Below, one piece after another: positions 1 to 64,000 of a stretch of 64,000 nucleotides of DNA. The notes beneath the pieces were generated by a model. It was not told where the DNA came from. It made no database searches and saw nothing but the letters and a program-made list of their open reading frames with translations. The DNA comes from a virus: IMG/VR virus record IMGVR_UViG_3300032323_001428, positions 27,112 to 91,111 of that record; one strand, written 5' to 3'. A program made the position numbers and the translations under genes. The first letter of the stretch is position 1, and the number at the start of each line of letters is the position of its first letter.

Positions 1-315
1 TGTACGAGGTTGAACTTGTCCTTCCTCAAGTGCTTCAACTCTTTCTTCAAGAGATACTGATGTTTCAGCAATTGTTGAAACAGGTGATTCTAGTAAAACG
101 GGTGGTTCTACAACTGTCTCAGTTCTTGGAAGTTCCTTTTTCTCATCATCATCATCTCCACCTTTCTTCATTGTATTAATACCAAAAGTGGCAGCAGAAG
201 CAGTGAATACTGTAGCAATGAATGTGGGATCCATTTTAGCAAACATACCAGCATAACTTGCGGTAAGTAGTGCGGCAGACCAACTCAAAATCACAACACG
301 AATTAGTTGTCCCAT
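1..315 (-). CDS. Putative holin-like membrane protein (3' end cut by window edge)
   Basis: The reading frame is open from an ATG at 315 to the window edge. The N-terminus carries two hydrophobic stretches (about residues 4-24 and 28-45), followed by a charged DDDDEKKE segment and a Glu-rich tail starting a probable coiled coil (SLEERVEALEE). An AAGGA-like ribosome site precedes the 315 ATG; an in-frame ATG at 339 would add eight residues but has no clear ribosome site. It lies directly downstream of a lysozyme gene, the usual place for a holin. The holin role is inferred from topology and position only, because no family motif is recognised. Confidence 0.5.
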   Translation of the reverse strand, partial: MGQLIRVVILSWSAALLTASYAGMFAKMDPTFIATVFTASAATFGINTMKKGGDDDDEKKELPRTETVVEPPVLLESPVSTIAETSVSLEERVEALEEGQVQPRT

Positions 316-357
316 ACCATTTTCCTTTTTGTTGTTCATTTTTGTTAGTTTAATAGG

Positions 358-1029
358 TTAACCTTTTTTCCAAGATTCACCTTCTGCTTTTCTTCTACGA
401 GCAAGTCCTGCTTCTACATTAGATCCAGGATTGCGGTAGAGGTATAAAGCATCTGGAACTTTGTCCCATTCTTTATTCTTCAGTGTGCGTGTAATAGTAT
501 TGAAATTATCACCACCATAAAAACCAGCACCAAGATTATAAGCAAAGGAGAGAAGTGCTCCTCTTTTGCCGTCAGACATTTCATTCCAGTGTGGAATTTT
601 ACGAAGTGATGGAAGAAACTGGTTCTTACATTGAGTAATCAATAACTCATCTGCTTCCTGTTGAGTGATGGTATCACCCATATGGAATGGTGATCCATCC
701 TTCTTACGGGTAGTTCCCCAACCTATGGTGATTGGAAGTCCACCTGAAAGAGGATCTGGATATGCTTTGAGATGGCATCCTTCAAACTCTTTGATTAATT
801 TAAGGCCCATCATAGGCATATCATCACCACCTGCTACAGGAGCGGTAGGACTAGCGGCAACCGCAGTTACCGCACTTCCCTTTTTTCCTCTATAAATCTC
901 TGCCCAATCAATATTATCCTCAAGGTACTTAACAGGTAGGTTATCTTCTAACCATTGAACTGCTTTGATATGATTAGGGTTCTTCTCGTCATAAAACTTG
1001 AAGAAGTTGTGTAAGTCGATACGTGCCAT
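358..1029 (-). CDS. T4-type endolysin (GH24 lysozyme) with N-terminal shared module
   Basis: This predicted muramidase would cleave peptidoglycan. Residues 75-223 match the GH24 (T4 lysozyme/endolysin) fold. The catalytic triad is visible: Glu in KEFEG, Asp in YPDPLSGG and Thr in TIGWGTT. The conserved C-terminal part includes LSFAYNLGAG and GLARRRKAE. Residues 1-45 are a separate module (LHNFFKFYDEKN...AVQWLEDNLP) that recurs at the N-terminus of the next upstream gene (1048-1719), joined here by an Ala/Pro/Thr linker. AAGGAG lies before the ATG at 1029. The holin-like gene follows, so this looks like a lysis cassette, although a virion-borne lysozyme is also possible. Confidence 0.85.
   Translation of the reverse strand: MARIDLHNFFKFYDEKNPNHIKAVQWLEDNLPVKYLEDNIDWAEIYRGKKGSAVTAVAASPTAPVAGGDDMPMMGLKLIKEFEGCHLKAYPDPLSGGLPITIGWGTTRKKDGSPFHMGDTITQQEADELLITQCKNQFLPSLRKIPHWNEMSDGKRGALLSFAYNLGAGFYGGDNFNTITRTLKNKEWDKVPDALYLYRNPGSNVEAGLARRRKAEGESWKKG
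931..964. repeat. 34-bp direct repeat encoding shared N-terminal module, copy 1
   Basis: This segment matches 1624-1657 at 33 of 34 positions, with one T/C difference. Both copies encode the same AVQWLEDNLPV segment in the same frame of two adjacent genes. The flanking DNA diverges quickly, so the module was either duplicated recently or is under strong constraint. Confidence 0.85.
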
Positions 1030-1047
1030 TAGTTTTCTCCTTATGTA

Positions 1048-1719
1048 TCAATCGAAAATGCGACCCCAACCATCGCTGCCACCTGGGCACCAACGATGCT
1101 TAAGAACTGCTTTGGTATAAACGGTCTTCTTACCGTTTGTTACTGGTCCAGTATAGTTGTCATTCAATGAACCATAAGGATCATTTACATAGTATCCTTT
1201 ACCATCTGGTGTCTTGCCGATCACTACACACATGTGCCCGCCAGTAGGTGAAGAAAGAGAACCCCTGTGAAGAATACCAATAACGACGGGTTTGCCAGCA
1301 TCCAAACTCTTATCAATATCAGAGAAAGAAAGATTGTAACTAAAGTGTGACTTAACACCATAACCTTGTAGAACTTTGGTTTGAACTGAGTGATCAGTTG
1401 TGTCACCAATGGCAAATACTTTCTTAACATACTCATCATCACCTTTGATGCTTCCTGGTTTGAGGAAAGCAAGGCACATAGCACACGATGAACTGTTACA
1501 AGTTCTATGTGCATCTCTGTAGTTGTCTACTTGATTAAAGTAGGGAACCGACAATACTGATGGTGTTGGCGGTTTTGTTCTAAACATCCCAATCCATTCA
1601 GTCTCAGAATCATCCAAGAATTCAACAGGTAGGTTATCCTCTAACCATTGAACTGCTGCTACATGATTTGCATTACCATCATCATAATACTTAAAAAAGT
1701 TATGAAGATCCAGTGTCAT
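1048..1719 (-). CDS. C39-like cysteine peptidase with the same N-terminal module as the adjacent lysozyme
   Basis: Residues 60-223 resemble papain-like C39 peptidases. A Cys-rich segment (RTCNSSSCAMCLAFL) supplies the nucleophile, GGHMCVVIG the His and NDPYG the Asp. The start of the domain (VPYFNQVDNYRDA) is typical of the C39_2 type. Residues 3-35 (LHNFFKYYDDGNANHVAAVQWLEDNLP) repeat the module of the 358-1029 lysozyme. GAGGT precedes the ATG at 1719, and a weak late-promoter-like CTAAATAG lies at 1743-1750. A role in opening cell-wall peptides, or as a virion enzyme, is inferred from the fold and the lysozyme neighbour. The substrate is unknown. Confidence 0.7.
   Translation of the reverse strand: MTLDLHNFFKYYDDGNANHVAAVQWLEDNLPVEFLDDSETEWIGMFRTKPPTPSVLSVPYFNQVDNYRDAHRTCNSSSCAMCLAFLKPGSIKGDDEYVKKVFAIGDTTDHSVQTKVLQGYGVKSHFSYNLSFSDIDKSLDAGKPVVIGILHRGSLSSPTGGHMCVVIGKTPDGKGYYVNDPYGSLNDNYTGPVTNGKKTVYTKAVLKHRWCPGGSDGWGRIFD
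1624..1657. repeat. 34-bp direct repeat encoding shared N-terminal module, copy 2
   Basis: This is the partner of 931-964 (33/34 identical) and lies inside the C39-like peptidase gene, encoding the same AVQWLEDNLPV residues. Confidence 0.85.
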
Positions 1720-1826
1720 TTTACCTCGTCTGTAACACTATCCTATTTAGATGATGCTGTTTTTATTAACAAAACAACAACAAAAATTGAAAAATAAATT
1801 TGGAAAATATGATAAATCATCCAAAT

Positions 1827-1860
1827 AAAAAAAATCCTCACCCTTATTTAGAGTGAGGAT
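1827..1860 (-). terminator. hli: Rho-independent terminator after hli
   Basis: Read on the minus strand, an 8-bp stem (1853-1860 with 1834-1841) is followed by a run of T (1834-1827). It lies just downstream of hli. The 11-nt loop contains CTAAATAA, a late-promoter-like string. Confidence 0.85.
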
Positions 1861-1889
1861 AAGTATGATTACCTATTTTAGTTAGTGTT

Positions 1890-2099
1890 TCACCATACTC
1901 CAGGAATTACTTGCCCGGTTAGTACGTAGGCACCAACGGCAGCCACAAATCCCATCATCGCAAATCGTCCGTTTAGTTTTTCTGCACGTTCTGCATAAGT
2001 TTCAACTTCATTTTGTTGCATGTCTTTCTCCGTAATGTACATTGTTGGTTCTTTGGCAAACATGTTTTGTTGCCCACGATCATTAGTCGTTACAGTCAT
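1890..2099 (-). CDS. hli: High-light-inducible protein (Hlip)
   Basis: This is a single-helix thylakoid protein of the chlorophyll a/b-binding superfamily. In cyanobacteria and their phages such proteins bind chlorophyll and protect photosystem components during stress. The signature AEKLNGRFAMMGF (Glu, Asn and Arg of the binding helix) is followed by a membrane helix and a GQVIPGVW tail. The 69-aa length is typical, with a short hydrophilic N-terminus. It is a single-gene unit, with a TTGACA-N17-TATACT promoter at 2127-2155 and a terminator at 1827-1860. This suggests early, autonomous expression to sustain host photosynthesis. No Shine-Dalgarno is obvious, so the start at 2099 is a best guess. 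Confidence 0.95.
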   Translation of the reverse strand: MTVTTNDRGQQNMFAKEPTMYITEKDMQQNEVETYAERAEKLNGRFAMMGFVAAVGAYVLTGQVIPGVW

Positions 2100-2126
2100 T
2101 TAAGTTTTGTAAAGTTCTACAACAAT

Positions 2127-2155
2127 AGTATATAGCAAATATAAAGAGGTGTCAA
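2127..2155 (-). promoter_or_regulatory. sigma70-like promoter of hli
   Basis: TTGACA (2155-2150, minus strand), 17-nt spacer, TATACT (2132-2127). The predicted start site is near 2120, about 20 nt before the hli ATG. Confidence 0.8.
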
Positions 2156-2168
2156 GCACCACATTATA

Positions 2169-2867
2169 TTATTGATTTTTTTCTATCCTATAAGCCATTC
2201 CATTTTCATGAAATCCATCAATTTCAATATATTCTGTTTTTTTATTAATGTCATCGTTTGGAGCTAGACAAAGATAAGGTCCAGGCATTCCTTCGTTACC
2301 AGAATAAGTTCTATATCCAGACATATGAAAATGAGAGGTTATAATTTGAAGACCTGGATTACGAATTTCATAATGTTCTGATATTAATTTTGCAATCTTA
2401 TTATCACATCTAGGTTTTCCAAGATGGAAATTCATTTCGTCTGTAACTTTGATTGGGGTTTGGAATGCCCATACATCCTGAGATGATGAATTATTAAATG
2501 GTGCAATACACCATTCACCATTTTCACAAAATACTTCCCATCTAGTCAAAGCAATAAAGACCTCTAGAAGATTAACTTCTTTTAGATTTGATATAGTATC
2601 ATCAAAAATAATATCTGCATTTGAAATAATACAAATTTGATTGTTTAAATTTGTATTACAAAAATCAAACAAATCCTTATATGTTGGTCTATCTTCTTTT
2701 TGGATTATTTCTATTTTATCAGACTTAAAGTTCAATTTGGAATCGTCAGAAATAAAGACATATATTTTTTCAATATGTTCGTTTTCTAAATTTTCGTGAA
2801 TGCAAGTAATGTATTCACTATGTCTCTGATAATCATCAGATCTAAAATATTCTATTAATAAATTCAT
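2169..2867 (-). CDS. Putative GT-A-like glycosyltransferase, last gene of the glycan cluster
   Basis: This 232-aa protein has features of GT-A nucleotide-sugar transferases: an N-terminal alpha/beta region, a metal-site-like segment ICIISNADIIFDD (about residue 80), then LTRWE and SQDVWAFQTP, as in small glycosyltransferases that recognise a saccharide acceptor. No family is assigned with certainty. Its ATG overlaps the stop of the epimerase gene (ATGA, 2864-2867), so the two are translationally coupled. It closes the long minus-strand glycan operon before hli. It probably adds a sugar to a host or phage surface glycan. Confidence 0.5.
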   Translation of the reverse strand: MNLLIEYFRSDDYQRHSEYITCIHENLENEHIEKIYVFISDDSKLNFKSDKIEIIQKEDRPTYKDLFDFCNTNLNNQICIISNADIIFDDTISNLKEVNLLEVFIALTRWEVFCENGEWCIAPFNNSSSQDVWAFQTPIKVTDEMNFHLGKPRCDNKIAKLISEHYEIRNPGLQIITSHFHMSGYRTYSGNEGMPGPYLCLAPNDDINKKTEYIEIDGFHENGMAYRIEKNQ

Positions 2868-3757
2868 TGAGTTTTAATCCAATCCATTAAATTTACTTGA
2901 GGTCTCCATCCAAAAATGGTTCTCAATTTTCCATTATTTGCAAGAGTAGTTCTTGACTCTCCAATTCTTTCTGGAATATTTATTTGATTTTCAGAAATGG
3001 CATTTGCAATTTCATTAATTGAGTAATTAATTCCATTACCTACATTATAAAGTTCACCATAAAAATCACCATCAATATCTTTTGTTGCTGCAAGAATATT
3101 TGCTTGAACTACATCAGATACGTGTGTGAAGTCTCTACGTTGTTCTCCATCACCAACAATTGTAAGTGCCTCTCCTTTTTTCTTTTGCTCCAAGAATAAC
3201 CCAATTACTGGGGCATATTGTCCATTTAAAGGTTGCCGTTCACCATAAACATTAAAATACCTAAAGAAAATTGTTTTAAGACCAAATAGGTCATTATACA
3301 TTTTACAGAGTTTTTCTCCTGCAACTTTAGATACCGAGTAAGGATTTAAACAATCATCAGGTTGATTTTCGTGATTTGGAGGTTCATTGAATCCATAACC
3401 AGATGAAGTAGAAGAATAAATCACTTTCTTCACTCCTGCTTCTCTAGCACACTGAAGAACAGTAATAGTACCAATACAATTGGTATTAACTGCTTTAATT
3501 GGATTCAAAATTGCTGGTTGAATCCTAGCATCAGCAGCAAGATGAAAGACATAATCCACACCTTCATAAAGAGGTCTAGTTTTTTCATAATCACAAATAT
3601 CATACTTATAATTTTGTGCATTTGGGTTCCAATAAAATTCTTCATTGGATTCGGCACTTTCATTATCAATTACTATAACTTTGTGTTCCAACTCAATAAG
3701 TACATCAACAAGATTAGATCCAATAAATCCAGCACCACCTGTTACTAAAGATTTCAT
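2864..3757 (-). CDS. NAD-dependent nucleotide-sugar epimerase/dehydratase (extended SDR)
   Basis: This extended short-chain dehydrogenase/reductase of 297 aa is of the UDP-sugar epimerase type. The N-terminal NAD motif GGAGFIG is followed by VIDN at the end of the second strand. HLAAD and the catalytic YxxxK (NPYSVSK, about residue 135) with an upstream Ser-rich SSTSSGYG complete the active site. FRYFNVYGERQ and DFTHVSD are substrate-domain signatures. The likely reaction is C4 epimerisation or dehydration of a UDP- or dTDP-hexose; the exact sugar cannot be read. It overlaps both neighbours by 4 nt (3754-3757 and 2864-2867), as expected in a tightly coupled operon. Confidence 0.85.
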   Translation of the reverse strand: MKSLVTGGAGFIGSNLVDVLIELEHKVIVIDNESAESNEEFYWNPNAQNYKYDICDYEKTRPLYEGVDYVFHLAADARIQPAILNPIKAVNTNCIGTITVLQCAREAGVKKVIYSSTSSGYGFNEPPNHENQPDDCLNPYSVSKVAGEKLCKMYNDLFGLKTIFFRYFNVYGERQPLNGQYAPVIGLFLEQKKKGEALTIVGDGEQRRDFTHVSDVVQANILAATKDIDGDFYGELYNVGNGINYSINEIANAISENQINIPERIGESRTTLANNGKLRTIFGWRPQVNLMDWIKTQ

Positions 3758-4707
3758 TTCAAATAAACCTCTTTAAATTTTTGAACTACTTTTTCTGGAG
3801 AATAATCTTGATAACAATTCCATTCCAATTGATTTATTTCATTTTTATCCAAGTTCAATAGAATATTATCTATATCTTCTTTATTCTCATAAAATATTCC
3901 CTTTTCACCTAAAGTATCAATATGATTTCTTTCGAGAGAATTGTAATAAGTAATGATAGGTTTATTTCTAATTGAAAACTCTGCACAAGATAACCCAAAA
4001 GATTCACCAATATTCCTTGCATGTAACATCACATCTGAAGTATTAATGAATTTAACTTTTTCATTTAAATCAGCAGTTGGATCTAGGTAGATTATTCTTT
4101 CATGCTCACAAAAAGGTTCCGTATATTGAAAAACAAACCAAATGTCATTTCTTTTTTCTAAAGTTTCTACAATTGATTGCTTTACAAATGGAAGATCAAA
4201 AGTATCCCACCCACCATTTCTTCCAAAAACTAGAGCATCTTTTGGAATTCCCAATTCATCTCTCATACTCATACTATGATCTGGAAGATTTACAATATAT
4301 GGAACGTAAGGTATTTTATAATCAGTTATTTTAGATAACCATTTTGAACCCATAGCATAAACATCTCCATGAACCCATTCTGGTTTCCACCATCCAGATA
4401 TAGCATTTACTAAATTTTTAGAAACTGATGAAATTACACCATCAGGTTCACCTCCCTTTTCCATTAAAAATGCATCACATTTATTTTTGGATAAAATATC
4501 ATCTATTTGATTTTTATCTTCATATCCAAAAACAGGAAATTCTTTTTCAAATTTTTTAATGACACTTTTATCATTAAAATTATTTTTTAAATTAAACATA
4601 ATGATTGGGTCAATATCAAGATAGTGTCTAGTCCAATATGCCCAATCATAAATTGCTACTGTGGTTCCCCGCAAACACAAAGAATTATCATGAAATGCTA
4701 TTCTCAT
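3754..4707 (-). CDS. Putative GT-B glycosyltransferase (GT4-like)
   Basis: A 317-aa protein with a GT-B-like layout: an N-terminal Rossmann-like half (MRIAFHDNSLCLRGTTVAIYD) and a C-terminal half with FGRNGGWDTFDLP and a donor-site region (MLHARNIGESFGLSCAEFS) resembling the GT4 E-x7-E segment. It probably transfers an activated hexose within the glycan pathway. Its start overlaps the stop of the transaldolase-like gene (4704-4707) by ATGA. The donor and acceptor are unknown. The family call rests on the GESFGLSCAEF motif and overall layout. Confidence 0.65.
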   Translation of the reverse strand: MRIAFHDNSLCLRGTTVAIYDWAYWTRHYLDIDPIIMFNLKNNFNDKSVIKKFEKEFPVFGYEDKNQIDDILSKNKCDAFLMEKGGEPDGVISSVSKNLVNAISGWWKPEWVHGDVYAMGSKWLSKITDYKIPYVPYIVNLPDHSMSMRDELGIPKDALVFGRNGGWDTFDLPFVKQSIVETLEKRNDIWFVFQYTEPFCEHERIIYLDPTADLNEKVKFINTSDVMLHARNIGESFGLSCAEFSIRNKPIITYYNSLERNHIDTLGEKGIFYENKEDIDNILLNLDKNEINQLEWNCYQDYSPEKVVQKFKEVYLK

Positions 4708-5513
4708 AAAGATATCTTTTTCTCCAAATCCTTTCTAGCAGTATCTCCAAGACTATCCATTTGTTCAAAGAAAGCAAGAGAAAGATTGATATTATCTTGA
4801 GAAATTGTTGGACTAAAAGGACCAACAGGTTCATAACCATATTCAATATCCAAAATACGTTGGAAATTATCACCTTGAAAAATATCACCCCAACACTTTT
4901 CGCCAATTGTAGGGACAGTATCCAAGTAGAATGAATAGATTATTTGTTCAGTTGTTCTTTGACTTCCAGTAATAATTTGTGTATTTCCAAAATTACATTG
5001 GTTAACAAAAGCAATTGCAGACTCTGCATCGATTCCCACTTCTTCCATACGACCAGGAATGATACTTACATATCCAACATCATAGGTGCAACATTTAAGA
5101 GCAGTAGATGAATCTGCAAGACCAGTAACATTAGTAATTACATACTGATTATATTCATCAACATACTCAAGAACATTTTGGAAGGGAGGGATTTTCATTC
5201 CAACCTTACAGTTTCCTTGTGTTGCATCAGTAATAATTTTTGCATATTCAAGTATAATCTTTGAATCTAATAAGGAATAAGGTGCTTGAATGTGAATTTC
5301 CCCTTCATTATCACCACGAATATCAGCAATTAGTTTTCCCATTTCTGATGCATGGGAAATCCATTCATCCAAATGATACATATCAACTTTACTGAATGCA
5401 TTTGGATTTGTCGTTATACCTCGCACCAATTTTGGATCAATTTCAGATCCATATTTTTCCATTGTATCTTTAATAAATGGAATGTTAGCTGTATCAAAAA
5501 AGAAATCTCTCAT
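4704..5513 (-). CDS. Transaldolase/fructose-6-phosphate aldolase-like enzyme
   Basis: This class I aldolase resembles the transaldolase family. The N-terminal FFFDTANI, the GITTNPNAFSK substrate loop and the Schiff-base Lys in KVGMKIPP are visible; VTGLADSSTAL also fits the family barrel. Transaldolase-like TalC is a known cyanophage pentose-phosphate gene. This copy instead sits inside the sugar-nucleotide cassette, so it may build or trim a sugar phosphate for a glycan. The start is placed at 5513: GGAGAA lies 7 nt upstream and the longer frame would need TTG. It is close to the HAD gene (stop 5515) and overlaps the next transferase by 4 nt. Confidence 0.75.
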   Translation of the reverse strand: MRDFFFDTANIPFIKDTMEKYGSEIDPKLVRGITTNPNAFSKVDMYHLDEWISHASEMGKLIADIRGDNEGEIHIQAPYSLLDSKIILEYAKIITDATQGNCKVGMKIPPFQNVLEYVDEYNQYVITNVTGLADSSTALKCCTYDVGYVSIIPGRMEEVGIDAESAIAFVNQCNFGNTQIITGSQRTTEQIIYSFYLDTVPTIGEKCWGDIFQGDNFQRILDIEYGYEPVGPFSPTISQDNINLSLAFFEQMDSLGDTARKDLEKKISL

Positions 5514-5514
5514 T

Positions 5515-5877
5515 TTATTCTCCAATTTGTTTGTTAAAATCTTCCCAATTAGTTAATCTAATTGCTTTATCATCAATATAAAAGTCAGCAAGTGGTTTTC
5601 CAAAATGAATTTCATCATAAGGAATTTGATGTTTATTTAACCATTCTAACACAATAGGTGATTGATTGGCAATAATTTTACCTACATTATTATTATATGT
5701 AAGCATGTTTCTTGCTGTCATAATAATAATATAGTGACCTTTAGACTTTAATCTTTGCAGTGTCTCAACTGCACCAGGAAGAGGTTCAACGTCAAGATAG
5801 TGTTGTCCCTCTTTCTTAATGTGACATATTGTTCCATCAAGGTCAAAACAAAATTTATAAATTTTCGTAGACATCAT
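5515..5877 (-). CDS. HAD-superfamily phosphatase of capsule/sugar type
   Basis: A 120-aa single-domain HAD hydrolase. The motif I nucleophile DLDGTI is at residue 12, motif II Ser/Thr lies in IIIMTARN, a Lys is in HFGKPLADF and motif IV is YIDDKA. The small size resembles capsular-biosynthesis phosphatases that dephosphorylate sugar phosphates. It sits between the kinase-like gene (overlap 5855-5877) and the transaldolase-like gene, which suggests coupled sugar-phosphate chemistry. The substrate is unknown. Two consecutive ATG codons open the frame and either could be used. Confidence 0.8.
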   Translation of the reverse strand: MMSTKIYKFCFDLDGTICHIKKEGQHYLDVEPLPGAVETLQRLKSKGHYIIIMTARNMLTYNNNVGKIIANQSPIVLEWLNKHQIPYDEIHFGKPLADFYIDDKAIRLTNWEDFNKQIGE

Positions 5878-6820
5878 TTAAAATATTAAGTCCAGTCATC
5901 AACATTGCTTTTTGTCTATCTAAATTGTCATAATGTCTTGCACACATTCCAACAAAGATAAGACCTTCAATTAATTTTATCTTATTATAATCAAATTTAT
6001 ACTCATCAGAAATAGATAAAAATTTATTATTAATATCATTTTTTCTTTGCTCATTATGAAAAGAAAGTTTGAATTGATTATCTACATTTGAAACATCAAA
6101 CTCATCATAGATAAAAAATTCATAACCACCATTACATGAATGTGATATTTTTGCAAGATCATAATATGAATCACCGAAGAATTTTGTTTTACCAAAAACT
6201 CCTCTAGGATCAATGAATTTTAAAATCACATCATTGGTAATATCATTTACTCCATAAAGAATATTACTAAAACAAAGATCACCATGAATAAAATGAAATT
6301 TGTCATCACATATTGATGTTTCAATATAAGATTTAATTTTTTCCCAAATAACATCAAAGGATTTTAAAATCTTACCATTAAATACAAATTCTTTTGTATT
6401 TCTAAATTGAGAGAAAAAATCAAACTTATATATCAAATTAATGTATTCTTTCTCTGTCTTATCCACAAACATCAATAAAGAGTCTTCTTTAGATGCAAGG
6501 ACGGAAGTAGATTCTTTATAGTTATTGATGTAAGAAAAAATAAAGTCAAAAACTTTAGTCCAAAAATCAGGATTATAATCCTGATTTATCATAACATTTC
6601 CCAAATTTCCATAAGCATAATATTCAAGTTCCATCTGATAAATTTTTTCATCAGTTGAATAATTCAACATTCTTGGAAAATAAACTTGAATATCCTTAGG
6701 GAGATTTTGATAGTATTCAATCTCCCCAAGAAGACGATCTTCTTCACTAGATTTAATAATACTTGCTTTTGTTTTTGAATTAAATTCAAAATTATTATAA
6801 GCTCTAGTTATAAAGTCCAT
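5855..6820 (-). CDS. APH/choline-kinase-like small-molecule kinase
   Basis: A protein of about 321 aa with the aminoglycoside phosphotransferase-like fold. The catalytic loop FIHGDLCFSN (the HxDxxxxN Brenner motif) is near residue 190, and the metal-binding IDPRG follows near 215. The N-terminal lobe is diverged and lacks a clear glycine-rich loop. In glycan clusters such kinases often phosphorylate a sugar, polyol or choline-like alcohol before nucleotidyl transfer, and the next gene upstream is indeed a nucleotidyltransferase. The start is the ATG at 6820, sharing TGATG with the stop of that gene; three bases further upstream is only TTG. The substrate is unknown. Confidence 0.75.
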   Translation of the reverse strand: MDFITRAYNNFEFNSKTKASIIKSSEEDRLLGEIEYYQNLPKDIQVYFPRMLNYSTDEKIYQMELEYYAYGNLGNVMINQDYNPDFWTKVFDFIFSYINNYKESTSVLASKEDSLLMFVDKTEKEYINLIYKFDFFSQFRNTKEFVFNGKILKSFDVIWEKIKSYIETSICDDKFHFIHGDLCFSNILYGVNDITNDVILKFIDPRGVFGKTKFFGDSYYDLAKISHSCNGGYEFFIYDEFDVSNVDNQFKLSFHNEQRKNDINNKFLSISDEYKFDYNKIKLIEGLIFVGMCARHYDNLDRQKAMLMTGLNILNDVYENL

Positions 6821-8253
6821 CAAATCTTCATCATATTTTCTAAGGTTTCTTTACTAACAGAAGAAAGAGGAACTCTTCCAGATTCAGACTTGCTATAAAC
6901 TTCATCATGAAGTTCTTCAATTGAAACAAAAGTAAGATTATAGATCTTAGCAAACTGACGGAGAGTATCACCCTTAATCATTTTTCCATATTCATCCATA
7001 ATTTCGATAATAACTCCAACCTCCTTCATACCTGCTAAACGGAGAATTTCAACACATCCCTCAGTGTGACCTCTACGTTCAGACAGAAGACCAGGACGGG
7101 CACGGAGAGGAAATAAGTGACCAGGTTGTGCAAGAGAACTTGGTTTAGATTCATCAGAGCAGAAGGTATTGATAGTAGCAAGACGATCACCAACGGACAT
7201 ACCAGTAGTAGCACCTTCTACTGCATCAATACTAGTTGCAAAAGGAGTTCCATACTTATCCATTGAATTGCAATTCATCATAGGAATTTCAAGTTGATCC
7301 AGTTTTTCCTGATTGCAAGGAAGGCACATCAATCCTCTTGCGTGTCTCATAGCAAAAAGAAGATTTTCTTCGGTTGCTTTTTCTGCTGCAAATACAATGT
7401 CTCCTTCAAATTCACGATCATAATCATCAACCATAACAATTGGTTTACCATTGCGAATATCTTCAACAGCTTGTTTTACATTCGATTGCTTAAGATTCAA
7501 AATAATTTCTCCAGGACTTCCAAGGGACACAAAATCATCACATTCCATATGATAGTTTTTAATTTTATAACCATCATTAATCAAATAATTATAAGTCAAA
7601 GCAACATATTTTTCTTTAACACAAGAAACTTTACCAGATGACCATCCTGCATCCGAATCATCAGTCATAAGGTTCTTTGCACTTTCAACAAAAAGGTTTG
7701 CATTCTTCCAGTAGAAAATTCCATTCAAAGACCAAGGAGAAATTGCAACTTTTTCAGCAAGTCTAGTTGCATAACCATTTTCATCGAGTTCAATATGACT
7801 ATATCTACTTTCTTCACCAACAACAACATCCGAATGATCGTATGTGGAAACTACTCCGTCACAGTCTGTTTCTTTAATAAATTTAATGAACTTATTGGGA
7901 TTCCAAGGAGTATACTGATCACAATTTGTAATAACCAGTGGTTCAGAAAGATCAATTTTTCCAGTTTCTAATGCAAGAAGACAAGTTTCTGCTTGTCCTC
8001 TAGTAGAATGTCCAATATCAATAATTTCCATATCCAAATAATATTTGTTCTTAATATCAGTAAGAACTTGAATATATTTTGCTGGAAGACCATTAACAAT
8101 AATGTAATATTTTCCAGGAAGATTAAGTGAGGAAATTGCCCATTCAATTAGTGGTTTTCCTTTTACATCTACAAATGGTTTTGGTTCATTGTAACCATTT
8201 GATTTAAAACGAGTTCCAAGACCCGCAATTGGAAATAAAATGTTCATAGTCAT
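6820..8253 (-). CDS. Fused sugar nucleotidyltransferase - 3,4-dihydroxy-2-butanone 4-phosphate synthase (RibB-like)
   Basis: A 477-aa two-domain protein. Residues 3-255 are a nucleotidyltransferase: PIAGLGTRF signature loop, EPKPFVDVKGKPLIEW, and metal-site ITNCDQY. Residues 260-465 match RibB, which converts ribulose 5-phosphate to 3,4-dihydroxy-2-butanone 4-phosphate and formate. Its active-site segments look intact: DREFEGDIVFAAE, GATTGMSVGDR, QPGHLFPLRA, RRGHTEGCVEI and IIEIMDEYG. No GTP cyclohydrolase II domain follows, so a complete riboflavin function is unlikely. The protein lies in a coupled cassette with a kinase, phosphatase and transaldolase-like enzyme. The start is the ATG at 8253 (or 8247); a TTGACA-N17-TAAAAT promoter is at 8273-8301. 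Its role in making a nucleotide-activated sugar is inference. Confidence 0.85.
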   Translation of the reverse strand: MTMNILFPIAGLGTRFKSNGYNEPKPFVDVKGKPLIEWAISSLNLPGKYYIIVNGLPAKYIQVLTDIKNKYYLDMEIIDIGHSTRGQAETCLLALETGKIDLSEPLVITNCDQYTPWNPNKFIKFIKETDCDGVVSTYDHSDVVVGEESRYSHIELDENGYATRLAEKVAISPWSLNGIFYWKNANLFVESAKNLMTDDSDAGWSSGKVSCVKEKYVALTYNYLINDGYKIKNYHMECDDFVSLGSPGEIILNLKQSNVKQAVEDIRNGKPIVMVDDYDREFEGDIVFAAEKATEENLLFAMRHARGLMCLPCNQEKLDQLEIPMMNCNSMDKYGTPFATSIDAVEGATTGMSVGDRLATINTFCSDESKPSSLAQPGHLFPLRARPGLLSERRGHTEGCVEILRLAGMKEVGVIIEIMDEYGKMIKGDTLRQFAKIYNLTFVSIEELHDEVYSKSESGRVPLSSVSKETLENMMKI

Positions 8254-8272
8254 ATACAAGGGTTATAAAAAA

Positions 8273-8301
8273 ATTTTAAAATAAAAAGCAAAAAATGTCA
8301 A
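8273..8301 (-). promoter_or_regulatory. sigma70-like promoter inside the glycan cluster
   Basis: TTGACA (8301-8296, minus strand), 17 nt, TAAAAT (8278-8273). It lies in the only sizeable gap in this part of the operon and would give a start near 8266, just before the fused nucleotidyltransferase gene. It may be an internal early promoter for the lower cassette. Confidence 0.6.
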
Positions 8302-9096
8302 TCAAATAAACATATCTTCGAAAGATTGGTAGTCTGAATAATTTTCTATTCTCAGAACATCACCAAGAACCTTATCAAATGTGTCTATCTTAATATTATT
8401 TAGAATGCACTGAGAATAGACCAATCTACAAGCATCCAATCTAGCCATATGTAAAGAATAATCAGTACCAACCAATTGATTAAAGTTTAACCAAGATTCA
8501 CAAACTGTTTTCATAATACTTGACGACGAAAGAAAAAACATTTCATATACCCTATCTGGACAATAAGATATTCCAGTATTAATATGAAATAAAGTGTCAT
8601 CAATTCTGTCAAAATATTTTTCTATGTCAGTATGAACATGTAAAAAATCTGGTCTGGTTTTAATTGCAATATCATATTTAATTTTATTTTCTTTTTCGTA
8701 TTCTTCAAGTAGTTGGTATGCAGAATACAATTTATATAAAGAAGGAATACTAGTTGCTTTTGAATGATACAAAGTATCTGGACTTTGATTTAAAAATGAT
8801 TTTATTTCACCATTAGATTGATTGTGAATAAATTCTCCATAATCATCTATTGTATATTTTTTAATATTAGGAATTAAGTTAATATGCTCTAAACTGATTG
8901 ATTTGTTTTTTTCTTGATTTTGAATATCTGCTTGTTCCTTTAAAGCATGTTCACTCCAAACAGATATTCCTCTATTATTCCAAGTTGATAAAAATACATC
9001 ACAATTAAATTTTTCAATAAATTGATTTAAATATTTTAATACTTTTGGGTGATCAAAAGTTCTCATTTGACCACAAATTAATAATGCTATTTTCAT
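8302..9096 (-). CDS. Putative glycosyltransferase-like protein, tandem paralogue 1
   Basis: A 264-aa protein starting MKIALLICGQMRTFDHPKV, with CDVFLSTWNN at about residues 34-43 and IAIKTRPDFLH near 147. The opening strand, the xVFLSxW segment and the TRxD motif recur in the next two genes (9096-9761 and 9767-10477), so the three form a diverged tandem family. The TRPD position resembles the Asp-containing metal site of GT-A enzymes. The function is inferred as sugar transfer from the fold-like pattern and position. No named family is claimed. It overlaps the next upstream gene by one base (TAATG). Confidence 0.5.
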   Translation of the reverse strand: MKIALLICGQMRTFDHPKVLKYLNQFIEKFNCDVFLSTWNNRGISVWSEHALKEQADIQNQEKNKSISLEHINLIPNIKKYTIDDYGEFIHNQSNGEIKSFLNQSPDTLYHSKATSIPSLYKLYSAYQLLEEYEKENKIKYDIAIKTRPDFLHVHTDIEKYFDRIDDTLFHINTGISYCPDRVYEMFFLSSSSIMKTVCESWLNFNQLVGTDYSLHMARLDACRLVYSQCILNNIKIDTFDKVLGDVLRIENYSDYQSFEDMFI

Positions 9097-9761
9097 TATA
9101 CAGATGATAAAACTTTATTTCTAACAAAAAACCAACCACCGTGCCTATCATTTGGATCCAAAACAAGCATATTCATATTTTCTTGTCTGTGTTTTACAGA
9201 ACGAAAAACAAGTCGATGTTGACACAATGGCATTTTTTCATCATTCAAATAAAGATCAAGATTTGAATAAATTTTTGTAATGTCTAAAATATCTTGTTTA
9301 TTTCCACAAATAAATTTATTATCAATGTGAGTTGTTAACCATTCGTCTCCAGGAACATATGAAGTGTATAATTCATTCTTATTCAAAGAAAGTTCTTTTA
9401 ATGACATTCCCTTTCCAATAATATCAGTTCTTGTCAAGATCCAATGGTCATAATCATCATCAACAGTTTCAATAAGACTATGAAGTTTATTCATAGAATA
9501 TAAAGGTGACAATGTAACAAATACAGACTTAGTGATTTTGCTTGTATCTATTTCATATAAAAATTCTGTTGAAATATCTACTTGAGGTTCTACAATAATT
9601 CTTTTTGGATTAAAAATAGTCTTGATGTCATTTTCTATTTCAGCATCTCCCCAAAAATGAGCATAATAATCTACATCACAATCTTTATATAATTCTTCAT
9701 TAAAGTCAATCCATTGATCAAAATATCTTGGTTGACCAAAAAAACATACTGCAAGTTTCAT
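9096..9761 (-). CDS. Putative glycosyltransferase-like protein, tandem paralogue 2
   Basis: A 221-aa member of the same tandem trio: MKLAVCFFGQPRYFDQW opening, VDYYAHFWGD in place of VFLSTW, and WILTRTDIIG carrying the TRxD motif near residue 113. The C-terminal part has HRLVFRSVKHR and NDRHGGW. It resembles GT-A-type transferases by layout only. It sits between its two paralogues with spacing of 0-5 nt and is surely co-translated with them. Confidence 0.5.
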   Translation of the reverse strand: MKLAVCFFGQPRYFDQWIDFNEELYKDCDVDYYAHFWGDAEIENDIKTIFNPKRIIVEPQVDISTEFLYEIDTSKITKSVFVTLSPLYSMNKLHSLIETVDDDYDHWILTRTDIIGKGMSLKELSLNKNELYTSYVPGDEWLTTHIDNKFICGNKQDILDITKIYSNLDLYLNDEKMPLCQHRLVFRSVKHRQENMNMLVLDPNDRHGGWFFVRNKVLSSV

Positions 9762-9766
9762 ACTTT

Positions 9767-10477
9767 TTAAAAACTTTTTCTATTTGGATTTGGATCTATA
9801 ACACACCAACCAGTTCTATCAATACCAGAACTAATTTCAATTCTATTTAATCCCATTCTTTCAATATGAATTCCAACAAAACTTTCTGGATGAAAAATAT
9901 TTCCCTCATTCCAATAAGTATCAATATTATCAATCAAAGAAGAGTATTTGTCAATTCCTTGAGAATTGGAAATTGCAATCACATCAGAAGTTCCCAAAGG
10001 ATGAACAGTTTTAAAATCCCAAGCAGTTGGTATTAATATACTACCACTTTTTGCTAATTGAAGTTCTTCGTTGGATATTGTTCCATACCAACTTAAATCA
10101 GTCCTAGATTTTATAACAACATCATAACAAAAATTATTTTCAGTTTGATATTTATTTTTGAGTTGATTACAAAGTTTAACATTATAAATCCCACTCAACC
10201 AAGTTTTTGGTGTTACTTCTGGTCTTTTATTTTGATTAAAAATTTCATCATTTGAGTGAATTTCTTTCCTTACATTTTCATTATATTCTTTAAGAATATA
10301 TTTCTTTGGTTTCCAAAAATTTTCAATTTTTTCTTTACAATATTCAATTCCTTTGTTATTTGGATAACCAGAAAAAAATACATCTGGCAAAAGAGGATCT
10401 AAAATATTTTCTTTTAAACTTGGATACATATCCTCAAATGTATCCAATCTCCCAACTAATAAAAGAGCAATTTTCAT
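9767..10477 (-). CDS. Putative glycosyltransferase-like protein, tandem paralogue 3
   Basis: A 236-aa third member of the trio. It has MKIALLLVGRLDTFEDM at the start, PDVFFSGYPNN (about 31-41) and VVIKSRTDLSWYG with the same Arg-Thr-Asp motif. It ends CVIDPNPNRKSF, parallel to the DPNDRHGGW end of paralogue 2. Its ATG overlaps the stop of the methyltransferase gene (10474-10477, ATGA). The role is inferred as for the other two; each may add a different residue of a glycan chain. Confidence 0.5.
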   Translation of the reverse strand: MKIALLLVGRLDTFEDMYPSLKENILDPLLPDVFFSGYPNNKGIEYCKEKIENFWKPKKYILKEYNENVRKEIHSNDEIFNQNKRPEVTPKTWLSGIYNVKLCNQLKNKYQTENNFCYDVVIKSRTDLSWYGTISNEELQLAKSGSILIPTAWDFKTVHPLGTSDVIAISNSQGIDKYSSLIDNIDTYWNEGNIFHPESFVGIHIERMGLNRIEISSGIDRTGWCVIDPNPNRKSF

Positions 10478-11586
10478 ATAAAAATTGCAGTACTATTAAT
10501 CTCCAAAATACCATTTTTAATTTCTTCATCATAAGATCCAGACCTCAAAACAATTTTTGGAGAATCAATTCCAGAAAGACATTTTGGAGATTTTACAGTA
10601 ATGTTTGTTCCATACATCCTTTTCTCTTGTTTATTAAAATCATTATCAAGGATATTGATAATTTGATTTTCATTAATTCCCATAGAAATTAAATATTGAG
10701 AAAAAATATGAGCACCAAAAAGGTAAAATTTTTCTCCGTTTAATGTTGAATTAATATACTCAACATCATCAATCAGATTTTTAACATAATCATTAAACAT
10801 TGGTTTAATGTATGAAAAATCAAACTCATATGAGGAATTATTTTTTTTCTTTTTTACTGCTTTTATAAAAATTGAATGATTGTCAATTTCCTTTTCTTCT
10901 ATTTCAAAATCATATTTACACAAAATATATTCCAACACATATTCATCAATATAAAAAGTATGTTCAAAATTAAGTGTATTTAAATATCCCATAGAAAGCC
11001 AGTGCTTCATATTTGGTATTGAAATATATTGAATACCACCAATCTCTAAAATTGAATTTATTTTATTAAAAAATGTATGTGGTTCATAAACGTGTTCACA
11101 AAGATGAGAATGAATTACTGCATCAAATTTTTGATTAAATTCAAACTCTTCAAAAAAACCACGAAAGAATTTAACTCTAGAATCTTTACTTTTTTGTTCT
11201 GATGGTTCAATAATGTTCCAATAAAAATCTTCATTAGTAGAAATAAAATGATCTACTAGTTTTCCTGTAGCTCCACCTATTTCTAAAATATTTTTTGGAT
11301 TACTTTTTTTGATAAAATCAGCAAATTTTTTATGATGCAATCCCCAAGTTTTTCCTACAGTTCCTGGTGTATGGTGATTATAATAAAGAAGATCTAGAGG
11401 AAGTAATTTCATCAATTGAATTATTCCTTTGTCTGATATCCCCCATTTCATATCATAATATTGATCTGGTGCATTGTCATCAAAATCAACACAACCCATA
11501 AAAATAGGAAAATTTTTAAAAGTAAAAACTTCTGTTAAATTTTTATCTTCAGTAATTGCACAATTTTTTCTTGTAATAATATTCAT
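10474..11586 (-). CDS. SAM-dependent (sugar C-) methyltransferase
   Basis: A protein of about 370 aa with a central class I methyltransferase domain: motif I NILEIGGATGKLVD, then WNIIEPS and the post-motif FDAVIHSHLCEHV. The C-terminal third (YLFGAHIFSQYLI...IINILDNDFNKQ...VLRSGSYDEEI) resembles the C-terminal domain of sugar C-methyltransferases of the NovU/TylC type. The usual N-terminal zinc-binding cysteines are mostly absent (only NCAIT). It may methylate a nucleotide-linked sugar, but O-methylation cannot be excluded. The start is set at the ATG 11586; a TTG 21 nt upstream is in frame. Confidence 0.75.
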   Translation of the reverse strand: MNIITRKNCAITEDKNLTEVFTFKNFPIFMGCVDFDDNAPDQYYDMKWGISDKGIIQLMKLLPLDLLYYNHHTPGTVGKTWGLHHKKFADFIKKSNPKNILEIGGATGKLVDHFISTNEDFYWNIIEPSEQKSKDSRVKFFRGFFEEFEFNQKFDAVIHSHLCEHVYEPHTFFNKINSILEIGGIQYISIPNMKHWLSMGYLNTLNFEHTFYIDEYVLEYILCKYDFEIEEKEIDNHSIFIKAVKKKKNNSSYEFDFSYIKPMFNDYVKNLIDDVEYINSTLNGEKFYLFGAHIFSQYLISMGINENQIINILDNDFNKQEKRMYGTNITVKSPKCLSGIDSPKIVLRSGSYDEEIKNGILEINSTAIFI

Positions 11587-11620
11587 AATTTTTTTCTTAT
11601 TATCCAAATTGAATATTTTT

Positions 11621-12409
11621 TCATATTAATTTGCATTTAGGTTTCCATTCGAATGATGTTGATACCCTGCGAGTTTCTACATGAAGATAAGATTTGGATT
11701 CTTTTCTTGAAAGTTTTAGATTTACATACCCAGATGAAGTAATTATATCCAAAAGTTGTTTAATAGTCAAACTTTGAGATCCAACCACAAACATATCATG
11801 TTTGATATACAAATTTTTTTCTATACACTTTTCAATTAAATCTACTAAATCATCAACGTGTATTATATCTATTCTAGTATCAAAATTTGTATATAAGTCT
11901 ATAACATTATCTGTATTTACACTACTAATAAGTTTGTCAACTAAACCATTAATTCTATTTGATGGTAGTGATTTTCCTCCCCATACATTAGACACTCTTA
12001 ATGCGATAGTGTCACATTCAACTGTTTTTAAAATATTTTCAACTTGTAATTTAAGGTCACCATAAAGAGTATTTGGATTTACCAATGAATTTTCATCAAC
12101 TGTTCTTTCGTGATTTACATACAATCCACCAGCAGTAGAAATAAAAATAATTTTCCCGTTTGGATTTTTCTTTGAATAAAAATCAAATATTTTTTTACTA
12201 TTAATTACATCATTTTTTACAAATTTTTCAAATTCATCGTAAGTATTTCTTGTAGTTGAAGACCATGCTAAATGAATAAGACATGAATTTTCATGAGAAT
12301 CAAATACATCTTGAGGTTCATCTCGATATGAAACTTTAGTAACAAGTTGTTTACATAATTCTAAAAATCTCTTACCAATTAGACCACTACATCCAGTAAC
12401 GTAAATCAT
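11621..12409 (-). CDS. NAD(P)-dependent sugar reductase/epimerase (SDR)
   Basis: A 262-aa extended SDR of short type. The NAD(P) motif is VTGCSGLIGKRF, with IHLAW following, FISTAGGLY as the Ser segment and the catalytic YxxxK in LYGDLK. RVSNVWG and DIIHVDDLVDLI are typical of nucleotide-sugar 4-reductases and epimerases such as dTDP-4-dehydrorhamnose reductase. It lies directly downstream of a GT gene and upstream of the methyltransferase, so the two may act on the same 4-keto sugar. The exact substrate cannot be read. Confidence 0.75.
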   Translation of the reverse strand: MIYVTGCSGLIGKRFLELCKQLVTKVSYRDEPQDVFDSHENSCLIHLAWSSTTRNTYDEFEKFVKNDVINSKKIFDFYSKKNPNGKIIFISTAGGLYVNHERTVDENSLVNPNTLYGDLKLQVENILKTVECDTIALRVSNVWGGKSLPSNRINGLVDKLISSVNTDNVIDLYTNFDTRIDIIHVDDLVDLIEKCIEKNLYIKHDMFVVGSQSLTIKQLLDIITSSGYVNLKLSRKESKSYLHVETRRVSTSFEWKPKCKLI

Positions 12410-12418
12410 AAAATTCCT

Positions 12419-13147
12419 CTATCTTATTCTTGTTGCCCATATTGGATATTGCTTTCCGTCAATATTCCAGTTTGGGTGCCAATATGTTTCGTCTTGAATA
12501 CAATAAAAATTATGTTTTTTACTCAATAAAGAAAAAATAGATTGATCAAATCTATGTTCTCCTTTAAAAGTTTTATGATTTGGTATTACTGATTCAGAAT
12601 CATCGATATAATGATAATTATTTTCTGTTCCTATTAGTTTACACTCATCGATAATGGATCTATTTTCTTTAGTATTTTTTAAAAAATATGTGGTCGAACA
12701 TCTTTGTCCTGTATGAAAATAATTTTCATCATTTGGAAATATTTTAAAGTATGTATCTGATTTTGTATACTCTCTTTCTAAATGAAAAATATCAAAACAC
12801 AAAGAACCATTTTCCATTACAGTATCATAATACTCACACATTCTTTTTTTTCCACCAACATTAAAAGTACATCCAACATCAGCATAACAAATAACATCAT
12901 CTTCTGGAATTGATTTCATCAATTCAGATATTAAAAAAAATTTCCAAATCCAAAAACCATATGCTCTTGTAGATTCCATAAAATTTTTATGCTCTAAAAG
13001 TTCATTACAATAATCAAAACAATTTTTTTCAGAGAACAAATTAATAGATTTGAAAACTCCTAAATTCAATGCTTCATTATGAAATCTATTTCTAGTAGAA
13101 GCATATTTTTGTTCTGGAGAACAAAACGAAATTAAATGTAAATTCAT
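12419..13147 (-). CDS. Putative GT-A glycosyltransferase
   Basis: A 242-aa protein with ASTRNRFHNEA near the N-terminus, GFWIWKFFLI, then DVICYADVGC (a DxD-like acidic site, about 86-95) and a C-terminal HRFDQSIFSLLSKKH. This resembles a group of GT-A-like proteins found in glycan clusters of bacteria and large viruses. No CAZy family is assigned with confidence. It overlaps the GT10 gene by ATGA (13144-13147) and so is coupled to fucosyl transfer. Confidence 0.55.
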   Translation of the reverse strand: MNLHLISFCSPEQKYASTRNRFHNEALNLGVFKSINLFSEKNCFDYCNELLEHKNFMESTRAYGFWIWKFFLISELMKSIPEDDVICYADVGCTFNVGGKKRMCEYYDTVMENGSLCFDIFHLEREYTKSDTYFKIFPNDENYFHTGQRCSTTYFLKNTKENRSIIDECKLIGTENNYHYIDDSESVIPNHKTFKGEHRFDQSIFSLLSKKHNFYCIQDETYWHPNWNIDGKQYPIWATRIR

Positions 13148-13989
13148 TTTAAAATTTTATAAAGATTTTTAATTAATGGTTCAAGAGAAATTTTATTTTC
13201 AAATAAAGGTTCAGAGTTTATTCTATCATACAATTCTCTATTTGTATCAATTTCTTTAATTGTTTCAATCACTTCTTCATCAGACATATTTACTGTATTG
13301 ATAAAAGACTTTGGATTAAAATCTTTACAAACAGTTTCGTCCCCATAATAAATTGGAATGTTTCCAGCAATTTTTCCGTGAAGTAATTTTTCAGTATGAT
13401 ATCCTGGTGAAATAGAATTTTCATAACAAAGAGAAAACTTATAGTTTGAAATCAAATCTAATTTATGTTTTTCTCCATCTGGTAAATTATATTCTGGATT
13501 TGCTTTACCAAAAATATCTACCCTTTTATACTCAGAAATTTTTTGAATTGCATTAAGTCTTGACTCAACCATTTTACCAAAAACAATTGAACAAAACTTA
13601 TCTTTTGGTTTTTGGGTAAATTCATTTTCACCATAAAGATAAGATTCGGGAATCAACCATTCTGGATTTAAATATGTTTTTACATTAAACCAATCAATAT
13701 AAAGATACCAAAGAGGAAGACGAAAGTTCTTTCCTTCATAATCATCAAAATCAAATGTGAGTGAATAATCACATTTTTTAAAATTTGGTCTTTGATTTTC
13801 TCCAGTAAAAAATATTTTTTTACAATTTTTATATAAATTGTTTTCCATACCAAAAACACTGAAGAACATTACATCAGCATCTTCTGGATGTACAACTTCA
13901 ACATTCTCAAAAGATTGTTTTAGAAGATTAATAAAAAAGTTATTGCTTGGGTCAAAAGGAGACCAAAAATCAGAGAAGCATATTTTCAT
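13144..13989 (-). CDS. GT10-type alpha-fucosyltransferase
   Basis: A 281-aa protein with the diagnostic C-terminal GT10 region: FSLCYENSISPGYHTEKL followed by GKIAGNIPIYYGD. These residues bind GDP-fucose in alpha-1,3/1,4-fucosyltransferases. The N-terminal half has DVMFFSVFG and FFTGENQRPNF, the latter typical of the family. The donor supply is encoded in the same operon (Gmd and Fcl, 17654-19595), which strongly supports fucose transfer. The acceptor glycan is unknown. Fucosylation could decorate the host surface to block other phages, or modify a virion glycan. Confidence 0.85.
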   Translation of the reverse strand: MKICFSDFWSPFDPSNNFFINLLKQSFENVEVVHPEDADVMFFSVFGMENNLYKNCKKIFFTGENQRPNFKKCDYSLTFDFDDYEGKNFRLPLWYLYIDWFNVKTYLNPEWLIPESYLYGENEFTQKPKDKFCSIVFGKMVESRLNAIQKISEYKRVDIFGKANPEYNLPDGEKHKLDLISNYKFSLCYENSISPGYHTEKLLHGKIAGNIPIYYGDETVCKDFNPKSFINTVNMSDEEVIETIKEIDTNRELYDRINSEPLFENKISLEPLIKNLYKILK

Positions 13990-13997
13990 AATTAAAA

Positions 13998-15380
13998 TTA
14001 ATTTATATTATTTGAATTCCAGTAATTACCAGAAATAGCAGAACAAAAATCTAGACTTTGTATAGCCAAAGATGGTTCAAACCAATAATTATTTAAATTG
14101 AACTTTTCAATCAAATAATTATAAAAATGATCTGAAGGTAGATTAATATCAGATATACAATCTATTACCTTATTTACCATAGATCCACTAACTAAGAATG
14201 CGTGAGTACATCTAGATCCTCTGTTAGTTTTATAAACATATGTACCTTCAATATTTGGTTCGTGTAAATTCAAACAAGATCCAACCCAAGCAATATCCCA
14301 ATCATCTGGAAGTTGAGATATAAAAAGATTGCAATAATTTACAAAATCATCACATAACGTAACATCATCTTCCAAAATTAAAGTTATTTGATATTGTTTT
14401 TTGAAAATATCTTTTAATATGGATACGTGTTTTAATGCTAACGATCTCTCAGAATTTTGAGCATTATCATCATAATAATCTAATCCTTTTTTCCAATCTT
14501 TGAACACTTTGGGATATTCTTTTTCTATCTCTTCAATATTCCATTCAGTTTTATCAAAATTTTCTACAAATTCATGTCTATAAATTTTTTCTTCTTTAAA
14601 TTGTTCCAGGATAGATTTTTTTCTTTCCTCTAATTTTTTATAATGACAAATATAAACATTATCAACATTTAACTTTGGATGCAAAAGTTCTTTCTTTGCT
14701 AATTCATTTCTCCAAGGTTCTTTCTCAAAATAAAGATATTCACTTTCTGGAAATTTAAAAGTAAATTTATTATTATAATCAATTCCGTAAATTCTATAAG
14801 AAATTAACTCTTTTGAAAAAGTTATATCAGTATTATGATCAATATTATTAAAATTTAAATTCTCACCAAACAAATCGTAGTGCAATGACATTATTGCCTT
14901 GGAATAAACCTGAGGTCCTGTCATTTGTAATATATCATTTGGATATGAATTATTTTGAATATTATCAACAACCAATTCAATAACTTTTTTTAGAATTGGA
15001 TGTTCTTTATCAAAAATCAAAGCCCATTGAACGAAGGTGTTTGGGTTAGTTTCTGCTGTGATAATAGCAGTATCATTTTCTTGTATAAGTTTATTTAAAG
15101 AAACATCAATAGATGAGTCCAAATCCACATATACTCCACCGTATTTGTAAAGAACTAAATATCTCCAAAAATCAACTTTTGCCACAGGAACATTCAATCT
15201 ATTAAAGCATTCCGATACTTCTCCTGGATAAAAAGTATTTACAAATTCATCAATTTCAGAATCAGTATAAAGTTGATAGTTATATTCAGAATTTAAACTC
15301 CTCATATTATCAACTTTTTTTTGTATTTCTGGATGAAGATCTTTAGTTATCCAAGACTGAAATATATTTTTAGGTATCAT
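13998..15380 (-). CDS. Two-domain glycosyltransferase: GT32-like plus GT25-like
   Basis: A protein of about 460 aa with two catalytic domains. Residues 1-210 match GT32 (OCH1/TcdB-related): IPKNIFQSWITKDLHPE, VDFWRYLVLYKYGG and the DxD-type VYVDLDSS. Residues 230-430 match GT25 (LPS glycosyltransferase): ICHYKKLEERKKSI, NSERSLALKHVSI, LILEDDVTL and a later SRCTHAFLVSG. One chain could therefore add two successive sugars. The start is the ATG at 15380 (ATGA overlap with the upstream stop); the longer frame starts TTG. The GT25 domain keeps the LEDD acidic site. Which donors are used is unknown. Confidence 0.85.
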   Translation of the reverse strand: MIPKNIFQSWITKDLHPEIQKKVDNMRSLNSEYNYQLYTDSEIDEFVNTFYPGEVSECFNRLNVPVAKVDFWRYLVLYKYGGVYVDLDSSIDVSLNKLIQENDTAIITAETNPNTFVQWALIFDKEHPILKKVIELVVDNIQNNSYPNDILQMTGPQVYSKAIMSLHYDLFGENLNFNNIDHNTDITFSKELISYRIYGIDYNNKFTFKFPESEYLYFEKEPWRNELAKKELLHPKLNVDNVYICHYKKLEERKKSILEQFKEEKIYRHEFVENFDKTEWNIEEIEKEYPKVFKDWKKGLDYYDDNAQNSERSLALKHVSILKDIFKKQYQITLILEDDVTLCDDFVNYCNLFISQLPDDWDIAWVGSCLNLHEPNIEGTYVYKTNRGSRCTHAFLVSGSMVNKVIDCISDINLPSDHFYNYLIEKFNLNNYWFEPSLAIQSLDFCSAISGNYWNSNNIN

Positions 15381-16138
15381 AACCACCAATTAAGTTTATC
15401 ATTTATTGCCAAATTGCTTGGTCCTGTATAGTTTGGATAATCCAAACCATCCAAAGGATATGGTTTAGTTTCTTTATGTATAGTAACATAATTTCCCTTA
15501 TCAGTATGAATGCACATATCTTTTCTTAGATAAGAACATTCAATTACATCAGGAAAATCTTCAAATGGGTTGGCACCATTATTAACGTGAATATGATACA
15601 AATAGAAATGTTTATTTAATTTTTCAAACATTCTAATGACAGACTCACCATTATCATTAAGTGCCCTACCACCATTCTGAGGTACTCCTTCCACAATACG
15701 ATTTTCACCACCTATCCAGTGAATTTCAATAGAAATCTGAGAAAACTTTAAAAGATTTTCTTCTTTCATATTAGGCAAAATCTCATATTCACCTCCTTCT
15801 ATGTCAATACACATCAAAAGATTGGTATCATTTACCAAATCAAGTTCATCATCAAAAACTTCTGATGTTACATAAATTTGTTTAAATCGATAGTTTGGGT
15901 GCTCATTGTGGTAAAAAGGTTCTGCATCATACATGTGTATAATTTTTCCCATTTGTGCCAATTGAAAATCGGATCCACAAACTGGTCCTATTCCAAGTGA
16001 ATAAACATCACTAGTTCTCAATAATGGTTCTTGATAAATTACATATCCACCATCACAAGGAGGACCAATTCTCATCTTGGTAAAACCAAGATCATAAGGA
16101 GTAAGTAATTCTTTCAACTTATCATAATATGTTTTCAT
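15377..16138 (-). CDS. FkbM-like methyltransferase
   Basis: A 253-aa protein resembling FkbM-type and related methyltransferases. GPPCDGGYVIYQE near the N-terminus is followed by YSLGIGPVCGSDFQLA (SAM-binding glycine region), MYDAEP and the characteristic LMCIDIEGGEYEIL. Later IEIHWIGG and HIHVNNGANP resemble proteins of the same group. The probable role is O-methylation of a sugar in the glycan. It overlaps both neighbours by 4 nt. Confidence 0.7.
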   Translation of the reverse strand: MKTYYDKLKELLTPYDLGFTKMRIGPPCDGGYVIYQEPLLRTSDVYSLGIGPVCGSDFQLAQMGKIIHMYDAEPFYHNEHPNYRFKQIYVTSEVFDDELDLVNDTNLLMCIDIEGGEYEILPNMKEENLLKFSQISIEIHWIGGENRIVEGVPQNGGRALNDNGESVIRMFEKLNKHFYLYHIHVNNGANPFEDFPDVIECSYLRKDMCIHTDKGNYVTIHKETKPYPLDGLDYPNYTGPSNLAINDKLNWWL

Positions 16139-17004
16139 GAACTAATCCTCTTTATAATTTTTTTAAACATACCTTCAAGAGTAAAATACTCTTCATAAAC
16201 TTTTTTTCCATTTTCTAATAGATTATTATATTCTACATCAGAAATAGATTTTAGTATAGTATCAATATCTTCAATCTCATCTTCATTTACTGGAACACAA
16301 AAATCATCCCAATCCAATTCATCAGTCCAAGGAAGATAATGAACATCTGAAATATAAACTGGAACAGTTCCTAATTGAAGAATTTCATACATTCTAAAAC
16401 TACTCTTCCCATAACCTCTTGGAGCAAGTCCAAATTTGCTGGAGCAGGTTATGTCCAGAAACTTCTTAAAGTTGTCCATAGGGACTGTCGTAGACCAGTT
16501 TCCGGCAGAAATCTCATACCCTTCCTTTCCAGATAAATGATTACACATATCCATACGAATAGGATGAGTATTTCTAGAACCAACAAAAGAAGCAAGAATA
16601 GTTTTTTCTTTATTTGGAATTAATTCTTTTGGAATAGAACTACAAATCAAAGGAATTGGAATAATATTATCACCTTCACGATTTCCACCAGCAGAAAAAA
16701 TTAAAGTATCTTCTGGAAATTTTTCAAAAGGTCCATCATCAAATTGAGATACTGTAAAATATTTCCCATTAGATGAAAGAACTGAATCCAATTGCTCTTG
16801 AACGTTTTCGTATTGCTGTCCTGCAAACATCGAATTGCAAAAATTATTCGTCCAAAAGACATCAATATACTGTCTATCTGTTTGAATATTTTCCTCATTC
16901 CACCTCCTAAAGAAATACTCTTCAAGATATTCTCCAGTATGATAAGGAGGATATGTTGGAGAAATAGATGCGGGTCTTAACGCATCATTATTCATAAGAA
17001 CCAT
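16135..17004 (-). CDS. Exostosin-like glycosyltransferase (GT47-type)
   Basis: A 289-aa protein with the exostosin GT47 signature in its C-terminal half: KFGLAPRGYGKSSFRMYE followed by LQLGTVPVYISD and LPWTDELDW. The N-terminal half includes SQFDDGPFEKFP and LASFVGSRNTHPIR, also typical of the family. It probably transfers a hexose or hexuronic acid in the glycan pathway. A strong AAGGAGG is 7 nt before the ATG at 17004, so this start is preferred over the in-frame ATG at 16995 that overlaps the upstream stop. Confidence 0.8.
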   Translation of the reverse strand: MVLMNNDALRPASISPTYPPYHTGEYLEEYFFRRWNEENIQTDRQYIDVFWTNNFCNSMFAGQQYENVQEQLDSVLSSNGKYFTVSQFDDGPFEKFPEDTLIFSAGGNREGDNIIPIPLICSSIPKELIPNKEKTILASFVGSRNTHPIRMDMCNHLSGKEGYEISAGNWSTTVPMDNFKKFLDITCSSKFGLAPRGYGKSSFRMYEILQLGTVPVYISDVHYLPWTDELDWDDFCVPVNEDEIEDIDTILKSISDVEYNNLLENGKKVYEEYFTLEGMFKKIIKRISS

Positions 17005-17657
17005 AATTTTTCCTCCTTAAATTTTTTAGTCTTTTCTTCTACACCTACCATCCAATTATTATGGACTATTACGGCATTTTTTTTCTTTCCTTCATTGTAA
17101 TATACATGTCCGTTGGGAAACAAGTCTGGACTCAATATTGCAATATAATCTCTGTAATTTTTTAAAGCAATCTCATTTACAATTAGTTGGTCGTCTTCAA
17201 TTTCATTAGATCCACACTCATTCACCAAAGATTCACATTCTTTAGTATCATTAAAAACCATAAATCCAGAACAAAGAGTAGATCCTGGACTGTCCGATTG
17301 AAATAAAACTTCTTCATTTCCTTCAATCAATTCAATTGGATTTTCAACAAATACAATATCAGTATCTACCCAACAAAGATTCTTATTTTCTTGGTAAATT
17401 TTTTTAATAAGAGACCATTTGATTTTAACAATATTTCTAAAACCACTTTCTTTATCAAAAGTCCAATCTTGATACTCTGTGATTGGTTGATCTATATGAA
17501 GAAAAGCATTTTTATATTTTTTTAAATTTTCATATGCATTTAAATCCAAACAAGCAATATAAAAATCATCAATATCAATTCCCACATTTTTAGCAGAAAT
17601 CAACATGTTCTTACAGATGTCTATACATCCACTATTTAAAAATGTAAGGAATTTCAT
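16992..17657 (-). CDS. Nucleotide-diphospho-sugar transferase (GT77-like)
   Basis: A 221-aa protein resembling the nucleotide-diphospho-sugar transferase family (GT77-like). CWVDTDIVFVENP carries a DxD metal site near residue 98, followed by LCSGFMVFND, EDDQLIVNEIA and the C-terminal VIVHNNWM. These match the order seen in that family. Donor and acceptor are unknown. It overlaps the Fcl gene by ATGA (17654-17657), so it is translated directly after GDP-fucose synthesis. Confidence 0.7.
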   Translation of the reverse strand: MKFLTFLNSGCIDICKNMLISAKNVGIDIDDFYIACLDLNAYENLKKYKNAFLHIDQPITEYQDWTFDKESGFRNIVKIKWSLIKKIYQENKNLCWVDTDIVFVENPIELIEGNEEVLFQSDSPGSTLCSGFMVFNDTKECESLVNECGSNEIEDDQLIVNEIALKNYRDYIAILSPDLFPNGHVYYNEGKKKNAVIVHNNWMVGVEEKTKKFKEEKLWFL

Positions 17658-18604
17658 TGCGTTTTATACCATTCATAAGTTTTTTCAATGCCTTCACGGA
17701 GAGAAATCTTCGGTTCCCAACCAAGTGATTTGATTTTATCAACGTTTAAAACTTTACGAGGAGTTCCATTTGGTTTTGTTGCGTCCCATTCAATATCACC
17801 CATAAAACCAACGACTCTAGAAATACTCTCTGCAAGTTCCTTGATAGTTACATCCTCACCAGTTCCTATATTAATATGATCTGCTTCATCATATTGCTGC
17901 ATACAAGTGTAACAAGCTTCTGCAAGATCATCAACATGCAAAAACTCTCTCATTGCAGATCCATCCCCCCAAAGTTTTACAGAACCGTAATAAGGTCCAC
18001 CCATATCAATAGCATATCCATGCTCCTTCATATAATGAAACTTAGCAATCATCGCAGGAAGAACATGTGATGTTTCCAAATCAAAATTATCATTAGGACC
18101 ATAAAGATTTGTAGGCATCAAAGAAATGGCATTAAATCCGTGCTGCTGACGATATGCTTCACATAGTTTAATTCCAGCAATCTTTGCAATAGCATAGGCA
18201 TCATTCGTTGATTCCAGAGCACCAGTCATCAACTGATCTTCTGTGATTGGTTGAGTTGCAAACTTGGGATAGATACAGGAAGAACCAAGAAACAGAAGTT
18301 TTTTAACTCCAAAATTATAAGACTGTTGAATAATATTTGTTTGAATCTGTAAGTTTTCAGTTAAAAAATCTGCCTTATAGTTATTGTTTGCCATAATACC
18401 ACCAACTTTAGCAGCAGCAACAAAAACATATTCTGGTTTTTCAATTCTAAAAAAAATCTCAGTTTGTTGTCGATCAGTAAAATCTATAACTTGACGAGTT
18501 CCTTTTATAATATTTTTATATCCTTTACTCTCAAGGTTTCTAACAATTGCAGAACCAACCATTCCATTGGCTCCCGCAACTAATACTCTAGAATCACTGT
18601 CCAT
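17654..18604 (-). CDS. fcl: GDP-L-fucose synthase
   Basis: This enzyme performs the 3,5-epimerisation and NADPH reduction of GDP-4-keto-6-deoxymannose to GDP-L-fucose. Seen here: NADP motif [37 protein letters not shown], YxxxK in [10 protein letters not shown] and [12 protein letters not shown], all hallmarks of Fcl/WcaG. The length of about 316 aa is normal. It directly follows gmd and overlaps it, forming the complete GDP-fucose pathway. The start is the ATG at 18604 with GAGGAT upstream; the longer frame needs TTG. Confidence 0.95.
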
Positions 18605-19595
18605 AAATGCACATATCCTCAACTAATTGTTCGAAAGAAATCTTAGGTTCCCAACCCAGTTTTTCCTTTGCCTTGGAGGCATCACCTAACAAAGTCTGTA
18701 CCTCAGTCGGTCTAAAATATTTAGGATCAATCTGAATAACTGTTTTTTTAGTATTCAAATCATATCCAAATTCTTCCAAACCTTCTCCCATCCACACAAT
18801 TTTCATGCCAAAGTAAGGTGCTGCTTCCTCAACAAAATCTTTTACGGAATACTGAACACCAGTAGCAATTACAAAGTCTTCTGGTTCATCTTGTTGGAGC
18901 ATTAACCACATAGCTTCTACAAAATCCTTAGCATGTCCCCAATCACGTTTGGCATTTAAATTGCCCAAGTACAAACATTCTTGAAGTCCAACTGAAATCT
19001 TAGAGAGTGCCTGTGTAATCTTACGGGTCACAAAAGTCTCACCACGACGGGGAGATTCATGATTAAAAAGAATACCAGTACAAGCATACATTCCATATGC
19101 CTCACGATAGTTCTTTGTAATCCAGTATCCATAAACCTTAGCACATCCATATGGACTGCGTGGGTAAAATGGTGTAGTTTCTTTCTGTGGAATTTCTTGA
19201 ACTAAACCAAACATTTCACTAGTAGATGCTTGATAGATACGAACTTTATTTTCCATTCCAAGCAAACGGACTGCTTCAAGAACACGTAAAGTTCCCACAC
19301 CATCCACATCAGCAGTGTATTCTGGCATCTCAAAGGATACTTTTACATGACTTTGAGCACCAAGATTATAAATCTCATCAGGTTGAACTAACTGAATAAC
19401 TCTAACAAGATTTGTTGAATCAGTTAAATCACCATAATGCAACTTTAGTTTATTGTAAATATGATCAATACGATGGGTATTAATGAGTGAACAACGACGA
19501 ATAATACCATGAACTTCATAACCTTTTTCTAAAAGGAGTTCGGCAAGATATGATCCATCCTGTCCAGTAATACCAGTAATTAAAGCAATTTTCAT
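18594..19595 (-). CDS. gmd: GDP-mannose 4,6-dehydratase
   Basis: This enzyme converts GDP-mannose to GDP-4-keto-6-deoxymannose, the first step to GDP-L-fucose. The NADP motif [50 protein letters not shown] and catalytic [15 protein letters not shown] are diagnostic. The protein is 333 aa, near the usual length. It opens the glycan operon, with TTGCAT-N17-TATGAT at 19616-19644 as the likely promoter. GDP-mannose must come from the host, because no mannose pathway genes are seen here. Confidence 0.96.
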
Positions 19596-19615
19596 ATAAT
19601 AAAATATTTTGTATT

Positions 19616-19644
19616 ATCATACCAAAAAAGGAAAGTTTATGCAA
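19616..19644 (-). promoter_or_regulatory. Probable sigma70-like promoter of the glycan operon
   Basis: TTGCAT (19644-19639, minus strand), 17 nt, TATGAT (19621-19616), placed about 20 nt upstream of the gmd ATG. The -35 box is imperfect. Confidence 0.55.
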
Positions 19645-19723
19645 CTCTCCTTTAATATATGTAAGCATAGGGTCGTATTAAATACTGACTCCACCAGTAC
19701 TTTTAAAGTCTCTCCGTGACTAT

Positions 19724-19811
19724 GGGAGTGTAGGGAATCGAACCCTAACACGGGACTAATCTGGTCCACTTGGGATTATAAGACCCACGATGCTCCATAC
19801 ATCACACTCCC
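19724..19811 (-). tRNA. tRNA with long variable arm, anticodon best read UAU
   Basis: The minus strand folds as a tRNA: a 7-bp acceptor stem (19811-19805 with 19730-19724), short D-stem GATG/CATC, anticodon stem TGGGT/TCCCA with a T-T mismatch closing a CTTATAA loop, a long variable arm with a GGAC/GTCC stem, and a standard T-arm (TAGGG, TTCGATT, CCCTA). At 88 nt it has class II length (usual for Leu, Ser or Tyr), yet the loop reads UAU, an Ile (AUA) anticodon. No CCA is encoded. The isotype is therefore uncertain, although the T-arm and acceptor are clear. Confidence 0.75.
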
Positions 19812-19817
19812 AAAAAT

Positions 19818-20021
19818 TCAACAACCTTCTTCGTGATCCGTGTGTATTCGAATAAGGTCGTCGTGCTCTTCTAAACCATCAATTATGTATTCATAATCCT
19901 CTGCAGGCATTATGACCACTTCCTTTCCTTCACTGGTGATGATAAAAGACTCTCCGTTATCCACTCTTTCTAGTAGATTGTCAAAGTCTGCTTGAAATTC
20001 TTCAACTGTAAACTTTTCCAT
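19818..20021 (-). CDS. Phd/YefM-like antitoxin
   Basis: A protein of about 67 aa resembling the Phd/YefM antitoxin family. MEKFTVEEFQADFDNLLERV is followed by the typical NGESFIITSEGKEVVIMPAEDYEYI and an acidic tail. In toxin-antitoxin pairs such proteins bind DNA and neutralise a toxin, but no toxin gene is adjacent here: the next genes are a tRNA and gmd. A solitary antitoxin in a lytic phage could block host toxin-mediated abortive infection, which is inference. The start at 20021 is favoured because the TTGACA-N17-TAAAAT promoter (20043-20071) places transcription start near 20036. Confidence 0.8.
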   Translation of the reverse strand: MEKFTVEEFQADFDNLLERVDNGESFIITSEGKEVVIMPAEDYEYIIDGLEEHDDLIRIHTDHEEGC

Positions 20022-20042
20022 TTCAAAAATCAATATAAAAAT

Positions 20043-20071
20043 ATTTTATCAGACATTAGAATATCTGTCAA
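20043..20071 (-). promoter_or_regulatory. sigma70-like promoter of the Phd-like gene
   Basis: TTGACA (20071-20066, minus strand), 17 nt, TAAAAT (20048-20043). The start site would be near 20036, about 15 nt before the ATG at 20021. The tRNA lies downstream and may be co-transcribed. Confidence 0.7.
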
Positions 20072-20087
20072 TACAACTGTTAAAAAA

Positions 20088-20246
20088 TCAAAACTTATCT
20101 AAATGATCTTCCAATCTAATCAAAAGACGTTCTACATCTTTTGTGTCTGGTCCACCATCTTGTTTAGCATAAAAAATATAATCATCCAATGATACAGTAA
20201 GTAATTCAATATCATTTTTTGAAAGCTTTGGGGTTTCCCAACTCAT
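20088..20246 (-). CDS. Small hypothetical protein (52 aa)
   Basis: A 52-aa frame beginning MSWETPKLSKNDIELL and ending RLEDHLDKF. It is hydrophilic and probably helical, with no recognised motif. Its ATG overlaps the stop of the zinc-ribbon gene by ATGA (20243-20246), which supports translation as a coupled pair. Confidence 0.65.
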   Translation of the reverse strand: MSWETPKLSKNDIELLTVSLDDYIFYAKQDGGPDTKDVERLLIRLEDHLDKF

Positions 20247-20497
20247 TTAATTTCAAACTCCATTTTTCTAATTTTACGGTTTCTTCTTGCTTCTTGATAT
20301 GCAAGGTCTTCTCTTGTAAAAAGAGAAGATGAATTATTTTTTTGATCTGGTTTTGATATTAATTCTACCAAAGTCAAATCTAATGCAGTAATTTTATCGT
20401 CTTTTACTGTTGTTAAATTGTCACATCCACAACACTTAGTCTGTGTTGGATGTGAGTGCAGCTCTTTGTTGCACATTTTGCATCTGATTTTCAGCAT
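20243..20497 (-). CDS. Zinc-ribbon-like small protein
   Basis: An 84-aa protein whose N-terminus holds two Cys pairs (RCKMCNKEL and KCCGCDNL) spaced as in a zinc ribbon, followed by a variable middle and a basic C-terminus (RRNRKIRKMEF). It could bind nucleic acid or protein; the function is unknown. It lies between Dps and the 52-aa gene. Confidence 0.65.
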   Translation of the reverse strand: MLKIRCKMCNKELHSHPTQTKCCGCDNLTTVKDDKITALDLTLVELISKPDQKNNSSSLFTREDLAYQEARRNRKIRKMEFEIK

Positions 20498-20549
20498 TTT
20501 GATTCATCCGTTTTAATTCATCAAGTTTTTTATATTATAGCATTAATTT

Positions 20550-20984
20550 CTATTCAAGAAAAGATCTCAACATCCAAACGAACTTGCCGTGTGCTTCGTT
20601 TAAATCATCAACAAGATTAATAGTTCCTCTTGATTTTTGTGCTTCTGCTTCTTCGGCAACTTCACCTAACATATCTATGATCTTTTTGTGCCCTTCAAGC
20701 AAATCTTTAATCATTTCCATTTCAGAAATATTCGTCTTTGCTTCTCCAACACCAGAGACTTCCACAACTCTAGATAAAGAACTAATAGGTTTAATTCCCA
20801 AAAATCTCATATGTTCTGAGATGCGGTCAACTTCTTCTTGAATTGCCTGATATTGCTCTCCAAATAGATCATGAATTTGTTTAAAGTCAGGTCCCACAAC
20901 ATGCCAGTGGTAAACCCAGGTTTTTTGGAATAACAAAAAAAGTGATGCCTGAGCATCACTTAAAGATTTAAATAAAGTTTCCAT
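20550..20984 (-). CDS. dps: Dps-like ferritin
   Basis: A 144-aa protein of the Dps family (starvation and oxidative-stress ferritin). The first helix carries TWVYHWHVVGPDF with the ferroxidase His pair, followed by IHDLFGEQYQAIQEEVDRISE with the Asp/Glu ligands, as in Dps dodecamers. Dps oxidises Fe2+ with peroxide, limiting hydroxyl radicals, and many members bind DNA. The gene sits just after the porin terminator, with a TATAAATA late element at 21004-21011. It may protect phage DNA or sequester iron late in infection (inference). Confidence 0.9.
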   Translation of the reverse strand: METLFKSLSDAQASLFLLFQKTWVYHWHVVGPDFKQIHDLFGEQYQAIQEEVDRISEHMRFLGIKPISSLSRVVEVSGVGEAKTNISEMEMIKDLLEGHKKIIDMLGEVAEEAEAQKSRGTINLVDDLNEAHGKFVWMLRSFLE

Positions 20985-21003
20985 TATACTGATACTTTTT
21001 AGT

Positions 21004-21011
21004 TATTTATA
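21004..21011 (-). promoter_or_regulatory. T4-type late promoter of dps, fused to a terminator
   Basis: TATAAATA on the minus strand, 20 nt upstream of the Dps ATG. Its first bases are also the last U-tract bases of the porin terminator. Confidence 0.75.
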
Positions 21012-21037
21012 AAAAACCACCCCTTTCTGGGGTGGTT
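21009..21037 (-). terminator. Terminator of the porin gene
   Basis: On the minus strand, a 9-bp stem AACCACCCC/GGGGTGGTT with a 5-nt loop is followed by TTTTTT. It ends porin transcription and continues directly into a late promoter. Confidence 0.9.
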
Positions 21038-21060
21038 CCACTCAAGTTATGAGTGATTTA

Positions 21061-22542
21061 TCAGAAAGTAAACTTGGTCTGGACTACACCACCCCAAGCA
21101 GATTCTCCTTGATATCGAGCATTATTACTCACATAGAAGAGAGCAGGAGTGATGCTGATGTTGTCTGAAACTTGATACTTATAGAAGAATTCAAGCATTA
21201 TGGCATCCTCAGAAATGTTTTCTGAGTTTCCAGGTTGACCAACAGCAACACCAGCAGTATTACCTTGAGCAAACACATCAGACCACTGAAGTCCAACGAA
21301 CCAGGAATCGGAGTCAGTAGCACCAGTAGCAGAACCATCACCACTTACACCATTATAACCATAACCAACTGAGATAGAAGGAACGAATCCACTCTGAGAA
21401 GGTTGCCAGTAAGCATTCAGAGCAATGCTGTTGCTTTCCTGACCACTGGTAAGGGCACCAGAACCACCACCAAGAGCGTTGAAGGTGCGAACACGACTTC
21501 CTTTAGTACCATAACGGTAAGCAACCGCAGCACCCCACTGAGGAGCACGGTAACCAACTTGGGTCAGGAAGTTCAATCCACTATCAGAATTGAAGACACC
21601 AGTTTCAGTATTGTCCCCATCCTGAGAGACATAGTTCAGACCAGCAAGGAAACCTCCCTGACCTTTTGGAACTTGTTGCTTCCATTGAGCACCAAAACCA
21701 GCACCAGTTGCCTTGTTATAGACACCAGAGGCACCACCAAGTTGGAAGAAGTCAAGGATTTCGGACTTATAAGCAGAAGGAACCCATGCCATCTCCGTGT
21801 TACGAACCAGAGGACCAGCAGTTAGAATTACACTCTTACCAACTGGGAACTGATAGTACAGACGGTCAATCACAACTTGATCGGCATAAGATTCTGCCTT
21901 ATCAAGTTTGAAGAGTGAAGAACTGGAACCAAAAGGATCACTATTAAAGTTACCAGAACGAAGACGAGTGCGAAGCAAGTCCTTACCAGTAAATGAGGTA
22001 TCAAAGTTCAGACGAACATCATAGTTAAATGCGGTATTACCTACATCAACACCTTTATTGGTTTCAAGACCGGGAACGCCACCAAGAATAAAGTTTACTT
22101 CACCTTTGAGTTTGGTAGTGGTAGAGAATTGTGTTGCTTGAAGTTTACCAACTTTGCTTTCAAGACCATCTACACGAGAAGTGATGATAGAAAGTTCCGA
22201 ATCAAACTCAGCAAGAAGTTTTTTGAGTTCATCTGTAGTTTCAGTTACACGATCCAGGCAGGCATTCAGCAGTGCTGCTGCCTCAAAACGAGTCATTGCC
22301 TGACCACCTTTGTATGTACCGTTAGGATAACCAGCAACACAACCATAACGCTCTACAAGGTTGCCAAGTGCTTGATATGCCCAATCAGTAGGTTGGACAT
22401 CAGAGAATTGAGTAATACTTGTGACCTGTGCTGCCGAAGCATACTTGTTGACATCCTCAGTATTGAGTTCTACAGCATTCACCGCAGGAGCAACAAGACC
22501 CAGAGCAACCGGGACAAGCATTAATTGTTTTAGAAAATTCAT
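21061..22542 (-). CDS. Cyanobacterial-type SLH-domain outer-membrane porin (OprB-like)
   Basis: A 493-aa protein with a signal peptide (about residues 1-23, ending PAVNA), an SLH domain (FSDVQPTDWAYQALGNLVERYGCVAGYPNGTYKGGQAMTRFEAA region, residues 46-92), a short coiled coil (residues 100-135) and a C-terminal beta-barrel of about 350 residues ending in aromatic TKFTF. This is the architecture of the major cyanobacterial porins, so it is probably host-derived. Expressed during infection it could change outer-membrane permeability or receptor display. A sigma70-like promoter with a leader of about 150 nt and a terminator frame it as a single-gene unit. GC content seems higher than in the neighbouring glycan genes. 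Confidence 0.9.
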   Translation of the reverse strand: MNFLKQLMLVPVALGLVAPAVNAVELNTEDVNKYASAAQVTSITQFSDVQPTDWAYQALGNLVERYGCVAGYPNGTYKGGQAMTRFEAAALLNACLDRVTETTDELKKLLAEFDSELSIITSRVDGLESKVGKLQATQFSTTTKLKGEVNFILGGVPGLETNKGVDVGNTAFNYDVRLNFDTSFTGKDLLRTRLRSGNFNSDPFGSSSSLFKLDKAESYADQVVIDRLYYQFPVGKSVILTAGPLVRNTEMAWVPSAYKSEILDFFQLGGASGVYNKATGAGFGAQWKQQVPKGQGGFLAGLNYVSQDGDNTETGVFNSDSGLNFLTQVGYRAPQWGAAVAYRYGTKGSRVRTFNALGGGSGALTSGQESNSIALNAYWQPSQSGFVPSISVGYGYNGVSGDGSATGATDSDSWFVGLQWSDVFAQGNTAGVAVGQPGNSENISEDAIMLEFFYKYQVSDNISITPALFYVSNNARYQGESAWGGVVQTKFTF

Positions 22543-22581
22543 ATAGTTTGTTAAGAATTACAACTACGAAGTTTATTTAGA

Positions 22582-22610
22582 ATCCCAGCATTCTTACGAA
22601 ATACTGGGAT
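22582..22610. repeat. Inverted repeat in the porin 5' leader
   Basis: Arms 22582-22592 and 22600-22610 (ATCCCAGCATT/AATACTGGGAT) form an 11-bp stem with one mismatch and a 7-nt loop. No U-run follows on either strand, so a regulatory hairpin in the porin leader is more likely than a terminator. Confidence 0.6.
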
Positions 22611-22701
22611 AATTGGATAGACCTCCCTGTTTGTGCATCGTTGAGAGGCATGGGAGGTGTGGGATTTATAAGAAGTTTGGACCTCCTTCACCCGTGAACG
22701 T

Positions 22702-22730
22702 ACTATAAGGCATCAGGGCAATAAAGTCAA
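22702..22730 (-). promoter_or_regulatory. sigma70-like promoter of the porin gene
   Basis: TTGACT (22730-22725, minus strand), 17 nt, TATAGT (22707-22702). It overlaps the stop codon of the preceding gene and leaves a leader of about 150 nt before the porin ATG. Confidence 0.7.
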
Positions 22731-22915
22731 CCCTTTGCTTCCTTACGGGCGTTCTTCTCTTCGGTAATCTCGCCTCTACGGGTCTTGACGAGTTTGGCAA
22801 CTTCCTGAAGTGCCTTACGAGCACGAGTACCAGCAGCACTATTACCGGCAGTGAACTTTTCGTCTTCTACTTTCCATGCTTCAATCGCACTCAGTAGTTC
22901 TTGTGATACAGACAT
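22727..22915 (-). CDS. Histone H1-like (Hc1-type) nucleoid protein
   Basis: A 62-aa protein from the ATG at 22915 (GGAGATT just upstream). The segment GNSAAGTRARKALQEVAKLV with a following KTRRGEITEEKNARKE resembles the Hc1 family of bacterial histone H1-like proteins, small basic DNA-binding proteins that compact DNA. It could condense host or phage DNA during infection; this is inferred from the family resemblance. It is encoded two genes from Dps, another DNA-associated protein. Confidence 0.7.
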   Translation of the reverse strand: MSVSQELLSAIEAWKVEDEKFTAGNSAAGTRARKALQEVAKLVKTRRGEITEEKNARKEAKG

Positions 22916-22957
22916 AATAATCTCCAATAAAATAAGATATGGTTATATATAAGACTT

Positions 22958-23359
22958 TTAGTTACATCCAGACACCCAAGTAGAACATAAACGCATTTCT
23001 CCACCTAAAGACTTACATTCATCCGTATAACACACAGATTCATCAACAGGTTTCTCTGAAAATATTGGAGCAGGAATCTCTACAGGTTTTTCTCCAGTTT
23101 TTCTCCAATACTCATCAATTGCCCTATCAACATCCCTCTTAATTCTTCGGTCAAGTTTCTCTGGGTCTTTGATGATAAACTCATTGAGAATAGTTTGTGG
23201 GAAATATTTTCGTTGCATTTCATCCAATAAGTCCCATAAAGTATTTGTGGATATTCCAGAGCATTGGGAGAGTGCTGCAATAATGGAGGACAATACGACT
23301 CCTATAATTGCATATTGTTTTATATCTGGTTTCTTCTTGCCAAAATTGAAATTAAACAT
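22958..23359 (-). CDS. Hypothetical membrane-anchored protein with Cys-rich tail
   Basis: A 133-aa protein with one predicted N-terminal membrane helix (YAIIGVVLSSIIAALSQC, about 16-33), a charged helical middle and a C-terminal segment with four cysteines (VCYTDECKSLGG, RLCSTWVSGC). The topology resembles an inner-membrane spanin, and the gene follows a lysozyme-type gene, but the family is not recognised. It has its own AATAAATA late-like element. Confidence 0.55.
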   Translation of the reverse strand: MFNFNFGKKKPDIKQYAIIGVVLSSIIAALSQCSGISTNTLWDLLDEMQRKYFPQTILNEFIIKDPEKLDRRIKRDVDRAIDEYWRKTGEKPVEIPAPIFSEKPVDESVCYTDECKSLGGEMRLCSTWVSGCN

Positions 23360-23387
23360 AAAAAAGGAGGGTTATGAGTGCCCTCCT
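23360..23387 (-). terminator. Terminator after the tail-lysozyme-type gene
   Basis: On the minus strand, a 7-bp stem AGGAGGG/CCCTCCT with a 9-nt loop is followed by TTTTTT, just downstream of the 23411-24055 gene. Confidence 0.85.
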
Positions 23388-23388
23388 A

Positions 23389-23396
23389 TATTTATT
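23389..23396 (-). promoter_or_regulatory. Late-promoter-like AATAAATA
   Basis: AATAAATA on the minus strand, 30 nt upstream of the 23359 ATG and abutting the 5' arm of the terminator. One mismatch to TATAAATA. Confidence 0.45.
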
Positions 23397-23410
23397 CAAT
23401 TTTATGAAAT

Positions 23411-24055
23411 TTATACTTCAACAAGAACTAAACGATTTGCGTAGTTATAAGCATAATCAGTTCTTGCCCCATGATGCCCCCAACGTATCCATTTTTTAGC
23501 AAGTCCCATATAATCATTAATAGATTTACCGGGAGTTTTCATTTTAGGTTCAATCATTTTCCAGTCACCTTCATACATCATATATTGCAATTGAGTATCA
23601 AGTGTGGAAGGGTCTCCACCAATACGAGCGGCAAACTTACCAAGACCATTATATCTTGGAGCATCCGTCCACTGGAGGGCACCAAATCCACCACTCCTAC
23701 AAGCACTATAAGACACTCTAGCACCACCCTCACATACATTAGGAGTGAAGGTAGACTCTTGTCGGATATTGCCCATAATGGTTGCTATGGCATTTTTGTC
23801 AGTAATTCCACGATTCTGTAAGAATTCTACAGTCTTCGTTTCATTAGTATTACATCCTTTACAAATTAACCTTTTTTCTTTTGGTTTATCGGGAGCAACC
23901 TCTTTGGTCGCTGTCTTTGATGTAGGCTCCTCTTGAATAATAGAGAATGGTGGAGGACCACTCACGGGTGGAGGAGGAAACACTTGGGGCAGTGTTACCG
24001 TGCTGGTTGTAACCGATGCCAAAAGGGGCAAGGCTACTGTAAAAAATTGTTGCAT
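23411..24055 (-). CDS. Secreted-looking phage tail lysozyme-domain protein
   Basis: A 214-aa protein with a hydrophobic, signal-like N-terminus (MQQFFTVALPLLASVTTS), a Pro-rich linker (residues 25-60) and a C-terminal domain resembling the phage tail lysozyme family. Seen there: FLQNRGITDKNAIATIMGNI, RQESTFTPNVCEGG with the probable catalytic Glu, GFGALQWTDAPRY and GDPSTLDTQLQYM. It likely cleaves peptidoglycan glycan strands, making it the second predicted muramidase in the window. Whether it acts at entry or at lysis cannot be told. Confidence 0.8.
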   Translation of the reverse strand: MQQFFTVALPLLASVTTSTVTLPQVFPPPPVSGPPPFSIIQEEPTSKTATKEVAPDKPKEKRLICKGCNTNETKTVEFLQNRGITDKNAIATIMGNIRQESTFTPNVCEGGARVSYSACRSGGFGALQWTDAPRYNGLGKFAARIGGDPSTLDTQLQYMMYEGDWKMIEPKMKTPGKSINDYMGLAKKWIRWGHHGARTDYAYNYANRLVLVEV

Positions 24056-24161
24056 TTAGTTTAATAGAATTCGGCATCCGTATAAAAGGGGGGTATACCA
24101 ACCCTCTCGGGAGGCACCTTCCACGGCTCTAGGTGTCACGGTCACAGACTCATAATAATTA

Positions 24162-24178
24162 CCCTACTCATAATAGGG
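24162..24178. repeat. Short inverted repeat in a 155-bp intergenic gap
   Basis: CCCTA/TAGGG with a 7-nt loop lies downstream of the 64-aa gene on the minus strand. No U-run follows, so it is at best a weak terminator. The rest of 24056-24210 shows no gene. Confidence 0.35.
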
Positions 24179-24210
24179 ATTTACCATAATAAGTTATTAT
24201 TTAGAATTTG

Positions 24211-24405
24211 TCAAAAATCCATAAAATAACCATTAATATAATCAAGTGATAATACTTCAAGATTTTCTTTTTGAATTACCCAATCACGGATTTCACTATA
24301 GATACATTCCGCATCTCTTACTCTACCCTCTTCACACAAATCGCACATACGATTAATATGTTGTTGTATCGTATTATTGCAGATTTTTTTGAGGTGAAGT
24401 CCCAT
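24211..24405 (-). CDS. Small hypothetical protein (64 aa)
   Basis: A 64-aa protein (MGLHLKKICNN start, NGYFMDF end) with three cysteines in its first 25 residues (including MCDLC) and an amphipathic helical character. No family is recognised. It overlaps the end of the GIY-YIG-like gene by 32 bp in another frame. A TTGACA-N17-TACAAT promoter inside that gene (24446-24474) may drive it separately. Confidence 0.6.
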   Translation of the reverse strand: MGLHLKKICNNTIQQHINRMCDLCEEGRVRDAECIYSEIRDWVIQKENLEVLSLDYINGYFMDF

Positions 24406-24823
24406 TAAAGTAATCCTTCCTGAAATATCGGTTCATGACATTTGAATTGTAATACGCAGGAGTCCCACTGTCAAGTGCTTCGGTCAGGACGTTGTTTAAA
24501 AATAATTGCCTTGTCTCTTCATAGTTTGTTTTACCTAATGTCTTATGAAGAGACACTATAGTTCTTTGGAATTTATCCTTTCCGTGTTTCTTTATATCTT
24601 CTTTTAATTCAGGACAAGAACCATAATAATTTTTCCAATCACTTTCTTGTTTTACTTTTCTCTTCTTTCCTTTCGGTGTTCTAAAAGACCAAAAGTATTT
24701 TCTTCCCAAATATTTCCTTTGAGTTTCTTCGCAACTTATCAAATAAACAAATCCAAAATTCTCTTGAATATCTTCTGTCTCAAAAACTTTTCCTTGATAT
24801 AACCAAGGATTATCATAACTCAT
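24374..24823 (-). CDS. GIY-YIG-type endonuclease-like phage protein
   Basis: A 149-aa protein opening PWLYQGKVFETEDI, followed by GFVYLISCEETQRKYLGRKYFW, which fits the VYL...KYLG core of GIY-YIG nucleases. A basic segment (TPKGKKRKVKQ) and LKEDIKKHGKDKFQR, with a possible metal-site Glu in NYEETRQLF, follow. Similar proteins are found in T4-like phages as Seg-like nucleases, often fixed in place. It is preceded by tandem early (24887-24915) and late (24848-24855) promoters. Activity is inferred from the motif; a domesticated role is possible. Confidence 0.7.
   Translation of the reverse strand: MSYDNPWLYQGKVFETEDIQENFGFVYLISCEETQRKYLGRKYFWSFRTPKGKKRKVKQESDWKNYYGSCPELKEDIKKHGKDKFQRTIVSLHKTLGKTNYEETRQLFLNNVLTEALDSGTPAYYNSNVMNRYFRKDYFNGTSPQKNLQ
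24446..24474 (-). promoter_or_regulatory. Intragenic sigma70-like promoter for the 64-aa gene
   Basis: TTGACA (24474-24469, minus strand), 17 nt, TACAAT (24451-24446). It lies inside the GIY-YIG-like gene with a start site near 24439, 34 nt before the 24405 ATG. Confidence 0.55.
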
Positions 24824-24847
24824 TCGGGTCTTTAATAATATTCAAAG

Positions 24848-24855
24848 TATTTATA
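24848..24855 (-). promoter_or_regulatory. T4-type late promoter
   Basis: TATAAATA on the minus strand, 25 nt before the 24823 ATG and downstream of the sigma70-like promoter at 24887-24915, giving the gene tandem early and late promoters. Confidence 0.7.
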
Positions 24856-24893
24856 GATATAACTTATCTTCAACCCTAACAGAGTGATTATAG
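24855..24893 (-). repeat. 39-bp promoter-leader repeat, copy A
   Basis: Identical over 39 bp to the opposite strand of 56378-56416. It spans the TATAAT box and about 30 nt of initial transcribed leader. Here the element reads with the downstream gene on the minus strand. Confidence 0.9.
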
Positions 24894-24915
24894 TCATAAA
24901 AAAAGCACCTGTCAA
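24887..24915 (-). promoter_or_regulatory. Consensus sigma70 promoter with -35 in a terminator loop
   Basis: TTGACA (24915-24910, minus strand), 17-nt spacer, TATAAT (24892-24887): a perfect match in both boxes. The -35 hexamer is exactly the loop of the terminator at 24896-24922. Confidence 0.85.
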
Positions 24916-24922
24916 GGTGCTT
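24896..24922 (-). terminator. Terminator of the 615-aa gene, overlapping the next promoter
   Basis: On the minus strand, a stem AAGCACC/GGTGCTT with loop TTGACA is followed by seven T residues (24902-24896). It ends transcription of 24942-26789 while its loop provides the -35 box of the next promoter. Confidence 0.85.
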
Positions 24923-24941
24923 AATAAATTGTAATATTATA

Positions 24942-26789
24942 TTAACCTTCCATAATTTGATCGAACCAACCCTCACTCATATTGTTGATAATCACATTTG
25001 CGTCATCAACTGTTGATGCAAAGTTGTTTTCGAGAAGATATGATGCTACAAACTCGTATGCGGCATATGCCTCTTTAATCTCTCTTGGGGTCATAGCAGC
25101 AGCTCTCTTACGTGCCTTATTTCCTCTACCTGTGGGTGGGAGATCAGCACCATACTTGCTGTATCCTGCCTTTAAATAACTATTGTGTGCTTCTTTTGCC
25201 TTATCTGCATAAGATTGCGAAGCATTGCCCATATCAACTTGTGTCTGTGCTCTTTCGGCATTACCTTTAGCACGATTTAGAATTTTTCTTTTGGCAGAAG
25301 TATCAGACTTTTCAGGACCAACATTATACCTTGCGCGAAGTTGATCACCTCTACTTTGTGGTTTAGGTGTTTCGTCTTCTTTCTTTTTAGAGAATAAACC
25401 TCTGATTGCACTACCAATACCTTCATCAAGATAAATCTCAGCCATTTCGTCCCAAGTATAATCACTGAGGTCATAACCTTCTTCTACAAGTTCATTTACC
25501 CAGAGTTCAACTTCTTCGTTGTAAGACTTATCCTTCACCATAGCAATTGCTTGTGCTTTCGTCATCCCAGAAGCAATCATTCTCGCAACTCTTACATCCG
25601 CAAAGTCATTATCACCATCTTGGTCTTGGTCTACTTTTTTCTTTGCTTCGTAAATTGAAGCATAAGCACCTGCAATATCTCTAATTGTTTTTGCAGAAGG
25701 CCACTCGTAAGAACTTTTCACCATCTCTTTCTTTTGGGAATTTGTATTATTTATACTATTTGTTCCTGGTGTTGCTGGTTTAATTCCTTGAGAAGCACCT
25801 GCAATTTGAGAAGGTGTAGGTGTAGAAGTTGCTGGTTTTGCTGCTAATGCTTTAGCAGCCGCAGAACCTGCTGGTGCTCTATTTAAATTTGCTGGTGTAT
25901 TTGCTCTTGCTAAATCCGCACTTACACTCTTCAAATCAGGAATTGCAGGAGTTGGTCCAGTTGTAGGAAGATTGGTCTTCTGTGCTGCTTGAAGTGCCTT
26001 TTCTGGTGATGCTCCACCTGCTCTTTCTTTTTGAGCTGCTCTCAATTCAGCAGATGTTGGAGTTCTTCTCTCAAATGAAGTGTTTCCTAATTTACCAACT
26101 GCTGGTGTTGCAGGTTTTGGTTGTGCCGCAGCAGGAGTTGCTGCTCCTGATGATGCAGAAGTTCTTGCAGCATTTTGTGCGGCAACACTTGAATAACGGG
26201 ACTTCTCCGCAGCACTAAATGCTCTTGCCTTAAAATTAGCACCAACTCCTGTGCCTTCTACTCCATCTTTCTTTGAAAGAACTGGACCTTTTGGTGGTGC
26301 TGGTTTTGGTGGTGTTCCTGGCACTGGTGTTCTTGTTGGTGGTGTTCCTGGTACTGGTTGTTCTAATGGTTTTTCTGGTGGTAGTTTTTTTTCTGGTGGT
26401 AGTTTTTTTTCTGGTGGTTTTTGTTCATCTCTCCCCAAGCCAGTTTCTTTGTTTAATCTAGTAGCAAGTCTTATCGCTTCGGCGCCTTTATCTGGGTCAT
26501 AAGAAGTTGCCCCAGGTTTTGCGATATATCCTTTATTTGTCTTCACCACTCCCAGTTGTGCTCTTTGGTTCGTTGCTCTAGTTGCTACCTCCCGATTAAA
26601 TGCATCAAGTGCTTTTTGTCCACCAATACCACCAATTTCAGTTAAATACTCTTCATACAACTCTTCCCAGGTATACTCACTCAGGTCATAACCTTCTTCT
26701 AGGAGTGAACTAACCCAACTTTCAACTTCTTCCCAAACATAAACACTCAAATACAACTCGTTCAAGGCGTCCAAATCTTTTCTATTCAT
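24942..26789 (-). CDS. Large low-complexity, probably virion-associated protein (615 aa)
   Basis: This is a modular protein. Residues 18-50 and a mid-protein segment carry a repeated helical module (LLEEGYDLSEYTWEELYEEYL and LVEEGYDLSDYTWDEMAEIYL). Between them lies a long Pro/Ala/Thr/Lys-rich disordered region with PPEKKL and PGTPP repeats. A segment KVDQDQDGDNDFADVRVARMI resembles a calcium-binding-like acidic stretch. The C-terminus is helical (EAYAAYEFVASYLLENN). Such proteins are common in the structural gene sets of T4-like cyanophages; a head-internal role is inference. It has a late-like AATAAATA at 26825-26832 and a terminator at 24896-24922. Confidence 0.65.
   Translation of the reverse strand: MNRKDLDALNELYLSVYVWEEVESWVSSLLEEGYDLSEYTWEELYEEYLTEIGGIGGQKALDAFNREVATRATNQRAQLGVVKTNKGYIAKPGATSYDPDKGAEAIRLATRLNKETGLGRDEQKPPEKKLPPEKKLPPEKPLEQPVPGTPPTRTPVPGTPPKPAPPKGPVLSKKDGVEGTGVGANFKARAFSAAEKSRYSSVAAQNAARTSASSGAATPAAAQPKPATPAVGKLGNTSFERRTPTSAELRAAQKERAGGASPEKALQAAQKTNLPTTGPTPAIPDLKSVSADLARANTPANLNRAPAGSAAAKALAAKPATSTPTPSQIAGASQGIKPATPGTNSINNTNSQKKEMVKSSYEWPSAKTIRDIAGAYASIYEAKKKVDQDQDGDNDFADVRVARMIASGMTKAQAIAMVKDKSYNEEVELWVNELVEEGYDLSDYTWDEMAEIYLDEGIGSAIRGLFSKKKEDETPKPQSRGDQLRARYNVGPEKSDTSAKRKILNRAKGNAERAQTQVDMGNASQSYADKAKEAHNSYLKAGYSKYGADLPPTGRGNKARKRAAAMTPREIKEAYAAYEFVASYLLENNFASTVDDANVIINNMSEGWFDQIMEG
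26371..26418. repeat. 18-bp tandem repeat inside the 615-aa gene
   Basis: An 18-bp unit repeats about 2.6 times, encoding PPEKKL-PPEKKL-PPEKPL. It lies in the disordered Pro-rich region and is prone to length change. Confidence 0.8.
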
Positions 26790-26824
26790 CTTCTTAGGAG
26801 TAGTAAAAAGTACTTTTCTATACT

Positions 26825-26832
26825 TATTTATT
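26825..26832 (-). promoter_or_regulatory. Late-promoter-like AATAAATA
   Basis: AATAAATA on the minus strand, 36 nt upstream of the 26789 ATG. One mismatch to TATAAATA, in the gap between two structural-type genes. Confidence 0.5.
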
Positions 26833-26843
26833 CTTTTTACTTA

Positions 26844-28370
26844 TCAATCAACAAACTGTTTCCAGTATTCATATGGAGTCATTTCTTCTCCCATATTCTT
26901 TCTTGCTTTTTTACGTGCTCTTTGTGTTTGTTTTGTAGTTGAAGATGGATTATCACTAGTTCTTCCACCTTTTGCTCCTTGATAAGAACGAAGTGTCGTC
27001 TCACCAGATGCATTTGGTTTTGCTAAGTGAGTTTTAATTTTTGTAGAAGTTGGGTTGTTCTGTTTCTCTTTCTCAAATGCATTATTAACTTTTGCAGCAT
27101 CATCATACATATGAGTTTCCTTAGCACCACTCTGCTTTGCAATTCCTTTTGCCGTATCTACTTTTTTCTTCCCAACATCACTACCTTTCATTCCACCAGT
27201 ATAATGAATTTTATTCATAGGAACATCAATACCGTGCTTCTTCAAGTGTCCTTGGAATTCACTTGGTTTATCAAACTTTGAACGAGCAGTAATTATATGA
27301 ACGTTTTGTCCTCTTGCTTGTTTTCTCTTAACATCTTTAATTGTTTTTTTGTTTGGAGTAGAAGTTTTTGAGAAAGTTTTAGCACTTTGGAACTCACTAA
27401 AATCATAAGAATGTCCCTTATCTTTATCAAGTTTATGAGTATTAAACTCTTGGTTGCTTAAACTTTGAACTCTTTTCCCAGATGCGTCCTTTACGTGAAC
27501 CTGAACATTTGGTTTGCCTTTCTTACCGTGACCAAACAAGGTCTCATCTACATCATATGCATGAATTGTTTTCTTTGGTCTAGTTCCTCTTGCTTTCTCT
27601 TCAATATACTCTTCAAGAATAACTGCTACAAATTCATCACTCATACACTCAAACATATTTTCAGCAGTCTCATAATCTTCTGCGAATTCACTATCAACCA
27701 AAGTTTCAATTACATAATCATAAATGTTTTCCGTTTCTTCTTTTTGTGCCGCATAATAAGCACCAAGTGCTCTCTTAATTCTTTGCTTCTTACTATCACC
27801 TTTAAATGTTTTGCTCTTTGAATGAACGAAATCACTGATTGTCGCACCAGCATCAGCACCTACATCAATCTTTTCATCAAGTTCAAACTCTTCGTTTTCT
27901 ATTCTTGCTCTTCTATCATTTTGATTGCTTACGTGACTATCTTGATATTTTGTAACTTTACCTGTCTTATCTCTAATAAATTTTGTTTTCGTCCATTTAC
28001 TTTCCTTTTCTCCTCTTTGTTTTTTTTCTCCCCAGTTATCAATATGAAGTTCTGTTCTAAACTGATTTTGACCATCCTTATTTCCAATATAAGGATTATT
28101 TGTTATTCCTGCTCTTTTATTTCTTGCTGTTTCCTTTTCACTTCTTGATAGACTATTATCAACCTTTGCTTCACTCACTTCTACTTCTTCTTTCTTTACT
28201 GACGCAACAAAACCAGGAAGTTGTGGTCCACCCTTTTTTGCTCTTTCTTTTCTTCTACGAGTAATTTCGGCATCTGCCTTATTCGCAAATTCTTTCTGCC
28301 CTGCAATATCTGGATGCTCTGCCGCAACACCTTCACTATAAAATCTTTTAAACTTAAAAGTTCCAGACAT
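26844..28370 (-). CDS. Low-complexity protein with HAD-phosphatase domain, probably virion-associated
   Basis: A protein of about 508 aa. The N-terminal half is basic and disordered, with a helical stretch FVHSKSKTFKGDSKKQRIKR and an acidic middle (YDYVIETLVDSEFAEDYETAE). Residues 265-430 form a HAD domain: nucleophile motif HAYDVDETLFGHG, motif II HIITARS and motif IV MYDDAAKVNNAF, with the K/H segment KHGIDVPMNKIHY, as in polynucleotide 5'/3' phosphatases and related enzymes. The C-terminus is basic and ends TPYEYWKQFVD. The substrate is unknown. The start is set at the ATG 28370; upstream is TTG, and the TATAAATA at 28394-28401 fits this start. Confidence 0.7.
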   Translation of the reverse strand: MSGTFKFKRFYSEGVAAEHPDIAGQKEFANKADAEITRRRKERAKKGGPQLPGFVASVKKEEVEVSEAKVDNSLSRSEKETARNKRAGITNNPYIGNKDGQNQFRTELHIDNWGEKKQRGEKESKWTKTKFIRDKTGKVTKYQDSHVSNQNDRRARIENEEFELDEKIDVGADAGATISDFVHSKSKTFKGDSKKQRIKRALGAYYAAQKEETENIYDYVIETLVDSEFAEDYETAENMFECMSDEFVAVILEEYIEEKARGTRPKKTIHAYDVDETLFGHGKKGKPNVQVHVKDASGKRVQSLSNQEFNTHKLDKDKGHSYDFSEFQSAKTFSKTSTPNKKTIKDVKRKQARGQNVHIITARSKFDKPSEFQGHLKKHGIDVPMNKIHYTGGMKGSDVGKKKVDTAKGIAKQSGAKETHMYDDAAKVNNAFEKEKQNNPTSTKIKTHLAKPNASGETTLRSYQGAKGGRTSDNPSSTTKQTQRARKKARKNMGEEMTPYEYWKQFVD

Positions 28371-28393
28371 ATGAGTAAGCAATACCTTCTTTT

Positions 28394-28401
28394 TATTTAT
28401 A
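28394..28401 (-). promoter_or_regulatory. T4-type late promoter fused to a terminator
   Basis: TATAAATA on the minus strand, beginning in the U-tract of the terminator at 28401-28426. It is about 24 nt before the 28370 ATG. Confidence 0.75.
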
Positions 28402-28426
28402 AAAAAAAGAGGGGTCGAAACCCCTC
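28401..28426 (-). terminator. Terminator after the 138-aa gene
   Basis: On the minus strand, stem GAGGGGT/ACCCCTC with loop TTCG is followed by eight T residues, running straight into TATAAATA. It overlaps the stop codon at 28425. Confidence 0.9.
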
Positions 28427-28841
28427 ACATCACATTTAATCCTGGTTTTAATACTTCATATTCTCCATTGTTAAAAATAACACCAGAATAATAGTTTTTA
28501 CCATTAAACTCACAGAACATATTATATTCTCTACTATCTTCAAATGGAGTTATATCTATTAAGTTTCCATAGGTATTTTTCCAGATACTATGGTATATCG
28601 CACACCCATAACTTTCATCATCAATATCTGTGATTAAATAATAACCACTTATCTTTTTCCCCCCATAAGTATTTGTATAATGATTTACATTATTGTGGCA
28701 GTTTGCATCAGCACATAAAGGTTTAACTACCACAGGAACTTTCAATAGAATATGAGAAAAACTACAATACTCCTGAAGTTTTATAACACACTCATCTTCT
28801 GGTAGTGATATTCTAAATTTTCTTTTCAATACTCCATCCAT
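28425..28841 (-). CDS. Hypothetical protein with possible Cys-His-Asp triad
   Basis: A 138-aa protein. It has ADANCHNNVNHYTNTYGG near residue 50, GCAIYHSIWKNTYGNLIDITPF near residue 90 and a beta-rich end. The order Cys...His...Asp with a G-x-H-x-W-x-N-x...D pattern recalls papain-like or NlpC/P60-type enzymes, but no family is recognised. It overlaps the GIY-YIG gene (28813-28841) and ends at a strong terminator. The function is unknown. Confidence 0.6.
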   Translation of the reverse strand: MDGVLKRKFRISLPEDECVIKLQEYCSFSHILLKVPVVVKPLCADANCHNNVNHYTNTYGGKKISGYYLITDIDDESYGCAIYHSIWKNTYGNLIDITPFEDSREYNMFCEFNGKNYYSGVIFNNGEYEVLKPGLNVM

Positions 28842-29547
28842 TTGTTCTAGGTCCTTTTCTATTATACTTTATTGCGGCAATCATAGTAGCATATGAGATA
28901 TTTTGAGATTTACAAAACTCTTTTAATCCACCAACAATAACATATTCTTTATTTTCTGGAGATGTGAGTTTCCAAATTTTTGCAGATGGTGGTTTAAAAC
29001 CTGCAGCATATCTTTCCTTTGCCTTTTCACTTATTTTTCTTTTTCTTTCTTCACTACAAGGAATACCATAACTTGGATTATTCTCTCCCGCAACCTTTTG
29101 ACTTATTTTCCTTTTTGTTTCTTCACTATGTTTTTTAGGTCCATATCCACCAACAGAAAGTTGCAAATTTCTTCTTTTTTCTATTTGGTCTTCCCACTTA
29201 TCACCATATATTTCTTGGTATGTTTTTCCTCTATGATTTGGTGGTCTTGAGCTTTCACAAATATTTGTTAATATTCCACCCTCATCATATCGTATTCTTC
29301 CATATTTTTGTATTAATGATTCTTCATAAAAATAAGCATCATTTTCATTTTCAAAATATTCAACTATTTTGACTTCTGGTTCATACCCCTCCTTTCTTAT
29401 TTTTTGTATTTTATTAAATTTTCTTTCATTATCACTTTTTGCTCTTGTTTTTTCGGACAAATGAAAATAAACCCGATCATCTTTTCCCTTTCCAACATAA
29501 AAAGGCAGATTGACTCTTGGGTCTATTAATTCATAAACATAATACAT
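28813..29547 (-). CDS. Free-standing GIY-YIG homing endonuclease
   Basis: A protein of about 244 aa. The GIY-YIG-type core is YYVYELID...PFYVGKGK at the N-terminus, with a catalytic Arg region (VYFHLSEK) and a Glu in YFYEESLIQKYG. Then come NUMOD3-like DNA-binding motifs (KKHSEETKRKIS and PCSEERKRKISEK) and a C-terminal helix-turn-helix region (GLKEFCKSQNISYATM). It lies just downstream of nrdB, a common target neighbourhood in T-even phages. It has tandem early (29584-29612) and late (29572-29579) promoters. The start is the ATG 29547; six bases upstream is TTG. Confidence 0.9.
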   Translation of the reverse strand: MYYVYELIDPRVNLPFYVGKGKDDRVYFHLSEKTRAKSDNERKFNKIQKIRKEGYEPEVKIVEYFENENDAYFYEESLIQKYGRIRYDEGGILTNICESSRPPNHRGKTYQEIYGDKWEDQIEKRRNLQLSVGGYGPKKHSEETKRKISQKVAGENNPSYGIPCSEERKRKISEKAKERYAAGFKPPSAKIWKLTSPENKEYVIVGGLKEFCKSQNISYATMIAAIKYNRKGPRTNGWSIEKKI

Positions 29548-29571
29548 AAACAAGAAACTGAACTCTAATAC

Positions 29572-29579
29572 TATTTATA
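29572..29579 (-). promoter_or_regulatory. T4-type late promoter
   Basis: TATAAATA on the minus strand, 25 nt upstream of the GIY-YIG ATG at 29547. Confidence 0.7.
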
Positions 29580-29583
29580 TAAT

Positions 29584-29612
29584 ATTATATTTCAGTTTCT
29601 TGTATTAGTCAA
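29584..29612 (-). promoter_or_regulatory. sigma70-like promoter of the GIY-YIG gene
   Basis: TTGACT (29612-29607, minus strand), 17 nt, TATAAT (29589-29584). The -35 box overlaps the nrdB stop codon, so the mobile gene brings its own early promoter. Confidence 0.7.
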
Positions 29613-30793
29613 AGTTGAAATCCAGCAAATGTGTTTGCAGCAACATCTTGTTTAATTCCACCAACAATATAAGACTGCACCTGCGTTTGTTGTGGGCTGA
29701 CTTGAAGTCCTTTGGAACTAATCCAATGCTCCGTCCAAGGAAGTGGATTATTCTTTGCAGCAATATCATAAAGTGGTTTAATACCAATAGACTTCATACG
29801 ACGATTCGCAATCCACTCAACATAACTCCAAAGGAGTTTGTCGTTCAATCCAATCATTGAACCATCTTTAAACAAATATTCTGCCCACCTCTTTTCCTCA
29901 TTTACACAATTCTCAAAAGCACCTTTTACCCATTCCTCTTCTTCTTTAGCAATTTGTTGCATTTCTGCATCATCTCCTTCACGCCATTTATTGAGGATGT
30001 TTTGAGTAATGACAAGATGCTGATTTTCGTCTCTTGCGATGAGAGAGATAATTTTAGCGGATCCTTCCATAAGTTTGAGTTCACCAAACGCAAACGAGCA
30101 AGCGAAAGAGACATAGAATCTGATACCTTCGAGAATATTGACATTTGCTATTGCACGATAGAGTTTTCTTTTGAGTTCATACCTTTCTTCTTTTGCAGTT
30201 CCAGCACCCTCTTGTGCGTGAACCCAAAGATTTGAGTTTCCATAATGTTGTGCGGAATTGATAAAGTCATCATAAGCACCAGTTACTGATGATGCCCGTT
30301 CAAGAATTTTTTCATTACTCAAAATAGAATCAAAGACTTCTGTGGGATCAGAGTAAACATTCTTAATAATGTATGTATAGGAACGACTATGAATCATCTC
30401 CATAAATTCCCAAACCTTCATACATGCTTCCAATTCTGGAAGAGAACAATAAGGTGTAAAAGCCATTCCAGGACCACGACCCTGAACTGAATCCAAAAGA
30501 ATTTGATACTTCAAATTAGAAGTGAAGATATGCTTTTGTTCTGGACGAAGAGATTGATAATCTCCACGATCTTTTTGTAAAGAAATTTCTTCTGGTCTCC
30601 AGAAATATCCCAACTGTTGTTGAGTCAGTTTATCAAAGACAGGATACTTGTAAGTATCATATCTTTGAACTCCAAGAGGAGCACCAAAAAACATAGGTTG
30701 CTTTTTGGGATCTACCTCTTGAGTATTAAATACAGTCATTCCTTCAATCATTTTTTCTTTTTCTGCAGTAACTCTAAATTTTACAGGGTTCAT
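29609..30793 (-). CDS. nrdB: Ribonucleotide reductase class Ia, beta subunit
   Basis: NrdB houses the diiron-tyrosyl radical that NrdA needs to reduce ribonucleoside diphosphates to deoxy forms. The radical-site helix EFMEMIHSRSYTYIIKN (metal ligands Glu and His and radical Tyr at about 132-139) and later LARDENQHL-type ligands (SLIARDENQHLVITQ) are present. Length 394 aa, continuous, with no intron or intein. It lies 30 nt after nrdA on the same transcript. It raises dNTP supply for phage replication together with MazG. Confidence 0.96.
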   Translation of the reverse strand: MNPVKFRVTAEKEKMIEGMTVFNTQEVDPKKQPMFFGAPLGVQRYDTYKYPVFDKLTQQQLGYFWRPEEISLQKDRGDYQSLRPEQKHIFTSNLKYQILLDSVQGRGPGMAFTPYCSLPELEACMKVWEFMEMIHSRSYTYIIKNVYSDPTEVFDSILSNEKILERASSVTGAYDDFINSAQHYGNSNLWVHAQEGAGTAKEERYELKRKLYRAIANVNILEGIRFYVSFACSFAFGELKLMEGSAKIISLIARDENQHLVITQNILNKWREGDDAEMQQIAKEEEEWVKGAFENCVNEEKRWAEYLFKDGSMIGLNDKLLWSYVEWIANRRMKSIGIKPLYDIAAKNNPLPWTEHWISSKGLQVSPQQTQVQSYIVGGIKQDVAANTFAGFQL

Positions 30794-30823
30794 TTTTTAC
30801 TCCTTGTATTTTACAACTTATCT

Positions 30824-33124
30824 TTAAATAGAGCAACTATCACAAGAACTTTCATCAGCATTAGAAAGTTCTTCAAGAAGAGATTGGATATCCTGTTTTG
30901 GTTCTTCCTTGACTTCATCAGTCTTATTATCATATGTATTTTGATAATAAGCCGTCTTATGCCCCAGTTTAAAACAAGTAAGCATATCTTGTGCCATTAC
31001 GCTAACAGGAACTTCATTATTGGCATAATTCTCTGGATTATACGACCAGTTTCCAGAAATTGCTTGATCAAAGAACTTCTGCATAACTGCAACAATATTA
31101 ATATACCCACGATTGCTAGGCATATCCCAAAGCAACGTATAGTTGTTTTTAAGATGTTGATACTGTGGAACAATCTGTTTGAGAGGTCCTTTTTTAGATT
31201 TCTTAATTGATAAGAATCCACGAGGAGGTTCAATTCCATTAGTTGCATTTGAAACTACAGAACTTGATTCTGATGGCATTTGTGCTGTAAGAGTAGAGTG
31301 TCTCAATCCAAACTCTTTAATTGACTGTCTTAGTGCTTCCCAATCGTGCTGAAGAGGAACAGAAGACACTTCATCTACATCTTTCTTGTAAGTATCAATA
31401 GGAAGAATACCTTGTGAATATTTAGTATGATTGAAATATTCACAAGCACCCTTTTCTTTAGCAACTTCATTTGATGCTTTAAGAAGGAAATATTGGAATG
31501 ATTCAGACAATTGATGAACTGCATCCCAAGATTCTTGAGTATCATAATTAAATCCAAGTTTAGCAAGATAATGTGCCAACCCAATGTATCCAACACCCAA
31601 AGACCTACGTGCTTTAGTTCCAATCTCTGCAGCAACTACAGGATAGTTTTGATAATCAATCAATTCTTCCAAACCACGAACAGAAAGATTACAAAGATCC
31701 TCAAACTCTTCATCTGATTTTACTTTACCAACATTAATAGCAGAAAGAATACAAAGTGCAATCTCACCATTAGGGTCATCAATATGTTGAAGTGGGATTG
31801 TGGGGAGTGTAATTTCCATACAAAGGTTACTCATCTCAACTTTATCCATAAAGGATGAATGAGAGTTGCAGTGGTCAATATTCATAATGTAAATACGACC
31901 AGTCTCTGCCCTTTCCTTCAGAAGGTCCAGAAAAAGTTCTTGTGCTCCAATCGTTTTTCTTGGAATAGACTCATTTCGTTCTGCATCCACATATAACCCA
32001 TCAAATGAATCAGTGCCAAAAGCATCATACAACCCAGGAACTGAGTGTGGAGAGAAGAGTGAAATATCTTCGTTCTTGATGAATCTTTCATAGAACAGTT
32101 TGGAGATTTGGATTCCATAATCTAATTTGCGAACACGATTATCTTCGGTTCCTTTATTATTTTTAAGAACTAGAATATCTTCTATTTCTTGATGCCAGAT
32201 AGGAAAGAAAACTGTAGCAGAACCACCTCTGATGCCGTTTTGTGTGCAGCATCGCACAGTTGATTCAAACTTCTTAAGGAAGGGGACCACACCTGTGTGC
32301 TGTACCTCTCCGCCTCTGATTTTAGAGTTGATGCCACGGATGCGACCTGCGTTGATGCCGATGCCTGCTCTTTGAGCAACATACCTCCCAATAGCCATAT
32401 CACTACTGAAGATGCTATCCAAGGTGTCGTCAACATCAACAAGAACACAACTTGCAAATTGACGAAGTGGTGTTCTAACTCCTGCCATGATGGGAGTTGG
32501 GATGTTGATTTTGTGTTTGGAGATTGCGTCATAGTATCTCTTGATGTATGAAAGACGTGTTTCCTTTGAATATCTAGCAAAGATAGTAGCAGCAATCATC
32601 ATATACATGAACTGTGGAGTTTCATATACTTGTCCGCTGCTGCGGTCCTGGACCAAATACTTATCAACTACTTGACGAAGACCAGCATAAGTAAACAGAT
32701 AATCTCTACTATGCTTAATGTAATTACCAAGTTTGTCAAGTTCTTCTTCTGTATAATTAGTTAAGATTTCTGGATCGTACACTCCAACGTCAACACAATT
32801 CTTAATATGATCTACAAAAGCAGGATGATCTTGAACTCTTCCATACAAAGATTTTCTTACAGAAAACAGAAGTAATCTTGCAGCAACAAACTGATAATTT
32901 GGATTATCCAAATCAATCAAATCACTAGCAGAACGAATTAAAATCTCCTGAATTTCTGCTGTTGTAATTCCATCATAAAATTGAATACCAGATTGCATCT
33001 CAACCTGTGATGCAGAAACACCAGACAGGTCCCTACATGCCTCCTCAACCATCAAGTGAAGTTTATTGAGATCAAGAGGTTCATTATCACCACTTCTCTT
33101 AACTACCTTTGTACCGTTGCTCAT
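30824..33124 (-). CDS. nrdA: Ribonucleotide reductase class Ia, alpha subunit
   Basis: The catalytic subunit, about 766 aa. The N-terminal ATP-cone region (VVKRSGDNEPLDLNKLH) is followed by the barrel with PTPIMAGVRTPLRQFASCVL (active-site Cys of the first pair), NLCMEITLPT (catalytic NxCxE) and the C-terminal redox tail ESSCDSCSI. TAQMPSESSS is also typical. The start is the ATG 33124, sharing ATGA with the stop of the primase gene. No insertion interrupts it. Confidence 0.96.
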   Translation of the reverse strand: MSNGTKVVKRSGDNEPLDLNKLHLMVEEACRDLSGVSASQVEMQSGIQFYDGITTAEIQEILIRSASDLIDLDNPNYQFVAARLLLFSVRKSLYGRVQDHPAFVDHIKNCVDVGVYDPEILTNYTEEELDKLGNYIKHSRDYLFTYAGLRQVVDKYLVQDRSSGQVYETPQFMYMMIAATIFARYSKETRLSYIKRYYDAISKHKINIPTPIMAGVRTPLRQFASCVLVDVDDTLDSIFSSDMAIGRYVAQRAGIGINAGRIRGINSKIRGGEVQHTGVVPFLKKFESTVRCCTQNGIRGGSATVFFPIWHQEIEDILVLKNNKGTEDNRVRKLDYGIQISKLFYERFIKNEDISLFSPHSVPGLYDAFGTDSFDGLYVDAERNESIPRKTIGAQELFLDLLKERAETGRIYIMNIDHCNSHSSFMDKVEMSNLCMEITLPTIPLQHIDDPNGEIALCILSAINVGKVKSDEEFEDLCNLSVRGLEELIDYQNYPVVAAEIGTKARRSLGVGYIGLAHYLAKLGFNYDTQESWDAVHQLSESFQYFLLKASNEVAKEKGACEYFNHTKYSQGILPIDTYKKDVDEVSSVPLQHDWEALRQSIKEFGLRHSTLTAQMPSESSSVVSNATNGIEPPRGFLSIKKSKKGPLKQIVPQYQHLKNNYTLLWDMPSNRGYINIVAVMQKFFDQAISGNWSYNPENYANNEVPVSVMAQDMLTCFKLGHKTAYYQNTYDNKTDEVKEEPKQDIQSLLEELSNADESSCDSCSI

Positions 33125-34122
33125 ACTCGTTTCCATCCAATAAGTTTTGCTTTTGCTTCTAGTCCCATATAAGTATTTTCCTTGATGATTTTTGAGGCAT
33201 CAATTCCTGATAAAATTATATCATTGATATCTTTTTCTTTCAAGTCATTTGGCCAAATGACAATTGGAAATTTCATTTGTATTGCCTTTTCCATTCTATC
33301 AACAATTTGTTTATTCCGTTTTTCATTATCATAAACCATTACGAAATCTGTTCCAAAGTTAGAAACAAAAAACATTTTGTCAATGTCTGCACCAACCATA
33401 GCAATTGAATTATCTAAAAACATACTATCAAATGGTCCTTCAACAACATAAACAGTTTTGTCGTAATCTGGTTTATCCAAATTGTAAATTTTTGGATGTG
33501 TATCATTAAGAATAATCGTAATGTATTTTACCTTTGAATTTTTATTCAAACTACGACCTTGAAATCCAAATATTTCTCCTTTATTAACCAAAGGAATAAT
33601 GATTCGTGGTTCGTCCTTTTCTACTTTATCAAAGGTGTGTTTTTGAGTATTCGTCCATTCTTTAAACTTCTCACAGAAATACAATTCACGCAGATAGTTG
33701 TTGGGTATCTTTCTATCTTCTAGGTATTTTCTTGCGGAGTGTTCTTTATTTAGTTCTGCGATAGTAGGAAGGTCAAATGCTTTTTTTGAAAAGTTTGGTT
33801 TCTCAAAATTAAACTCTGGGTTCTTTGTTTGAGATCCTCTTCCTGTTGTTCCTTCTTTATATCTTTCCATTACATACTGGTCGTAAAGAACAGTATCCAT
33901 ATCTTTTAGAAAGTTTGTAAATGTTCTAGAAGTCCCACAATTATGACATTTGAAATTGTGATCATTCTTTAATTGGTAAATATACCCTCTTGTTTTACTT
34001 TTTGTCCTTTGACTATCACCGCAGTAAGGACACCGAAAGTTGTAAAGACCTTCTTTTTTCTTGGCAAACTTATCCAGTCGGGAAGAAACCAACCCGATGT
34101 ATTTGGAATCAACAAAACTCAT
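33121..34122 (-). CDS. 61: T4-type DNA primase gp61
   Basis: This primase makes RNA primers and works with the gp41 helicase in the primosome. The N-terminal zinc ribbon (FRCPYCGDS ... FKCHNCGTS) is followed by a linker and a TOPRIM-like domain (KTVYVVEGPFDSMFL, IAMVGADID, FVMVYDNEKRNK). Length 333 aa is similar to T4 gp61. It is coupled to nrdA by a 4-nt overlap. Confidence 0.94.
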   Translation of the reverse strand: MSFVDSKYIGLVSSRLDKFAKKKEGLYNFRCPYCGDSQRTKSKTRGYIYQLKNDHNFKCHNCGTSRTFTNFLKDMDTVLYDQYVMERYKEGTTGRGSQTKNPEFNFEKPNFSKKAFDLPTIAELNKEHSARKYLEDRKIPNNYLRELYFCEKFKEWTNTQKHTFDKVEKDEPRIIIPLVNKGEIFGFQGRSLNKNSKVKYITIILNDTHPKIYNLDKPDYDKTVYVVEGPFDSMFLDNSIAMVGADIDKMFFVSNFGTDFVMVYDNEKRNKQIVDRMEKAIQMKFPIVIWPNDLKEKDINDIILSGIDASKIIKENTYMGLEAKAKLIGWKRV

Positions 34123-34134
34123 TACAAAAGAATA

Positions 34135-34527
34135 CTATTTCAGTCTCTCTATTCTACCGTTGTCTTGTGCTGGTGTCAAGATGCGAGTGACCAATTCAGA
34201 ATTATTGATTGTGAAACTTACTGCTGCAAGAACTCCAATACCTACCCAAACTTTCTTTTCTAATCCTTGTAACTTTGCCAATACCGCAGTATGGTCTTTA
34301 TCCATTTTATCTTTTAATTGATCCATTTTTGTAAAGAGTATATCTTCTATCTTTTCCCCGTTATTAATCTTTTCTTCATGAACTACAAGCATTTTAGTTA
34401 CATTTGCATTTACTTCACTTATCTTTTCAATCGCACTCTCAATACGTTGCATTAACTGTTCACTTGTATGGATTTTTTCCTCAAGGATTGCAACCTTCGT
34501 TTCTATTGTTTGAGGGGGACTATACAT
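34135..34527 (-). CDS. Coiled-coil protein with C-terminal membrane helix
   Basis: A 130-aa protein: residues 10-90 are a charged coiled coil (VAILEEKIHTSEQLMQRIE onward) and one hydrophobic helix follows (VWVGIGVLAAVSFTI, about 94-108). The layout resembles XhlA-type membrane-associated phage proteins, but this is by topology only. Its function is unknown. It sits between the primase and two small conserved genes. Confidence 0.6.
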   Translation of the reverse strand: MYSPPQTIETKVAILEEKIHTSEQLMQRIESAIEKISEVNANVTKMLVVHEEKINNGEKIEDILFTKMDQLKDKMDKDHTAVLAKLQGLEKKVWVGIGVLAAVSFTINNSELVTRILTPAQDNGRIERLK

Positions 34528-34535
34528 TGGATTGA

Positions 34536-34763
34536 TTATTGTGGAGGTTTTCTTTTTTGCATCCAGTTCTTACGAGAACCTTTGCCCAAAAATATATTCT
34601 TTTTATTTTTAAAAACAGGTGGAGTATCTGGTGGAAGACCCGCTATATTTATTTGACCTGGTGGGTTGGTGGAATTTGTAGGAGCAACAGATACAGACAT
34701 TCCTTCTTCAACAATATAATGTCTTACAATTGAAATAATTCTGTCTAGGGTAGATTCTTTCAT
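34536..34763 (-). CDS. Small hypothetical protein (75 aa)
   Basis: A 75-aa protein: MKESTLDRIISIVRHYI helix, then a Pro/Gly/Asn-rich stretch (PTNSTNPPGQINIAG) and a basic end (GKGSRKNWMQKRKPP). The N-terminal helix and Gly/Pro linker suggest a small phage structural or adaptor protein; no family is recognised. It shares TAATG with the upstream gene. Confidence 0.6.
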   Translation of the reverse strand: MKESTLDRIISIVRHYIVEEGMSVSVAPTNSTNPPGQINIAGLPPDTPPVFKNKKNIFLGKGSRKNWMQKRKPPQ

Positions 34764-35134
34764 TAGATTAAATTAAGTTGTTCTAAACATTCTATATCAA
34801 TTGGAATATTATGAATTTTAGTTTTTGGAACTTCTGGTAATCTTCCAAGATAAACTACAAAAGTTTTTATAATACTCCAAAACTCACTATCTATTTTATA
34901 AAACAATAAAGGTGTTGCTGCATCACCAAATACATTATAAAGAATAATAAAATGATTAACCAAAAGGTGAGCATTTAGCTCACCCGTTGTTTTATGTCTT
35001 TTCAATAATCTTTTTATCCACTTGAATCTTTTTAGGTCCTCATAAAAATCATCTTTGGTTGCAGCTTGTGGATTATCATAATGTTTAATAGCAAACATCA
35101 AATAATTATCTTCGTTCAACTCGTCAAATCTCAT
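34763..35134 (-). CDS. Conserved-looking hypothetical protein (123 aa)
   Basis: A 123-aa mostly helical protein (MRFDELNEDNYLMFAIKHYDNP start; KWIKRLLKRHKTTGELNAH; LLVNHFIILYNVFGD). No catalytic motif is visible. It lies between a probable structural gene and the 75-aa gene with near-zero spacing, so it is likely co-expressed. The function is unknown. Confidence 0.65.
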   Translation of the reverse strand: MRFDELNEDNYLMFAIKHYDNPQAATKDDFYEDLKRFKWIKRLLKRHKTTGELNAHLLVNHFIILYNVFGDAATPLLFYKIDSEFWSIIKTFVVYLGRLPEVPKTKIHNIPIDIECLEQLNLI

Positions 35135-35142
35135 ATTATATT

Positions 35143-36180
35143 TTATCTAACCGTTAATGTAGTAGTTCCAAGTCCAACTCCAGAAGTTGTTCCAGCACCA
35201 GCAATATTACGAATAAGAACATCTCCAAATTGTTGTGTGAATGAACTAATTACACCAACACCATTAGAACCATCGGTAACAAGACCAATAAACCCTCTGC
35301 TTGCATCAATAAATAATTTAGTAGCAACAGTTCTTGTGCTGAATGTAGCAGCAGTTCCTGCTATGATTGTAGTACCAATTGTGCTTCCCGTTCCAATATA
35401 AACGAAAGTATCTCCAACACCAGTAACAGAAACATTAGTAAGTTTACCTGCAACTGAAAGTGAACTTCCCGAAGAAACGTTTACTACAGAATTAACAAAG
35501 ATTTGTGTTGCTCCAATTGCAACTGTTGGTCCTGTAGTTATTCCAGTTAAGAAGTTAACGTTTGCAGTTAAAAGAGTGCTTGGAGATGTAAATGCAAATG
35601 CTACTCTGTTTGTAATTTGACCGTTATACCCTGTATATATCCCTGGTGAACCGTGAGTAGCAGCAGTTCCAGCCCAAGCATATTGAATAGCAGCTGGACT
35701 TATCGATGCTGCCGTTGCAACAATTCTTGTTGTCTCATTTGTATTATTAGCATCAAAAGCACGAATACTAACAGTTGCACCAGCACTTGCAAAAACAAGT
35801 TCATTAAACACAACGTGAATATATCCAGTAGTATTTGTAGCAATACCAGTTGTTGCACCACCACCAATAGAAATTGGTGATGCTAAATTTGGATCCTCAA
35901 AGAAAACTGCAACTGGACCAGCAGTTCCAATACCAGCAGATTGGCTATTAACACCAACATTAGTGATATTCAAATCAGGAACTGTAACCAAAACTTCGTC
36001 AAAATAACGAGTAGAAATTCCCGAATTTTCTCTAGTCTTATATCTTCTTTGAATCCAACCACGAACATCTGCGAAAGTATTCCAAGGGCTCGTGTTACGG
36101 TCCAGTTCATTTTGAAATTTCGGAATAGCGTAATTATTTGTCGCATTTTCCGAAGTTGATGAAATACCCCAAAGTGCCAT
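35143..36180 (-). CDS. Probable virion structural protein (beta-rich, 345 aa)
   Basis: A Gly/Ala/Thr/Ser-rich, beta-strand-rich protein starting MALWGISSTSENATNNYAIP, with repeated GIGT/GVGL turns and no catalytic residues. The composition and N-terminus are typical of cyanophage virion structural proteins; its exact location on the particle is unknown. A TATAAATA element (36212-36219) fused to the preceding terminator supports late expression. Confidence 0.7.
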   Translation of the reverse strand: MALWGISSTSENATNNYAIPKFQNELDRNTSPWNTFADVRGWIQRRYKTRENSGISTRYFDEVLVTVPDLNITNVGVNSQSAGIGTAGPVAVFFEDPNLASPISIGGGATTGIATNTTGYIHVVFNELVFASAGATVSIRAFDANNTNETTRIVATAASISPAAIQYAWAGTAATHGSPGIYTGYNGQITNRVAFAFTSPSTLLTANVNFLTGITTGPTVAIGATQIFVNSVVNVSSGSSLSVAGKLTNVSVTGVGDTFVYIGTGSTIGTTIIAGTAATFSTRTVATKLFIDASRGFIGLVTDGSNGVGVISSFTQQFGDVLIRNIAGAGTTSGVGLGTTTLTVR

Positions 36181-36211
36181 GTGATTTCTCGTTAATTTTT
36201 TTTCCTAAACT

Positions 36212-36219
36212 TATTTATA
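36212..36219 (-). promoter_or_regulatory. T4-type late promoter fused to a terminator
   Basis: TATAAATA on the minus strand, 32 nt upstream of the 36180 ATG and continuous with the U-tract of the 36220-36244 terminator. Confidence 0.75.
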
Positions 36220-36244
36220 AAAATAGGGGAGTATCAAACTCCCC
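36220..36244 (-). terminator. Terminator after the 59-aa membrane protein gene
   Basis: On the minus strand, stem GGGGAG/CTCCCC with a 7-nt loop is followed by TATTTTTAT, which merges with the next late promoter. Confidence 0.75.
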
Positions 36245-36271
36245 CCTTCCCAAATATTAATCAATAAATGA

Positions 36272-36451
36272 TTAAGGTGTTAAATCTTTACCACCCTTTG
36301 CTTTTAGTTGTCCTTGGACTTGTAAAAGAAGTAGCGAAAGAAGTCCGTTTGCTTTGACTTTTGGGTTTGCTCCAAGTGCTTCAGAAACTGCAAAAAGAAC
36401 AGTTGCGATAAGTGCTTGATTGGCAAGTGCCCATGCGATGAGTGCTGACAT
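36272..36451 (-). CDS. Small membrane protein (59 aa)
   Basis: A 59-aa frame: MSALIAWALANQALIATVLF, then AVSEALGANPKVKANGLL and a basic tail ending KGGKDLTP. A membrane helix (residues 3-24) is likely, with a second amphipathic stretch around LLSLLLLQVQ. Such small proteins are common in T4-like cyanophages, but no function is known. A GATAAATA late-like element lies 31 nt upstream, and a terminator follows. Confidence 0.7.
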   Translation of the reverse strand: MSALIAWALANQALIATVLFAVSEALGANPKVKANGLLSLLLLQVQGQLKAKGGKDLTP

Positions 36452-36481
36452 AATAACCTCGTATGAAGAAGGAACCTATCT

Positions 36482-36489
36482 TATTTATC
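36482..36489 (-). promoter_or_regulatory. Late-promoter-like GATAAATA
   Basis: GATAAATA on the minus strand, 31 nt before the 36451 ATG. One mismatch to TATAAATA. Confidence 0.45.
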
Positions 36490-38107
36490 AACAGTTCCAC
36501 TTTCTTAGTGAAAGTGCCTTTCTTGTTGGTCTTCCTTTTTCGTCCTTCATAGGACCAGGCATTCCTCCCATACGAGCACAAAAAGACTTTCTGCGTTTTG
36601 CTGCTTTACTACCTTTTTTAAGTTTTGATGGTGGAGTAGTCACAGCAAGAGAGAGTTTTGAACCAGGATTTTCTCTACGATAAGAAGCAATCCCTTTTTT
36701 GTTTAGTCCACCCTCAGGGTTCTTTCCTTCTTTTCTTTGCCAAGCAGCAGATTCCTCACCAATAATTCCCGAATTCAATTGAGAGTTTTTTTTCTTCTTT
36801 GCGTCTACTGCTTTTTTAATAATTGCCATCATAAGAACTTTTTTTTTATCATCCTCACAACCACATTCTTCTGCTACTGCTACTGCTTTTTTCTTTTTCT
36901 TTTTCTTTGGTTTTTCAACATTAGCATTTAGTTCCTTCATTTTTTTTAGAACACTAGCAGTTCTACTTCTTCTTTCACTTGGAGTCTGAGAAGCAAAAGT
37001 TTCACGAGAGTGTTGGCGGAAAGTCTCATCACCCTCATCATATCCTTCCGTAACTTTTTCTGTTTCACCAGACATATAATCAGCAACACTATCAATATGG
37101 TCTGCTGCTTTTGTAATTTTAGATTGAACCCAAGCAGGAAGTTGTTGATTTGGAGATTTTATTTTTTTACGAAGAGTTTTGACTGCTCTTTCCATCGTAG
37201 CAAGTTCATTATGTGCCATTCCACCTTCTTCGTCTTTTTCCTCTTTCATATTTGGGTTGAGTTCAATTTTATTTTTACCACGCATCACATCAATAATTTT
37301 TTTCTTTTCTGTTTTTCCATCTTCATCTTCAACTTCAACGATAAACTCTTCTTTCCAATTTGAGTATCCTTCAGTATAAGGACGTTTAGGATTAGAAGCA
37401 GGACCAGTTACAGTACCAATTGAAGGACGAACAGAACCAGATTTTTTGGAACGTTTAGGATTAGAAGCAGGACCAGTTACAGTACCAATTGAAGGACGAA
37501 CAGGACCAGAACCACCACCAGGAGGAGGAGGTGGAGAACCACCAGGACCAGAACCACCACCAGGAGGTCTGCCACCTAAAGGTCCACTTTTTTTAGGTTT
37601 CTTCCCTGGTATTTTACTTGCTCCATCACTTTTTTCTGCTTCTGCTGCTGCTTTTTTTGCTTTATTTTTTTCTATAGCATAACGAATTCCAGCTTTCGTA
37701 ACTCCACCGACAAGAGACCCCACATTTCCAACTACCTTCGTATAAGCAGTCGCATCACTATCTTTAGATGATATTGATTGTGTTTTGATATCAGAAAGAG
37801 CAGCACTCGCAGCTTGCCTGGGTTTATTTTTAATATTCTCTAATTCCTGCTTTTTCTTTTCCTCAGCATTTTTTTGAGCTTGTGCTATAGAGAATTTAAG
37901 TTGTTTATTTTTTCTTTTCTCTCTTTTTGCTGCCAAATCAAAAGAAGGATTGCCTGGTCCATATGGTTCTTTTTTTGATTTTTTACCTTTATCCAAAGCA
38001 GCAGAACCTTTCACATTAGTTTTAGCAATTTTTAATCTTCTTTGTCTTTCTGCTTTTTCTTTATTTCTATCTCTTGCCTCAGCAATAATTTCGTTCCAAG
38101 GTCTCAT
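36488..38107 (-). CDS. Low-complexity, probably virion-associated protein (539 aa)
   Basis: The N-terminus has a short helix (MRPWNEIIAEARDRNKEKAE) followed by a very basic Lys/Arg-rich region. The middle is disordered, Pro/Gly-rich, with a perfect 23-residue repeat (SVRPSIGTVTGPASNPKR-type). Acidic and Lys-rich segments alternate after it. The last 90 residues form a conserved domain (LNKKGIASYRRENPGSKLS, RKSFCARMGGMPGPMKD, RKALSLRKWNC) seen in many phage proteins. A head-internal, DNA-binding or packaging-related role is inferred from charge and neighbours. A CATAAATA late-like box is at 38137-38144. Confidence 0.65.
   Translation of the reverse strand: MRPWNEIIAEARDRNKEKAERQRRLKIAKTNVKGSAALDKGKKSKKEPYGPGNPSFDLAAKREKRKNKQLKFSIAQAQKNAEEKKKQELENIKNKPRQAASAALSDIKTQSISSKDSDATAYTKVVGNVGSLVGGVTKAGIRYAIEKNKAKKAAAEAEKSDGASKIPGKKPKKSGPLGGRPPGGGSGPGGSPPPPPGGGSGPVRPSIGTVTGPASNPKRSKKSGSVRPSIGTVTGPASNPKRPYTEGYSNWKEEFIVEVEDEDGKTEKKKIIDVMRGKNKIELNPNMKEEKDEEGGMAHNELATMERAVKTLRKKIKSPNQQLPAWVQSKITKAADHIDSVADYMSGETEKVTEGYDEGDETFRQHSRETFASQTPSERRSRTASVLKKMKELNANVEKPKKKKKKKAVAVAEECGCEDDKKKVLMMAIIKKAVDAKKKKNSQLNSGIIGEESAAWQRKEGKNPEGGLNKKGIASYRRENPGSKLSLAVTTPPSKLKKGSKAAKRRKSFCARMGGMPGPMKDEKGRPTRKALSLRKWNC
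37382..37434. repeat. 53-bp direct repeat, copy 1
   Basis: Perfectly identical to 37451-37503 (period 69 bp, 23 codons). It encodes the VRPSIGTVTGPASNPKR unit in the 539-aa protein and is probably a recent in-frame duplication. Confidence 0.9.
37451..37503. repeat. 53-bp direct repeat, copy 2
   Basis: Second copy of the 37382-37434 unit, identical over 53 bp and separated from it by 16 bp. Confidence 0.9.
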
Positions 38108-38112
38108 TTTGC

Positions 38113-39303
38113 TTAGATACTTCTTTTCTTACTTGTATTTATGTTTTTCTTTGGTACAGTTGGTTTAATTTCAACATCAGTATACGAAACCACTGGTTGC
38201 CCTGGTGTGGTTGATTGTGCGTGTGCTCTATAAGCACAAGTTCCAATCTCTTGTACTTCTCTCAAATCTTTCAACCAACTCTTAAACATCACACCTTCTT
38301 TCGTTACACAAATTAAATGATTTGCTCCCCTACGAAGAATTCTTCCAACCAATCCACTATTTAAGTTTTCCACCAAAGAACCAACATCAAATAATCCATT
38401 CTTCTTATAATTCCATCTCATTCCCTCATAATCCATTTCTGGAGCAATCTTCCAAATCTCAGTATCTTCACTTACTTTCATCGAACGAGAAACGGTATTA
38501 AACATTTCCTGTTTCTCTGCGGTATCCATGTTTGCTGGAAGACCAGTAGCAAATCTTTCGTAATCTCCCATTGCTGCTGCTGTTCTCATCATCGCAGAAG
38601 AACCAGGACTTTCAACATCACTATCAGGGTCTTTCACACCAGACGGAACTACCTCAACATTATTGAACTGATATTGTTGTCCGTCTCCTTTATGAACTAA
38701 ACTTTGAAATTCACCAAGTCTGTCTTGTCCCGTTACAATAACAACATCAGTATATCCATCATTATACACAGAACCCAAAACATCAAAAATAGTTTTTGTT
38801 TTATCACTATCTACAATATATTCCGCATACTCTGGGAACATAGATTGTAGATAAGAAATCTTTAATCCTGGATTGAGTGGATTTGTTGCTCCATCTTCAA
38901 TACGACTTGGATAAACTCTAAACTCAAATTTTCTTCTAGTTGCCTGTGAATATCCTGCTTTTAATAATGCTCCGTGATTTTTAGATGGAGGATTGAATCT
39001 TCCAATCACAATCGCAACACCATTAACCTGCTCTGCTTCTGGTTGCTGTTGCTGTGCTGCTTGTTGTTGTGGTGCTGCTTGTTGCTGTTGTGCTCCTGCT
39101 TGTTTCTTTTCTCCTTGTTGCTGTTGAGTATCAGCACCACCTTGACCGAAATACTTTAACTTTCCACCTACAGTTTTTGCTACAAGATTTCCCTGATTAT
39201 CATACCAGTCACCATGACCATCTCCTTTAAGTCCGCGGTTCTTTGCTTCAGTAGACGCAAGTGTTTCTACTGCTTCTTTGATAAATCTAGCAAAACTTTT
39301 CAT
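38113..39303 (-). CDS. Protein with nucleotidyltransferase-like (GRFNP) domain, probably virion-associated
   Basis: A 396-aa protein. The N-terminal MKSFARFIKEAVETLAS helix resembles a T4 capsid-targeting sequence. A GDWYDNQGNLVAKTVGGKLKY module and a Gln/Ala-rich linker (QQQQ runs) follow. Residues 95-260 look like a cytidylyltransferase/NMN-adenylyltransferase fold: VAIVIGRFNPPSKNHGALL (HxGH-like, here KNHG), TDVVIVTGQDRLGEF and SPGSSAMMRTAAA. The C-terminal 100 residues are a separate beta-rich domain. Enzymatic activity is uncertain because the usual HxGH is changed. Confidence 0.7.
   Translation of the reverse strand: MKSFARFIKEAVETLASTEAKNRGLKGDGHGDWYDNQGNLVAKTVGGKLKYFGQGGADTQQQQGEKKQAGAQQQQAAPQQQAAQQQQPEAEQVNGVAIVIGRFNPPSKNHGALLKAGYSQATRRKFEFRVYPSRIEDGATNPLNPGLKISYLQSMFPEYAEYIVDSDKTKTIFDVLGSVYNDGYTDVVIVTGQDRLGEFQSLVHKGDGQQYQFNNVEVVPSGVKDPDSDVESPGSSAMMRTAAAMGDYERFATGLPANMDTAEKQEMFNTVSRSMKVSEDTEIWKIAPEMDYEGMRWNYKKNGLFDVGSLVENLNSGLVGRILRRGANHLICVTKEGVMFKSWLKDLREVQEIGTCAYRAHAQSTTPGQPVVSYTDVEIKPTVPKKNINTSKKRSI
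38137..38144 (-). promoter_or_regulatory. Late-promoter-like CATAAATA
   Basis: CATAAATA on the minus strand, 30 nt upstream of the 38107 ATG. One mismatch to TATAAATA. Confidence 0.45.
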
Positions 39304-39321
39304 TTATATGGTATTTTTAGT

Positions 39322-39329
39322 TATTTATT
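39322..39329 (-). promoter_or_regulatory. Late-promoter-like AATAAATA
   Basis: AATAAATA on the minus strand, 19 nt upstream of the 39303 ATG. One mismatch to TATAAATA. Confidence 0.45.
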
Positions 39330-39331
39330 CA

Positions 39332-40096
39332 CTAGAAACTGCTATAAAGTAATCTTAAATCATTAGCATCATCTAATGAAAAATTACTTCTCGCAACACC
39401 TTCACTTTTTAATGTTAATGTTGGTCTAAATGTTCCATTGCTATTACTTGTTTTTCCTCTAATCACCAAACTAGCAGACGATGGAGCAAATCTTGGAATA
39501 TCAATTGGAAGTTTTGAATTTAAACCCATTTTATCACTACCAAGAATATAAAATCCTTCATTTTTTATCTGTATATAATTAATACCCTTACTATTATAAT
39601 AAAATATAATTTTAGAAACGATGTCTGGTCCAGATGCTATTGTTGTTTGTGGGAATGGATTTGAACTTCCAGTCTTTTCAGTTAAAAGTTTTTCGTAATA
39701 TAAAATCTTAGCAAGATTTTGATTATTAACAATTTCTTGTAATTCAGTCGCAGACAACTTATTTCCTGGTAATCCCCAAGCTTGTTGTATTTTTCTATCT
39801 ACATCATATTGCGAATAGAGATAATTATACAAACTAACTATTGATTGTGGTTCTGTTCCATCAAATTTTGCCACCCAAGAAGTTCCATTAAAAGTTATTG
39901 CCTTCTGTCCAAAATCAGACTGTGTGGTTGTTTTTGCTTCAACCAAAAGTGCCTGCCCTGGATTAGTAGCAGAAGGTATAGTTAAGTCTGGACCACTTCC
40001 AAATCCAGCATTTTTTGGAATATTTTTAAAAACTGATTTTAATTTATTTCTAAGAGTAATCTCATATTGTTTTCCCGCTAGTGCTGGATTGGCCAT
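39332..40096 (-). CDS. Putative PD-(D/E)XK nuclease-fold protein
   Basis: A 254-aa protein with GSGPDLTIP and, 20 residues on, ALLVEAKTTTQSDFGQKAI. The order PD...ExK in a short alpha/beta region fits the PD-(D/E)XK nuclease core. The rest (residues 90-254) is unassigned, with KIIFYYNSKGINYIQI and a C-terminal beta-rich end. Possible roles are DNA processing, degradation of host or rival DNA, or a virion-packaged nuclease. It sits directly before the 396-aa protein and after a strong terminator. Confidence 0.6.
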   Translation of the reverse strand: MANPALAGKQYEITLRNKLKSVFKNIPKNAGFGSGPDLTIPSATNPGQALLVEAKTTTQSDFGQKAITFNGTSWVAKFDGTEPQSIVSLYNYLYSQYDVDRKIQQAWGLPGNKLSATELQEIVNNQNLAKILYYEKLLTEKTGSSNPFPQTTIASGPDIVSKIIFYYNSKGINYIQIKNEGFYILGSDKMGLNSKLPIDIPRFAPSSASLVIRGKTSNSNGTFRPTLTLKSEGVARSNFSLDDANDLRLLYSSF

Positions 40097-40135
40097 ATAA
40101 AAATCCCCTCTTTCTTGTATTTAGAAAGAGGGGAT
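40097..40135 (-). terminator. Terminator after the MazG small-gene operon
   Basis: On the minus strand, a perfect 12-bp stem (40135-40124 with 40114-40103) is followed by TTTTTAT. The 9-nt loop contains TAAATAC, so CTAAATA overlaps the stem-loop junction and might act as a weak late element. Confidence 0.85.
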
Positions 40136-40140
40136 ATATT

Positions 40141-40320
40141 TTAATCTTTTACTTGGTCTTCAATCTTTTCATCGAGAAGACTAATCACTTCTCGAATTTT
40201 GATAATCCTTTCTGTTGGAAATTCATAACTATGGTCTTTCTGTGAATTAAAAAGAACTTGTCGGATTGTTGCCGCAGAAATTAAATCAATTTTAATAGAT
40301 ACTGTTTTTTCTTTAGTCAT
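40141..40320 (-). CDS. Small hypothetical protein (59 aa)
   Basis: A 59-aa frame starting MTKEKTVSIKIDLISAATIR and ending LLDEKIEDQVKD. It is a charged alpha/beta protein with no recognised motif. Its ATG overlaps the stop of the 51-aa gene (40317-40320), and a terminator follows, so it is the last gene of the operon that includes mazG. Confidence 0.65.
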   Translation of the reverse strand: MTKEKTVSIKIDLISAATIRQVLFNSQKDHSYEFPTERIIKIREVISLLDEKIEDQVKD

Positions 40321-40472
40321 AGTGCCTCCAATTTTTTCTCTACAGACTCTGGGGTTGCTTTTACTCTATAAACGACACCATCTCTTCGGGAAAGTTCTGT
40401 AAGAATTTCAGCAGAAATGTCCCACAATTCTGAAGAATGTCTATGGTTATATGGCCAAGTTGAAGTATTCAT
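40317..40472 (-). CDS. Small hypothetical protein (51 aa)
   Basis: A 51-aa frame: MNTSTWPYNHRHSSELWDIS, with ILTELSRRDGVVYRVKATPE and a Lys/Glu-rich end. It shares TAATG with the stop of mazG and ATGA with the following gene, so it is translationally coupled on both sides. The function is unknown. Confidence 0.65.
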   Translation of the reverse strand: MNTSTWPYNHRHSSELWDISAEILTELSRRDGVVYRVKATPESVEKKLEAL

Positions 40473-40882
40473 TAGATGTCTCCTTCTTCACGATTTTCAC
40501 TATAATATGCGTCAAAAAATCCTTCAGGATAACGCTTCATTAGTTTATCAATATTCGTTTGAATCACTTCATCAAAAGAAACTTCAAGGGCAATACATGC
40601 CTGAGCAACATACCACAAAGTATCTCCAAGTTCCTTGATTAAGTGAGTGCGAGTCTCATTATTCCAAGGTTTACCCTGAAATAGCATTTTCTTTACGATT
40701 TCCAAAAACTCACCACCTTCGGCATTAATTCCAACACCAGCAGTCAAAAGTCGTTCAATATTAGCACCTTTCTCATCCAACTGAACCATACGGTCAGATA
40801 GAGCAAGAAAATCTTTAGATGCGTCACTTGTAACAGCATCTACAAAGTTTTGATATTTACCAAAATCAATTCGTTGAGTCAT
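40472..40882 (-). CDS. mazG: MazG-like nucleotide pyrophosphohydrolase
   Basis: A 136-aa all-alpha NTP pyrophosphatase-like protein. The metal-binding motif is present as NAEGGEFLEIVKK and KELGDTLWYVAQACIAL (ExxE...ExxD type). In cyanophages MazG is thought to hydrolyse dNTPs or ppGpp-like alarmones and so tune host metabolism; the exact substrate is not readable. It lies directly downstream of the gp41 C-half. Confidence 0.9.
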   Translation of the reverse strand: MTQRIDFGKYQNFVDAVTSDASKDFLALSDRMVQLDEKGANIERLLTAGVGINAEGGEFLEIVKKMLFQGKPWNNETRTHLIKELGDTLWYVAQACIALEVSFDEVIQTNIDKLMKRYPEGFFDAYYSENREEGDI

Positions 40883-40887
40883 ATTGT

Positions 40888-42057
40888 TTAAAATTTAAAT
40901 CCTGAAAATTTGTTTGTGTTTTTACTCTCTTCATAAGTATACTCTTCCTCTTGTCCAGAGTCAAGTATATCTTTTTGTGCTGATTGTTCCACATCATAAA
41001 GACGCATCTTTGCCCTATCAATCCCAATCACAAATCTTTTATTCATTGTTGGGTCATTGTATCTATTCTTCAATTGTTTTACCATAATCTGTCCCAACCC
41101 CTCCAACTCTTCTGTGCTAATAAGGGCAAACATAAGGTCAGCAGTAGCAGGAAGACCAAAGGATTCACTAGTATCAGTAAGGTCAGGGTCAGAGCTAGAA
41201 AAACCACTACGAGTAGTCTGGGTGGCCGAAACAATTGGAACATTTGATTCAACTGCAAGACCACGAAGTTCTTCTGCAATTGCTTTAACATAAGAGTAAG
41301 AATTAACTGAAAAATTACTCTTATACCTTGAGGACCCACAAATATTAAGGTAGTCAATGAAAATAATATCAGGCTTAAATGATTTCTTAAGAGAGAGTTC
41401 ATTAAGAAGTGCTCTAAAATGCCCTGCGTGTGCTGAAGCAGTTGGATATTCTTTAATAATCAAAGTTCCTTGTGTCTTCTTCGCAATATTATTTACTTTT
41501 GTGTCAAACATCATTTTTGGTAATGTTTCAATATCTTTGATATTTACATTCAAAAGGTTTGCGTCAATTCGTTCAGCAATTTTCTCCTCTGCCATTTCAA
41601 GCGTAATATACAATACGTTCCGTCCTTGAAGAAGAACTGATGCCGCTACGTGACACATAAAGAGACTTTTTCCAACTCCAGTATTGTGAGAGGAAACTCC
41701 ATTAGTGTAATATCTATGATTTGGATGATTTACATTAATATCTACAATAGGTATTTGTTTATTGTTTTTATAAACCCGACCAATTTTAATACCCTCGTTA
41801 GTAATCAATTTGTATATTAAGTTAGATTGTTCCATTTCTTTAGCAGAAATCCATCCATCAGTAGTTTCAAATAAATGACTTTCATTACATTTTACTTTAG
41901 TATTATCTAACAAATATAATTTGTATTCTTCATACATTCCTTTGTTAATAAAAAAATTAACTGGAACATATCCATCGGGAGAATCAACTTCTACCTCATA
42001 TCCATTATCAAGTAATGTTTTGATTTCATCAATTGATGTTTCTTTTTCAATCCACAT
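40888..42057 (-). CDS. 41: Split gp41 helicase: intein C-fragment plus C-terminal helicase part
   Basis: A 389-aa protein from the ATG at 42057 (MWIEKETSIDE). Residues 1-125 are the intein C-fragment and residues 126-389 the C-extein. The first extein residues TGVGKSLFMCH complete the P-loop of the hexameric DnaB/gp41 helicase; Walker B is DIIFIDYLNI and RAKMRL lies near the end. Joined to the N-half (42746-43375) it would read ALAG-TGVGKS. The extein alone lacks the N-terminal domain and part of the P-loop, so trans-splicing seems required for activity. A TTG start at 42102 would extend the frame by 15 residues but would overlap the endonuclease gene. Confidence 0.93.
   Translation of the reverse strand: MWIEKETSIDEIKTLLDNGYEVEVDSPDGYVPVNFFINKGMYEEYKLYLLDNTKVKCNESHLFETTDGWISAKEMEQSNLIYKLITNEGIKIGRVYKNNKQIPIVDINVNHPNHRYYTNGVSSHNTGVGKSLFMCHVAASVLLQGRNVLYITLEMAEEKIAERIDANLLNVNIKDIETLPKMMFDTKVNNIAKKTQGTLIIKEYPTASAHAGHFRALLNELSLKKSFKPDIIFIDYLNICGSSRYKSNFSVNSYSYVKAIAEELRGLAVESNVPIVSATQTTRSGFSSSDPDLTDTSESFGLPATADLMFALISTEELEGLGQIMVKQLKNRYNDPTMNKRFVIGIDRAKMRLYDVEQSAQKDILDSGQEEEYTYEESKNTNKFSGFKF
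41683..42057 (-). other. Split-intein C-fragment (IntC, about 125 residues)
   Basis: It contains nearly the whole Hint domain: a block-B-like KCNESHLFETTDGW, a block-F region IPIVDINVNHPNHRYYTNG and block G VSSHN ending in His-Asn before Thr. Terminal Asn and +1 Thr are the residues needed for cleavage and ligation. No LAGLIDADG endonuclease domain is inserted. Confidence 0.9.
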
Positions 42058-42061
42058 TTTG

Positions 42062-42069
42062 TATAAATA
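42062..42069 (+). promoter_or_regulatory. T4-type late promoter of the intein-gap endonuclease
   Basis: A perfect TATAAATA on the plus strand, in the 33-bp gap between the divergent gp41 C-half and the HNH gene. The start site would be near 42077, with AGGGGAA just before the ATG at 42091. Confidence 0.8.
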
Positions 42070-42090
42070 GTAGTAGCAGGGACAGGGGAA

Positions 42091-42759
42091 ATGTTTAGTC
42101 AAATTTATTCTAACTTATGCGAAGGCAACAAGTCAAGAAAAGACAATTATAAAAAGTATTCTGGATTACACGAACATCATATTAGCCCAAAACATATGGG
42201 GGGAGATAATAGTGAAGAAAATCTTACTTATTTGAGTGTAAGAGAACATATCATAGCACATTATTTACTTTGGAAAATTTATAAAAATCCAAATGACTTA
42301 AGGTCTATGAAAATGTTGGGGGCAAATATAACACCCCAACATAGAAAAATAATAGGAGAATTTTGTAGAGATAATCAAATTGGGTTCTTCTCAATCCCAG
42401 TAGAAGAAAGAAAAGATTGGAGACTAAAAGGAATAGAAATACAAAAACGAGAATATCTAATCAATAATACTAAAAATTTCTATTATTGGAGCACAGAAGA
42501 AGGCAGAAAGGAAAGAGCATCCATTGGAGGAAAACAAAGAGCATCCACAGAATTCAATTATTGGGCATCTAATGAAGGAAGAAAAACACGAGCATCATTA
42601 GGGGGAAAGGCACATAAAGGCAAAAAGGTAATGCATTTACCAGGAACAAAAGGATGGAAAAGAATATCACCAGAAGAAGTTGATATAAAACTAAATGAAG
42701 GTTGGAAGTTTGGAACTGGAGAACCAGCACCAAACTCCAAAATCAAGAAATCTTCCTAA
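42091..42759 (+). CDS. HNH-type homing endonuclease between the two helicase halves
   Basis: A 222-aa protein and the only sizeable plus-strand gene in the window. The HNH-like core is LHEHHISPKHMGGDNSEENL, then SVREHIIAHYLLW. The C-terminal half holds repeated DNA-binding-type motifs (YYWSTEEGRKERASIGG and NYWASNEGRKTRASLGG) and a GTKGWKRISPEEV end. The gene fills the gap between intein fragments: 33 bp from the C-half ATG and a 17-bp tail-to-tail overlap with the N-half stop. Its own TATAAATA and AGGGGAA give late expression opposite to early helicase transcription. It likely spreads the split-intein insertion by cutting intact gp41 alleles (inference). Confidence 0.88.
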   Translation: MFSQIYSNLCEGNKSRKDNYKKYSGLHEHHISPKHMGGDNSEENLTYLSVREHIIAHYLLWKIYKNPNDLRSMKMLGANITPQHRKIIGEFCRDNQIGFFSIPVEERKDWRLKGIEIQKREYLINNTKNFYYWSTEEGRKERASIGGKQRASTEFNYWASNEGRKTRASLGGKAHKGKKVMHLPGTKGWKRISPEEVDIKLNEGWKFGTGEPAPNSKIKKSS

Positions 42760-43375
42760 ATCTAATTTTAACTCTAGTTTCTGGATGAACGCAACCAGCA
42801 AGTGCGATATTGAGGGTCTTATTAGGAATACCCCCTTTGGTAATTTTATTAAAATATTCCAAATCAAATGGGATTTTGTCTTCTTTTCTATGATAAGATT
42901 CATATCGTTCTTCATAATCTTTTAGGTAGTCGTGTCCAATGTGGCTATCAAATCCAATGGCAAGTGCTTCTTGCAAAATTGCTGGAATGGAATCTCTTGA
43001 CTTCTTTTCGTCTTGTCCGTCAGCAATTTTGATACTTTCCATAAGAGCAAGATAGATTGCTCGGTCTTTACACCACTTTTCAGTAGTATCTATCAACCAT
43101 TGTTTATCTGCTGGAGCATCATCAAGTTTAGAAATATAATCACAAATAATTTTGTAGGTATCTTCTGTAATATCAGTTCTTTTTTCTGTTTCAATCAAAA
43201 GAACTTCTTTTGTTGCTAGTTGTTCGTAAGCAACAATAAATTTACAAATCTCCTCAAAAACTACTTTCTCGTGAAGATTCTCAAAGTATTCATTTTTGAT
43301 GAAAGGCAATACCTTCCTACAATAATCATTATTAAATAAAAGACTTCTAAGAATTGTAGTTTCGACTTTTTCCAT
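42743..43375 (-). CDS. 41: Split gp41 helicase: N-terminal part plus intein N-fragment
   Basis: A 210-aa protein. Residues 1-194 match the N-terminal domain and linker of T4-type gp41 replicative helicase (MEKVETTILRSLLFN start; IPFDLEYFNKITKGGIPNKT), ending NIALAG inside the P-loop. The final 16 residues, CVHPETRVKIRFRKIS, are an intein N-fragment starting with the required Cys. The helicase unwinds DNA at the fork with gp61 primase. The stop overlaps the 3' end of the opposite-strand HNH gene by 17 bp. Protein trans-splicing with the 40888-42057 product would restore a helicase of about 458 aa. Confidence 0.93.
   Translation of the reverse strand: MEKVETTILRSLLFNNDYCRKVLPFIKNEYFENLHEKVVFEEICKFIVAYEQLATKEVLLIETEKRTDITEDTYKIICDYISKLDDAPADKQWLIDTTEKWCKDRAIYLALMESIKIADGQDEKKSRDSIPAILQEALAIGFDSHIGHDYLKDYEERYESYHRKEDKIPFDLEYFNKITKGGIPNKTLNIALAGCVHPETRVKIRFRKIS
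42746..42793 (-). other. Ultra-short split-intein N-fragment (IntN, 16 residues)
   Basis: The last 16 codons of the gp41 N-half: catalytic Cys1 in CVHPETRV (block A) and then a basic end before TGA. Canonical split inteins have N-fragments of about 100 residues, so this is an atypical split near the start of the intein. Confidence 0.9.
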
Positions 43376-43386
43376 TTCTCCTCTAA

Positions 43387-43938
43387 CTATGGATTTCGTT
43401 TGTGGTGAGGAGCATCGAATACAAAAGTAATCCTAACTTCATCACCAATATTTTCAGCACTATGGGGAAGTTTATTATTGAACCAAAAGAAAGTTCCAGG
43501 TTCCACAATCATAGTTTCATCCCCTACACTATACCTGTATTTTCCCTGAATGGAAAGGTGGTATCTATCTTTCGTAAGATAATAAGTACCCTCATCAATA
43601 TGAGTTCCAACAATCTCACCGACAGGTAAAGAAAGAAAAGCACAACGACGTATTTTCTTAAAATATGTCTTTAAGAATTTAAGAACTTCTGTGTGTTTTT
43701 CGTATGCTGGTGTGTGAATACAAATTTCAGTATCACCAACATATTGTCCTTCCTTTTCTATTCCACCCATTATCAGTTGAAGAACATCAACTGTAACAGT
43801 ATATTTTGTTGGGTCAAGTTGTTCTATTTTTTTATCTTTGATATTTTTTTGCGAACCCCAATCTTCTGGGTGCTTCTTTATTTGTTCTAATATTTTAGAT
43901 ACATCAATTCCAGTTTTTATGATGCGAATGTTTTTCAT
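43387..43938 (-). CDS. Aspartyl/asparaginyl beta-hydroxylase-like dioxygenase
   Basis: A 183-aa protein of the Asp/Asn beta-hydroxylase family (2-oxoglutarate/Fe(II)-dependent). The iron-binding HxD...H is seen in [10 protein letters not shown] and [10 protein letters not shown], with the 2-oxoglutarate-binding Arg region [28 protein letters not shown] matches the family beta-core. Such proteins occur often in T4-like cyanophages; the substrate protein is unknown. It overlaps uvsX by ATGA (43935-43938) and precedes the gp41 N-half by 11 nt. Confidence 0.85.
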
Positions 43939-44939
43939 ACTCCATAACTAAACTCTTTTTTTGCAATTTCGTCAAGTGCTTGCATTACTTCTGGAGTAAA
44001 ATACTTTTCTGGATTTTTCAGTATTTCTTTTGCGTAAAGTTTTTTACCGTCCATTTCGTACCTACCAGCAACATTCTTCCACAACCCACCCAATTCTCCA
44101 AGTTCAAGCAAACCATAATACCTATCAAGACCACGTTCATCATAGAACAAACGAATTTCAACATCTTGATTTTCTTTACTCAAACGAGACTTAGCAGTCT
44201 TTGCCTTGATAATGTTTCCAATGACTTCCGTTCCATCTTTCTCTTTTTTCTTTGAGAGATGAATAATGGTAGAAGCAGCATACTTAAGACCACTACCACC
44301 TCCCATCTCTTTAGTAGGAACATAAGCACCAATAACATCATAGGTGTGATTGGTTACAATCATAGGAATTTTTGCCTTTCCGAGTTTCAATGTAACCATA
44401 CGGAATGCACCTTTAATGAGTTGAGATTTGGTCATGTCCCTAACTTCTTTGTCATTCAGGGCATCACTAATCTCTTTACTGGTGGAAAGCATACCTAAAG
44501 AATCCAGAACAAACATACAAGGACTACGTTCCCCTTCAGGTTTCTTTAGGTAAAGGTCAACTGCCTTTAGTGCCGTGCCACGAAATTCTTCAACTGTGAC
44601 CACGTTGACAACAACCACTCTACTTGTGTCAATGCCTCTGCTTTCCAATAAGGATCTGGTGATTGCAGCTTCAGTATCAAAATACAAACAGTATCCAGTA
44701 GGATTATTATCAAGAAAATTCTTGACCACTGCCAAACTAAAGAAAGTTTTTCCTGTAGAACTTTCACCCGCAATTGCAGTGATTTTGTTACCAGATACAC
44801 CACCAAAGATACTCCCACTGACAAGAGCATTGAATATGTACGAACCCGTGTCCACATAAGTTTCAGTTTCATCAATGTCTGATGCAAGTTGTGTATATTC
44901 TCCACCAATTTCTTTTACAATATCTTTTAAAAAGTCCAT
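43935..44939 (-). CDS. uvsX: UvsX RecA-like recombinase
   Basis: The strand-exchange protein of T4-type recombination. Walker A is [11 protein letters not shown], Walker B is [13 protein letters not shown], and [20 protein letters not shown] resembles the DNA-binding loop region. Length 334 aa. It works with UvsY (58866-59294) and the gp46/gp47 nuclease in recombination-dependent replication. Its ATG shares one base with the gp43 stop. Confidence 0.95.
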
Positions 44940-47434
44940 TAGTTAAAAAATGATTCAAGGTTTACTGTTTTTTCTACTCTCCAATTAATCGCGTCAAGAA
45001 TAACTTTCATTGGTTCTAAAAATGCTTTACTGAATTGTAAGTCATAATCAATGTATTTGTCTAGTCCAAATTCCTTTGGAAATTCTTGAATATAAGAAAT
45101 TACATTCTCACGAATTGGATTTGGAAGTTTTAAATAGCAAAATTTAATCTTCTCACCATTTTGAATCTTTGCATACTTCTTATCCAATTTCTTTTCTTTA
45201 ATTAGATGATTATAAAGAATTGCTCCTCTTGCGTGAATGGGAGTTCCCTTACAATAAAGAGTTGATGAAGATTTATGTTTATCTACGTCATTAATTGAAC
45301 GTGGAAATGAAATTTCTTCTGGGGGAAGTTCATTAAATGCTTTACGAAAATTATCTATAAAGGAAATCATTTCGTCTTCTGTTTTAGTCATCACAATTTT
45401 AAGAGCATCCTTAATCTTTTGACGACAAGGAGCAGGAGTAGAAGATTTAACTGCTTCCAGTCCCATAATTTTCAATTTAGGTTCATCATATCTAACACCT
45501 TCACTATCCCAGACATTCAAGATATAACGTTTTTTAGCAGTCCAGATTCCACGGTCGGCAATATTCTCCCGTTTCATCTGCATCTTTTGGTCGTATGCGT
45601 TTACATAATCCGCCAATTCTTGGTAAGAACTCTCAATATATTTTTCAAATTCCACCTCACAGACCTTATCAAGGAACCCAACAATTTCCTCAGTAGTTTT
45701 TTCTCTTCCTTTGTATACAGTCTCAACAAAAGGACCCATATTAAGGTAAATGGAATCAGTATCAGAAGCAATAACATAATCAACATCATTTGTTTTAAGA
45801 ATTTTGTTTAGGTATGAATTCATTTTACGTTCAATCCAACGAATAGAAACTTGTCCAGACATTGTGATTGCTTCAGCATTTGCTAGTTTATAATACCTGA
45901 AATACTGATTTCCAATAGCACCATAAGCACTATTAAGAGAAATCTTTTTTGCCATTTGGATATTGTTGCATCTAGAAATTTCTCTTTCCAATTCTTTCGT
46001 CTTCGTCTTTTCGTATTGCTGTTTTGCCTCCAACATCTTTTTCTTGAAGATTACACGGTCATTATACATTTTCTCCATTAGTTCTGGAAGAAACCCACGA
46101 ACGTCCTTGCGATACATCGCACCATTCGGGCATACTGCATAGTCTTTATAATCAGAAAGATCCAATTCTTTATTCAGAATTTTATCTACTGTTGCACTTG
46201 GATGTCTTGTATCAATTAAAGTTTCTGGTGAGATATTATATTGCATAATTAAATGCGGATAAAGTGAGTTCAAATCGAAACTTACTACATAATCATATTT
46301 TCCAGGTTTTGGTTCTTTTACATAAGCACCAGCAAATTTATCACTCTTCTCTGAACGATCTTTAGGGGGAATAACAATATTCCTTTTCTTTAAGTAATTA
46401 TAAATGATTGCATCCCAAGTTCTTACTTGAAAGAATACATCATTAAAATTTATTTTTGCATCATAAGCCATCGTAAAACATAGTTCAATAAGTTTCATCT
46501 TGTCTTCCAATTGGTCTACAAGTTCTACGTCTCGAATATTATAATCAATAAACTTCTGCCAATCTTTTGTATAAAAATCCTTAAAAGTTTCAAACTCAGA
46601 GTGGTCCAATTTCTTTTGACCTAGTTCCACATTTGCGATATGGTCTAGACGATAAGATTCCTGTGCTTTATAAGTAAATTTCTTATAAAGGTCAAGATAA
46701 TCAATCACAGAAACCCCAGCAACTTCATAAGAGATTTGTTCTCTTCCTTTAATTACAAGTTCTTTTCTGCGAATGTTTCCCCAAGGAGAAAGACGACGTG
46801 CTTCCTTTTCTCCGAGAATTCTATCAATTCTTCCAGCAATATAAGGAATATCATACAACTCACAGTTCCAACCTGTAATCACATCAGGAGTTTCTTTTTC
46901 CCAAAATGCGAGAAAGTGCTGAATCAAATCAATCTCATCCCTACATTCAACGTACACAACATCATTACGAGTATTAATATAAGGACGAGAAGCAAAGCAA
47001 ATGATACGCTTTGTTGCGTAGTTTTGTAATGTGATTGCTAGAAGTTCTTCAGCACAATCAAATACATTTGGGAATCCATTTTCTGATGCAACCTCAATGT
47101 CGATTGTTACGAGACGAATTTTATTAATATCAAACTTAATTTCATCTTCTGGATATGTTTGTGAAATATATTGTGCTTTGTAATTATCATTACCATAAAC
47201 AGCAAATCCTTCTACATTTTCATATTTCTTCAAAAACTCCTTACAATCAGAAATCTTTCCAGGTTGAATTGGTTCAACACTCAATCCATCAAGAGTTTTA
47301 TACTTACTTTGTTTTTTAGATGTCACATATAGAGTTGGTTGAAACTCTTCCTCTGACTGAAAATACCTACCGTCTTCATAACCACGAACCAACATTTTAT
47401 TAAATTTTTCATAGACGTTGGTATAAAATCTCAT
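44939..47434 (-). CDS. 43: T4-type DNA polymerase gp43 (family B)
   Basis: An 831-aa replicative polymerase. The 3'-5' exonuclease motifs are [10 protein letters not shown] (Exo I), [12 protein letters not shown] (Exo II) and YNIRDVELV (Exo III). Polymerase motifs are [11 protein letters not shown] (motif A), [14 protein letters not shown] (motif B) and [11 protein letters not shown] (motif C). The C-terminal SFFN is short like a clamp-binding tail. The gene is continuous, although gp43 is a known intron/intein target. It overlaps the Sm-like gene by ATGA. Confidence 0.97.
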
Positions 47435-47736
47435 TTTGTAAGTTTCAAGTATTCATTAAGTAGTTCTTTTGTTGGTTCAACAAGAGTCAAAATCTTATCT
47501 GAACTCATCATAATTTCTTCGTCATTTGTAATTCCCTTCAACCAAGGAGAAAGACTTCCATCATCAGAAATCAAATATGGTTTTACTAATCTACAATTTG
47601 GTTCTCCAAAATCAACTAATACTTCTTGAATTTCAGTGATTAAATTCAACTGATTCATTAAGATTAGAACTTGAGTTATCGGATCCGACATCATCGGTTC
47701 TTCCGATGGTTCCCCCATCATTTGATCCACTGACAT
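47431..47736 (-). CDS. Small Sm/Hfq-fold-like protein, paralogue 1
   Basis: A protein of about 101 aa resembling 47633-48058 and 56417-56806. All three share a strand pattern: an ITQVLILMNQLNLITEIQEV-type opening, a NPY/KPYL segment, a PW(L/I) segment and a DKILTLVEP-type strand. The pattern suggests an Sm/LSm-like small barrel; this is inference from the shared motif order. The start at 47736 has GAGGAA upstream; the real core begins near residue 17. It overlaps the end of paralogue 2 by about 100 bp and gp43 by 4 bp. Confidence 0.6.
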   Translation of the reverse strand: MSVDQMMGEPSEEPMMSDPITQVLILMNQLNLITEIQEVLVDFGEPNCRLVKPYLISDDGSLSPWLKGITNDEEIMMSSDKILTLVEPTKELLNEYLKLTK

Positions 47737-48058
47737 TGTAATTTCCTCTTCCATTCATTCTCTCCTCATAAGATTTTTTTAAAGTTGCTGCTGGTTCTAC
47801 AATTGTAACCACCCAATCTGGGTTAATCGCAATATCAGTATCATCAGACAAAGGAATCCAAGGATATACTGAGATATTATACGCTCTCGTTTCTGGTTGC
47901 TCTGAATCTTCCATCAATACTTGTGGTTGAGTCAGTTTAACAACATAAGGATTAGAAAAAATATAAGAAACAAGTTTATTTGTTTCTTCTGAGATTGCTT
48001 CTCTAATATCTGCGATTACATCTTCACCAGATTTTAATAATGCTAGTTTTACAGTCAT
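47633..48058 (-). CDS. Small Sm/Hfq-fold-like protein, paralogue 2
   Basis: A protein of about 141 aa. The first 90 residues have the same motif order as its paralogues (VKLALLKSGEDVIADIREA, FSNPYVVKL, SVYPWIPLSDDTDIAI, DWVVTIVEP). A Gly/Asn/Ser-rich tail of about 50 residues follows (SGSNDGGTIGRTDDVGSDN). A flexible acidic tail after a small barrel resembles Hfq or SSB-like layouts, but no family is proven. The start is the ATG at 48058; nine bases upstream is GTG. Confidence 0.6.
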   Translation of the reverse strand: MTVKLALLKSGEDVIADIREAISEETNKLVSYIFSNPYVVKLTQPQVLMEDSEQPETRAYNISVYPWIPLSDDTDIAINPDWVVTIVEPAATLKKSYEERMNGRGNYNVSGSNDGGTIGRTDDVGSDNSSSNLNESVEFNH

Positions 48059-48087
48059 TTTACTCACATACCTGTTGTAATTTTACC

Positions 48088-48131
48088 AAAAAAATGGGGG
48101 AGCGTCAACTGGTTTTTGCCAGTTGCTCCCC
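48088..48131 (-). terminator. Terminator of hsp20
   Basis: On the minus strand, a long stem CAACTGG/CCAGTTG extended by GGGGAG/CTCCCC (with a small bulge) is followed by ATTTTTTT. It lies between hsp20 and paralogue 2. Confidence 0.85.
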
Positions 48132-48156
48132 TTGCGGCAACAATATTCAATTCTAT

Positions 48157-48600
48157 TTATTTAAGTTCATACACTTTCCTTTTCTGATGCTCTGGAATGA
48201 CTCTATTCAATTTAATAGTAAGTAATCCATCCTCAAAAGAAACATCTTTAACTTCAACATCATCAGAAAGAGTCCAGGTGCGTTTAAATGCTCTCTTTGA
48301 TAATCCCTGGTGAATATATTCATCCTCAGAATTACGAACTTTTCCTGATTCTACAAAGAGTTTATTCCATTCTGTAGATACTCTGATATCATCTCTTTTA
48401 TATCCAGCAAGTGCGATTTCCAATCTAAAATCAACACCACTTTCTTTAACTAGATTGTATGGTGGATAGTTAGTATGCGTTTCAAACGCAGTATCAAACC
48501 TTTTAAACCACTCATCCATTCCAATACTATTTTTTTGAATTTCTAATAGATACTTAGCAGTTTCTGGTACTGAATAAGTAATCGAACTTGTTCCGAACAT
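48157..48600 (-). CDS. hsp20: Small heat-shock protein Hsp20
   Basis: A 147-aa alpha-crystallin-type chaperone. The crystallin domain begins FRLEIALAGYKRDDI and ends DGLLTIKLNRVIPEHQKRKV; the C-terminal anchor is reduced to EHQKRK rather than a clear IxI. Hsp20 is a common cyanophage gene that may protect phage or photosynthetic proteins during infection. A perfect AAGGAGGT lies before the ATG at 48600, and terminators lie on both sides (48088-48131 and 48675-48707), so it is a separate unit. Confidence 0.93.
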   Translation of the reverse strand: MFGTSSITYSVPETAKYLLEIQKNSIGMDEWFKRFDTAFETHTNYPPYNLVKESGVDFRLEIALAGYKRDDIRVSTEWNKLFVESGKVRNSEDEYIHQGLSKRAFKRTWTLSDDVEVKDVSFEDGLLTIKLNRVIPEHQKRKVYELK

Positions 48601-48674
48601 AATAGACCTCCTTAAAGCGTCTGTAAGTGTATAATGTCCCCGAAGGCAACATCATTAGTATATATCAAAGAACA

Positions 48675-48707
48675 TAAAAAAATGGGGAGTGTTGTTCTCC
48701 CCATTTT
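48675..48707 (-). terminator. Terminator of the regA operon
   Basis: An 11-bp stem AAAATGGGGAG/CTCCCCATTTT with a 7-nt loop, followed on the minus strand by TTTTTTTAT. The symmetric A/T arms could also work on the plus strand. Confidence 0.88.
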
Positions 48708-48708
48708 C

Positions 48709-49152
48709 TTATTCGGTTTCCTCTTCTACCCTTTTCTTTTTAGCACCAATATTATATTTGGTCTCCAAAATCCAATCTGCTTTGTCCTTATAAGCAAGAA
48801 CTTTGATTTGATTGAGTGGAGCAATATCAGTAATACCTTCTGGTTTGACGATTGTAATCAATCCCCAATCAGCAAGAAGTTGAATAATACGATTACGACG
48901 TTGTACGTCATTTACAGTAAGATTTGCGTGTTTACCATCTAAAGCAAACAATTCTTTAAAATGTACAAGGTAGTATCTACCTTGCTTATGAAGAATATGG
49001 CAAGATTGGTAAATCTTTTTCTCTTTACGTGATGCGACACCAATACGAGTGAGTGTTTCACGAACCTTCAAAAAATCGTCAGGTTCATTCAAAATCACTT
49101 CAACCATTTGGTCTTGCGACCAAATCACAATAGGTTCATTTACAACACTCAT
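48709..49152 (-). CDS. regA: RegA translational repressor
   Basis: In T4 RegA binds ribosome-start regions of early mRNAs, including gp44 and gp45, and blocks translation. The protein matches the T4 family: EPDDFLKVRETLTRIGV, KKIYQSCHILHKQGRYYLVHFKE and VQRRNRIIQLLADWGLI. At 147 aa it is somewhat longer, with an extra basic C-terminal tail. It lies in the T4 order gp44-gp62-regA and is coupled to gp62 by ATGA. Targets in this phage are inferred. Confidence 0.93.
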   Translation of the reverse strand: MSVVNEPIVIWSQDQMVEVILNEPDDFLKVRETLTRIGVASRKEKKIYQSCHILHKQGRYYLVHFKELFALDGKHANLTVNDVQRRNRIIQLLADWGLITIVKPEGITDIAPLNQIKVLAYKDKADWILETKYNIGAKKKRVEEETE

Positions 49153-49535
49153 TTTGTTCCTCCAGTTTCAAGTTTTGATTTAATAAAATCTAGTTGTGTT
49201 TTTGTCAGAATTCTCAAAGCTTGCTTTGCCTTCTCATTACTATAACCATAGTAAGATTTGACTATTTCAAGGTCTTTAATTTTTTCTTGTTTTAACCAAG
49301 GAGAGAATCTCTTCTTTTTCCTAATTATATTTATAAAAAAATCATATTGAAGTTTCTTATCTAATGAGGAGAACTTATTCATCTCATTTGCGTACATCAA
49401 ACAATCAATATGACCCGACAAACATCTGTTAATAATATAAGGAGCATACTCCTTTATAGAGGATGGGTCTTCATCCATAATATTTTTTTTATTTTGATTG
49501 ATTGAGTTCAACCAATCTTTCAATTCAATTTTCAT
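49149..49535 (-). CDS. 62: Clamp-loader small subunit gp62
   Basis: A 128-aa protein homologous to T4 gp62, the non-ATPase clamp-loader subunit (LKDWLNSINQNKKNIMDE start; YIINRCLSGHIDCLMYANEM; RKKKRFSPWLKQEKI). It forms the loader with gp44, placing gp45 on DNA. It is somewhat shorter than T4 gp62 (187 aa), as is usual in cyanophages. Confidence 0.9.
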   Translation of the reverse strand: MKIELKDWLNSINQNKKNIMDEDPSSIKEYAPYIINRCLSGHIDCLMYANEMNKFSSLDKKLQYDFFINIIRKKKRFSPWLKQEKIKDLEIVKSYYGYSNEKAKQALRILTKTQLDFIKSKLETGGTK

Positions 49536-49683
49536 TTATATAAGTTGCTGGATGAAAATTACAATACTCATTAAACACAATCTTACATTCTTTGTTAGTA
49601 AGATTACAATACTCTGCTGCCTTTGGAAGGTTCCACTTAGCAGCAAAAAGCATTTCCATTGCTTCTCTTGTTTCAGGTCTCAT
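49525..49683 (-). CDS. Small protein between gp44 and gp62 (52 aa)
   Basis: A 52-aa frame: MRPETREAMEMLFAAKWNLP, then KAAEYCNLTNKECKIVFNEYC and NFHPATYINEN. It looks like a compact helical, HTH-like protein with three cysteines. It overlaps the gp44 stop by ATGA and the gp62 start by 11 bp, so it is embedded in the clamp-loader transcript. The function is unknown. Confidence 0.7.
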   Translation of the reverse strand: MRPETREAMEMLFAAKWNLPKAAEYCNLTNKECKIVFNEYCNFHPATYINEN

Positions 49684-50624
49684 TTGAAACTACACTCACA
49701 CATAATTTCTGTTAATGCTGCTAGAAGGTTAATTTCTTGGTCAGCCACAAAACAAATTTGGTATTGGTACTTAGCAACAATAAGAACGGCAGCAGGGATA
49801 GATTGGGGTGAAAGACAATCATAACAGGCGTCATACACCCTGCGAAGAACGACACCAGGGTCGTTATCCAAGTTGGAGACCACCCACTTTCGGACTTCAG
49901 AAAAGTTTTTACTTTTGAGATGAGTAATAAGGTCATTTACAGCAACATCAGAAAAAGACGCAAGAATACCACTATCTATTTCACCACTAACAGAGTATCT
50001 TTGGCACTCATTTAGAACTCTCCTCCAATCAGGAAAATGAGAATTTATCAGTTGGGCAAGTACTTTCGGATCATATTTGATGCTTTCTTCATCCAAGATG
50101 TTTTGTAAACGCTTGAAGAAGGATCCTGCCAACTGAGCTTTTTCTCTTCCTTTGATACTGAACTCAACAACTGCACATCGGGAATGGAGGGGTTCAATGA
50201 TTTTGTTTTTGTAATTACAGGTGAAGATAAATCTACAGTTGTTATAAAACGTCTCAATATTAGCCCGTAGTAAGAGTTGAACGTCGTTTCCTGTGTTATC
50301 TGCCTCATCAATGATGATGACTTTGTGTTTACCAGTTTCTTGAAGTGAGACGGTCGAAGCAAAGTTCTTTGCTTGGTTCCGTACCGTGTCCAGAAATCGT
50401 CCTTCATCAGATCCATTGATAACATAAAAATCTACTCCCAATTCATTACATAGTGCCTTTGCTACTGTGGTCTTACCAACTCCTGGAGGTCCAGCAAGAA
50501 GCAAATTTGGAATTTCACCCTTATTTAGAAAGTCCTTAAAAGACTTCTTGATATTATCAGGCAAAATACAATCTTCAATTGTCTTTGGACGGTATTTCTC
50601 CACCCACAAAAAATTTTCACGCAT
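49680..50624 (-). CDS. 44: Clamp-loader large subunit gp44 (AAA+ ATPase)
   Basis: A 314-aa AAA+ protein of the sliding-clamp loader. Walker A is LAGPPGVGKTTVAKA, Walker B is VIIIDEADN, sensor 1 FIFTCNY and the SRC motif PLHSRCAVV. The start LWVEKYRPKTIEDCILP is typical of clamp loaders. It partners gp62 and loads gp45. Confidence 0.96.
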   Translation of the reverse strand: MRENFLWVEKYRPKTIEDCILPDNIKKSFKDFLNKGEIPNLLLAGPPGVGKTTVAKALCNELGVDFYVINGSDEGRFLDTVRNQAKNFASTVSLQETGKHKVIIIDEADNTGNDVQLLLRANIETFYNNCRFIFTCNYKNKIIEPLHSRCAVVEFSIKGREKAQLAGSFFKRLQNILDEESIKYDPKVLAQLINSHFPDWRRVLNECQRYSVSGEIDSGILASFSDVAVNDLITHLKSKNFSEVRKWVVSNLDNDPGVVLRRVYDACYDCLSPQSIPAAVLIVAKYQYQICFVADQEINLLAALTEIMCECSFK

Positions 50625-51156
50625 AATTATAAATCCAATTTGGCATTCTATCAGGAATTTTTAGGTAATTGTCCTTTACCCAAGGTTTGGACGCAACATA
50701 CTTTTGATATGCTGTTGGAGTATCAATACTTTCGTCAAGTTTAAATTCGTCGGGCATTGCCCTTGTGAATTCTACCACATTTTTATAGATAGAAATCTCT
50801 TTTCCACTTTTAGTAGCAAAGATATTCTCTGCCACTTCAAGTCCTTTCATACAAGCGTGGTCTTTACCATAACGATGCCGATACTCATTACAAAGGGCAA
50901 ATCCGTGCCGAATCAACCAAGCAAGGTTCTCGTGGGATTTTGCTGCCCATTGAGTACAAGGATGATTGCGGAACGCACCCTTCTCTGTACTGTACGGCAG
51001 ACCGTCTTTTTTGGGAATGTATCCCCAATCATAGTACCACTTGGAGAAGATGACAGAGACCATTTGACATGTCTCCAAAGGCATTTTCACTACGTGTTTG
51101 TCAGGAAGTGCCGCAGCAGAAATTACAGGACATTCATCAACGACAAAAATATTCAT
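50617..51156 (-). CDS. Conserved-looking phage protein of unknown function (179 aa)
   Basis: A 179-aa protein: MNIFVVDECPVISAAALPDK, HVVKMPLETCQMVSVIF, HPCTQWAAKSHENLAWLIRH, and CNEYRHRYGKDHACMKG, ending KIPDRMPNWIYNYA. Several His, Cys and Trp residues in conserved-looking spots suggest an enzyme or nucleic-acid protein, but no family is assigned. It lies between gp45 and gp44 and overlaps gp44 by 8 bp, pointing to a replication-linked role. Confidence 0.7.
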   Translation of the reverse strand: MNIFVVDECPVISAAALPDKHVVKMPLETCQMVSVIFSKWYYDWGYIPKKDGLPYSTEKGAFRNHPCTQWAAKSHENLAWLIRHGFALCNEYRHRYGKDHACMKGLEVAENIFATKSGKEISIYKNVVEFTRAMPDEFKLDESIDTPTAYQKYVASKPWVKDNYLKIPDRMPNWIYNYA

Positions 51157-51172
51157 AATATAAAATTAAAAA

Positions 51173-51838
51173 TCAAGAAAAATTGGAGTCAGGTTCCAAA
51201 GCAATCCAGTAAGAAAGGTTATAACGTTCGTTTGTGAATTTAGACAGAAGTTTTTCTGACACAACTACATCATAAGAACCAGGAATAATCTTAATGTTTT
51301 CTACCTTGAAGTTAAAAGTGAATTCTTTATCAGTCTCACCAACTACAATAGAGTATTCGTTGGAAGTATCATTCTTCTTATCACGAACAACCAAACGAAT
51401 TACACCTGCTTCACCAACAGCAGAAAGATCTGGGAGTTGATAAACTGATGATGCTTTGATGAGTTTATCAAGTTGTGAATGCTCTAGTTGAAAACAAACA
51501 TCACTAGATGGAAGTGTAATTTCTTTATCTGGTGGAGAAACAATGACTTCTGGATCGGCAAAGAAATACTTTACGCGACGTTTTCCTTCACGAATAATAA
51601 CGTGCGAATCATTTCCAAAGTCAAGATCAGGGTCTTGGTGTAGTCCCAATCCATTTAGAAATTGGTTAAGGTCATAAATCGCAAAGTTTTTTGGGAATTC
51701 TTCCTTAATTTCTGCTTCCGCAAGAATGTTCTTCATCACAGAAATACTACGCAATTTATTTCCTTTTTTGATAAGGATACTTTGGTTAATGGAAGAAAAA
51801 TTTTTTAAAATTGCCAAAGTTTGTTCAGATAATTTCAT
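51173..51838 (-). CDS. 45: Sliding clamp gp45
   Basis: A 221-aa processivity clamp of T4 type. MKLSEQTLAILKNFSSINQS, the AIYDLNQFLNGLGL segment and a C-terminal ERYNLSYWIALEPDSNFS match gp45. In T4, gp45 also activates late transcription with gp55 and gp33; gp55 is encoded nearby, and the late TATAAATA elements in this window fit such a system. Confidence 0.95.
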   Translation of the reverse strand: MKLSEQTLAILKNFSSINQSILIKKGNKLRSISVMKNILAEAEIKEEFPKNFAIYDLNQFLNGLGLHQDPDLDFGNDSHVIIREGKRRVKYFFADPEVIVSPPDKEITLPSSDVCFQLEHSQLDKLIKASSVYQLPDLSAVGEAGVIRLVVRDKKNDTSNEYSIVVGETDKEFTFNFKVENIKIIPGSYDVVVSEKLLSKFTNERYNLSYWIALEPDSNFS

Positions 51839-51841
51839 TTT

Positions 51842-52282
51842 TTAATATTGTAAATAGGTAAGTTTAGTTTGTTCTTCCAATGATAAGGAGCAAAAAAGTT
51901 CCCAAGCAGCGGAAAGTTGAGCATTTGATTTTTTTCTATGGCAATCGTTACATAGTGGTTGTAAATCTGTAATTTCTTTTTTTATACATTCCCAACTCAT
52001 GGAGGATGGTCTTTTATTCCAAATTATATTACCACTAGTATTCCCAGTTCTAAGTTTTGTTTGTTTTTCTTTTTCGGAAGAAGTTCTTGGCATAATATGA
52101 TCAAATTCAATATTTTTGGTTGATCCGCAGGACACACATACTCTCCCAACGTTTTCAAGCAAATATTCCTTTTTTTTGTAGTAGTGATCTCTTTGTAGTT
52201 GCCTTTGCCTTTCTCTATTTTGAGATTTCCATTCTTGTTGATATTCTTTTTTAGTTTTGTCTTTATATTCGTTTTTGGGCAT
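51842..52282 (-). CDS. Free-standing HNH endonuclease
   Basis: A 146-aa protein. The basic N-terminus (KEYQQEWKSQNRERQRQLQ) is followed by a zinc-binding HNH domain: VCVSCGSTKNIEFDHIMPR with catalytic His, then DLQPLCNDCHRKKSN. It lies 3 nt from the gp45 start and is probably a homing endonuclease. Late-like CTAAATA and CATAAATA boxes lie upstream (52300-52322). Confidence 0.88.
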   Translation of the reverse strand: MPKNEYKDKTKKEYQQEWKSQNRERQRQLQRDHYYKKKEYLLENVGRVCVSCGSTKNIEFDHIMPRTSSEKEKQTKLRTGNTSGNIIWNKRPSSMSWECIKKEITDLQPLCNDCHRKKSNAQLSAAWELFCSLSLEEQTKLTYLQY

Positions 52283-52368
52283 AAATATTTTTCATCTAAT
52301 AGTATTTAGAAAAATATTTATGTTAGTGGTATTTTCAGAAAGTTTCATAGTTTGGGGGGGTTTATTTT

Positions 52369-52779
52369 TCACTTGTTTTCAACGAGATTAAGATGATTAA
52401 TCAAAAGAATAGTATAGTGTAGAACTTTAAACAAGTCAGCACGAGGAGTTCCTTTAGTATCATAACGGTCAGTATACTTAGTAATGTTGCCAGCACAAAA
52501 TCCTTCACGACGATTGTGCTTAATCTTATCAAGAGTCTGTTCTTTTCCACCACCAGTCCTATCAACATAATGCTGACCATAAGTACCAGTAATATATTCT
52601 TCAAGTTGTTTCAGGATTTTGTCTTCGTTGTATTTCCAGAAACCATTAGCATTTGTGTTTTCAGTCATATTCACAGGAGTTTTTGCAACATCAATTAAAT
52701 CAGTTATTTCATCAAGTTTTACTGTAAACTGATTGAAATTTCTTTCGTCCTCGGGTCCAAACATAGTAAAGAAAGTCAT
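52369..52779 (-). CDS. DUF3310-like protein
   Basis: A protein of about 136 aa. The C-terminal segment HYVDRTGGGKEQTLDKIKHN, then REGFCAGNITKYTDRYDTKG and DLFKVLHYTILLI matches the phage DUF3310 family, sometimes labelled nucleotide kinase-like without proof. The start is the ATG at 52779, because the longer frame starts TTG and the promoter at 52794-52822 sets transcription near 52787. Confidence 0.8.
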   Translation of the reverse strand: MTFFTMFGPEDERNFNQFTVKLDEITDLIDVAKTPVNMTENTNANGFWKYNEDKILKQLEEYITGTYGQHYVDRTGGGKEQTLDKIKHNRREGFCAGNITKYTDRYDTKGTPRADLFKVLHYTILLINHLNLVENK

Positions 52780-52793
52780 AATAACCTTTACCA

Positions 52794-52822
52794 ATCATAC
52801 CAAAGAACCGAAGGTCAGTCAA
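52794..52822 (-). promoter_or_regulatory. sigma70-like promoter of the DUF3310 gene
   Basis: TTGACT (52822-52817, minus strand), 17 nt, TATGAT (52799-52794). It overlaps the gp46 stop region and gives a very short leader. Confidence 0.65.
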
Positions 52823-54533
52823 CCATTTTACTAAATCCCTTAACCTTATCAAATTTGATAACTCTATCAAATTTATCAATCAATTCGTCTGTCTTATGTG
52901 AAATCACAAATATATTAGTATCTTTTATTACATACTTAATAATTCTTGTAAAATAATCTGTTCCCATAAAATCCAAAGAACTATCAAAAACTTCATCCAA
53001 AATAAGAAGATTGGTGTTGACTGAATTTTTCATTCTTGCGATTTCTCTCCAAGTGAAAAGAATAGCAAGATTGATTCTCATCTTTTCTCCTTCACTAAAA
53101 CTTTCATATGTGAAGTCCTCGTGAATAGGAGATTTAATTTTTTCATTAAACTCTTCATCAAGAGTAAAATTAATATAAAAGTCCATCATTTGCAGATACT
53201 TATTAATCTGCTGGTTCATAAGAGGAAGATACTTCTTAATGATTTTACCCTTAATACCACCATCTTTCATCAAGGAGTGTGCGAAGTCAAAATAAGAAAC
53301 ATCTTCTTTGTTCTTTGATTTCTCTGTTTGAATTAAATCCAAAGTTTGTTCTAAATCAGTTAATACTTTTCTTTCAGTATTTCTATTTTTAATTTTATTG
53401 GTAATGTCTTGAATTTCTTGGTCAAGGTCTCTTGATTGTTTATTAAGTTGTGAAATTTTAACATTGTTATTAGAAATTTCATTATTTAAAGAACTAATCT
53501 CCTTTGAAACGACATTGAATTCACGTTCTCTCTTTTCCTCCTGTTGAATTGCTTCTTTCAATTCATTATAACCTTGCTGAAGTTCCTTTGCTTTGGTTTC
53601 AGATTCACTGACTTTATTTAATCTAAATTCTTCTTCAATGGTTTGAGTACAAGTAGGGCATACCGAATTATTATTAAAAAACTTATGTTGTTCTGTAATA
53701 CTTGATACCTTTTCAGATATTTTACCTTTCAAATTAGAAAGTTGTTTCAGTTTCTTAGATGCGTCTAAAAGGTTCTCCAACTGGGGTTGAAGAGTATTTG
53801 ATACTTCCTCTACCTTTTGTGTATTCTCTGCTGATAATTGGTCAATATAAGTGGTAATAGAAGTGATTTTATCTTTTTTCTTTTTTATATTTTCTTTACC
53901 ACTTTTCTCAATACTCTCAATAAATTCTTTTTGCATCTCAACCTTTTCTTCGGTCATTGATTGCTTCAAAGAAAGTTCTTTAATTTTATCATTTGTATTT
54001 TTAATTCTATCTTTAATTACCACATTCATCGCAGAAAAGATTTTAATATCCAACAAATCTTCTACAACTTCCCTACGATTTGCCGTAGATAGTTGCATAA
54101 AAGGAACAAAAGAAGCACTACCTAAAATTACAATTTGAGTAAATGACTTATAGTTTAATTTTAGAATACTATCTTCTAGTTGTTTTTGTTGGTCTGCTGA
54201 TGATGCTGCTTGATTTTGTAAGATACCATCAATCCAAATCTCAAAAATATTTGGCTTAATGCCTCTTTTTATTTTATATTCTTTTGTTCCAATACTAAAA
54301 TCAATCTCAACCAAGCATTCCTTTTCGTTAGTTGAATTGATTAATTGAGATTTATTGATTTTGCGAAATGCTTTATTGAATAGTCCAAAGCAAAGAGCGT
54401 CAAGCATCGTGCTTTTGCCTGAACCATTCGCACCAACAATTAATGTAGTTTGCGTATCTGTAAATTTTATCCCTGTTAGTTGATTTCCAGAAGAAAGAAA
54501 ATTACGATATGCGATTTGTTTGAATAGTATCAT
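52815..54533 (-). CDS. 46: Recombination nuclease subunit gp46 (Rad50/SbcC-like)
   Basis: A 572-aa SMC-like ATPase. Walker A GANGSGKSTMLDALCFGLF is at residues 34-52; two coiled-coil arms flank a zinc hook (SVCPTCTQTI); ABC signature SEGEKMRINLAILF and Walker B LLILDEVFDSSLD lie near the C-terminus. With gp47 it resects DNA ends in recombination and host DNA degradation. It overlaps the DUF3110 gene by 32 bp. Confidence 0.95.
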   Translation of the reverse strand: MILFKQIAYRNFLSSGNQLTGIKFTDTQTTLIVGANGSGKSTMLDALCFGLFNKAFRKINKSQLINSTNEKECLVEIDFSIGTKEYKIKRGIKPNIFEIWIDGILQNQAASSADQQKQLEDSILKLNYKSFTQIVILGSASFVPFMQLSTANRREVVEDLLDIKIFSAMNVVIKDRIKNTNDKIKELSLKQSMTEEKVEMQKEFIESIEKSGKENIKKKKDKITSITTYIDQLSAENTQKVEEVSNTLQPQLENLLDASKKLKQLSNLKGKISEKVSSITEQHKFFNNNSVCPTCTQTIEEEFRLNKVSESETKAKELQQGYNELKEAIQQEEKREREFNVVSKEISSLNNEISNNNVKISQLNKQSRDLDQEIQDITNKIKNRNTERKVLTDLEQTLDLIQTEKSKNKEDVSYFDFAHSLMKDGGIKGKIIKKYLPLMNQQINKYLQMMDFYINFTLDEEFNEKIKSPIHEDFTYESFSEGEKMRINLAILFTWREIARMKNSVNTNLLILDEVFDSSLDFMGTDYFTRIIKYVIKDTNIFVISHKTDELIDKFDRVIKFDKVKGFSKMVD

Positions 54534-54789
54534 AATCTCTTGGCGGTATCACAAATTCATTTGGGGTAATTATAACATAATTATATCCATACATCTCACA
54601 AGTTTTTATCGCCATTTCATCATCAACTTCTATCACAGTCATTTCTGGGTAATCTTCCGCCATTAGGAGACCAGAATACCTTTCCGCATCATCTTCTTCT
54701 TCAAAAAAGTACAAAGCCTTTTCACCATGTTCATCAGCTACTGCGTATGCCCCTTCTTCTTCTTTTTCTAAGATAGTGAGTAAAAACAT
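54502..54789 (-). CDS. DUF3110 protein of cyanobacterial type
   Basis: A 95-aa acidic protein: MFLLTILEKEEEGAYAVADE, GEKALYFFEEEDDAERYSGL, AEDYPEMTVIEVDDEMAI and YNYVIITPNEFVIPP. It matches DUF3110, a family from marine cyanobacteria, so it is probably host-derived. It sits between gp47 and gp46 with overlaps on both sides. The function is unknown. Confidence 0.85.
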   Translation of the reverse strand: MFLLTILEKEEEGAYAVADEHGEKALYFFEEEDDAERYSGLLMAEDYPEMTVIEVDDEMAIKTCEMYGYNYVIITPNEFVIPPRDYDTIQTNRIS

Positions 54790-55832
54790 TATTCTACTTC
54801 CAGTGCTTCTTTATAAAATTCCCGTAAGAGTTTTTTAATAGTGTTCTTGTCTAATTCAAATTCAGACTCTTCCACATATTTATCTAAAATACTTAACGTA
54901 TCCTCTGTTGGGATTTCATCGCAATTTACATCTTCATCATAAACATCAATATTCTCGATAATTTTAAGTTCTAATGGATTTACTTTAACTATTGCATCCA
55001 CAAACTTATCAAACATCTTATAGTCATCTCGTTGACGAACAACGATTTTGACCATTTTATCAGTCAAATAAGATGCGTCAAAATCTTTTGGATTATTATT
55101 TTCATAATAAACTCTCTCAAACATTGTATAAGGATTTTGATAATAATCTAGTTTATAATCATCTGTATCAAAAATATGAAATCCTCTTTTATCATTTACA
55201 TCATTCCAAAACATTTGATATGGATTTCCAAGATAAAAGATTTTACCATCATCACTACGAGTATGATAATGCCCGGAATAAACTCTATCAAACTTTTGAA
55301 ATACTTTTTTATCTAGTCCTTCTTCGTGAATGTGCCCTGGATAGACTGAAAATCCATTTAGTTCAAGGTGTCCGAAAACAACTTTTGCTTCCGTTTCATC
55401 AAGAAGTTCAAAAGTTTCCTTTTCATTGTCAGTACATATCCAAGGAAGAAGGACTGTTTTCATTCCCTCAATAATATATTCTGCTGGTTTAGAAACTCTA
55501 ACTACATTAAAATATTGTTGAAGAAGTGTATCTATCGCATTGATTTCATTACTGTTTTTATAATAAGCATCGTGATTTCCTACAATATTATAAACAGTAA
55601 TTCCTAAATCTTGAAATCTATCATAAACATTTTCCTTTGCCCAATCAAGAGCCCAGTAATCTACACCTTTACGATTATCAAAAGCATCACCCAAATGAAT
55701 GACTGTTTTGATTTTGTTTTTCTTTAATGTAGGAAAAAATATTTCATCATAAAATTTAGCAAAATACTCGTGAAATGCTTTATTTGCTTTGCGGAAATTA
55801 TAATGAGTATCAGTAATTAATCCAATCTTCAT
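54789..55832 (-). CDS. 47: Recombination nuclease subunit gp47 (Mre11/SbcD-like)
   Basis: A 347-aa calcineurin-like phosphoesterase. Metal-binding motifs are LITDTHYN, VIHLGDAFDNRKG, VGNHDAYY, and FGHLELNGF/YSGHYHTR. With gp46 it forms the end-resection nuclease. Its stop shares a base with the DUF3110 start and its ATG overlaps gp55 by 4 bp. Confidence 0.95.
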   Translation of the reverse strand: MKIGLITDTHYNFRKANKAFHEYFAKFYDEIFFPTLKKNKIKTVIHLGDAFDNRKGVDYWALDWAKENVYDRFQDLGITVYNIVGNHDAYYKNSNEINAIDTLLQQYFNVVRVSKPAEYIIEGMKTVLLPWICTDNEKETFELLDETEAKVVFGHLELNGFSVYPGHIHEEGLDKKVFQKFDRVYSGHYHTRSDDGKIFYLGNPYQMFWNDVNDKRGFHIFDTDDYKLDYYQNPYTMFERVYYENNNPKDFDASYLTDKMVKIVVRQRDDYKMFDKFVDAIVKVNPLELKIIENIDVYDEDVNCDEIPTEDTLSILDKYVEESEFELDKNTIKKLLREFYKEALEVE

Positions 55833-56314
55833 TGATAATGTTTCATTTGAATGTTTTCTTTAATTGTATTATAATCAGAAGAATTTAATTTATCCCCATC
55901 AACAGAAAATACTTGATCAAAACCACTCCTTTCAATAATCTTTTCTTTAATTTCCATCTGTCTTTTTTCTTTCTGAATACGACGCAGGAAGGCATAATAA
56001 ACAATCTGTGTAAAATACGCAAATGGATTTGTACGTTCTACATCAAAGTTATTAATATACTGAACACAATTCTCAATACCATCTGAAATCATATCTTCAC
56101 GGAACATATAATTCACAAAGTTTGGACGATATGATAAATGAGTGGCAATTTTTAAAAAACAATCACCAATATAATTAGGAATAATTGGATTGGGTAATCC
56201 TTTTTCCTTTGCAGTATTTACTTTAATTTTATAATTAATCAATGCATCGTGAAAATCTTTATTATTTACATAATGTGGATTTTTCTTTACTTTATTCATT
56301 TTTGAATTTAACAT
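55829..56314 (-). CDS. 55: Late sigma factor gp55
   Basis: A 161-aa minimal sigma70-like factor: KNPHYVNNKDFHDALINYKI, ATHLSYRPNFVNYMFREDMI, SDGIENCVQYINNFD and NPFAYFTQIVYYAFLRRIQKE, which corresponds to region 2. In T4, gp55 directs polymerase to TATAAATA promoters with gp33 and gp45. The many TATAAATA boxes in this window fit that. No clear Shine-Dalgarno; an in-frame Met at residue 6 is an alternative start. Confidence 0.94.
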   Translation of the reverse strand: MLNSKMNKVKKNPHYVNNKDFHDALINYKIKVNTAKEKGLPNPIIPNYIGDCFLKIATHLSYRPNFVNYMFREDMISDGIENCVQYINNFDVERTNPFAYFTQIVYYAFLRRIQKEKRQMEIKEKIIERSGFDQVFSVDGDKLNSSDYNTIKENIQMKHYQ

Positions 56315-56355
56315 AACTGATTACTTTTCCTTATTATAACACACAATAGCAATAG

Positions 56356-56384
56356 TTGACAACTATAGAGAATGTGCCTATAAT
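56356..56384 (+). promoter_or_regulatory. Consensus sigma70 promoter opposing all local genes
   Basis: TTGACA (56356-56361), 17-nt spacer, TATAAT (56379-56384), both perfect. It points right, antisense to 56417-56806 and uvsW. Downstream, a 9-bp inverted repeat (56398-56406 with 56412-56420) could cap a short RNA. Confidence 0.75.
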
Positions 56385-56416
56385 CACTCTGTTAGGGTTG
56401 AAGATAAGTTATATCT
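56378..56416 (+). repeat. 39-bp promoter-leader repeat, copy B
   Basis: Identical, in inverted orientation, to 24855-24893. It contains TATAAT and the leader. Here the element reads on the plus strand, against local transcription. Confidence 0.9.
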
Positions 56417-56806
56417 TCAAATAGATTTATAAAGTTTTTCTAAGGTTATTCTGGCATCAGCAATCGAGGACAAATAACCCATTTTAGAAGTGAGTTCACT
56501 TTTATTAGATTTTTTACTTCTCTCTCTAACAAACTTTTGATGTATTTTGATTAAATCTTCATCCGTTATTTCAGTCATTGTTATGATTTTTTCCATATCC
56601 ATTACAAACATACTATCATCAGCAAACTTTATCCAAGGACTTACTTTGATAGTTGATATTCCAAGTTGACGAATTGTTACGGTTTCCATAGTAATTGGAT
56701 TATCTAAAATTAAAACAATCCTATCGTCTTCGTCACAAGGACAAACTTTGGAAAGTATTTCCTCACCTGATATTAATTTAATGATAGCATAAAAATCTTC
56801 TTCCAT
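56417..56806 (-). CDS. Small Sm/Hfq-fold-like protein, paralogue 3
   Basis: A 129-aa protein: YAIIKLISGEEILSKVCPCD, DNPITMETV, STIKVSPWIKFADDSMFVM and EKIITMTEITDEDLIK follow the same order as the two paralogues near gp43. A helical, Lys/Ser-rich C-terminus (RSKKSNKSELTSK) could bind nucleic acid. The function is unknown; the family link is inferred from shared motifs. It lies one base from the uvsW stop. Confidence 0.6.
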   Translation of the reverse strand: MEEDFYAIIKLISGEEILSKVCPCDEDDRIVLILDNPITMETVTIRQLGISTIKVSPWIKFADDSMFVMDMEKIITMTEITDEDLIKIHQKFVRERSKKSNKSELTSKMGYLSSIADARITLEKLYKSI

Positions 56807-58270
56807 TTATTTTTTAAAGTCTAGTTGTATAATTTCATAATTAAATTTTTCTTCATTGTAAATTTTAATTCTTTCGATTAAATGATTTAAAGTATAATTC
56901 TTTTTTGATTTGTAAGTAATGTCGTCTGCAATATCGTAAAGAACTGCTTTATTTTTGTTTTCTCCTTTTCGGAGAACTCTACCGATAGATTGTAAATTTC
57001 TTACTCTTGATTTACTTGGACTAGCAAAGATAATATTATGGAGATTTTTAATATTAATACCAGTACTAAATGTTCCGTATGAAGCAACGATAATTGAATC
57101 GTTTTCTTTTTCGGTAATTTCTCTTACCTTTTCTCTTTCTTCAGCATCCACACCACCGTAGACAAAAAATATTTTTCTATCTTTTGCTGCTGAACTATTT
57201 ATCATCTCATATAAAGGTTGCCCGTGAGTTTCAACACGACTATAAAGAATTAAAGTATTACCCTTCAAATCCAAAGATAAATTTTTAATAAAATTGTTTC
57301 TCTTGTCGTGGGTAATCAAATACTGAATTTCTTCTTCGTATTCATCAAATTGATGTTCATTGTGTTTTAATAAAAGAACTTTGATTTGTAGTTTTGATAG
57401 ATAACCTTTTTCAATAAGTTCCTGTGTTTGCGTAACCTTGTATGAGGGACCGAACAGACCCTCTAGAACCCACTTGTGAGTTTGTGAACCATCCAAAGTA
57501 CCAGTGAACCCAAAACGATACTTTGTATTGTCCATCTTTGTCATAATACCAACCAAAGATTTAGACTTAAATTGGTGTGCTTCATCTCCAATCACCACAT
57601 CAAAATTCTCAAAGAAAGATCTAGGAAGATTATAAATTGATTGCCAAGTCGTAATGACTACATTTTTATTTGTAGACTTTTCTTTTCCAGAGTAAATTTT
57701 ATGACAATATTCTTCAGCATTCCATCCATAATCCTCAAAGTCTTTATACATTTGTTCTACTAATGAAGTAGTAGGAACAATCAGTAAAATATTATGTTCT
57801 TTTTCTACAAAGTATCTAACAATCGAGTAAATCATCAAAGACTTACCAGAAGCAGTTGGAGAAATTAAAAGTTTACGATTATACCTGAGAGCATCATACA
57901 CAGCATCTACTTGATAGTCTCTTGGTTCATGCCTTGATATACTCTTCATATAATCAGAGACACCTTCCACCGAAATCATTTCATTCTCCTCAAATGGAGA
58001 ACCATAAAACTTATTATCTTTGAACTCTACTGTATATTCACAGTTTTTTGCCCAAGCAACTAGTTTATCCAGAAGACCAACATATAGTTCACCAGTATGA
58101 TTGCTATAAAGTCTTATTTTTCCATCCCAATATTTGCTCCTATATTGAGGCATAAAACGGGCATTTTCTATCTCAAAAGTAAAATGCTCAGACAACTCTT
58201 GGTGAATATGTGGTTCAGTCTCAACCCTTAAATATATTTCATTTTTTTTTGATATAATCAAATGATTCAT
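56807..58270 (-). CDS. uvsW: UvsW helicase
   Basis: A 487-aa SF2 helicase. Residues 1-95 are a T4-UvsW-type N-terminal domain; Walker A is LISPTASGKSLMIYS, Walker B VIGDEAHQF, motif III FGFTGTL, and motif VI QSIGRVLRKG. It unwinds recombination intermediates and branched DNA, switching replication from origins to recombination in T4. A late-like TAAATAAATAC lies just upstream. Confidence 0.95.
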   Translation of the reverse strand: MNHLIISKKNEIYLRVETEPHIHQELSEHFTFEIENARFMPQYRSKYWDGKIRLYSNHTGELYVGLLDKLVAWAKNCEYTVEFKDNKFYGSPFEENEMISVEGVSDYMKSISRHEPRDYQVDAVYDALRYNRKLLISPTASGKSLMIYSIVRYFVEKEHNILLIVPTTSLVEQMYKDFEDYGWNAEEYCHKIYSGKEKSTNKNVVITTWQSIYNLPRSFFENFDVVIGDEAHQFKSKSLVGIMTKMDNTKYRFGFTGTLDGSQTHKWVLEGLFGPSYKVTQTQELIEKGYLSKLQIKVLLLKHNEHQFDEYEEEIQYLITHDKRNNFIKNLSLDLKGNTLILYSRVETHGQPLYEMINSSAAKDRKIFFVYGGVDAEEREKVREITEKENDSIIVASYGTFSTGINIKNLHNIIFASPSKSRVRNLQSIGRVLRKGENKNKAVLYDIADDITYKSKKNYTLNHLIERIKIYNEEKFNYEIIQLDFKK

Positions 58271-58298
58271 AATTTTAATTTATGTTAAAAGTATTTAT

Positions 58299-58829
58299 TT
58301 ACCTTTGGTGACCTTGTTTTCTTCTTTCGGCATAGTATTTTTTTAAAGATTCGCTTTTTTTATTTCGTTCTTCTTCACTTTGTTTTTGTCCCGTTCTGCT
58401 TTTATTTCCTTTACTAATAGTTGATATTTTTTGTTTTGTTTCATCGCTATGAATTTGTACTCCAGTTTTTCCTTTATTCCAAGCATTTCTTCCTTTATGG
58501 GAATTTGACATTTTATTTTTTGATTCTTCTGTATGATTTTTTCCTTTCATAGCAGCATATCCTTTCTCTCCTCCTTCACTAATATTTACTAAAATGCCAC
58601 CATCAATCTTCCTACCATATTTTTTTATTATTTCTTTTTCTTTAATTAACGCATCTTCTTCTGTAAGATTTTCAACAAGATAAACTATTTTTGTTTTATC
58701 TTTTGGGATATTTACAAATTTATGCGTCTTTTTATTTTTTTGGTATGCCCTATTCCCAGTCCCCTTTCCGACATAATAAGGAGACCTATCATCTCTTAAA
58801 TAAGCATAAACATAATAGTTATTTCTCAT
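58299..58829 (-). CDS. Free-standing GIY-YIG homing endonuclease
   Basis: A 176-aa protein: YYVYAYLRDDRSPYYVGKGTG is the GIY-YIG-type core, with Arg in NRAYQKN and Glu in EDALIKEKEIIKKYG. NUMOD3-like motifs (NHTEESKNKMSNSHKG and HSDETKQKISTISKG, QSEEERNKKSESLKK) follow. It lies between uvsY and uvsW with a TATAAATA element upstream (58852-58859). Confidence 0.92.
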   Translation of the reverse strand: MRNNYYVYAYLRDDRSPYYVGKGTGNRAYQKNKKTHKFVNIPKDKTKIVYLVENLTEEDALIKEKEIIKKYGRKIDGGILVNISEGGEKGYAAMKGKNHTEESKNKMSNSHKGRNAWNKGKTGVQIHSDETKQKISTISKGNKSRTGQKQSEEERNKKSESLKKYYAERRKQGHQR

Positions 58830-58851
58830 TTTGAAGTTTCAGGTGCTAATT

Positions 58852-58859
58852 TATTTATA
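58852..58859 (-). promoter_or_regulatory. T4-type late promoter
   Basis: TATAAATA on the minus strand, 23 nt before the GIY-YIG ATG at 58829. Confidence 0.75.
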
Positions 58860-58865
58860 ATAATA

Positions 58866-59294
58866 TTAGCCATATCCTGCTGTAAATCTCATGTATTCAA
58901 TCGCATTCTTTATTTGATAAGTTCTATTTAAAATTGTCTTTAATATACTTTCCAAATAACTAAGCATCGTTTGGTAATAGTCTATTTTGGATACTATCTT
59001 AATTAAGTCTTTATCAGCATCCATATACTTATCTATATCTGGTTTCAAAACCTTATGATCAAATGGATTTTCTTTATATACTTCTGGTTCTGCCTTACCA
59101 GAGTAATACATCCATTTTTCTTTTTTTAAAATCTTATATTTGTTTTCTTCTAGTTTTCTGAGAAGAAGAATATTGTTATAAAGTTTATAATATTTTGCAT
59201 GAAGAGCAGGTATTTTAATAGACTCATCGTGTAGATTATCTTGGTCTATAATTGAATCTTGCTCCCATAATAATTGAATTTCATCAAGGTTCAT
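58866..59294 (-). CDS. uvsY: UvsY recombination mediator
   Basis: A 142-aa helical protein that helps UvsX replace gp32 on single-stranded DNA. The pattern MNLDEIQLLWEQDSIIDQDN, LHAKYYKLYNNILLLRK, YYSGKAEPEVY, DADKDLIKIVSKIDYYQTML and RTYQIKNAIEYMRFTAG aligns well with T4 UvsY. It sits between the tail-tube-like gene and the GIY-YIG gene. Confidence 0.9.
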   Translation of the reverse strand: MNLDEIQLLWEQDSIIDQDNLHDESIKIPALHAKYYKLYNNILLLRKLEENKYKILKKEKWMYYSGKAEPEVYKENPFDHKVLKPDIDKYMDADKDLIKIVSKIDYYQTMLSYLESILKTILNRTYQIKNAIEYMRFTAGYG

Positions 59295-59298
59295 AGTT

Positions 59299-59841
59299 TC
59301 AATAAGTTGTTATATCATATAAAGTATACTTGAAATTTACCTGTGCCGTTACATATTGAACGTCAGTATTGGTAGCATCAAAATTAATCGTAGAAAGTGA
59401 TGTTGGAAATAAACCCTTAAAACTAACTGATGCTACTGGATTGTAATTGCTGTTGTAAATGATTAAACTCCCATCAGATTGACCAGAAGATGCGTTTTGA
59501 ACTCCTGGATTGTATGGGTCTTGGTTGAGAAATTCTTGGTATTCCCCAACGTTCTCTGGATATCCAAGACCTCGTATCCAGTTATGAACTTGAAGGTAAT
59601 TTTCTAAATTTTCATCAACAAAAAATTTTAAATTAAAATCATCATAACTAATCTTATCACCAGGAATTGGAATATCTTTCAAATAAGTAGGTTGAATTGC
59701 TACACCAAGATTAATTCCAGGTATTTCTGCGGAATTAGAAAAGAAATCAATTTTTGGATACTTTGACAATACAAACTTAAATCCTAATGGAGATAGGTAG
59801 TTTTTATTTCCAATCTGATTTGATAACGATGATGTAGCCAT
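59299..59841 (-). CDS. Tail tube-like protein (T4 gp19 family)
   Basis: A 180-aa protein: LSPLGFKFVLSKYPKIDFFS, GDKISYDDFNLKFFVDENLE and VSFKGLFPTSLSTINFDA...AQVNFKYTLYD match the T4 tail-tube fold, notably the KGLWPT-like segment. It may be the tube itself or a related initiator or baseplate tube protein, because cyanophages can have more than one such gene. TATAAATA at 59857-59864 supports late expression. Confidence 0.75.
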   Translation of the reverse strand: MATSSLSNQIGNKNYLSPLGFKFVLSKYPKIDFFSNSAEIPGINLGVAIQPTYLKDIPIPGDKISYDDFNLKFFVDENLENYLQVHNWIRGLGYPENVGEYQEFLNQDPYNPGVQNASSGQSDGSLIIYNSNYNPVASVSFKGLFPTSLSTINFDATNTDVQYVTAQVNFKYTLYDITTY

Positions 59842-59856
59842 TTTTATTTTTATTTT

Positions 59857-59864
59857 TATTTATA
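59857..59864 (-). promoter_or_regulatory. T4-type late promoter of the tube-like gene
   Basis: TATAAATA on the minus strand, 16 nt before the 59841 ATG, shortly downstream of the gp23 terminator. Confidence 0.75.
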
Positions 59865-59869
59865 GGCAT

Positions 59870-59894
59870 AAAAAAAGGGGTCCTTTCGGACCCC
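59870..59894 (-). terminator. Terminator of the major capsid gene
   Basis: On the minus strand, stem GGGGTCC/GGACCCC with loop GAAA is followed by TTTTTTT, just after gp23. Confidence 0.93.
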
Positions 59895-59915
59895 AAGAAA
59901 AATGTGAAAAGAAAC

Positions 59916-61346
59916 TCACATAAGGTTTTGTACTTGTACTCTTCTGTAGTAACGGTTTGAGTTAGTTTGAATACGACCAAGGTTGGTCTCAACACCCGAT
60001 GACTTACCTTCAGCAAATGGATTAGCAACAAGACCATAACGAGTCTTGAATCCGATTTTAGGTTGGAAGGTGTTCTCACCAACGGCACGAACCATTTGGA
60101 GAGGAACATAAGGACAATAGAAGAGACCTGCATCATAAGGGGAAGAACCCTTATAACCGACAACATAGTACTGACCACCAGTTGCACCAGTTGCTGGGTT
60201 ACCAGCACCACCCGAATATGGGTCAATGAAAACACGATACTTACCGTTGAGAACACCAGCAAAAGTACTGCCAGTATCATCTACGTTAAGGTTTGCATTG
60301 AGTGCAGGGGTGTAGTCAAGGAGACCTGCCATCGAGAGAGCAGAAGCAACGTCAGAAGAGCACATAATGATGTTGCCCTTTCCACGACGAGTTCTTTGTG
60401 CGATTGCGTTAGCATCACGCTCGATTTGGAAGATAAGACCCTTGAACTTCTCAACTGACCAACGACCGTTGGAGTCAACGTCGAGGTCAAAAGTACCAGC
60501 AGTAGCAGTGTTGAACTGAGCACCAGCTTCAGCAGTCTTATAGATGGTACGAATAACTTCACGGTTGATTTCAGCAAGAATCTCTGTTGAGAGAATGTTT
60601 GCCAATTCCGCTTCAGCATTCAGACCGTGAATTGCCTTGAGGTCTTGTGCGAGTTCAAGTGAGTACTCAGCCTTGAGTGCTCTTGACTTTGCAGTAACGG
60701 TGACTTTCTCGATTGAGAAAGCCATTTCGTTAAAACTTTCTTGACCTGATGCACCAAGTACTTCTGCATCAGCAGTGGACATACCACCACCAACGTTATA
60801 ACTTTGCTGTGAAGTACCAGCAGCATTCAGAAGACCAGGGTTGCTACCAGTTTGTGAAGCAGTAGTACCAAAACCTACGTTTGATTCAACACCAGGATTG
60901 ACAGCATACTGGGATTGGTTACCCTTTCTTCCAGAGAACTGGGTATCAACTTCATCAAAGAATGCCTCAGCACCAGTTTGACTGGTGTAACGTGAACGCA
61001 TTGCGAAAATGAGTCCTGTAGGACCGTTCATTGGTTGAACACCTGCGAGGTCATATGCGACCAGATTAGGCATTGAACGACGGATGAGGCTAATCAGAAC
61101 AGGGTCGAAACCTGCTACTGGACCACCTGATACTGCACCACCAGAGAAACCAGCAGTGTTACTGGTTGAACCAGTTGTGGAACCTTCACCGAGGAATTCT
61201 CTTTCCTCACGAAGGAATTTTTCTTGATTCTCCAGGAGAACTGCGGTTACCATTCTACGATGTGAATCTTTGATTCCATCGAGTCCCTGATAGTCAAGGA
61301 GTGGTGCCCACTTCTCCTGCAGATGTTCTGCGTTGAACATTTGCAT
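59916..61346 (-). CDS. 23: Major capsid protein gp23
   Basis: A 476-aa HK97-fold capsid protein of T4 type. The N-terminal segment (LQEKWAPLLD...) precedes a probable gp21 cleavage region; core signatures are PNLVAYDLAGVQPMNGPTGL, MRSRYTSQTGAEAFFDE, FKGLIFQIERDANAIAQRTR and YKGSSPYDAGLFYCPYVPLQ. It is followed by a strong terminator. Confidence 0.97.
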   Translation of the reverse strand: MQMFNAEHLQEKWAPLLDYQGLDGIKDSHRRMVTAVLLENQEKFLREEREFLGEGSTTGSTSNTAGFSGGAVSGGPVAGFDPVLISLIRRSMPNLVAYDLAGVQPMNGPTGLIFAMRSRYTSQTGAEAFFDEVDTQFSGRKGNQSQYAVNPGVESNVGFGTTASQTGSNPGLLNAAGTSQQSYNVGGGMSTADAEVLGASGQESFNEMAFSIEKVTVTAKSRALKAEYSLELAQDLKAIHGLNAEAELANILSTEILAEINREVIRTIYKTAEAGAQFNTATAGTFDLDVDSNGRWSVEKFKGLIFQIERDANAIAQRTRRGKGNIIMCSSDVASALSMAGLLDYTPALNANLNVDDTGSTFAGVLNGKYRVFIDPYSGGAGNPATGATGGQYYVVGYKGSSPYDAGLFYCPYVPLQMVRAVGENTFQPKIGFKTRYGLVANPFAEGKSSGVETNLGRIQTNSNRYYRRVQVQNLM

Positions 61347-61395
61347 TTGTTTTACCTCTTTAAAAAATTTTAGTTTGATTGTTATAATTTAAAAA

Positions 61396-62601
61396 TCACT
61401 TTTTAGAGACTCTTTGGAGTGCATCGAGATAATATGACATCGAACCAGATACTGGTTGCGAATAATCAGTTTCTTCTGCGATATAATCAGAGTTGTCTCT
61501 TTGAGTACCAGCGTTTCTGGGGAAATAAGATTCCCTTAATGTTACCAGTTTCTCACGATAGCTACCTTCACTATCAAACTCAACATTTTCTGCAAGAGAA
61601 GCGAGTTTATCCTTCTGAGAAAGTGCGAGACCCTCAGAAACTTCGGCAAAGATTACTTCAGTAACCGACTCTGCTAATCTTCTATTCAGAGCAACATTCC
61701 TATGAATTTGCTCATTGAGTTTGGACTCCATATCATCAAGTTTTTCTACCATACTCTCAAGTACATCATATCTATCTTCAGGGATTGTTACATAATGATC
61801 TTCAAAAAGACCCTTCATTCCTTGAAGGAATGATTCGGTCATTTCAGTCTTAAGTCCTTGCTCTACTTCGAGAGCATTTTCTTGTAACCATTCTTCTGAA
61901 ACATACTCAAGGTATGCATCAAGACGGTCAGTTAATTCTTCTCTAATTACTTCTACTTCTTCAGCAAGCTTTTGCTCATATTGATAAGCAATTGCTTCTT
62001 CGATTTGTTCGGTTCTAGCATTCAAAGCAGCTTCGAAAACTGTTTTTGCTTTTACCTTGAAATCTTCGGAGAGTTCTTCACCAGAAAGAAGTGCATTTAC
62101 GTCCTCTTCGATTTCTTCTTCGATTTGGGCAAATGCCTCTTTCATTGCTTTTTCTTTTTCGTCCTCTTCATCATCTTCTTCACCTTCTTCGTCATCATCT
62201 TCTTCTTCTTCATCTTTTTTGGAAGACTTTTTCTTTGCTTCAGAAACTACTTCATCCTCATCATACTCATCTTCGTCATCGATGAGTTCTTCGTCCTCAT
62301 CTTCTTCGACTGATTCCTTAGCAAGGGACTTCATAGCATCTGCTGCTTTTGCACCTTTGTTTACAACATTCTTAACTTGCTTAAGAGTTGCGCCAGGAGT
62401 TGAAAGTTTTGCAGAATCATCATCTGGTTTGTAGTTCTCTGGAGTTGGTCCTCCAAGATCTTCCCAACTACCAGTTTGACCATCAGGAATGCCTGTGGTT
62501 AACTTCTGCATTGGTTCTGCTGCTTTTGCTCCCGCATTCACAGCAGTTTTGGATTGTTTAGTGCCTGTTTCCATTTCTTGTAAGTTTTTACCACGGGACA
62601 T
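61396..62601 (-). CDS. 22: Prohead core scaffold gp22
   Basis: A 401-aa helical, very acidic scaffold. Residues 110-160 are an Asp/Glu/Lys-rich stretch (EEEEDDDEEGEEDDEE type). A long coiled coil follows, containing EQKLAEEVEVIREELTDRL, and the end SGSMSYYLDALQRVSKK resembles T4-type gp22. It shapes the prohead and is cleaved by gp21. TATAAATA at 62642-62649 drives it. Confidence 0.93.
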   Translation of the reverse strand: MSRGKNLQEMETGTKQSKTAVNAGAKAAEPMQKLTTGIPDGQTGSWEDLGGPTPENYKPDDDSAKLSTPGATLKQVKNVVNKGAKAADAMKSLAKESVEEDEDEELIDDEDEYDEDEVVSEAKKKSSKKDEEEEDDDEEGEEDDEEDEKEKAMKEAFAQIEEEIEEDVNALLSGEELSEDFKVKAKTVFEAALNARTEQIEEAIAYQYEQKLAEEVEVIREELTDRLDAYLEYVSEEWLQENALEVEQGLKTEMTESFLQGMKGLFEDHYVTIPEDRYDVLESMVEKLDDMESKLNEQIHRNVALNRRLAESVTEVIFAEVSEGLALSQKDKLASLAENVEFDSEGSYREKLVTLRESYFPRNAGTQRDNSDYIAEETDYSQPVSGSMSYYLDALQRVSKK

Positions 62602-62641
62602 TTTAGATCTCTCCGATTAACCTGTATGTTTAATCTTTATT

Positions 62642-62649
62642 TATTTATA
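62642..62649 (-). promoter_or_regulatory. T4-type late promoter of gp22
   Basis: TATAAATA on the minus strand, 41 nt upstream of the gp22 ATG, just after the gp21 stop. Confidence 0.8.
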
Positions 62650-62651
62650 AT

Positions 62652-63302
62652 TTAAAGATTTGATAAAAAGTTCTGGAACAGATCAACTTTCTGTTCTTCC
62701 AAACGTTTTTGGTCTACTAATGTGTTTATTTTTTTCTTTGCTGCTTCTGCGGCTCTTTCACGGAGAATTCCACCTTCCCAACACCACTCTTTTCCTTCCA
62801 TAATTCCGTTCACAAAAGCATCAGGAGCAGAAGGGTCAGCAACAATATCAGCAGCAGTCGCAAGCATAAAGTCTTCACCAACTACTGAATATCCTTCGTT
62901 AGTTGGAATTAATGAACCAACACCACGAGAAGAAACACCCAACATCACACCTTCACCAAGAAGAGATTCTGCAATCTTTCCCATAGGAGTGGAAAGAATT
63001 TTTGCTCTTCCTTTGAAATTATCTCCAACTCTCTCTAAGCAAACAATTTTATGAGAAACTCTATCAAGGTTTAAAGAAGGACCATCAGGGTGACCTAGTT
63101 CTCCAAGAGCACGACCTTTTTGAATATAATTTTCATTATATCTTTTGACTTCTCTTTCGAGAGTTCTCATTTCATAGAGACGCTTGTTTCTGTTTGGTTT
63201 ATTTGCTTGAAGAAAAATACCTTCAATAAAAAGAGACTTTTTACCGTTGGTTTCTTCAACAATAACTTTAACCTTTTCTATTTCTTCTGTGATAAGTTTC
63301 AT
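62652..63302 (-). CDS. 21: Prohead protease gp21
   Basis: A 216-aa serine protease of herpes-type fold. The likely catalytic residues are His in LGELGHPDG and Ser in LGVSSRGVGSL; IEGIFLQANKPNRNKRLY and DRVSHKIV are family marks. It matures gp22, gp23 and internal proteins. The start is the ATG at 63302, with AGGTGGT upstream; a longer frame would overlap the preceding gene. Confidence 0.95.
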   Translation of the reverse strand: MKLITEEIEKVKVIVEETNGKKSLFIEGIFLQANKPNRNKRLYEMRTLEREVKRYNENYIQKGRALGELGHPDGPSLNLDRVSHKIVCLERVGDNFKGRAKILSTPMGKIAESLLGEGVMLGVSSRGVGSLIPTNEGYSVVGEDFMLATAADIVADPSAPDAFVNGIMEGKEWCWEGGILRERAAEAAKKKINTLVDQKRLEEQKVDLFQNFLSNL

Positions 63303-63306
63303 TGAA

Positions 63307-63861
63307 TTAACCACCTGCGATTTGAATTTCTGTGATGTGGAGTTTTCCACTTGCTCCATAAGCAGCAACTTTTGTTGTTCTTCTCAAAACACCAGTAGGA
63401 GTGGTGATTGGAGCACCTTGAGATGAAGTATTCCAAGTAAGAGTAATAACTCTATTAAATCCACCTGTTCCAGCACTGTTTGTTGCGTTTACTGAAGCAA
63501 CGGTTGCTGCGGTTGTGTTGATACCTGCTGGAACAACACCAGTAAGTTCAACAATATCACCAGCAGAAAAATCAGAGAAAGTACCTTCTGGTAAAGTTAC
63601 AATAGTAGTAGTACCAGTAGTAACACCAACAATAGTTTGAGTAATTGCTGTTTCTTTTAATACAAGTTCAGTTCCTGCTTTAACAAAAATGCTAGCACTT
63701 GTGGAAGTACTAATCGTTGGAGTTGGAGCAACCTCAACATAAGCATCTTGCTCTGGAACAATTCTCAAAAAACCAGACCTCAAAGCAATTGGATTGCTAG
63801 TTACTGCCACACCAGTCATTGTCAATGGTGTAATCTTTTGTACAATCTTATATACGGACAT
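63307..63861 (-). CDS. Probable virion structural protein (184 aa)
   Basis: A Thr/Val/Gly-rich beta protein with MSVYKIVQKITPLTMTGVAV at the start and GKLHITEIQIAGG at the end. It lies 4 nt from gp21, upstream in the head operon, so a head or neck role is likely; no family is recognised. A CTAAATAA late-like box lies upstream (63885-63892). Confidence 0.7.
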   Translation of the reverse strand: MSVYKIVQKITPLTMTGVAVTSNPIALRSGFLRIVPEQDAYVEVAPTPTISTSTSASIFVKAGTELVLKETAITQTIVGVTTGTTTIVTLPEGTFSDFSAGDIVELTGVVPAGINTTAATVASVNATNSAGTGGFNRVITLTWNTSSQGAPITTPTGVLRRTTKVAAYGASGKLHITEIQIAGG

Positions 63862-63894
63862 TGTAATAATTAGACTATATTAGTTATTTAGTAT

Positions 63895-64000
63895 TTACGA
63901 TAATTCTTTACAAGTAAAAGCAAACCAAACATCTAATTTGGTTGAGTTGTCAACTCTTTTCATACAAAGTGTAAGCATATTTGGAGATGCTCCACCATGC
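63895..64000 (-). CDS. C-terminal end of an upstream structural gene (partial)
   Basis: The last 34 codons before TAA at 63895 read GGASPNMLTLCMKRV, then DNSTKLDVWFAFTCKELS. The open frame runs off the window edge. Its position in the head operon suggests a structural protein; too little is visible to assign it. Confidence 0.55.
   Translation of the reverse strand, partial: HGGASPNMLTLCMKRVDNSTKLDVWFAFTCKELS

What the first reader, a model, noticed from the sequence alone, without database searches (positions are those of the whole stretch)
40888..43375. gp41 helicase split inside its P-loop by an atypical split intein, with an opposite-strand HNH gene filling the gap
The N-half ends ALAG then a 16-residue intein start (CVHPETRV...); the C-half begins with about 125 intein residues ending VSSHN, then TGVGKS. 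Splicing would rebuild ALAGTGVGKS. Neither half alone has a complete P-loop, so trans-splicing must be essential to this phage. Split gp41 inteins in fractured genes, and rare split inteins with very short N-fragments, are known from environmental sequences, so this may be a relative. The exact 16/125 division, the inverted HNH gene, and its 33-bp head gap and 17-bp tail overlap form a very compact complete locus.
Basis: partly seen in the sequence, partly recalled or inferred. Interest (0 to 1): 0.9.

Follow-up and report, generated by a model that had tools for sequence, protein, structure and literature searches.

The report
Mobile split intein in phage helicase
A T4-like cyanophage encodes its replicative helicase in two pieces that a self-splicing protein element should rejoin; a DNA-cutting gene sits between them, and sequence comparison indicates that the whole unit spreads from phage to phage by landing in the helicase's ATP-binding loop.

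Summary
gp41-N (42743-43375, -) is 194 extein residues plus a 16-residue IntN. gp41-C (40888-42057, -) is a 125-residue IntC plus 264 extein residues. The joined exteins (458 aa) align without a gap to intact cyanophage gp41, rebuilding ALAG|TGVGKS. A dedicated antisense HNH gene (42091-42759, +) with its own T4-type late promoter lies between.

It is an "atypical" (S1) split intein. A contiguous relative is predicted to have the intein fold, closest to VidaL (TM 0.88, 16-residue IntN), with the break in the loop after strand 2. No close relative was found in sequenced isolates, but more than 100 IMG/VR contigs carry it at the same codon.

Splicing and cleavage were not tested. The kind is known (fractured genes, S1-split inteins); this is a new, widespread, mobile family.

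The parts
42794..43375 (-). gp41 helicase N-extein (194 aa, ends ...NIALAG)
   Evidence: phrog_19 DnaB-like replicative helicase, E 1.4e-45; alignment to intact gp41
42746..42793 (-). IntN, 16 aa: CVHPETRVKIRFRKIS (Cys1 nucleophile), stop codon at 42743-42745
   Evidence: in an independent survey 73 of 80 relatives end their IntN after 14-21 aa
42091..42759 (+). Antisense HNH homing endonuclease gene, 222 aa
   Evidence: phrog_655 homing endonuclease E 1e-14; HNH residues invariant among 11 antisense relatives; dN/dS about 0.13
42062..42069 (+). T4-type late promoter TATAAATA for the HNH gene
   Evidence: only + strand copy in the window; present in 53 of 54 antisense-HNH loci, 26-40 nt before the ATG
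42078..42089 (+). Shine-Dalgarno-like AGGGACAGGGGA of the HNH gene
   Evidence: sequence; 5 of 6 match to AGGAGG
42058..42090 (.). 33-bp head-to-head gap between the IntC ATG and the HNH ATG
42743..42759 (.). 17-bp tail overlap: HNH end (IKKSS*) is antisense to IntN end (RKIS*)
41683..42057 (-). IntC, 125 aa (MWIEKE...VSSHN), with the N-x-x-H motif and the terminal His-Asn
   Evidence: alignment of relatives; PDB search best hit VidaL intein E 1e-14
40891..41682 (-). gp41 helicase C-extein (264 aa, begins T+1 GVGKS), stop at 40888-40890
   Evidence: DnaB_C PF03796 E 6.6e-18; phrog_19 E 1.1e-84

Best explanation
The gp41 replicative helicase gene is fractured inside its Walker A motif by a class 1-type split intein broken at the atypical S1 position (16 + 125 aa). 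Shown by sequence: both halves, intact junction residues (Cys1, N-x-x-H, His-Asn, Thr+1), the order of parts, and no other gp41 in the record. Inferred: IntN (strands 1-2 of the fold) docks onto IntC, the two precursors trans-splice, and the 458-aa helicase with a complete P-loop forms; neither half alone could bind ATP normally. The HNH gene between the halves is expressed late from its own opposite-strand TATAAATA promoter. Its product most likely cuts the empty P-loop site in co-infecting phages, so that repair copies IntN-HNH-IntC into the recipient gp41 as one unit. Splicing keeps the insertion harmless and its position in an essential codon run hinders deletion.
For: Gap-free rejoining to intact gp41. 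Catalytic residues conserved over dozens of diverged relatives at the identical site. AF2 model of the natural contiguous relative L066: pLDDT 95, pTM 0.86, break between strands 7-13 and 19-24; Foldseek top hit VidaL 6vgv, TM 0.88/0.86, rmsd 1.4. Purifying selection: dN/dS IntC about 0.26, HNH about 0.13. Mobility: over 790 pairs, median dS ExtN 1.85, ExtC 1.60, HNH 0.56, IntC 0.49; against L010 identity rises from 60-82% to 99% at IntN and falls from 87% to 71% after IntC. The 80 best HNH relatives map to this gp41 slot. Late promoter in 53 of 54. No second gp41 in seven records.
Against: No splicing, expression or cleavage data exist for this locus. The AF2 model is of a contiguous relative, not of the two separate fragments. 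The HNH model itself is weak (pTM 0.44) and its cleavage site was not determined. The virus records are fragments or of unknown completeness, so an intact gp41 elsewhere cannot be fully excluded.
Confidence: 0.9

Rival explanations
1. Genes in pieces: the HNH split gp41 and the two halves work as a non-covalent complex, the intein remnants being decayed and not splicing (as with the NrdA halves of phage Aeh1, which need no splicing).
For: Such split enzymes that function without splicing are known in T4-like phages (PMC2988022). No splicing data exist here.
Against: The intein is not decayed: junction and motif residues are invariant over dozens of diverged relatives, dN/dS about 0.26. Without splicing, the P-loop strand would end in 16 foreign residues and the GKS half would carry 125. 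Contiguous versions of the same intein exist.
Confidence: 0.05
2. The HNH is a passenger in the split site and not the agent of mobility; the module spreads by ordinary phage recombination or is inherited vertically at a slow synonymous rate.
For: No cleavage test. Some split alleles lack any HNH (L009, L024, L069, L087-L090, L138), and other HEG types can occupy the slot (L074, L119, L135).
Against: The 80 best HNH relatives, down to 43% identity, all come from this one slot. HNH is under purifying selection and has a conserved late promoter. The low-divergence tract coincides with the intein borders.
Confidence: 0.15
3. Assembly artefact or pseudogene.
For: Metagenomic record; single contig.
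Against: The same architecture occurs in dozens of independent assemblies; frames and promoters are conserved.
Confidence: 0.01

Closest known systems
VidaL split intein (PDB 6vgv/6vgw; described in PMC13014065 as S1-split, 16-aa IntN, cysteine-dependent, fast)
   Same: S1 split with a 16-aa IntN, same fold (TM 0.88, rmsd 1.4), cysteine nucleophile, collinear sequence match E 1e-14 over residues 5-140
   Different: Only about 30% identical. The host gene here is gp41; VidaL's closest sequence resemblance seen here is to UvsX P-loop inteins (PA5oct, SCTP-2), its host gene being recalled, not tested. No HEG context for VidaL was read.
Fractured genes with split inteins and free-standing HEGs (Dassa et al. 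2009, cited in PMC6892783; includes gp41-1, gp41-8)
   Same: Essential phage gene in two halves, split intein at the break, HEG between the halves
   Different: Break at S1 (16/125), not the usual position near the HEN site (about 100/40); inserted in the P-loop, whereas gp41-1 is (from memory) at the later TRSG|SSSD site; HEG is an antisense HNH with its own late promoter. The Dassa paper itself was not readable here.
PolB16 OarG split intein (PMC10189870)
   Same: S1-type split, 15-aa IntN, demonstrated trans-splicing
   Different: PolB host, Ser1/Ser+1 (cysteine-less), IntC 168 aa; Foldseek TM 0.51-0.55
UvsX P-loop intein of Pseudomonas phage PA5oct (split) and Salicola phage SCTP-2 (contiguous)
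   Same: Related intein at a phage ATPase P-loop. In PA5oct: gp276 ends in a 17-aa IntN (CLPETAKVKIRLSKKQS*), then a HEG-like gene, then gp274 starting with IntC
   Different: UvsX, not gp41; 31% identity; different, sense-strand intervening gene
T4-type free-standing HNH (Mob) homing endonucleases
   Same: HNH nuclease (phrog_655), late promoter use, insertion in critical gene regions
   Different: Sits in antisense inside a split intein and its lineage appears restricted to this one site

Membership tests
Class 1 intein (HINT fold) | Nucleophile at position 1, N3/block B His, C-terminal His-Asn, nucleophile at +1 | tested here: met
   C1, N-x-x-H, H-N, T+1; invariant or nearly so over relatives
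Class 1 intein (HINT fold) | Intein fold | tested here: met
   AF2 of contiguous relative L066, pLDDT 95; 48 PDB hits at E<=0.001, inteins and bacterial-intein-like domains
Class 1 intein (HINT fold) | Actual protein splicing | not testable with these tools
   Needs co-expression and mass spectrometry
Atypically (S1) split intein | IntN of about 15-25 aa ending after strand beta2 | tested here: met
   16 aa; break in loop between strands 7-13 and 19-24; definition from PMC13014065 and PMC11923092
Fractured gene with split intein and HEG | Essential gene in two ORFs whose joined exteins equal the intact gene | tested here: met
   458 aa, no gap at junction
Fractured gene with split intein and HEG | Free-standing homing endonuclease gene in the break | tested here: met
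   HNH 42091-42759, phrog_655 E 1e-14
Homing endonuclease specific to this site | Cleaves the element-free allele at or near the insertion site | not testable with these tools
   Indirect support only: module dS and lineage restriction
gp41-1 type split inteins | S0 split, about 100/40 division | tested here: not met
   Split is 16/125; sequence match weak (6qaz E 7e-5)

The most novel reading that the evidence does not exclude
Splitting of this intein is a reversible stage of a homing cycle. An endonuclease gene lodged at the S1 loop splits and mobilises the intein; loss of the endonuclease leaves a head-to-tail split pair; a further deletion that fuses the IntN stop region to the IntC start region re-creates a contiguous mini-intein. 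Contiguous alleles nested in split clades carry such scars (L062/L064-L068: TCT-TG|G-TGG; L378: ACTGCCA|TTGTAAAT, lacking 37 bases that hold the stop and start codons in split relative L354).
Probability: 0.7. Interest if true: 0.72.

Novelty: new member of a known kind. Interest (0 to 1): 0.58.

Why it matters
Naturally S1-split inteins with very short IntN fragments are few and useful for attaching synthetic peptides to proteins; here is a family of more than 100 natural sequences with 14-23-residue IntN pieces that could be screened. It also offers a natural series (contiguous, split, split with HEG, split with HEG and cargo, HEG lost, re-fused) at one codon of one essential gene, which makes the origin and reversibility of split inteins, and how homing endonucleases mobilise them, directly testable. 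Isolated phage PA5oct, with a related split UvsX, gives a laboratory handle.

Tried and rejected
Pfam and NCBIfam have no intein model that detects this intein, so identification rests on motifs, PDB sequence and fold searches. Ankyrin/DARPin hits in the PDB sequence search were discarded as chance matches to the short IKTLLDNGYEV stretch. The TTG start at 42102 for the C-half was rejected in favour of ATG 42057. The missing Shine-Dalgarno before IntC was checked as a possible anomaly and dropped: many genes of this phage lack one. A sigma70-like site upstream of IntC (42136-42107, -) is no better than chance (7 found, 6.0 expected). The bacterial/archaeal genome collection gave no relative. 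HNH structure was too uncertain for a fold search. Failed calls from wrong coordinates, syntax, or a protein alignment given to an RNA tool: 5, 15, 55, 70, 93, 95. Dassa 2009, Bachmann and Mootz 2015, Burton 2020 and a further split-intein paper were not in the library.

Full report
Observation. The window is bases 27112-91111 of a 91,111-base linear virus record. gp41-N is 42743-43375 (-): 194 residues of helicase ending NIALAG, then CVHPETRVKIRFRKIS and a stop. gp41-C runs from ATG 42057 to 40888 (-): 125 intein residues ending VSSHN, then TGVGKS and 258 more helicase residues. The HNH gene is 42091-42759 (+), with 33 bp between the two start codons and 17 bp of overlap at the tails. Joining the exteins gives 458 aa that align to the intact gp41 of Synechococcus phages DSL-LC03 and S-8S55 at 75.5% and 74.0% identity with no gap at the junction. 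Only one DnaB_C match above the cut-off exists in the record; the second, weak one is UvsX. Six related records of 99-234 kb also hold only the split copy.

What the intein is. The IntC family keeps the N-x-x-H motif, the DINVxHxNHRYYT block and the terminal SSHN, and Thr is at +1. No Pfam or NCBIfam model detects it, but a sequence search of the PDB puts the VidaL intein first (E 1e-14, residues 5-140). A natural contiguous relative, L066, was folded with a 36-row alignment: pLDDT 95.3, pTM 0.86. Foldseek puts VidaL first (TM 0.88/0.86, rmsd 1.4, 30% identity), then Mtu RecA and gp41-1 inteins. In that model the position of the window's break, after residue 16, is in the loop between the strands at 7-13 and 19-24. 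That is the S1 site of the literature: natural atypical splits lie either after strand 2 (S1: VidaL, 16 aa; PolB16 OarG, 15 aa) or after helix 1 (S2: AceL TerL, GOS TerL) (PMC13014065; PMC10189870).

How widespread. Two rounds of IntC searches gave over 100 IMG/VR contigs with the intein at the same codon of gp41. No sequenced phage isolate has a close relative; the best isolate hits are about 31% identical. Those include UvsX of phage PA5oct, split at its own P-loop with a 17-aa IntN on gp276 and IntC at the start of gp274, and phage SCTP-2, where the same intein is contiguous. No bacterial or archaeal genome gave a match. A survey that used only the ALAG-CVHP junction found 114 stretches; of the 80 read, 73 stop after 14-21 intein residues and 7 read on, two of the latter being copies of the L062-group allele.

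The HNH gene. It belongs to phrog_655 (homing endonuclease, E 1e-14). The H, N and H residues are invariant in 11 diverged antisense members. A T4-type late promoter, TATAAATA, lies at 42062-42069 on the + strand, the only + strand copy in the window; most of the other ten lie just upstream of minus-strand ORFs. It is present in 53 of 54 antisense-HNH loci, 26-40 nt before the ATG. The 80 best HNH relatives in IMG/VR, down to 43% identity, all come from the same gp41 slot: most are contigs already known from the intein search, and 23 further loci checked one by one all carry gp41 and/or IntC flanks. The slot can also hold other endonucleases: an antisense HNH of a second type (L004, L013, L032, L054), a mosaic (L017), sense-strand HNH genes (L074, L119, L121, L122) and a 296-aa sense-strand gene (L135, L136). 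Some loci also carry a sense-strand cargo gene, one kind metalloprotease-like (phrog_87, E 8e-5), another in the family of a protein elsewhere in this window (phrog_3708).

Mobility. The module is much younger than the gene it sits in. In 790 pairs of loci with the type-1 HNH, median dS is 1.85 for the N-extein, 1.60 for the C-extein, 0.56 for the HNH and 0.49 for IntC; the HNH value is below the N-extein value in 767 pairs. For the window against L010, identity in 100-base steps is 60-82% in the last 600 bases of the N-extein, 99% at IntN, mostly 95-99% through the HNH, 85-98% in IntC and 71% just after. Median dN/dS is 0.13 for the HNH and 0.26 for IntC. The pairs are not independent (shared ancestry), so these are descriptive, not significance tests. 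They fit homing of IntN-HNH-IntC as one unit; cleavage itself is inferred.

Reversibility. Six contigs (L062, L064-L068) have a contiguous intein whose IntC groups, with support 99/81, 99/75 and 100/98 at successive forks, inside split, HNH-bearing alleles. The DNA reads AGGAAGATTTCTTG|GTGGATTG: it equals a split allele from which everything between the TG of the IntN stop codon and the G of the IntC start codon has been removed, leaving one extra Trp. L378 is nested with split alleles L354 and L202 (99/99 and 99/95) and lacks 37 bases that in L354 include the stop and start codons. A third contiguous type (L349, L370, L385) has an N-extein like that of split L362. One clade of contiguous rows is rejected (AU p 0.002, first tree). 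L069/L071 and L024/L009 are split without an HNH; L069 keeps a remnant resembling the HNH tail that now supplies its start codon. The root is not resolved and a deep contiguous form (L359) may be ancestral, so the claim is limited to the nested cases.

Mechanism and confidence. Most likely the two precursors trans-splice to the only gp41 of the phage, and the late-expressed HNH spreads the module to gp41 genes with an empty site. The anatomy, kinship, purifying selection and relative youth of the module are shown; splicing, essentiality and cleavage are inferred. The main rival, non-covalent assembly of halves, is known for NrdA of phage Aeh1 (PMC2988022) but does not explain the conserved intein.

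Novelty. S1-split inteins and HEG-bearing fractured genes are both known, so membership is as a new member. The gp41 P-loop site, the antisense late-promoter HNH lineage tied to it, and the split-to-contiguous reversal were not found in the open papers searched, but key subscription papers could not be read.

Noticed in passing
L016 2317-2688; L031 438-1004; L025 1957-2730; L056 2377-2787; L033 2424-2795: In many relatives an extra sense-strand gene sits between IntN and the HNH. Some are metalloprotease-like with a HEIIH motif (phrog_87 E 8e-5), others share an N-terminal LQEAYMEVV motif and a DIYDIILSHLLDEGYAETPEAAEAIMVNMSEEW segment. They resemble capsid-targeted internal proteins by eye (untested). 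The split site seems to collect cargo genes.
   Followed up: partly
window 24942-26789: Protein with repeated LSDYTWEELYEEYL-type segments, same family (phrog_3708, E 2e-14) as a cargo gene found inside the gp41 split in relatives; function unknown.
   Followed up: partly
window 28813-29553, 24374-24823, 58299-58829, 51842-52282 (all -): Other endonuclease-like genes: a NUMOD3/GIY-YIG gene downstream of the ribonucleotide reductase small subunit, a SegE-like GIY-YIG gene, a NUMOD3 gene and an HNH gene. The first three have TATAAATA just upstream.
   Followed up: partly
L144/L148 (phage PA5oct, NC_071039) 1323-4329: UvsX of an isolated Pseudomonas phage is fractured by a related S1-split intein (17-aa IntN). 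The record annotates only the C-half as UvsX (MS-detected) and the N-half gp276 as hypothetical.
   Followed up: yes
L147 (LR756500.1, uncultured huge phage): A P-loop ATPase resembling PhoH carries a related intein: GKAG|CLYPDEKIKIYKMKSKNKINSKNQQE* and, after an intervening gene, ...SSHN|TGKT. Suggests P-loops of several phage ATPases are targets.
   Followed up: partly
L136: The contig just upstream of the gp41 split carries another typical-looking split intein (CLAGDTKIKTSNGSKNISDIN... and ...LDNNILAHNS), so two intein-fractured genes may lie side by side.
   Followed up: no
window 6820-8259 (-): Fusion of a sugar nucleotidyltransferase domain with a 3,4-dihydroxy-2-butanone 4-phosphate synthase (riboflavin pathway, PF00926 E 2e-65) in a long block of sugar and glycosyltransferase genes.
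   Followed up: no
window 21061-22542 (-): ORF resembling a cyanobacterial SLH-domain porin (MNFLKQLMLVPVALGLVAPAVNA...), unusual for a phage; judged by eye only.
   Followed up: no
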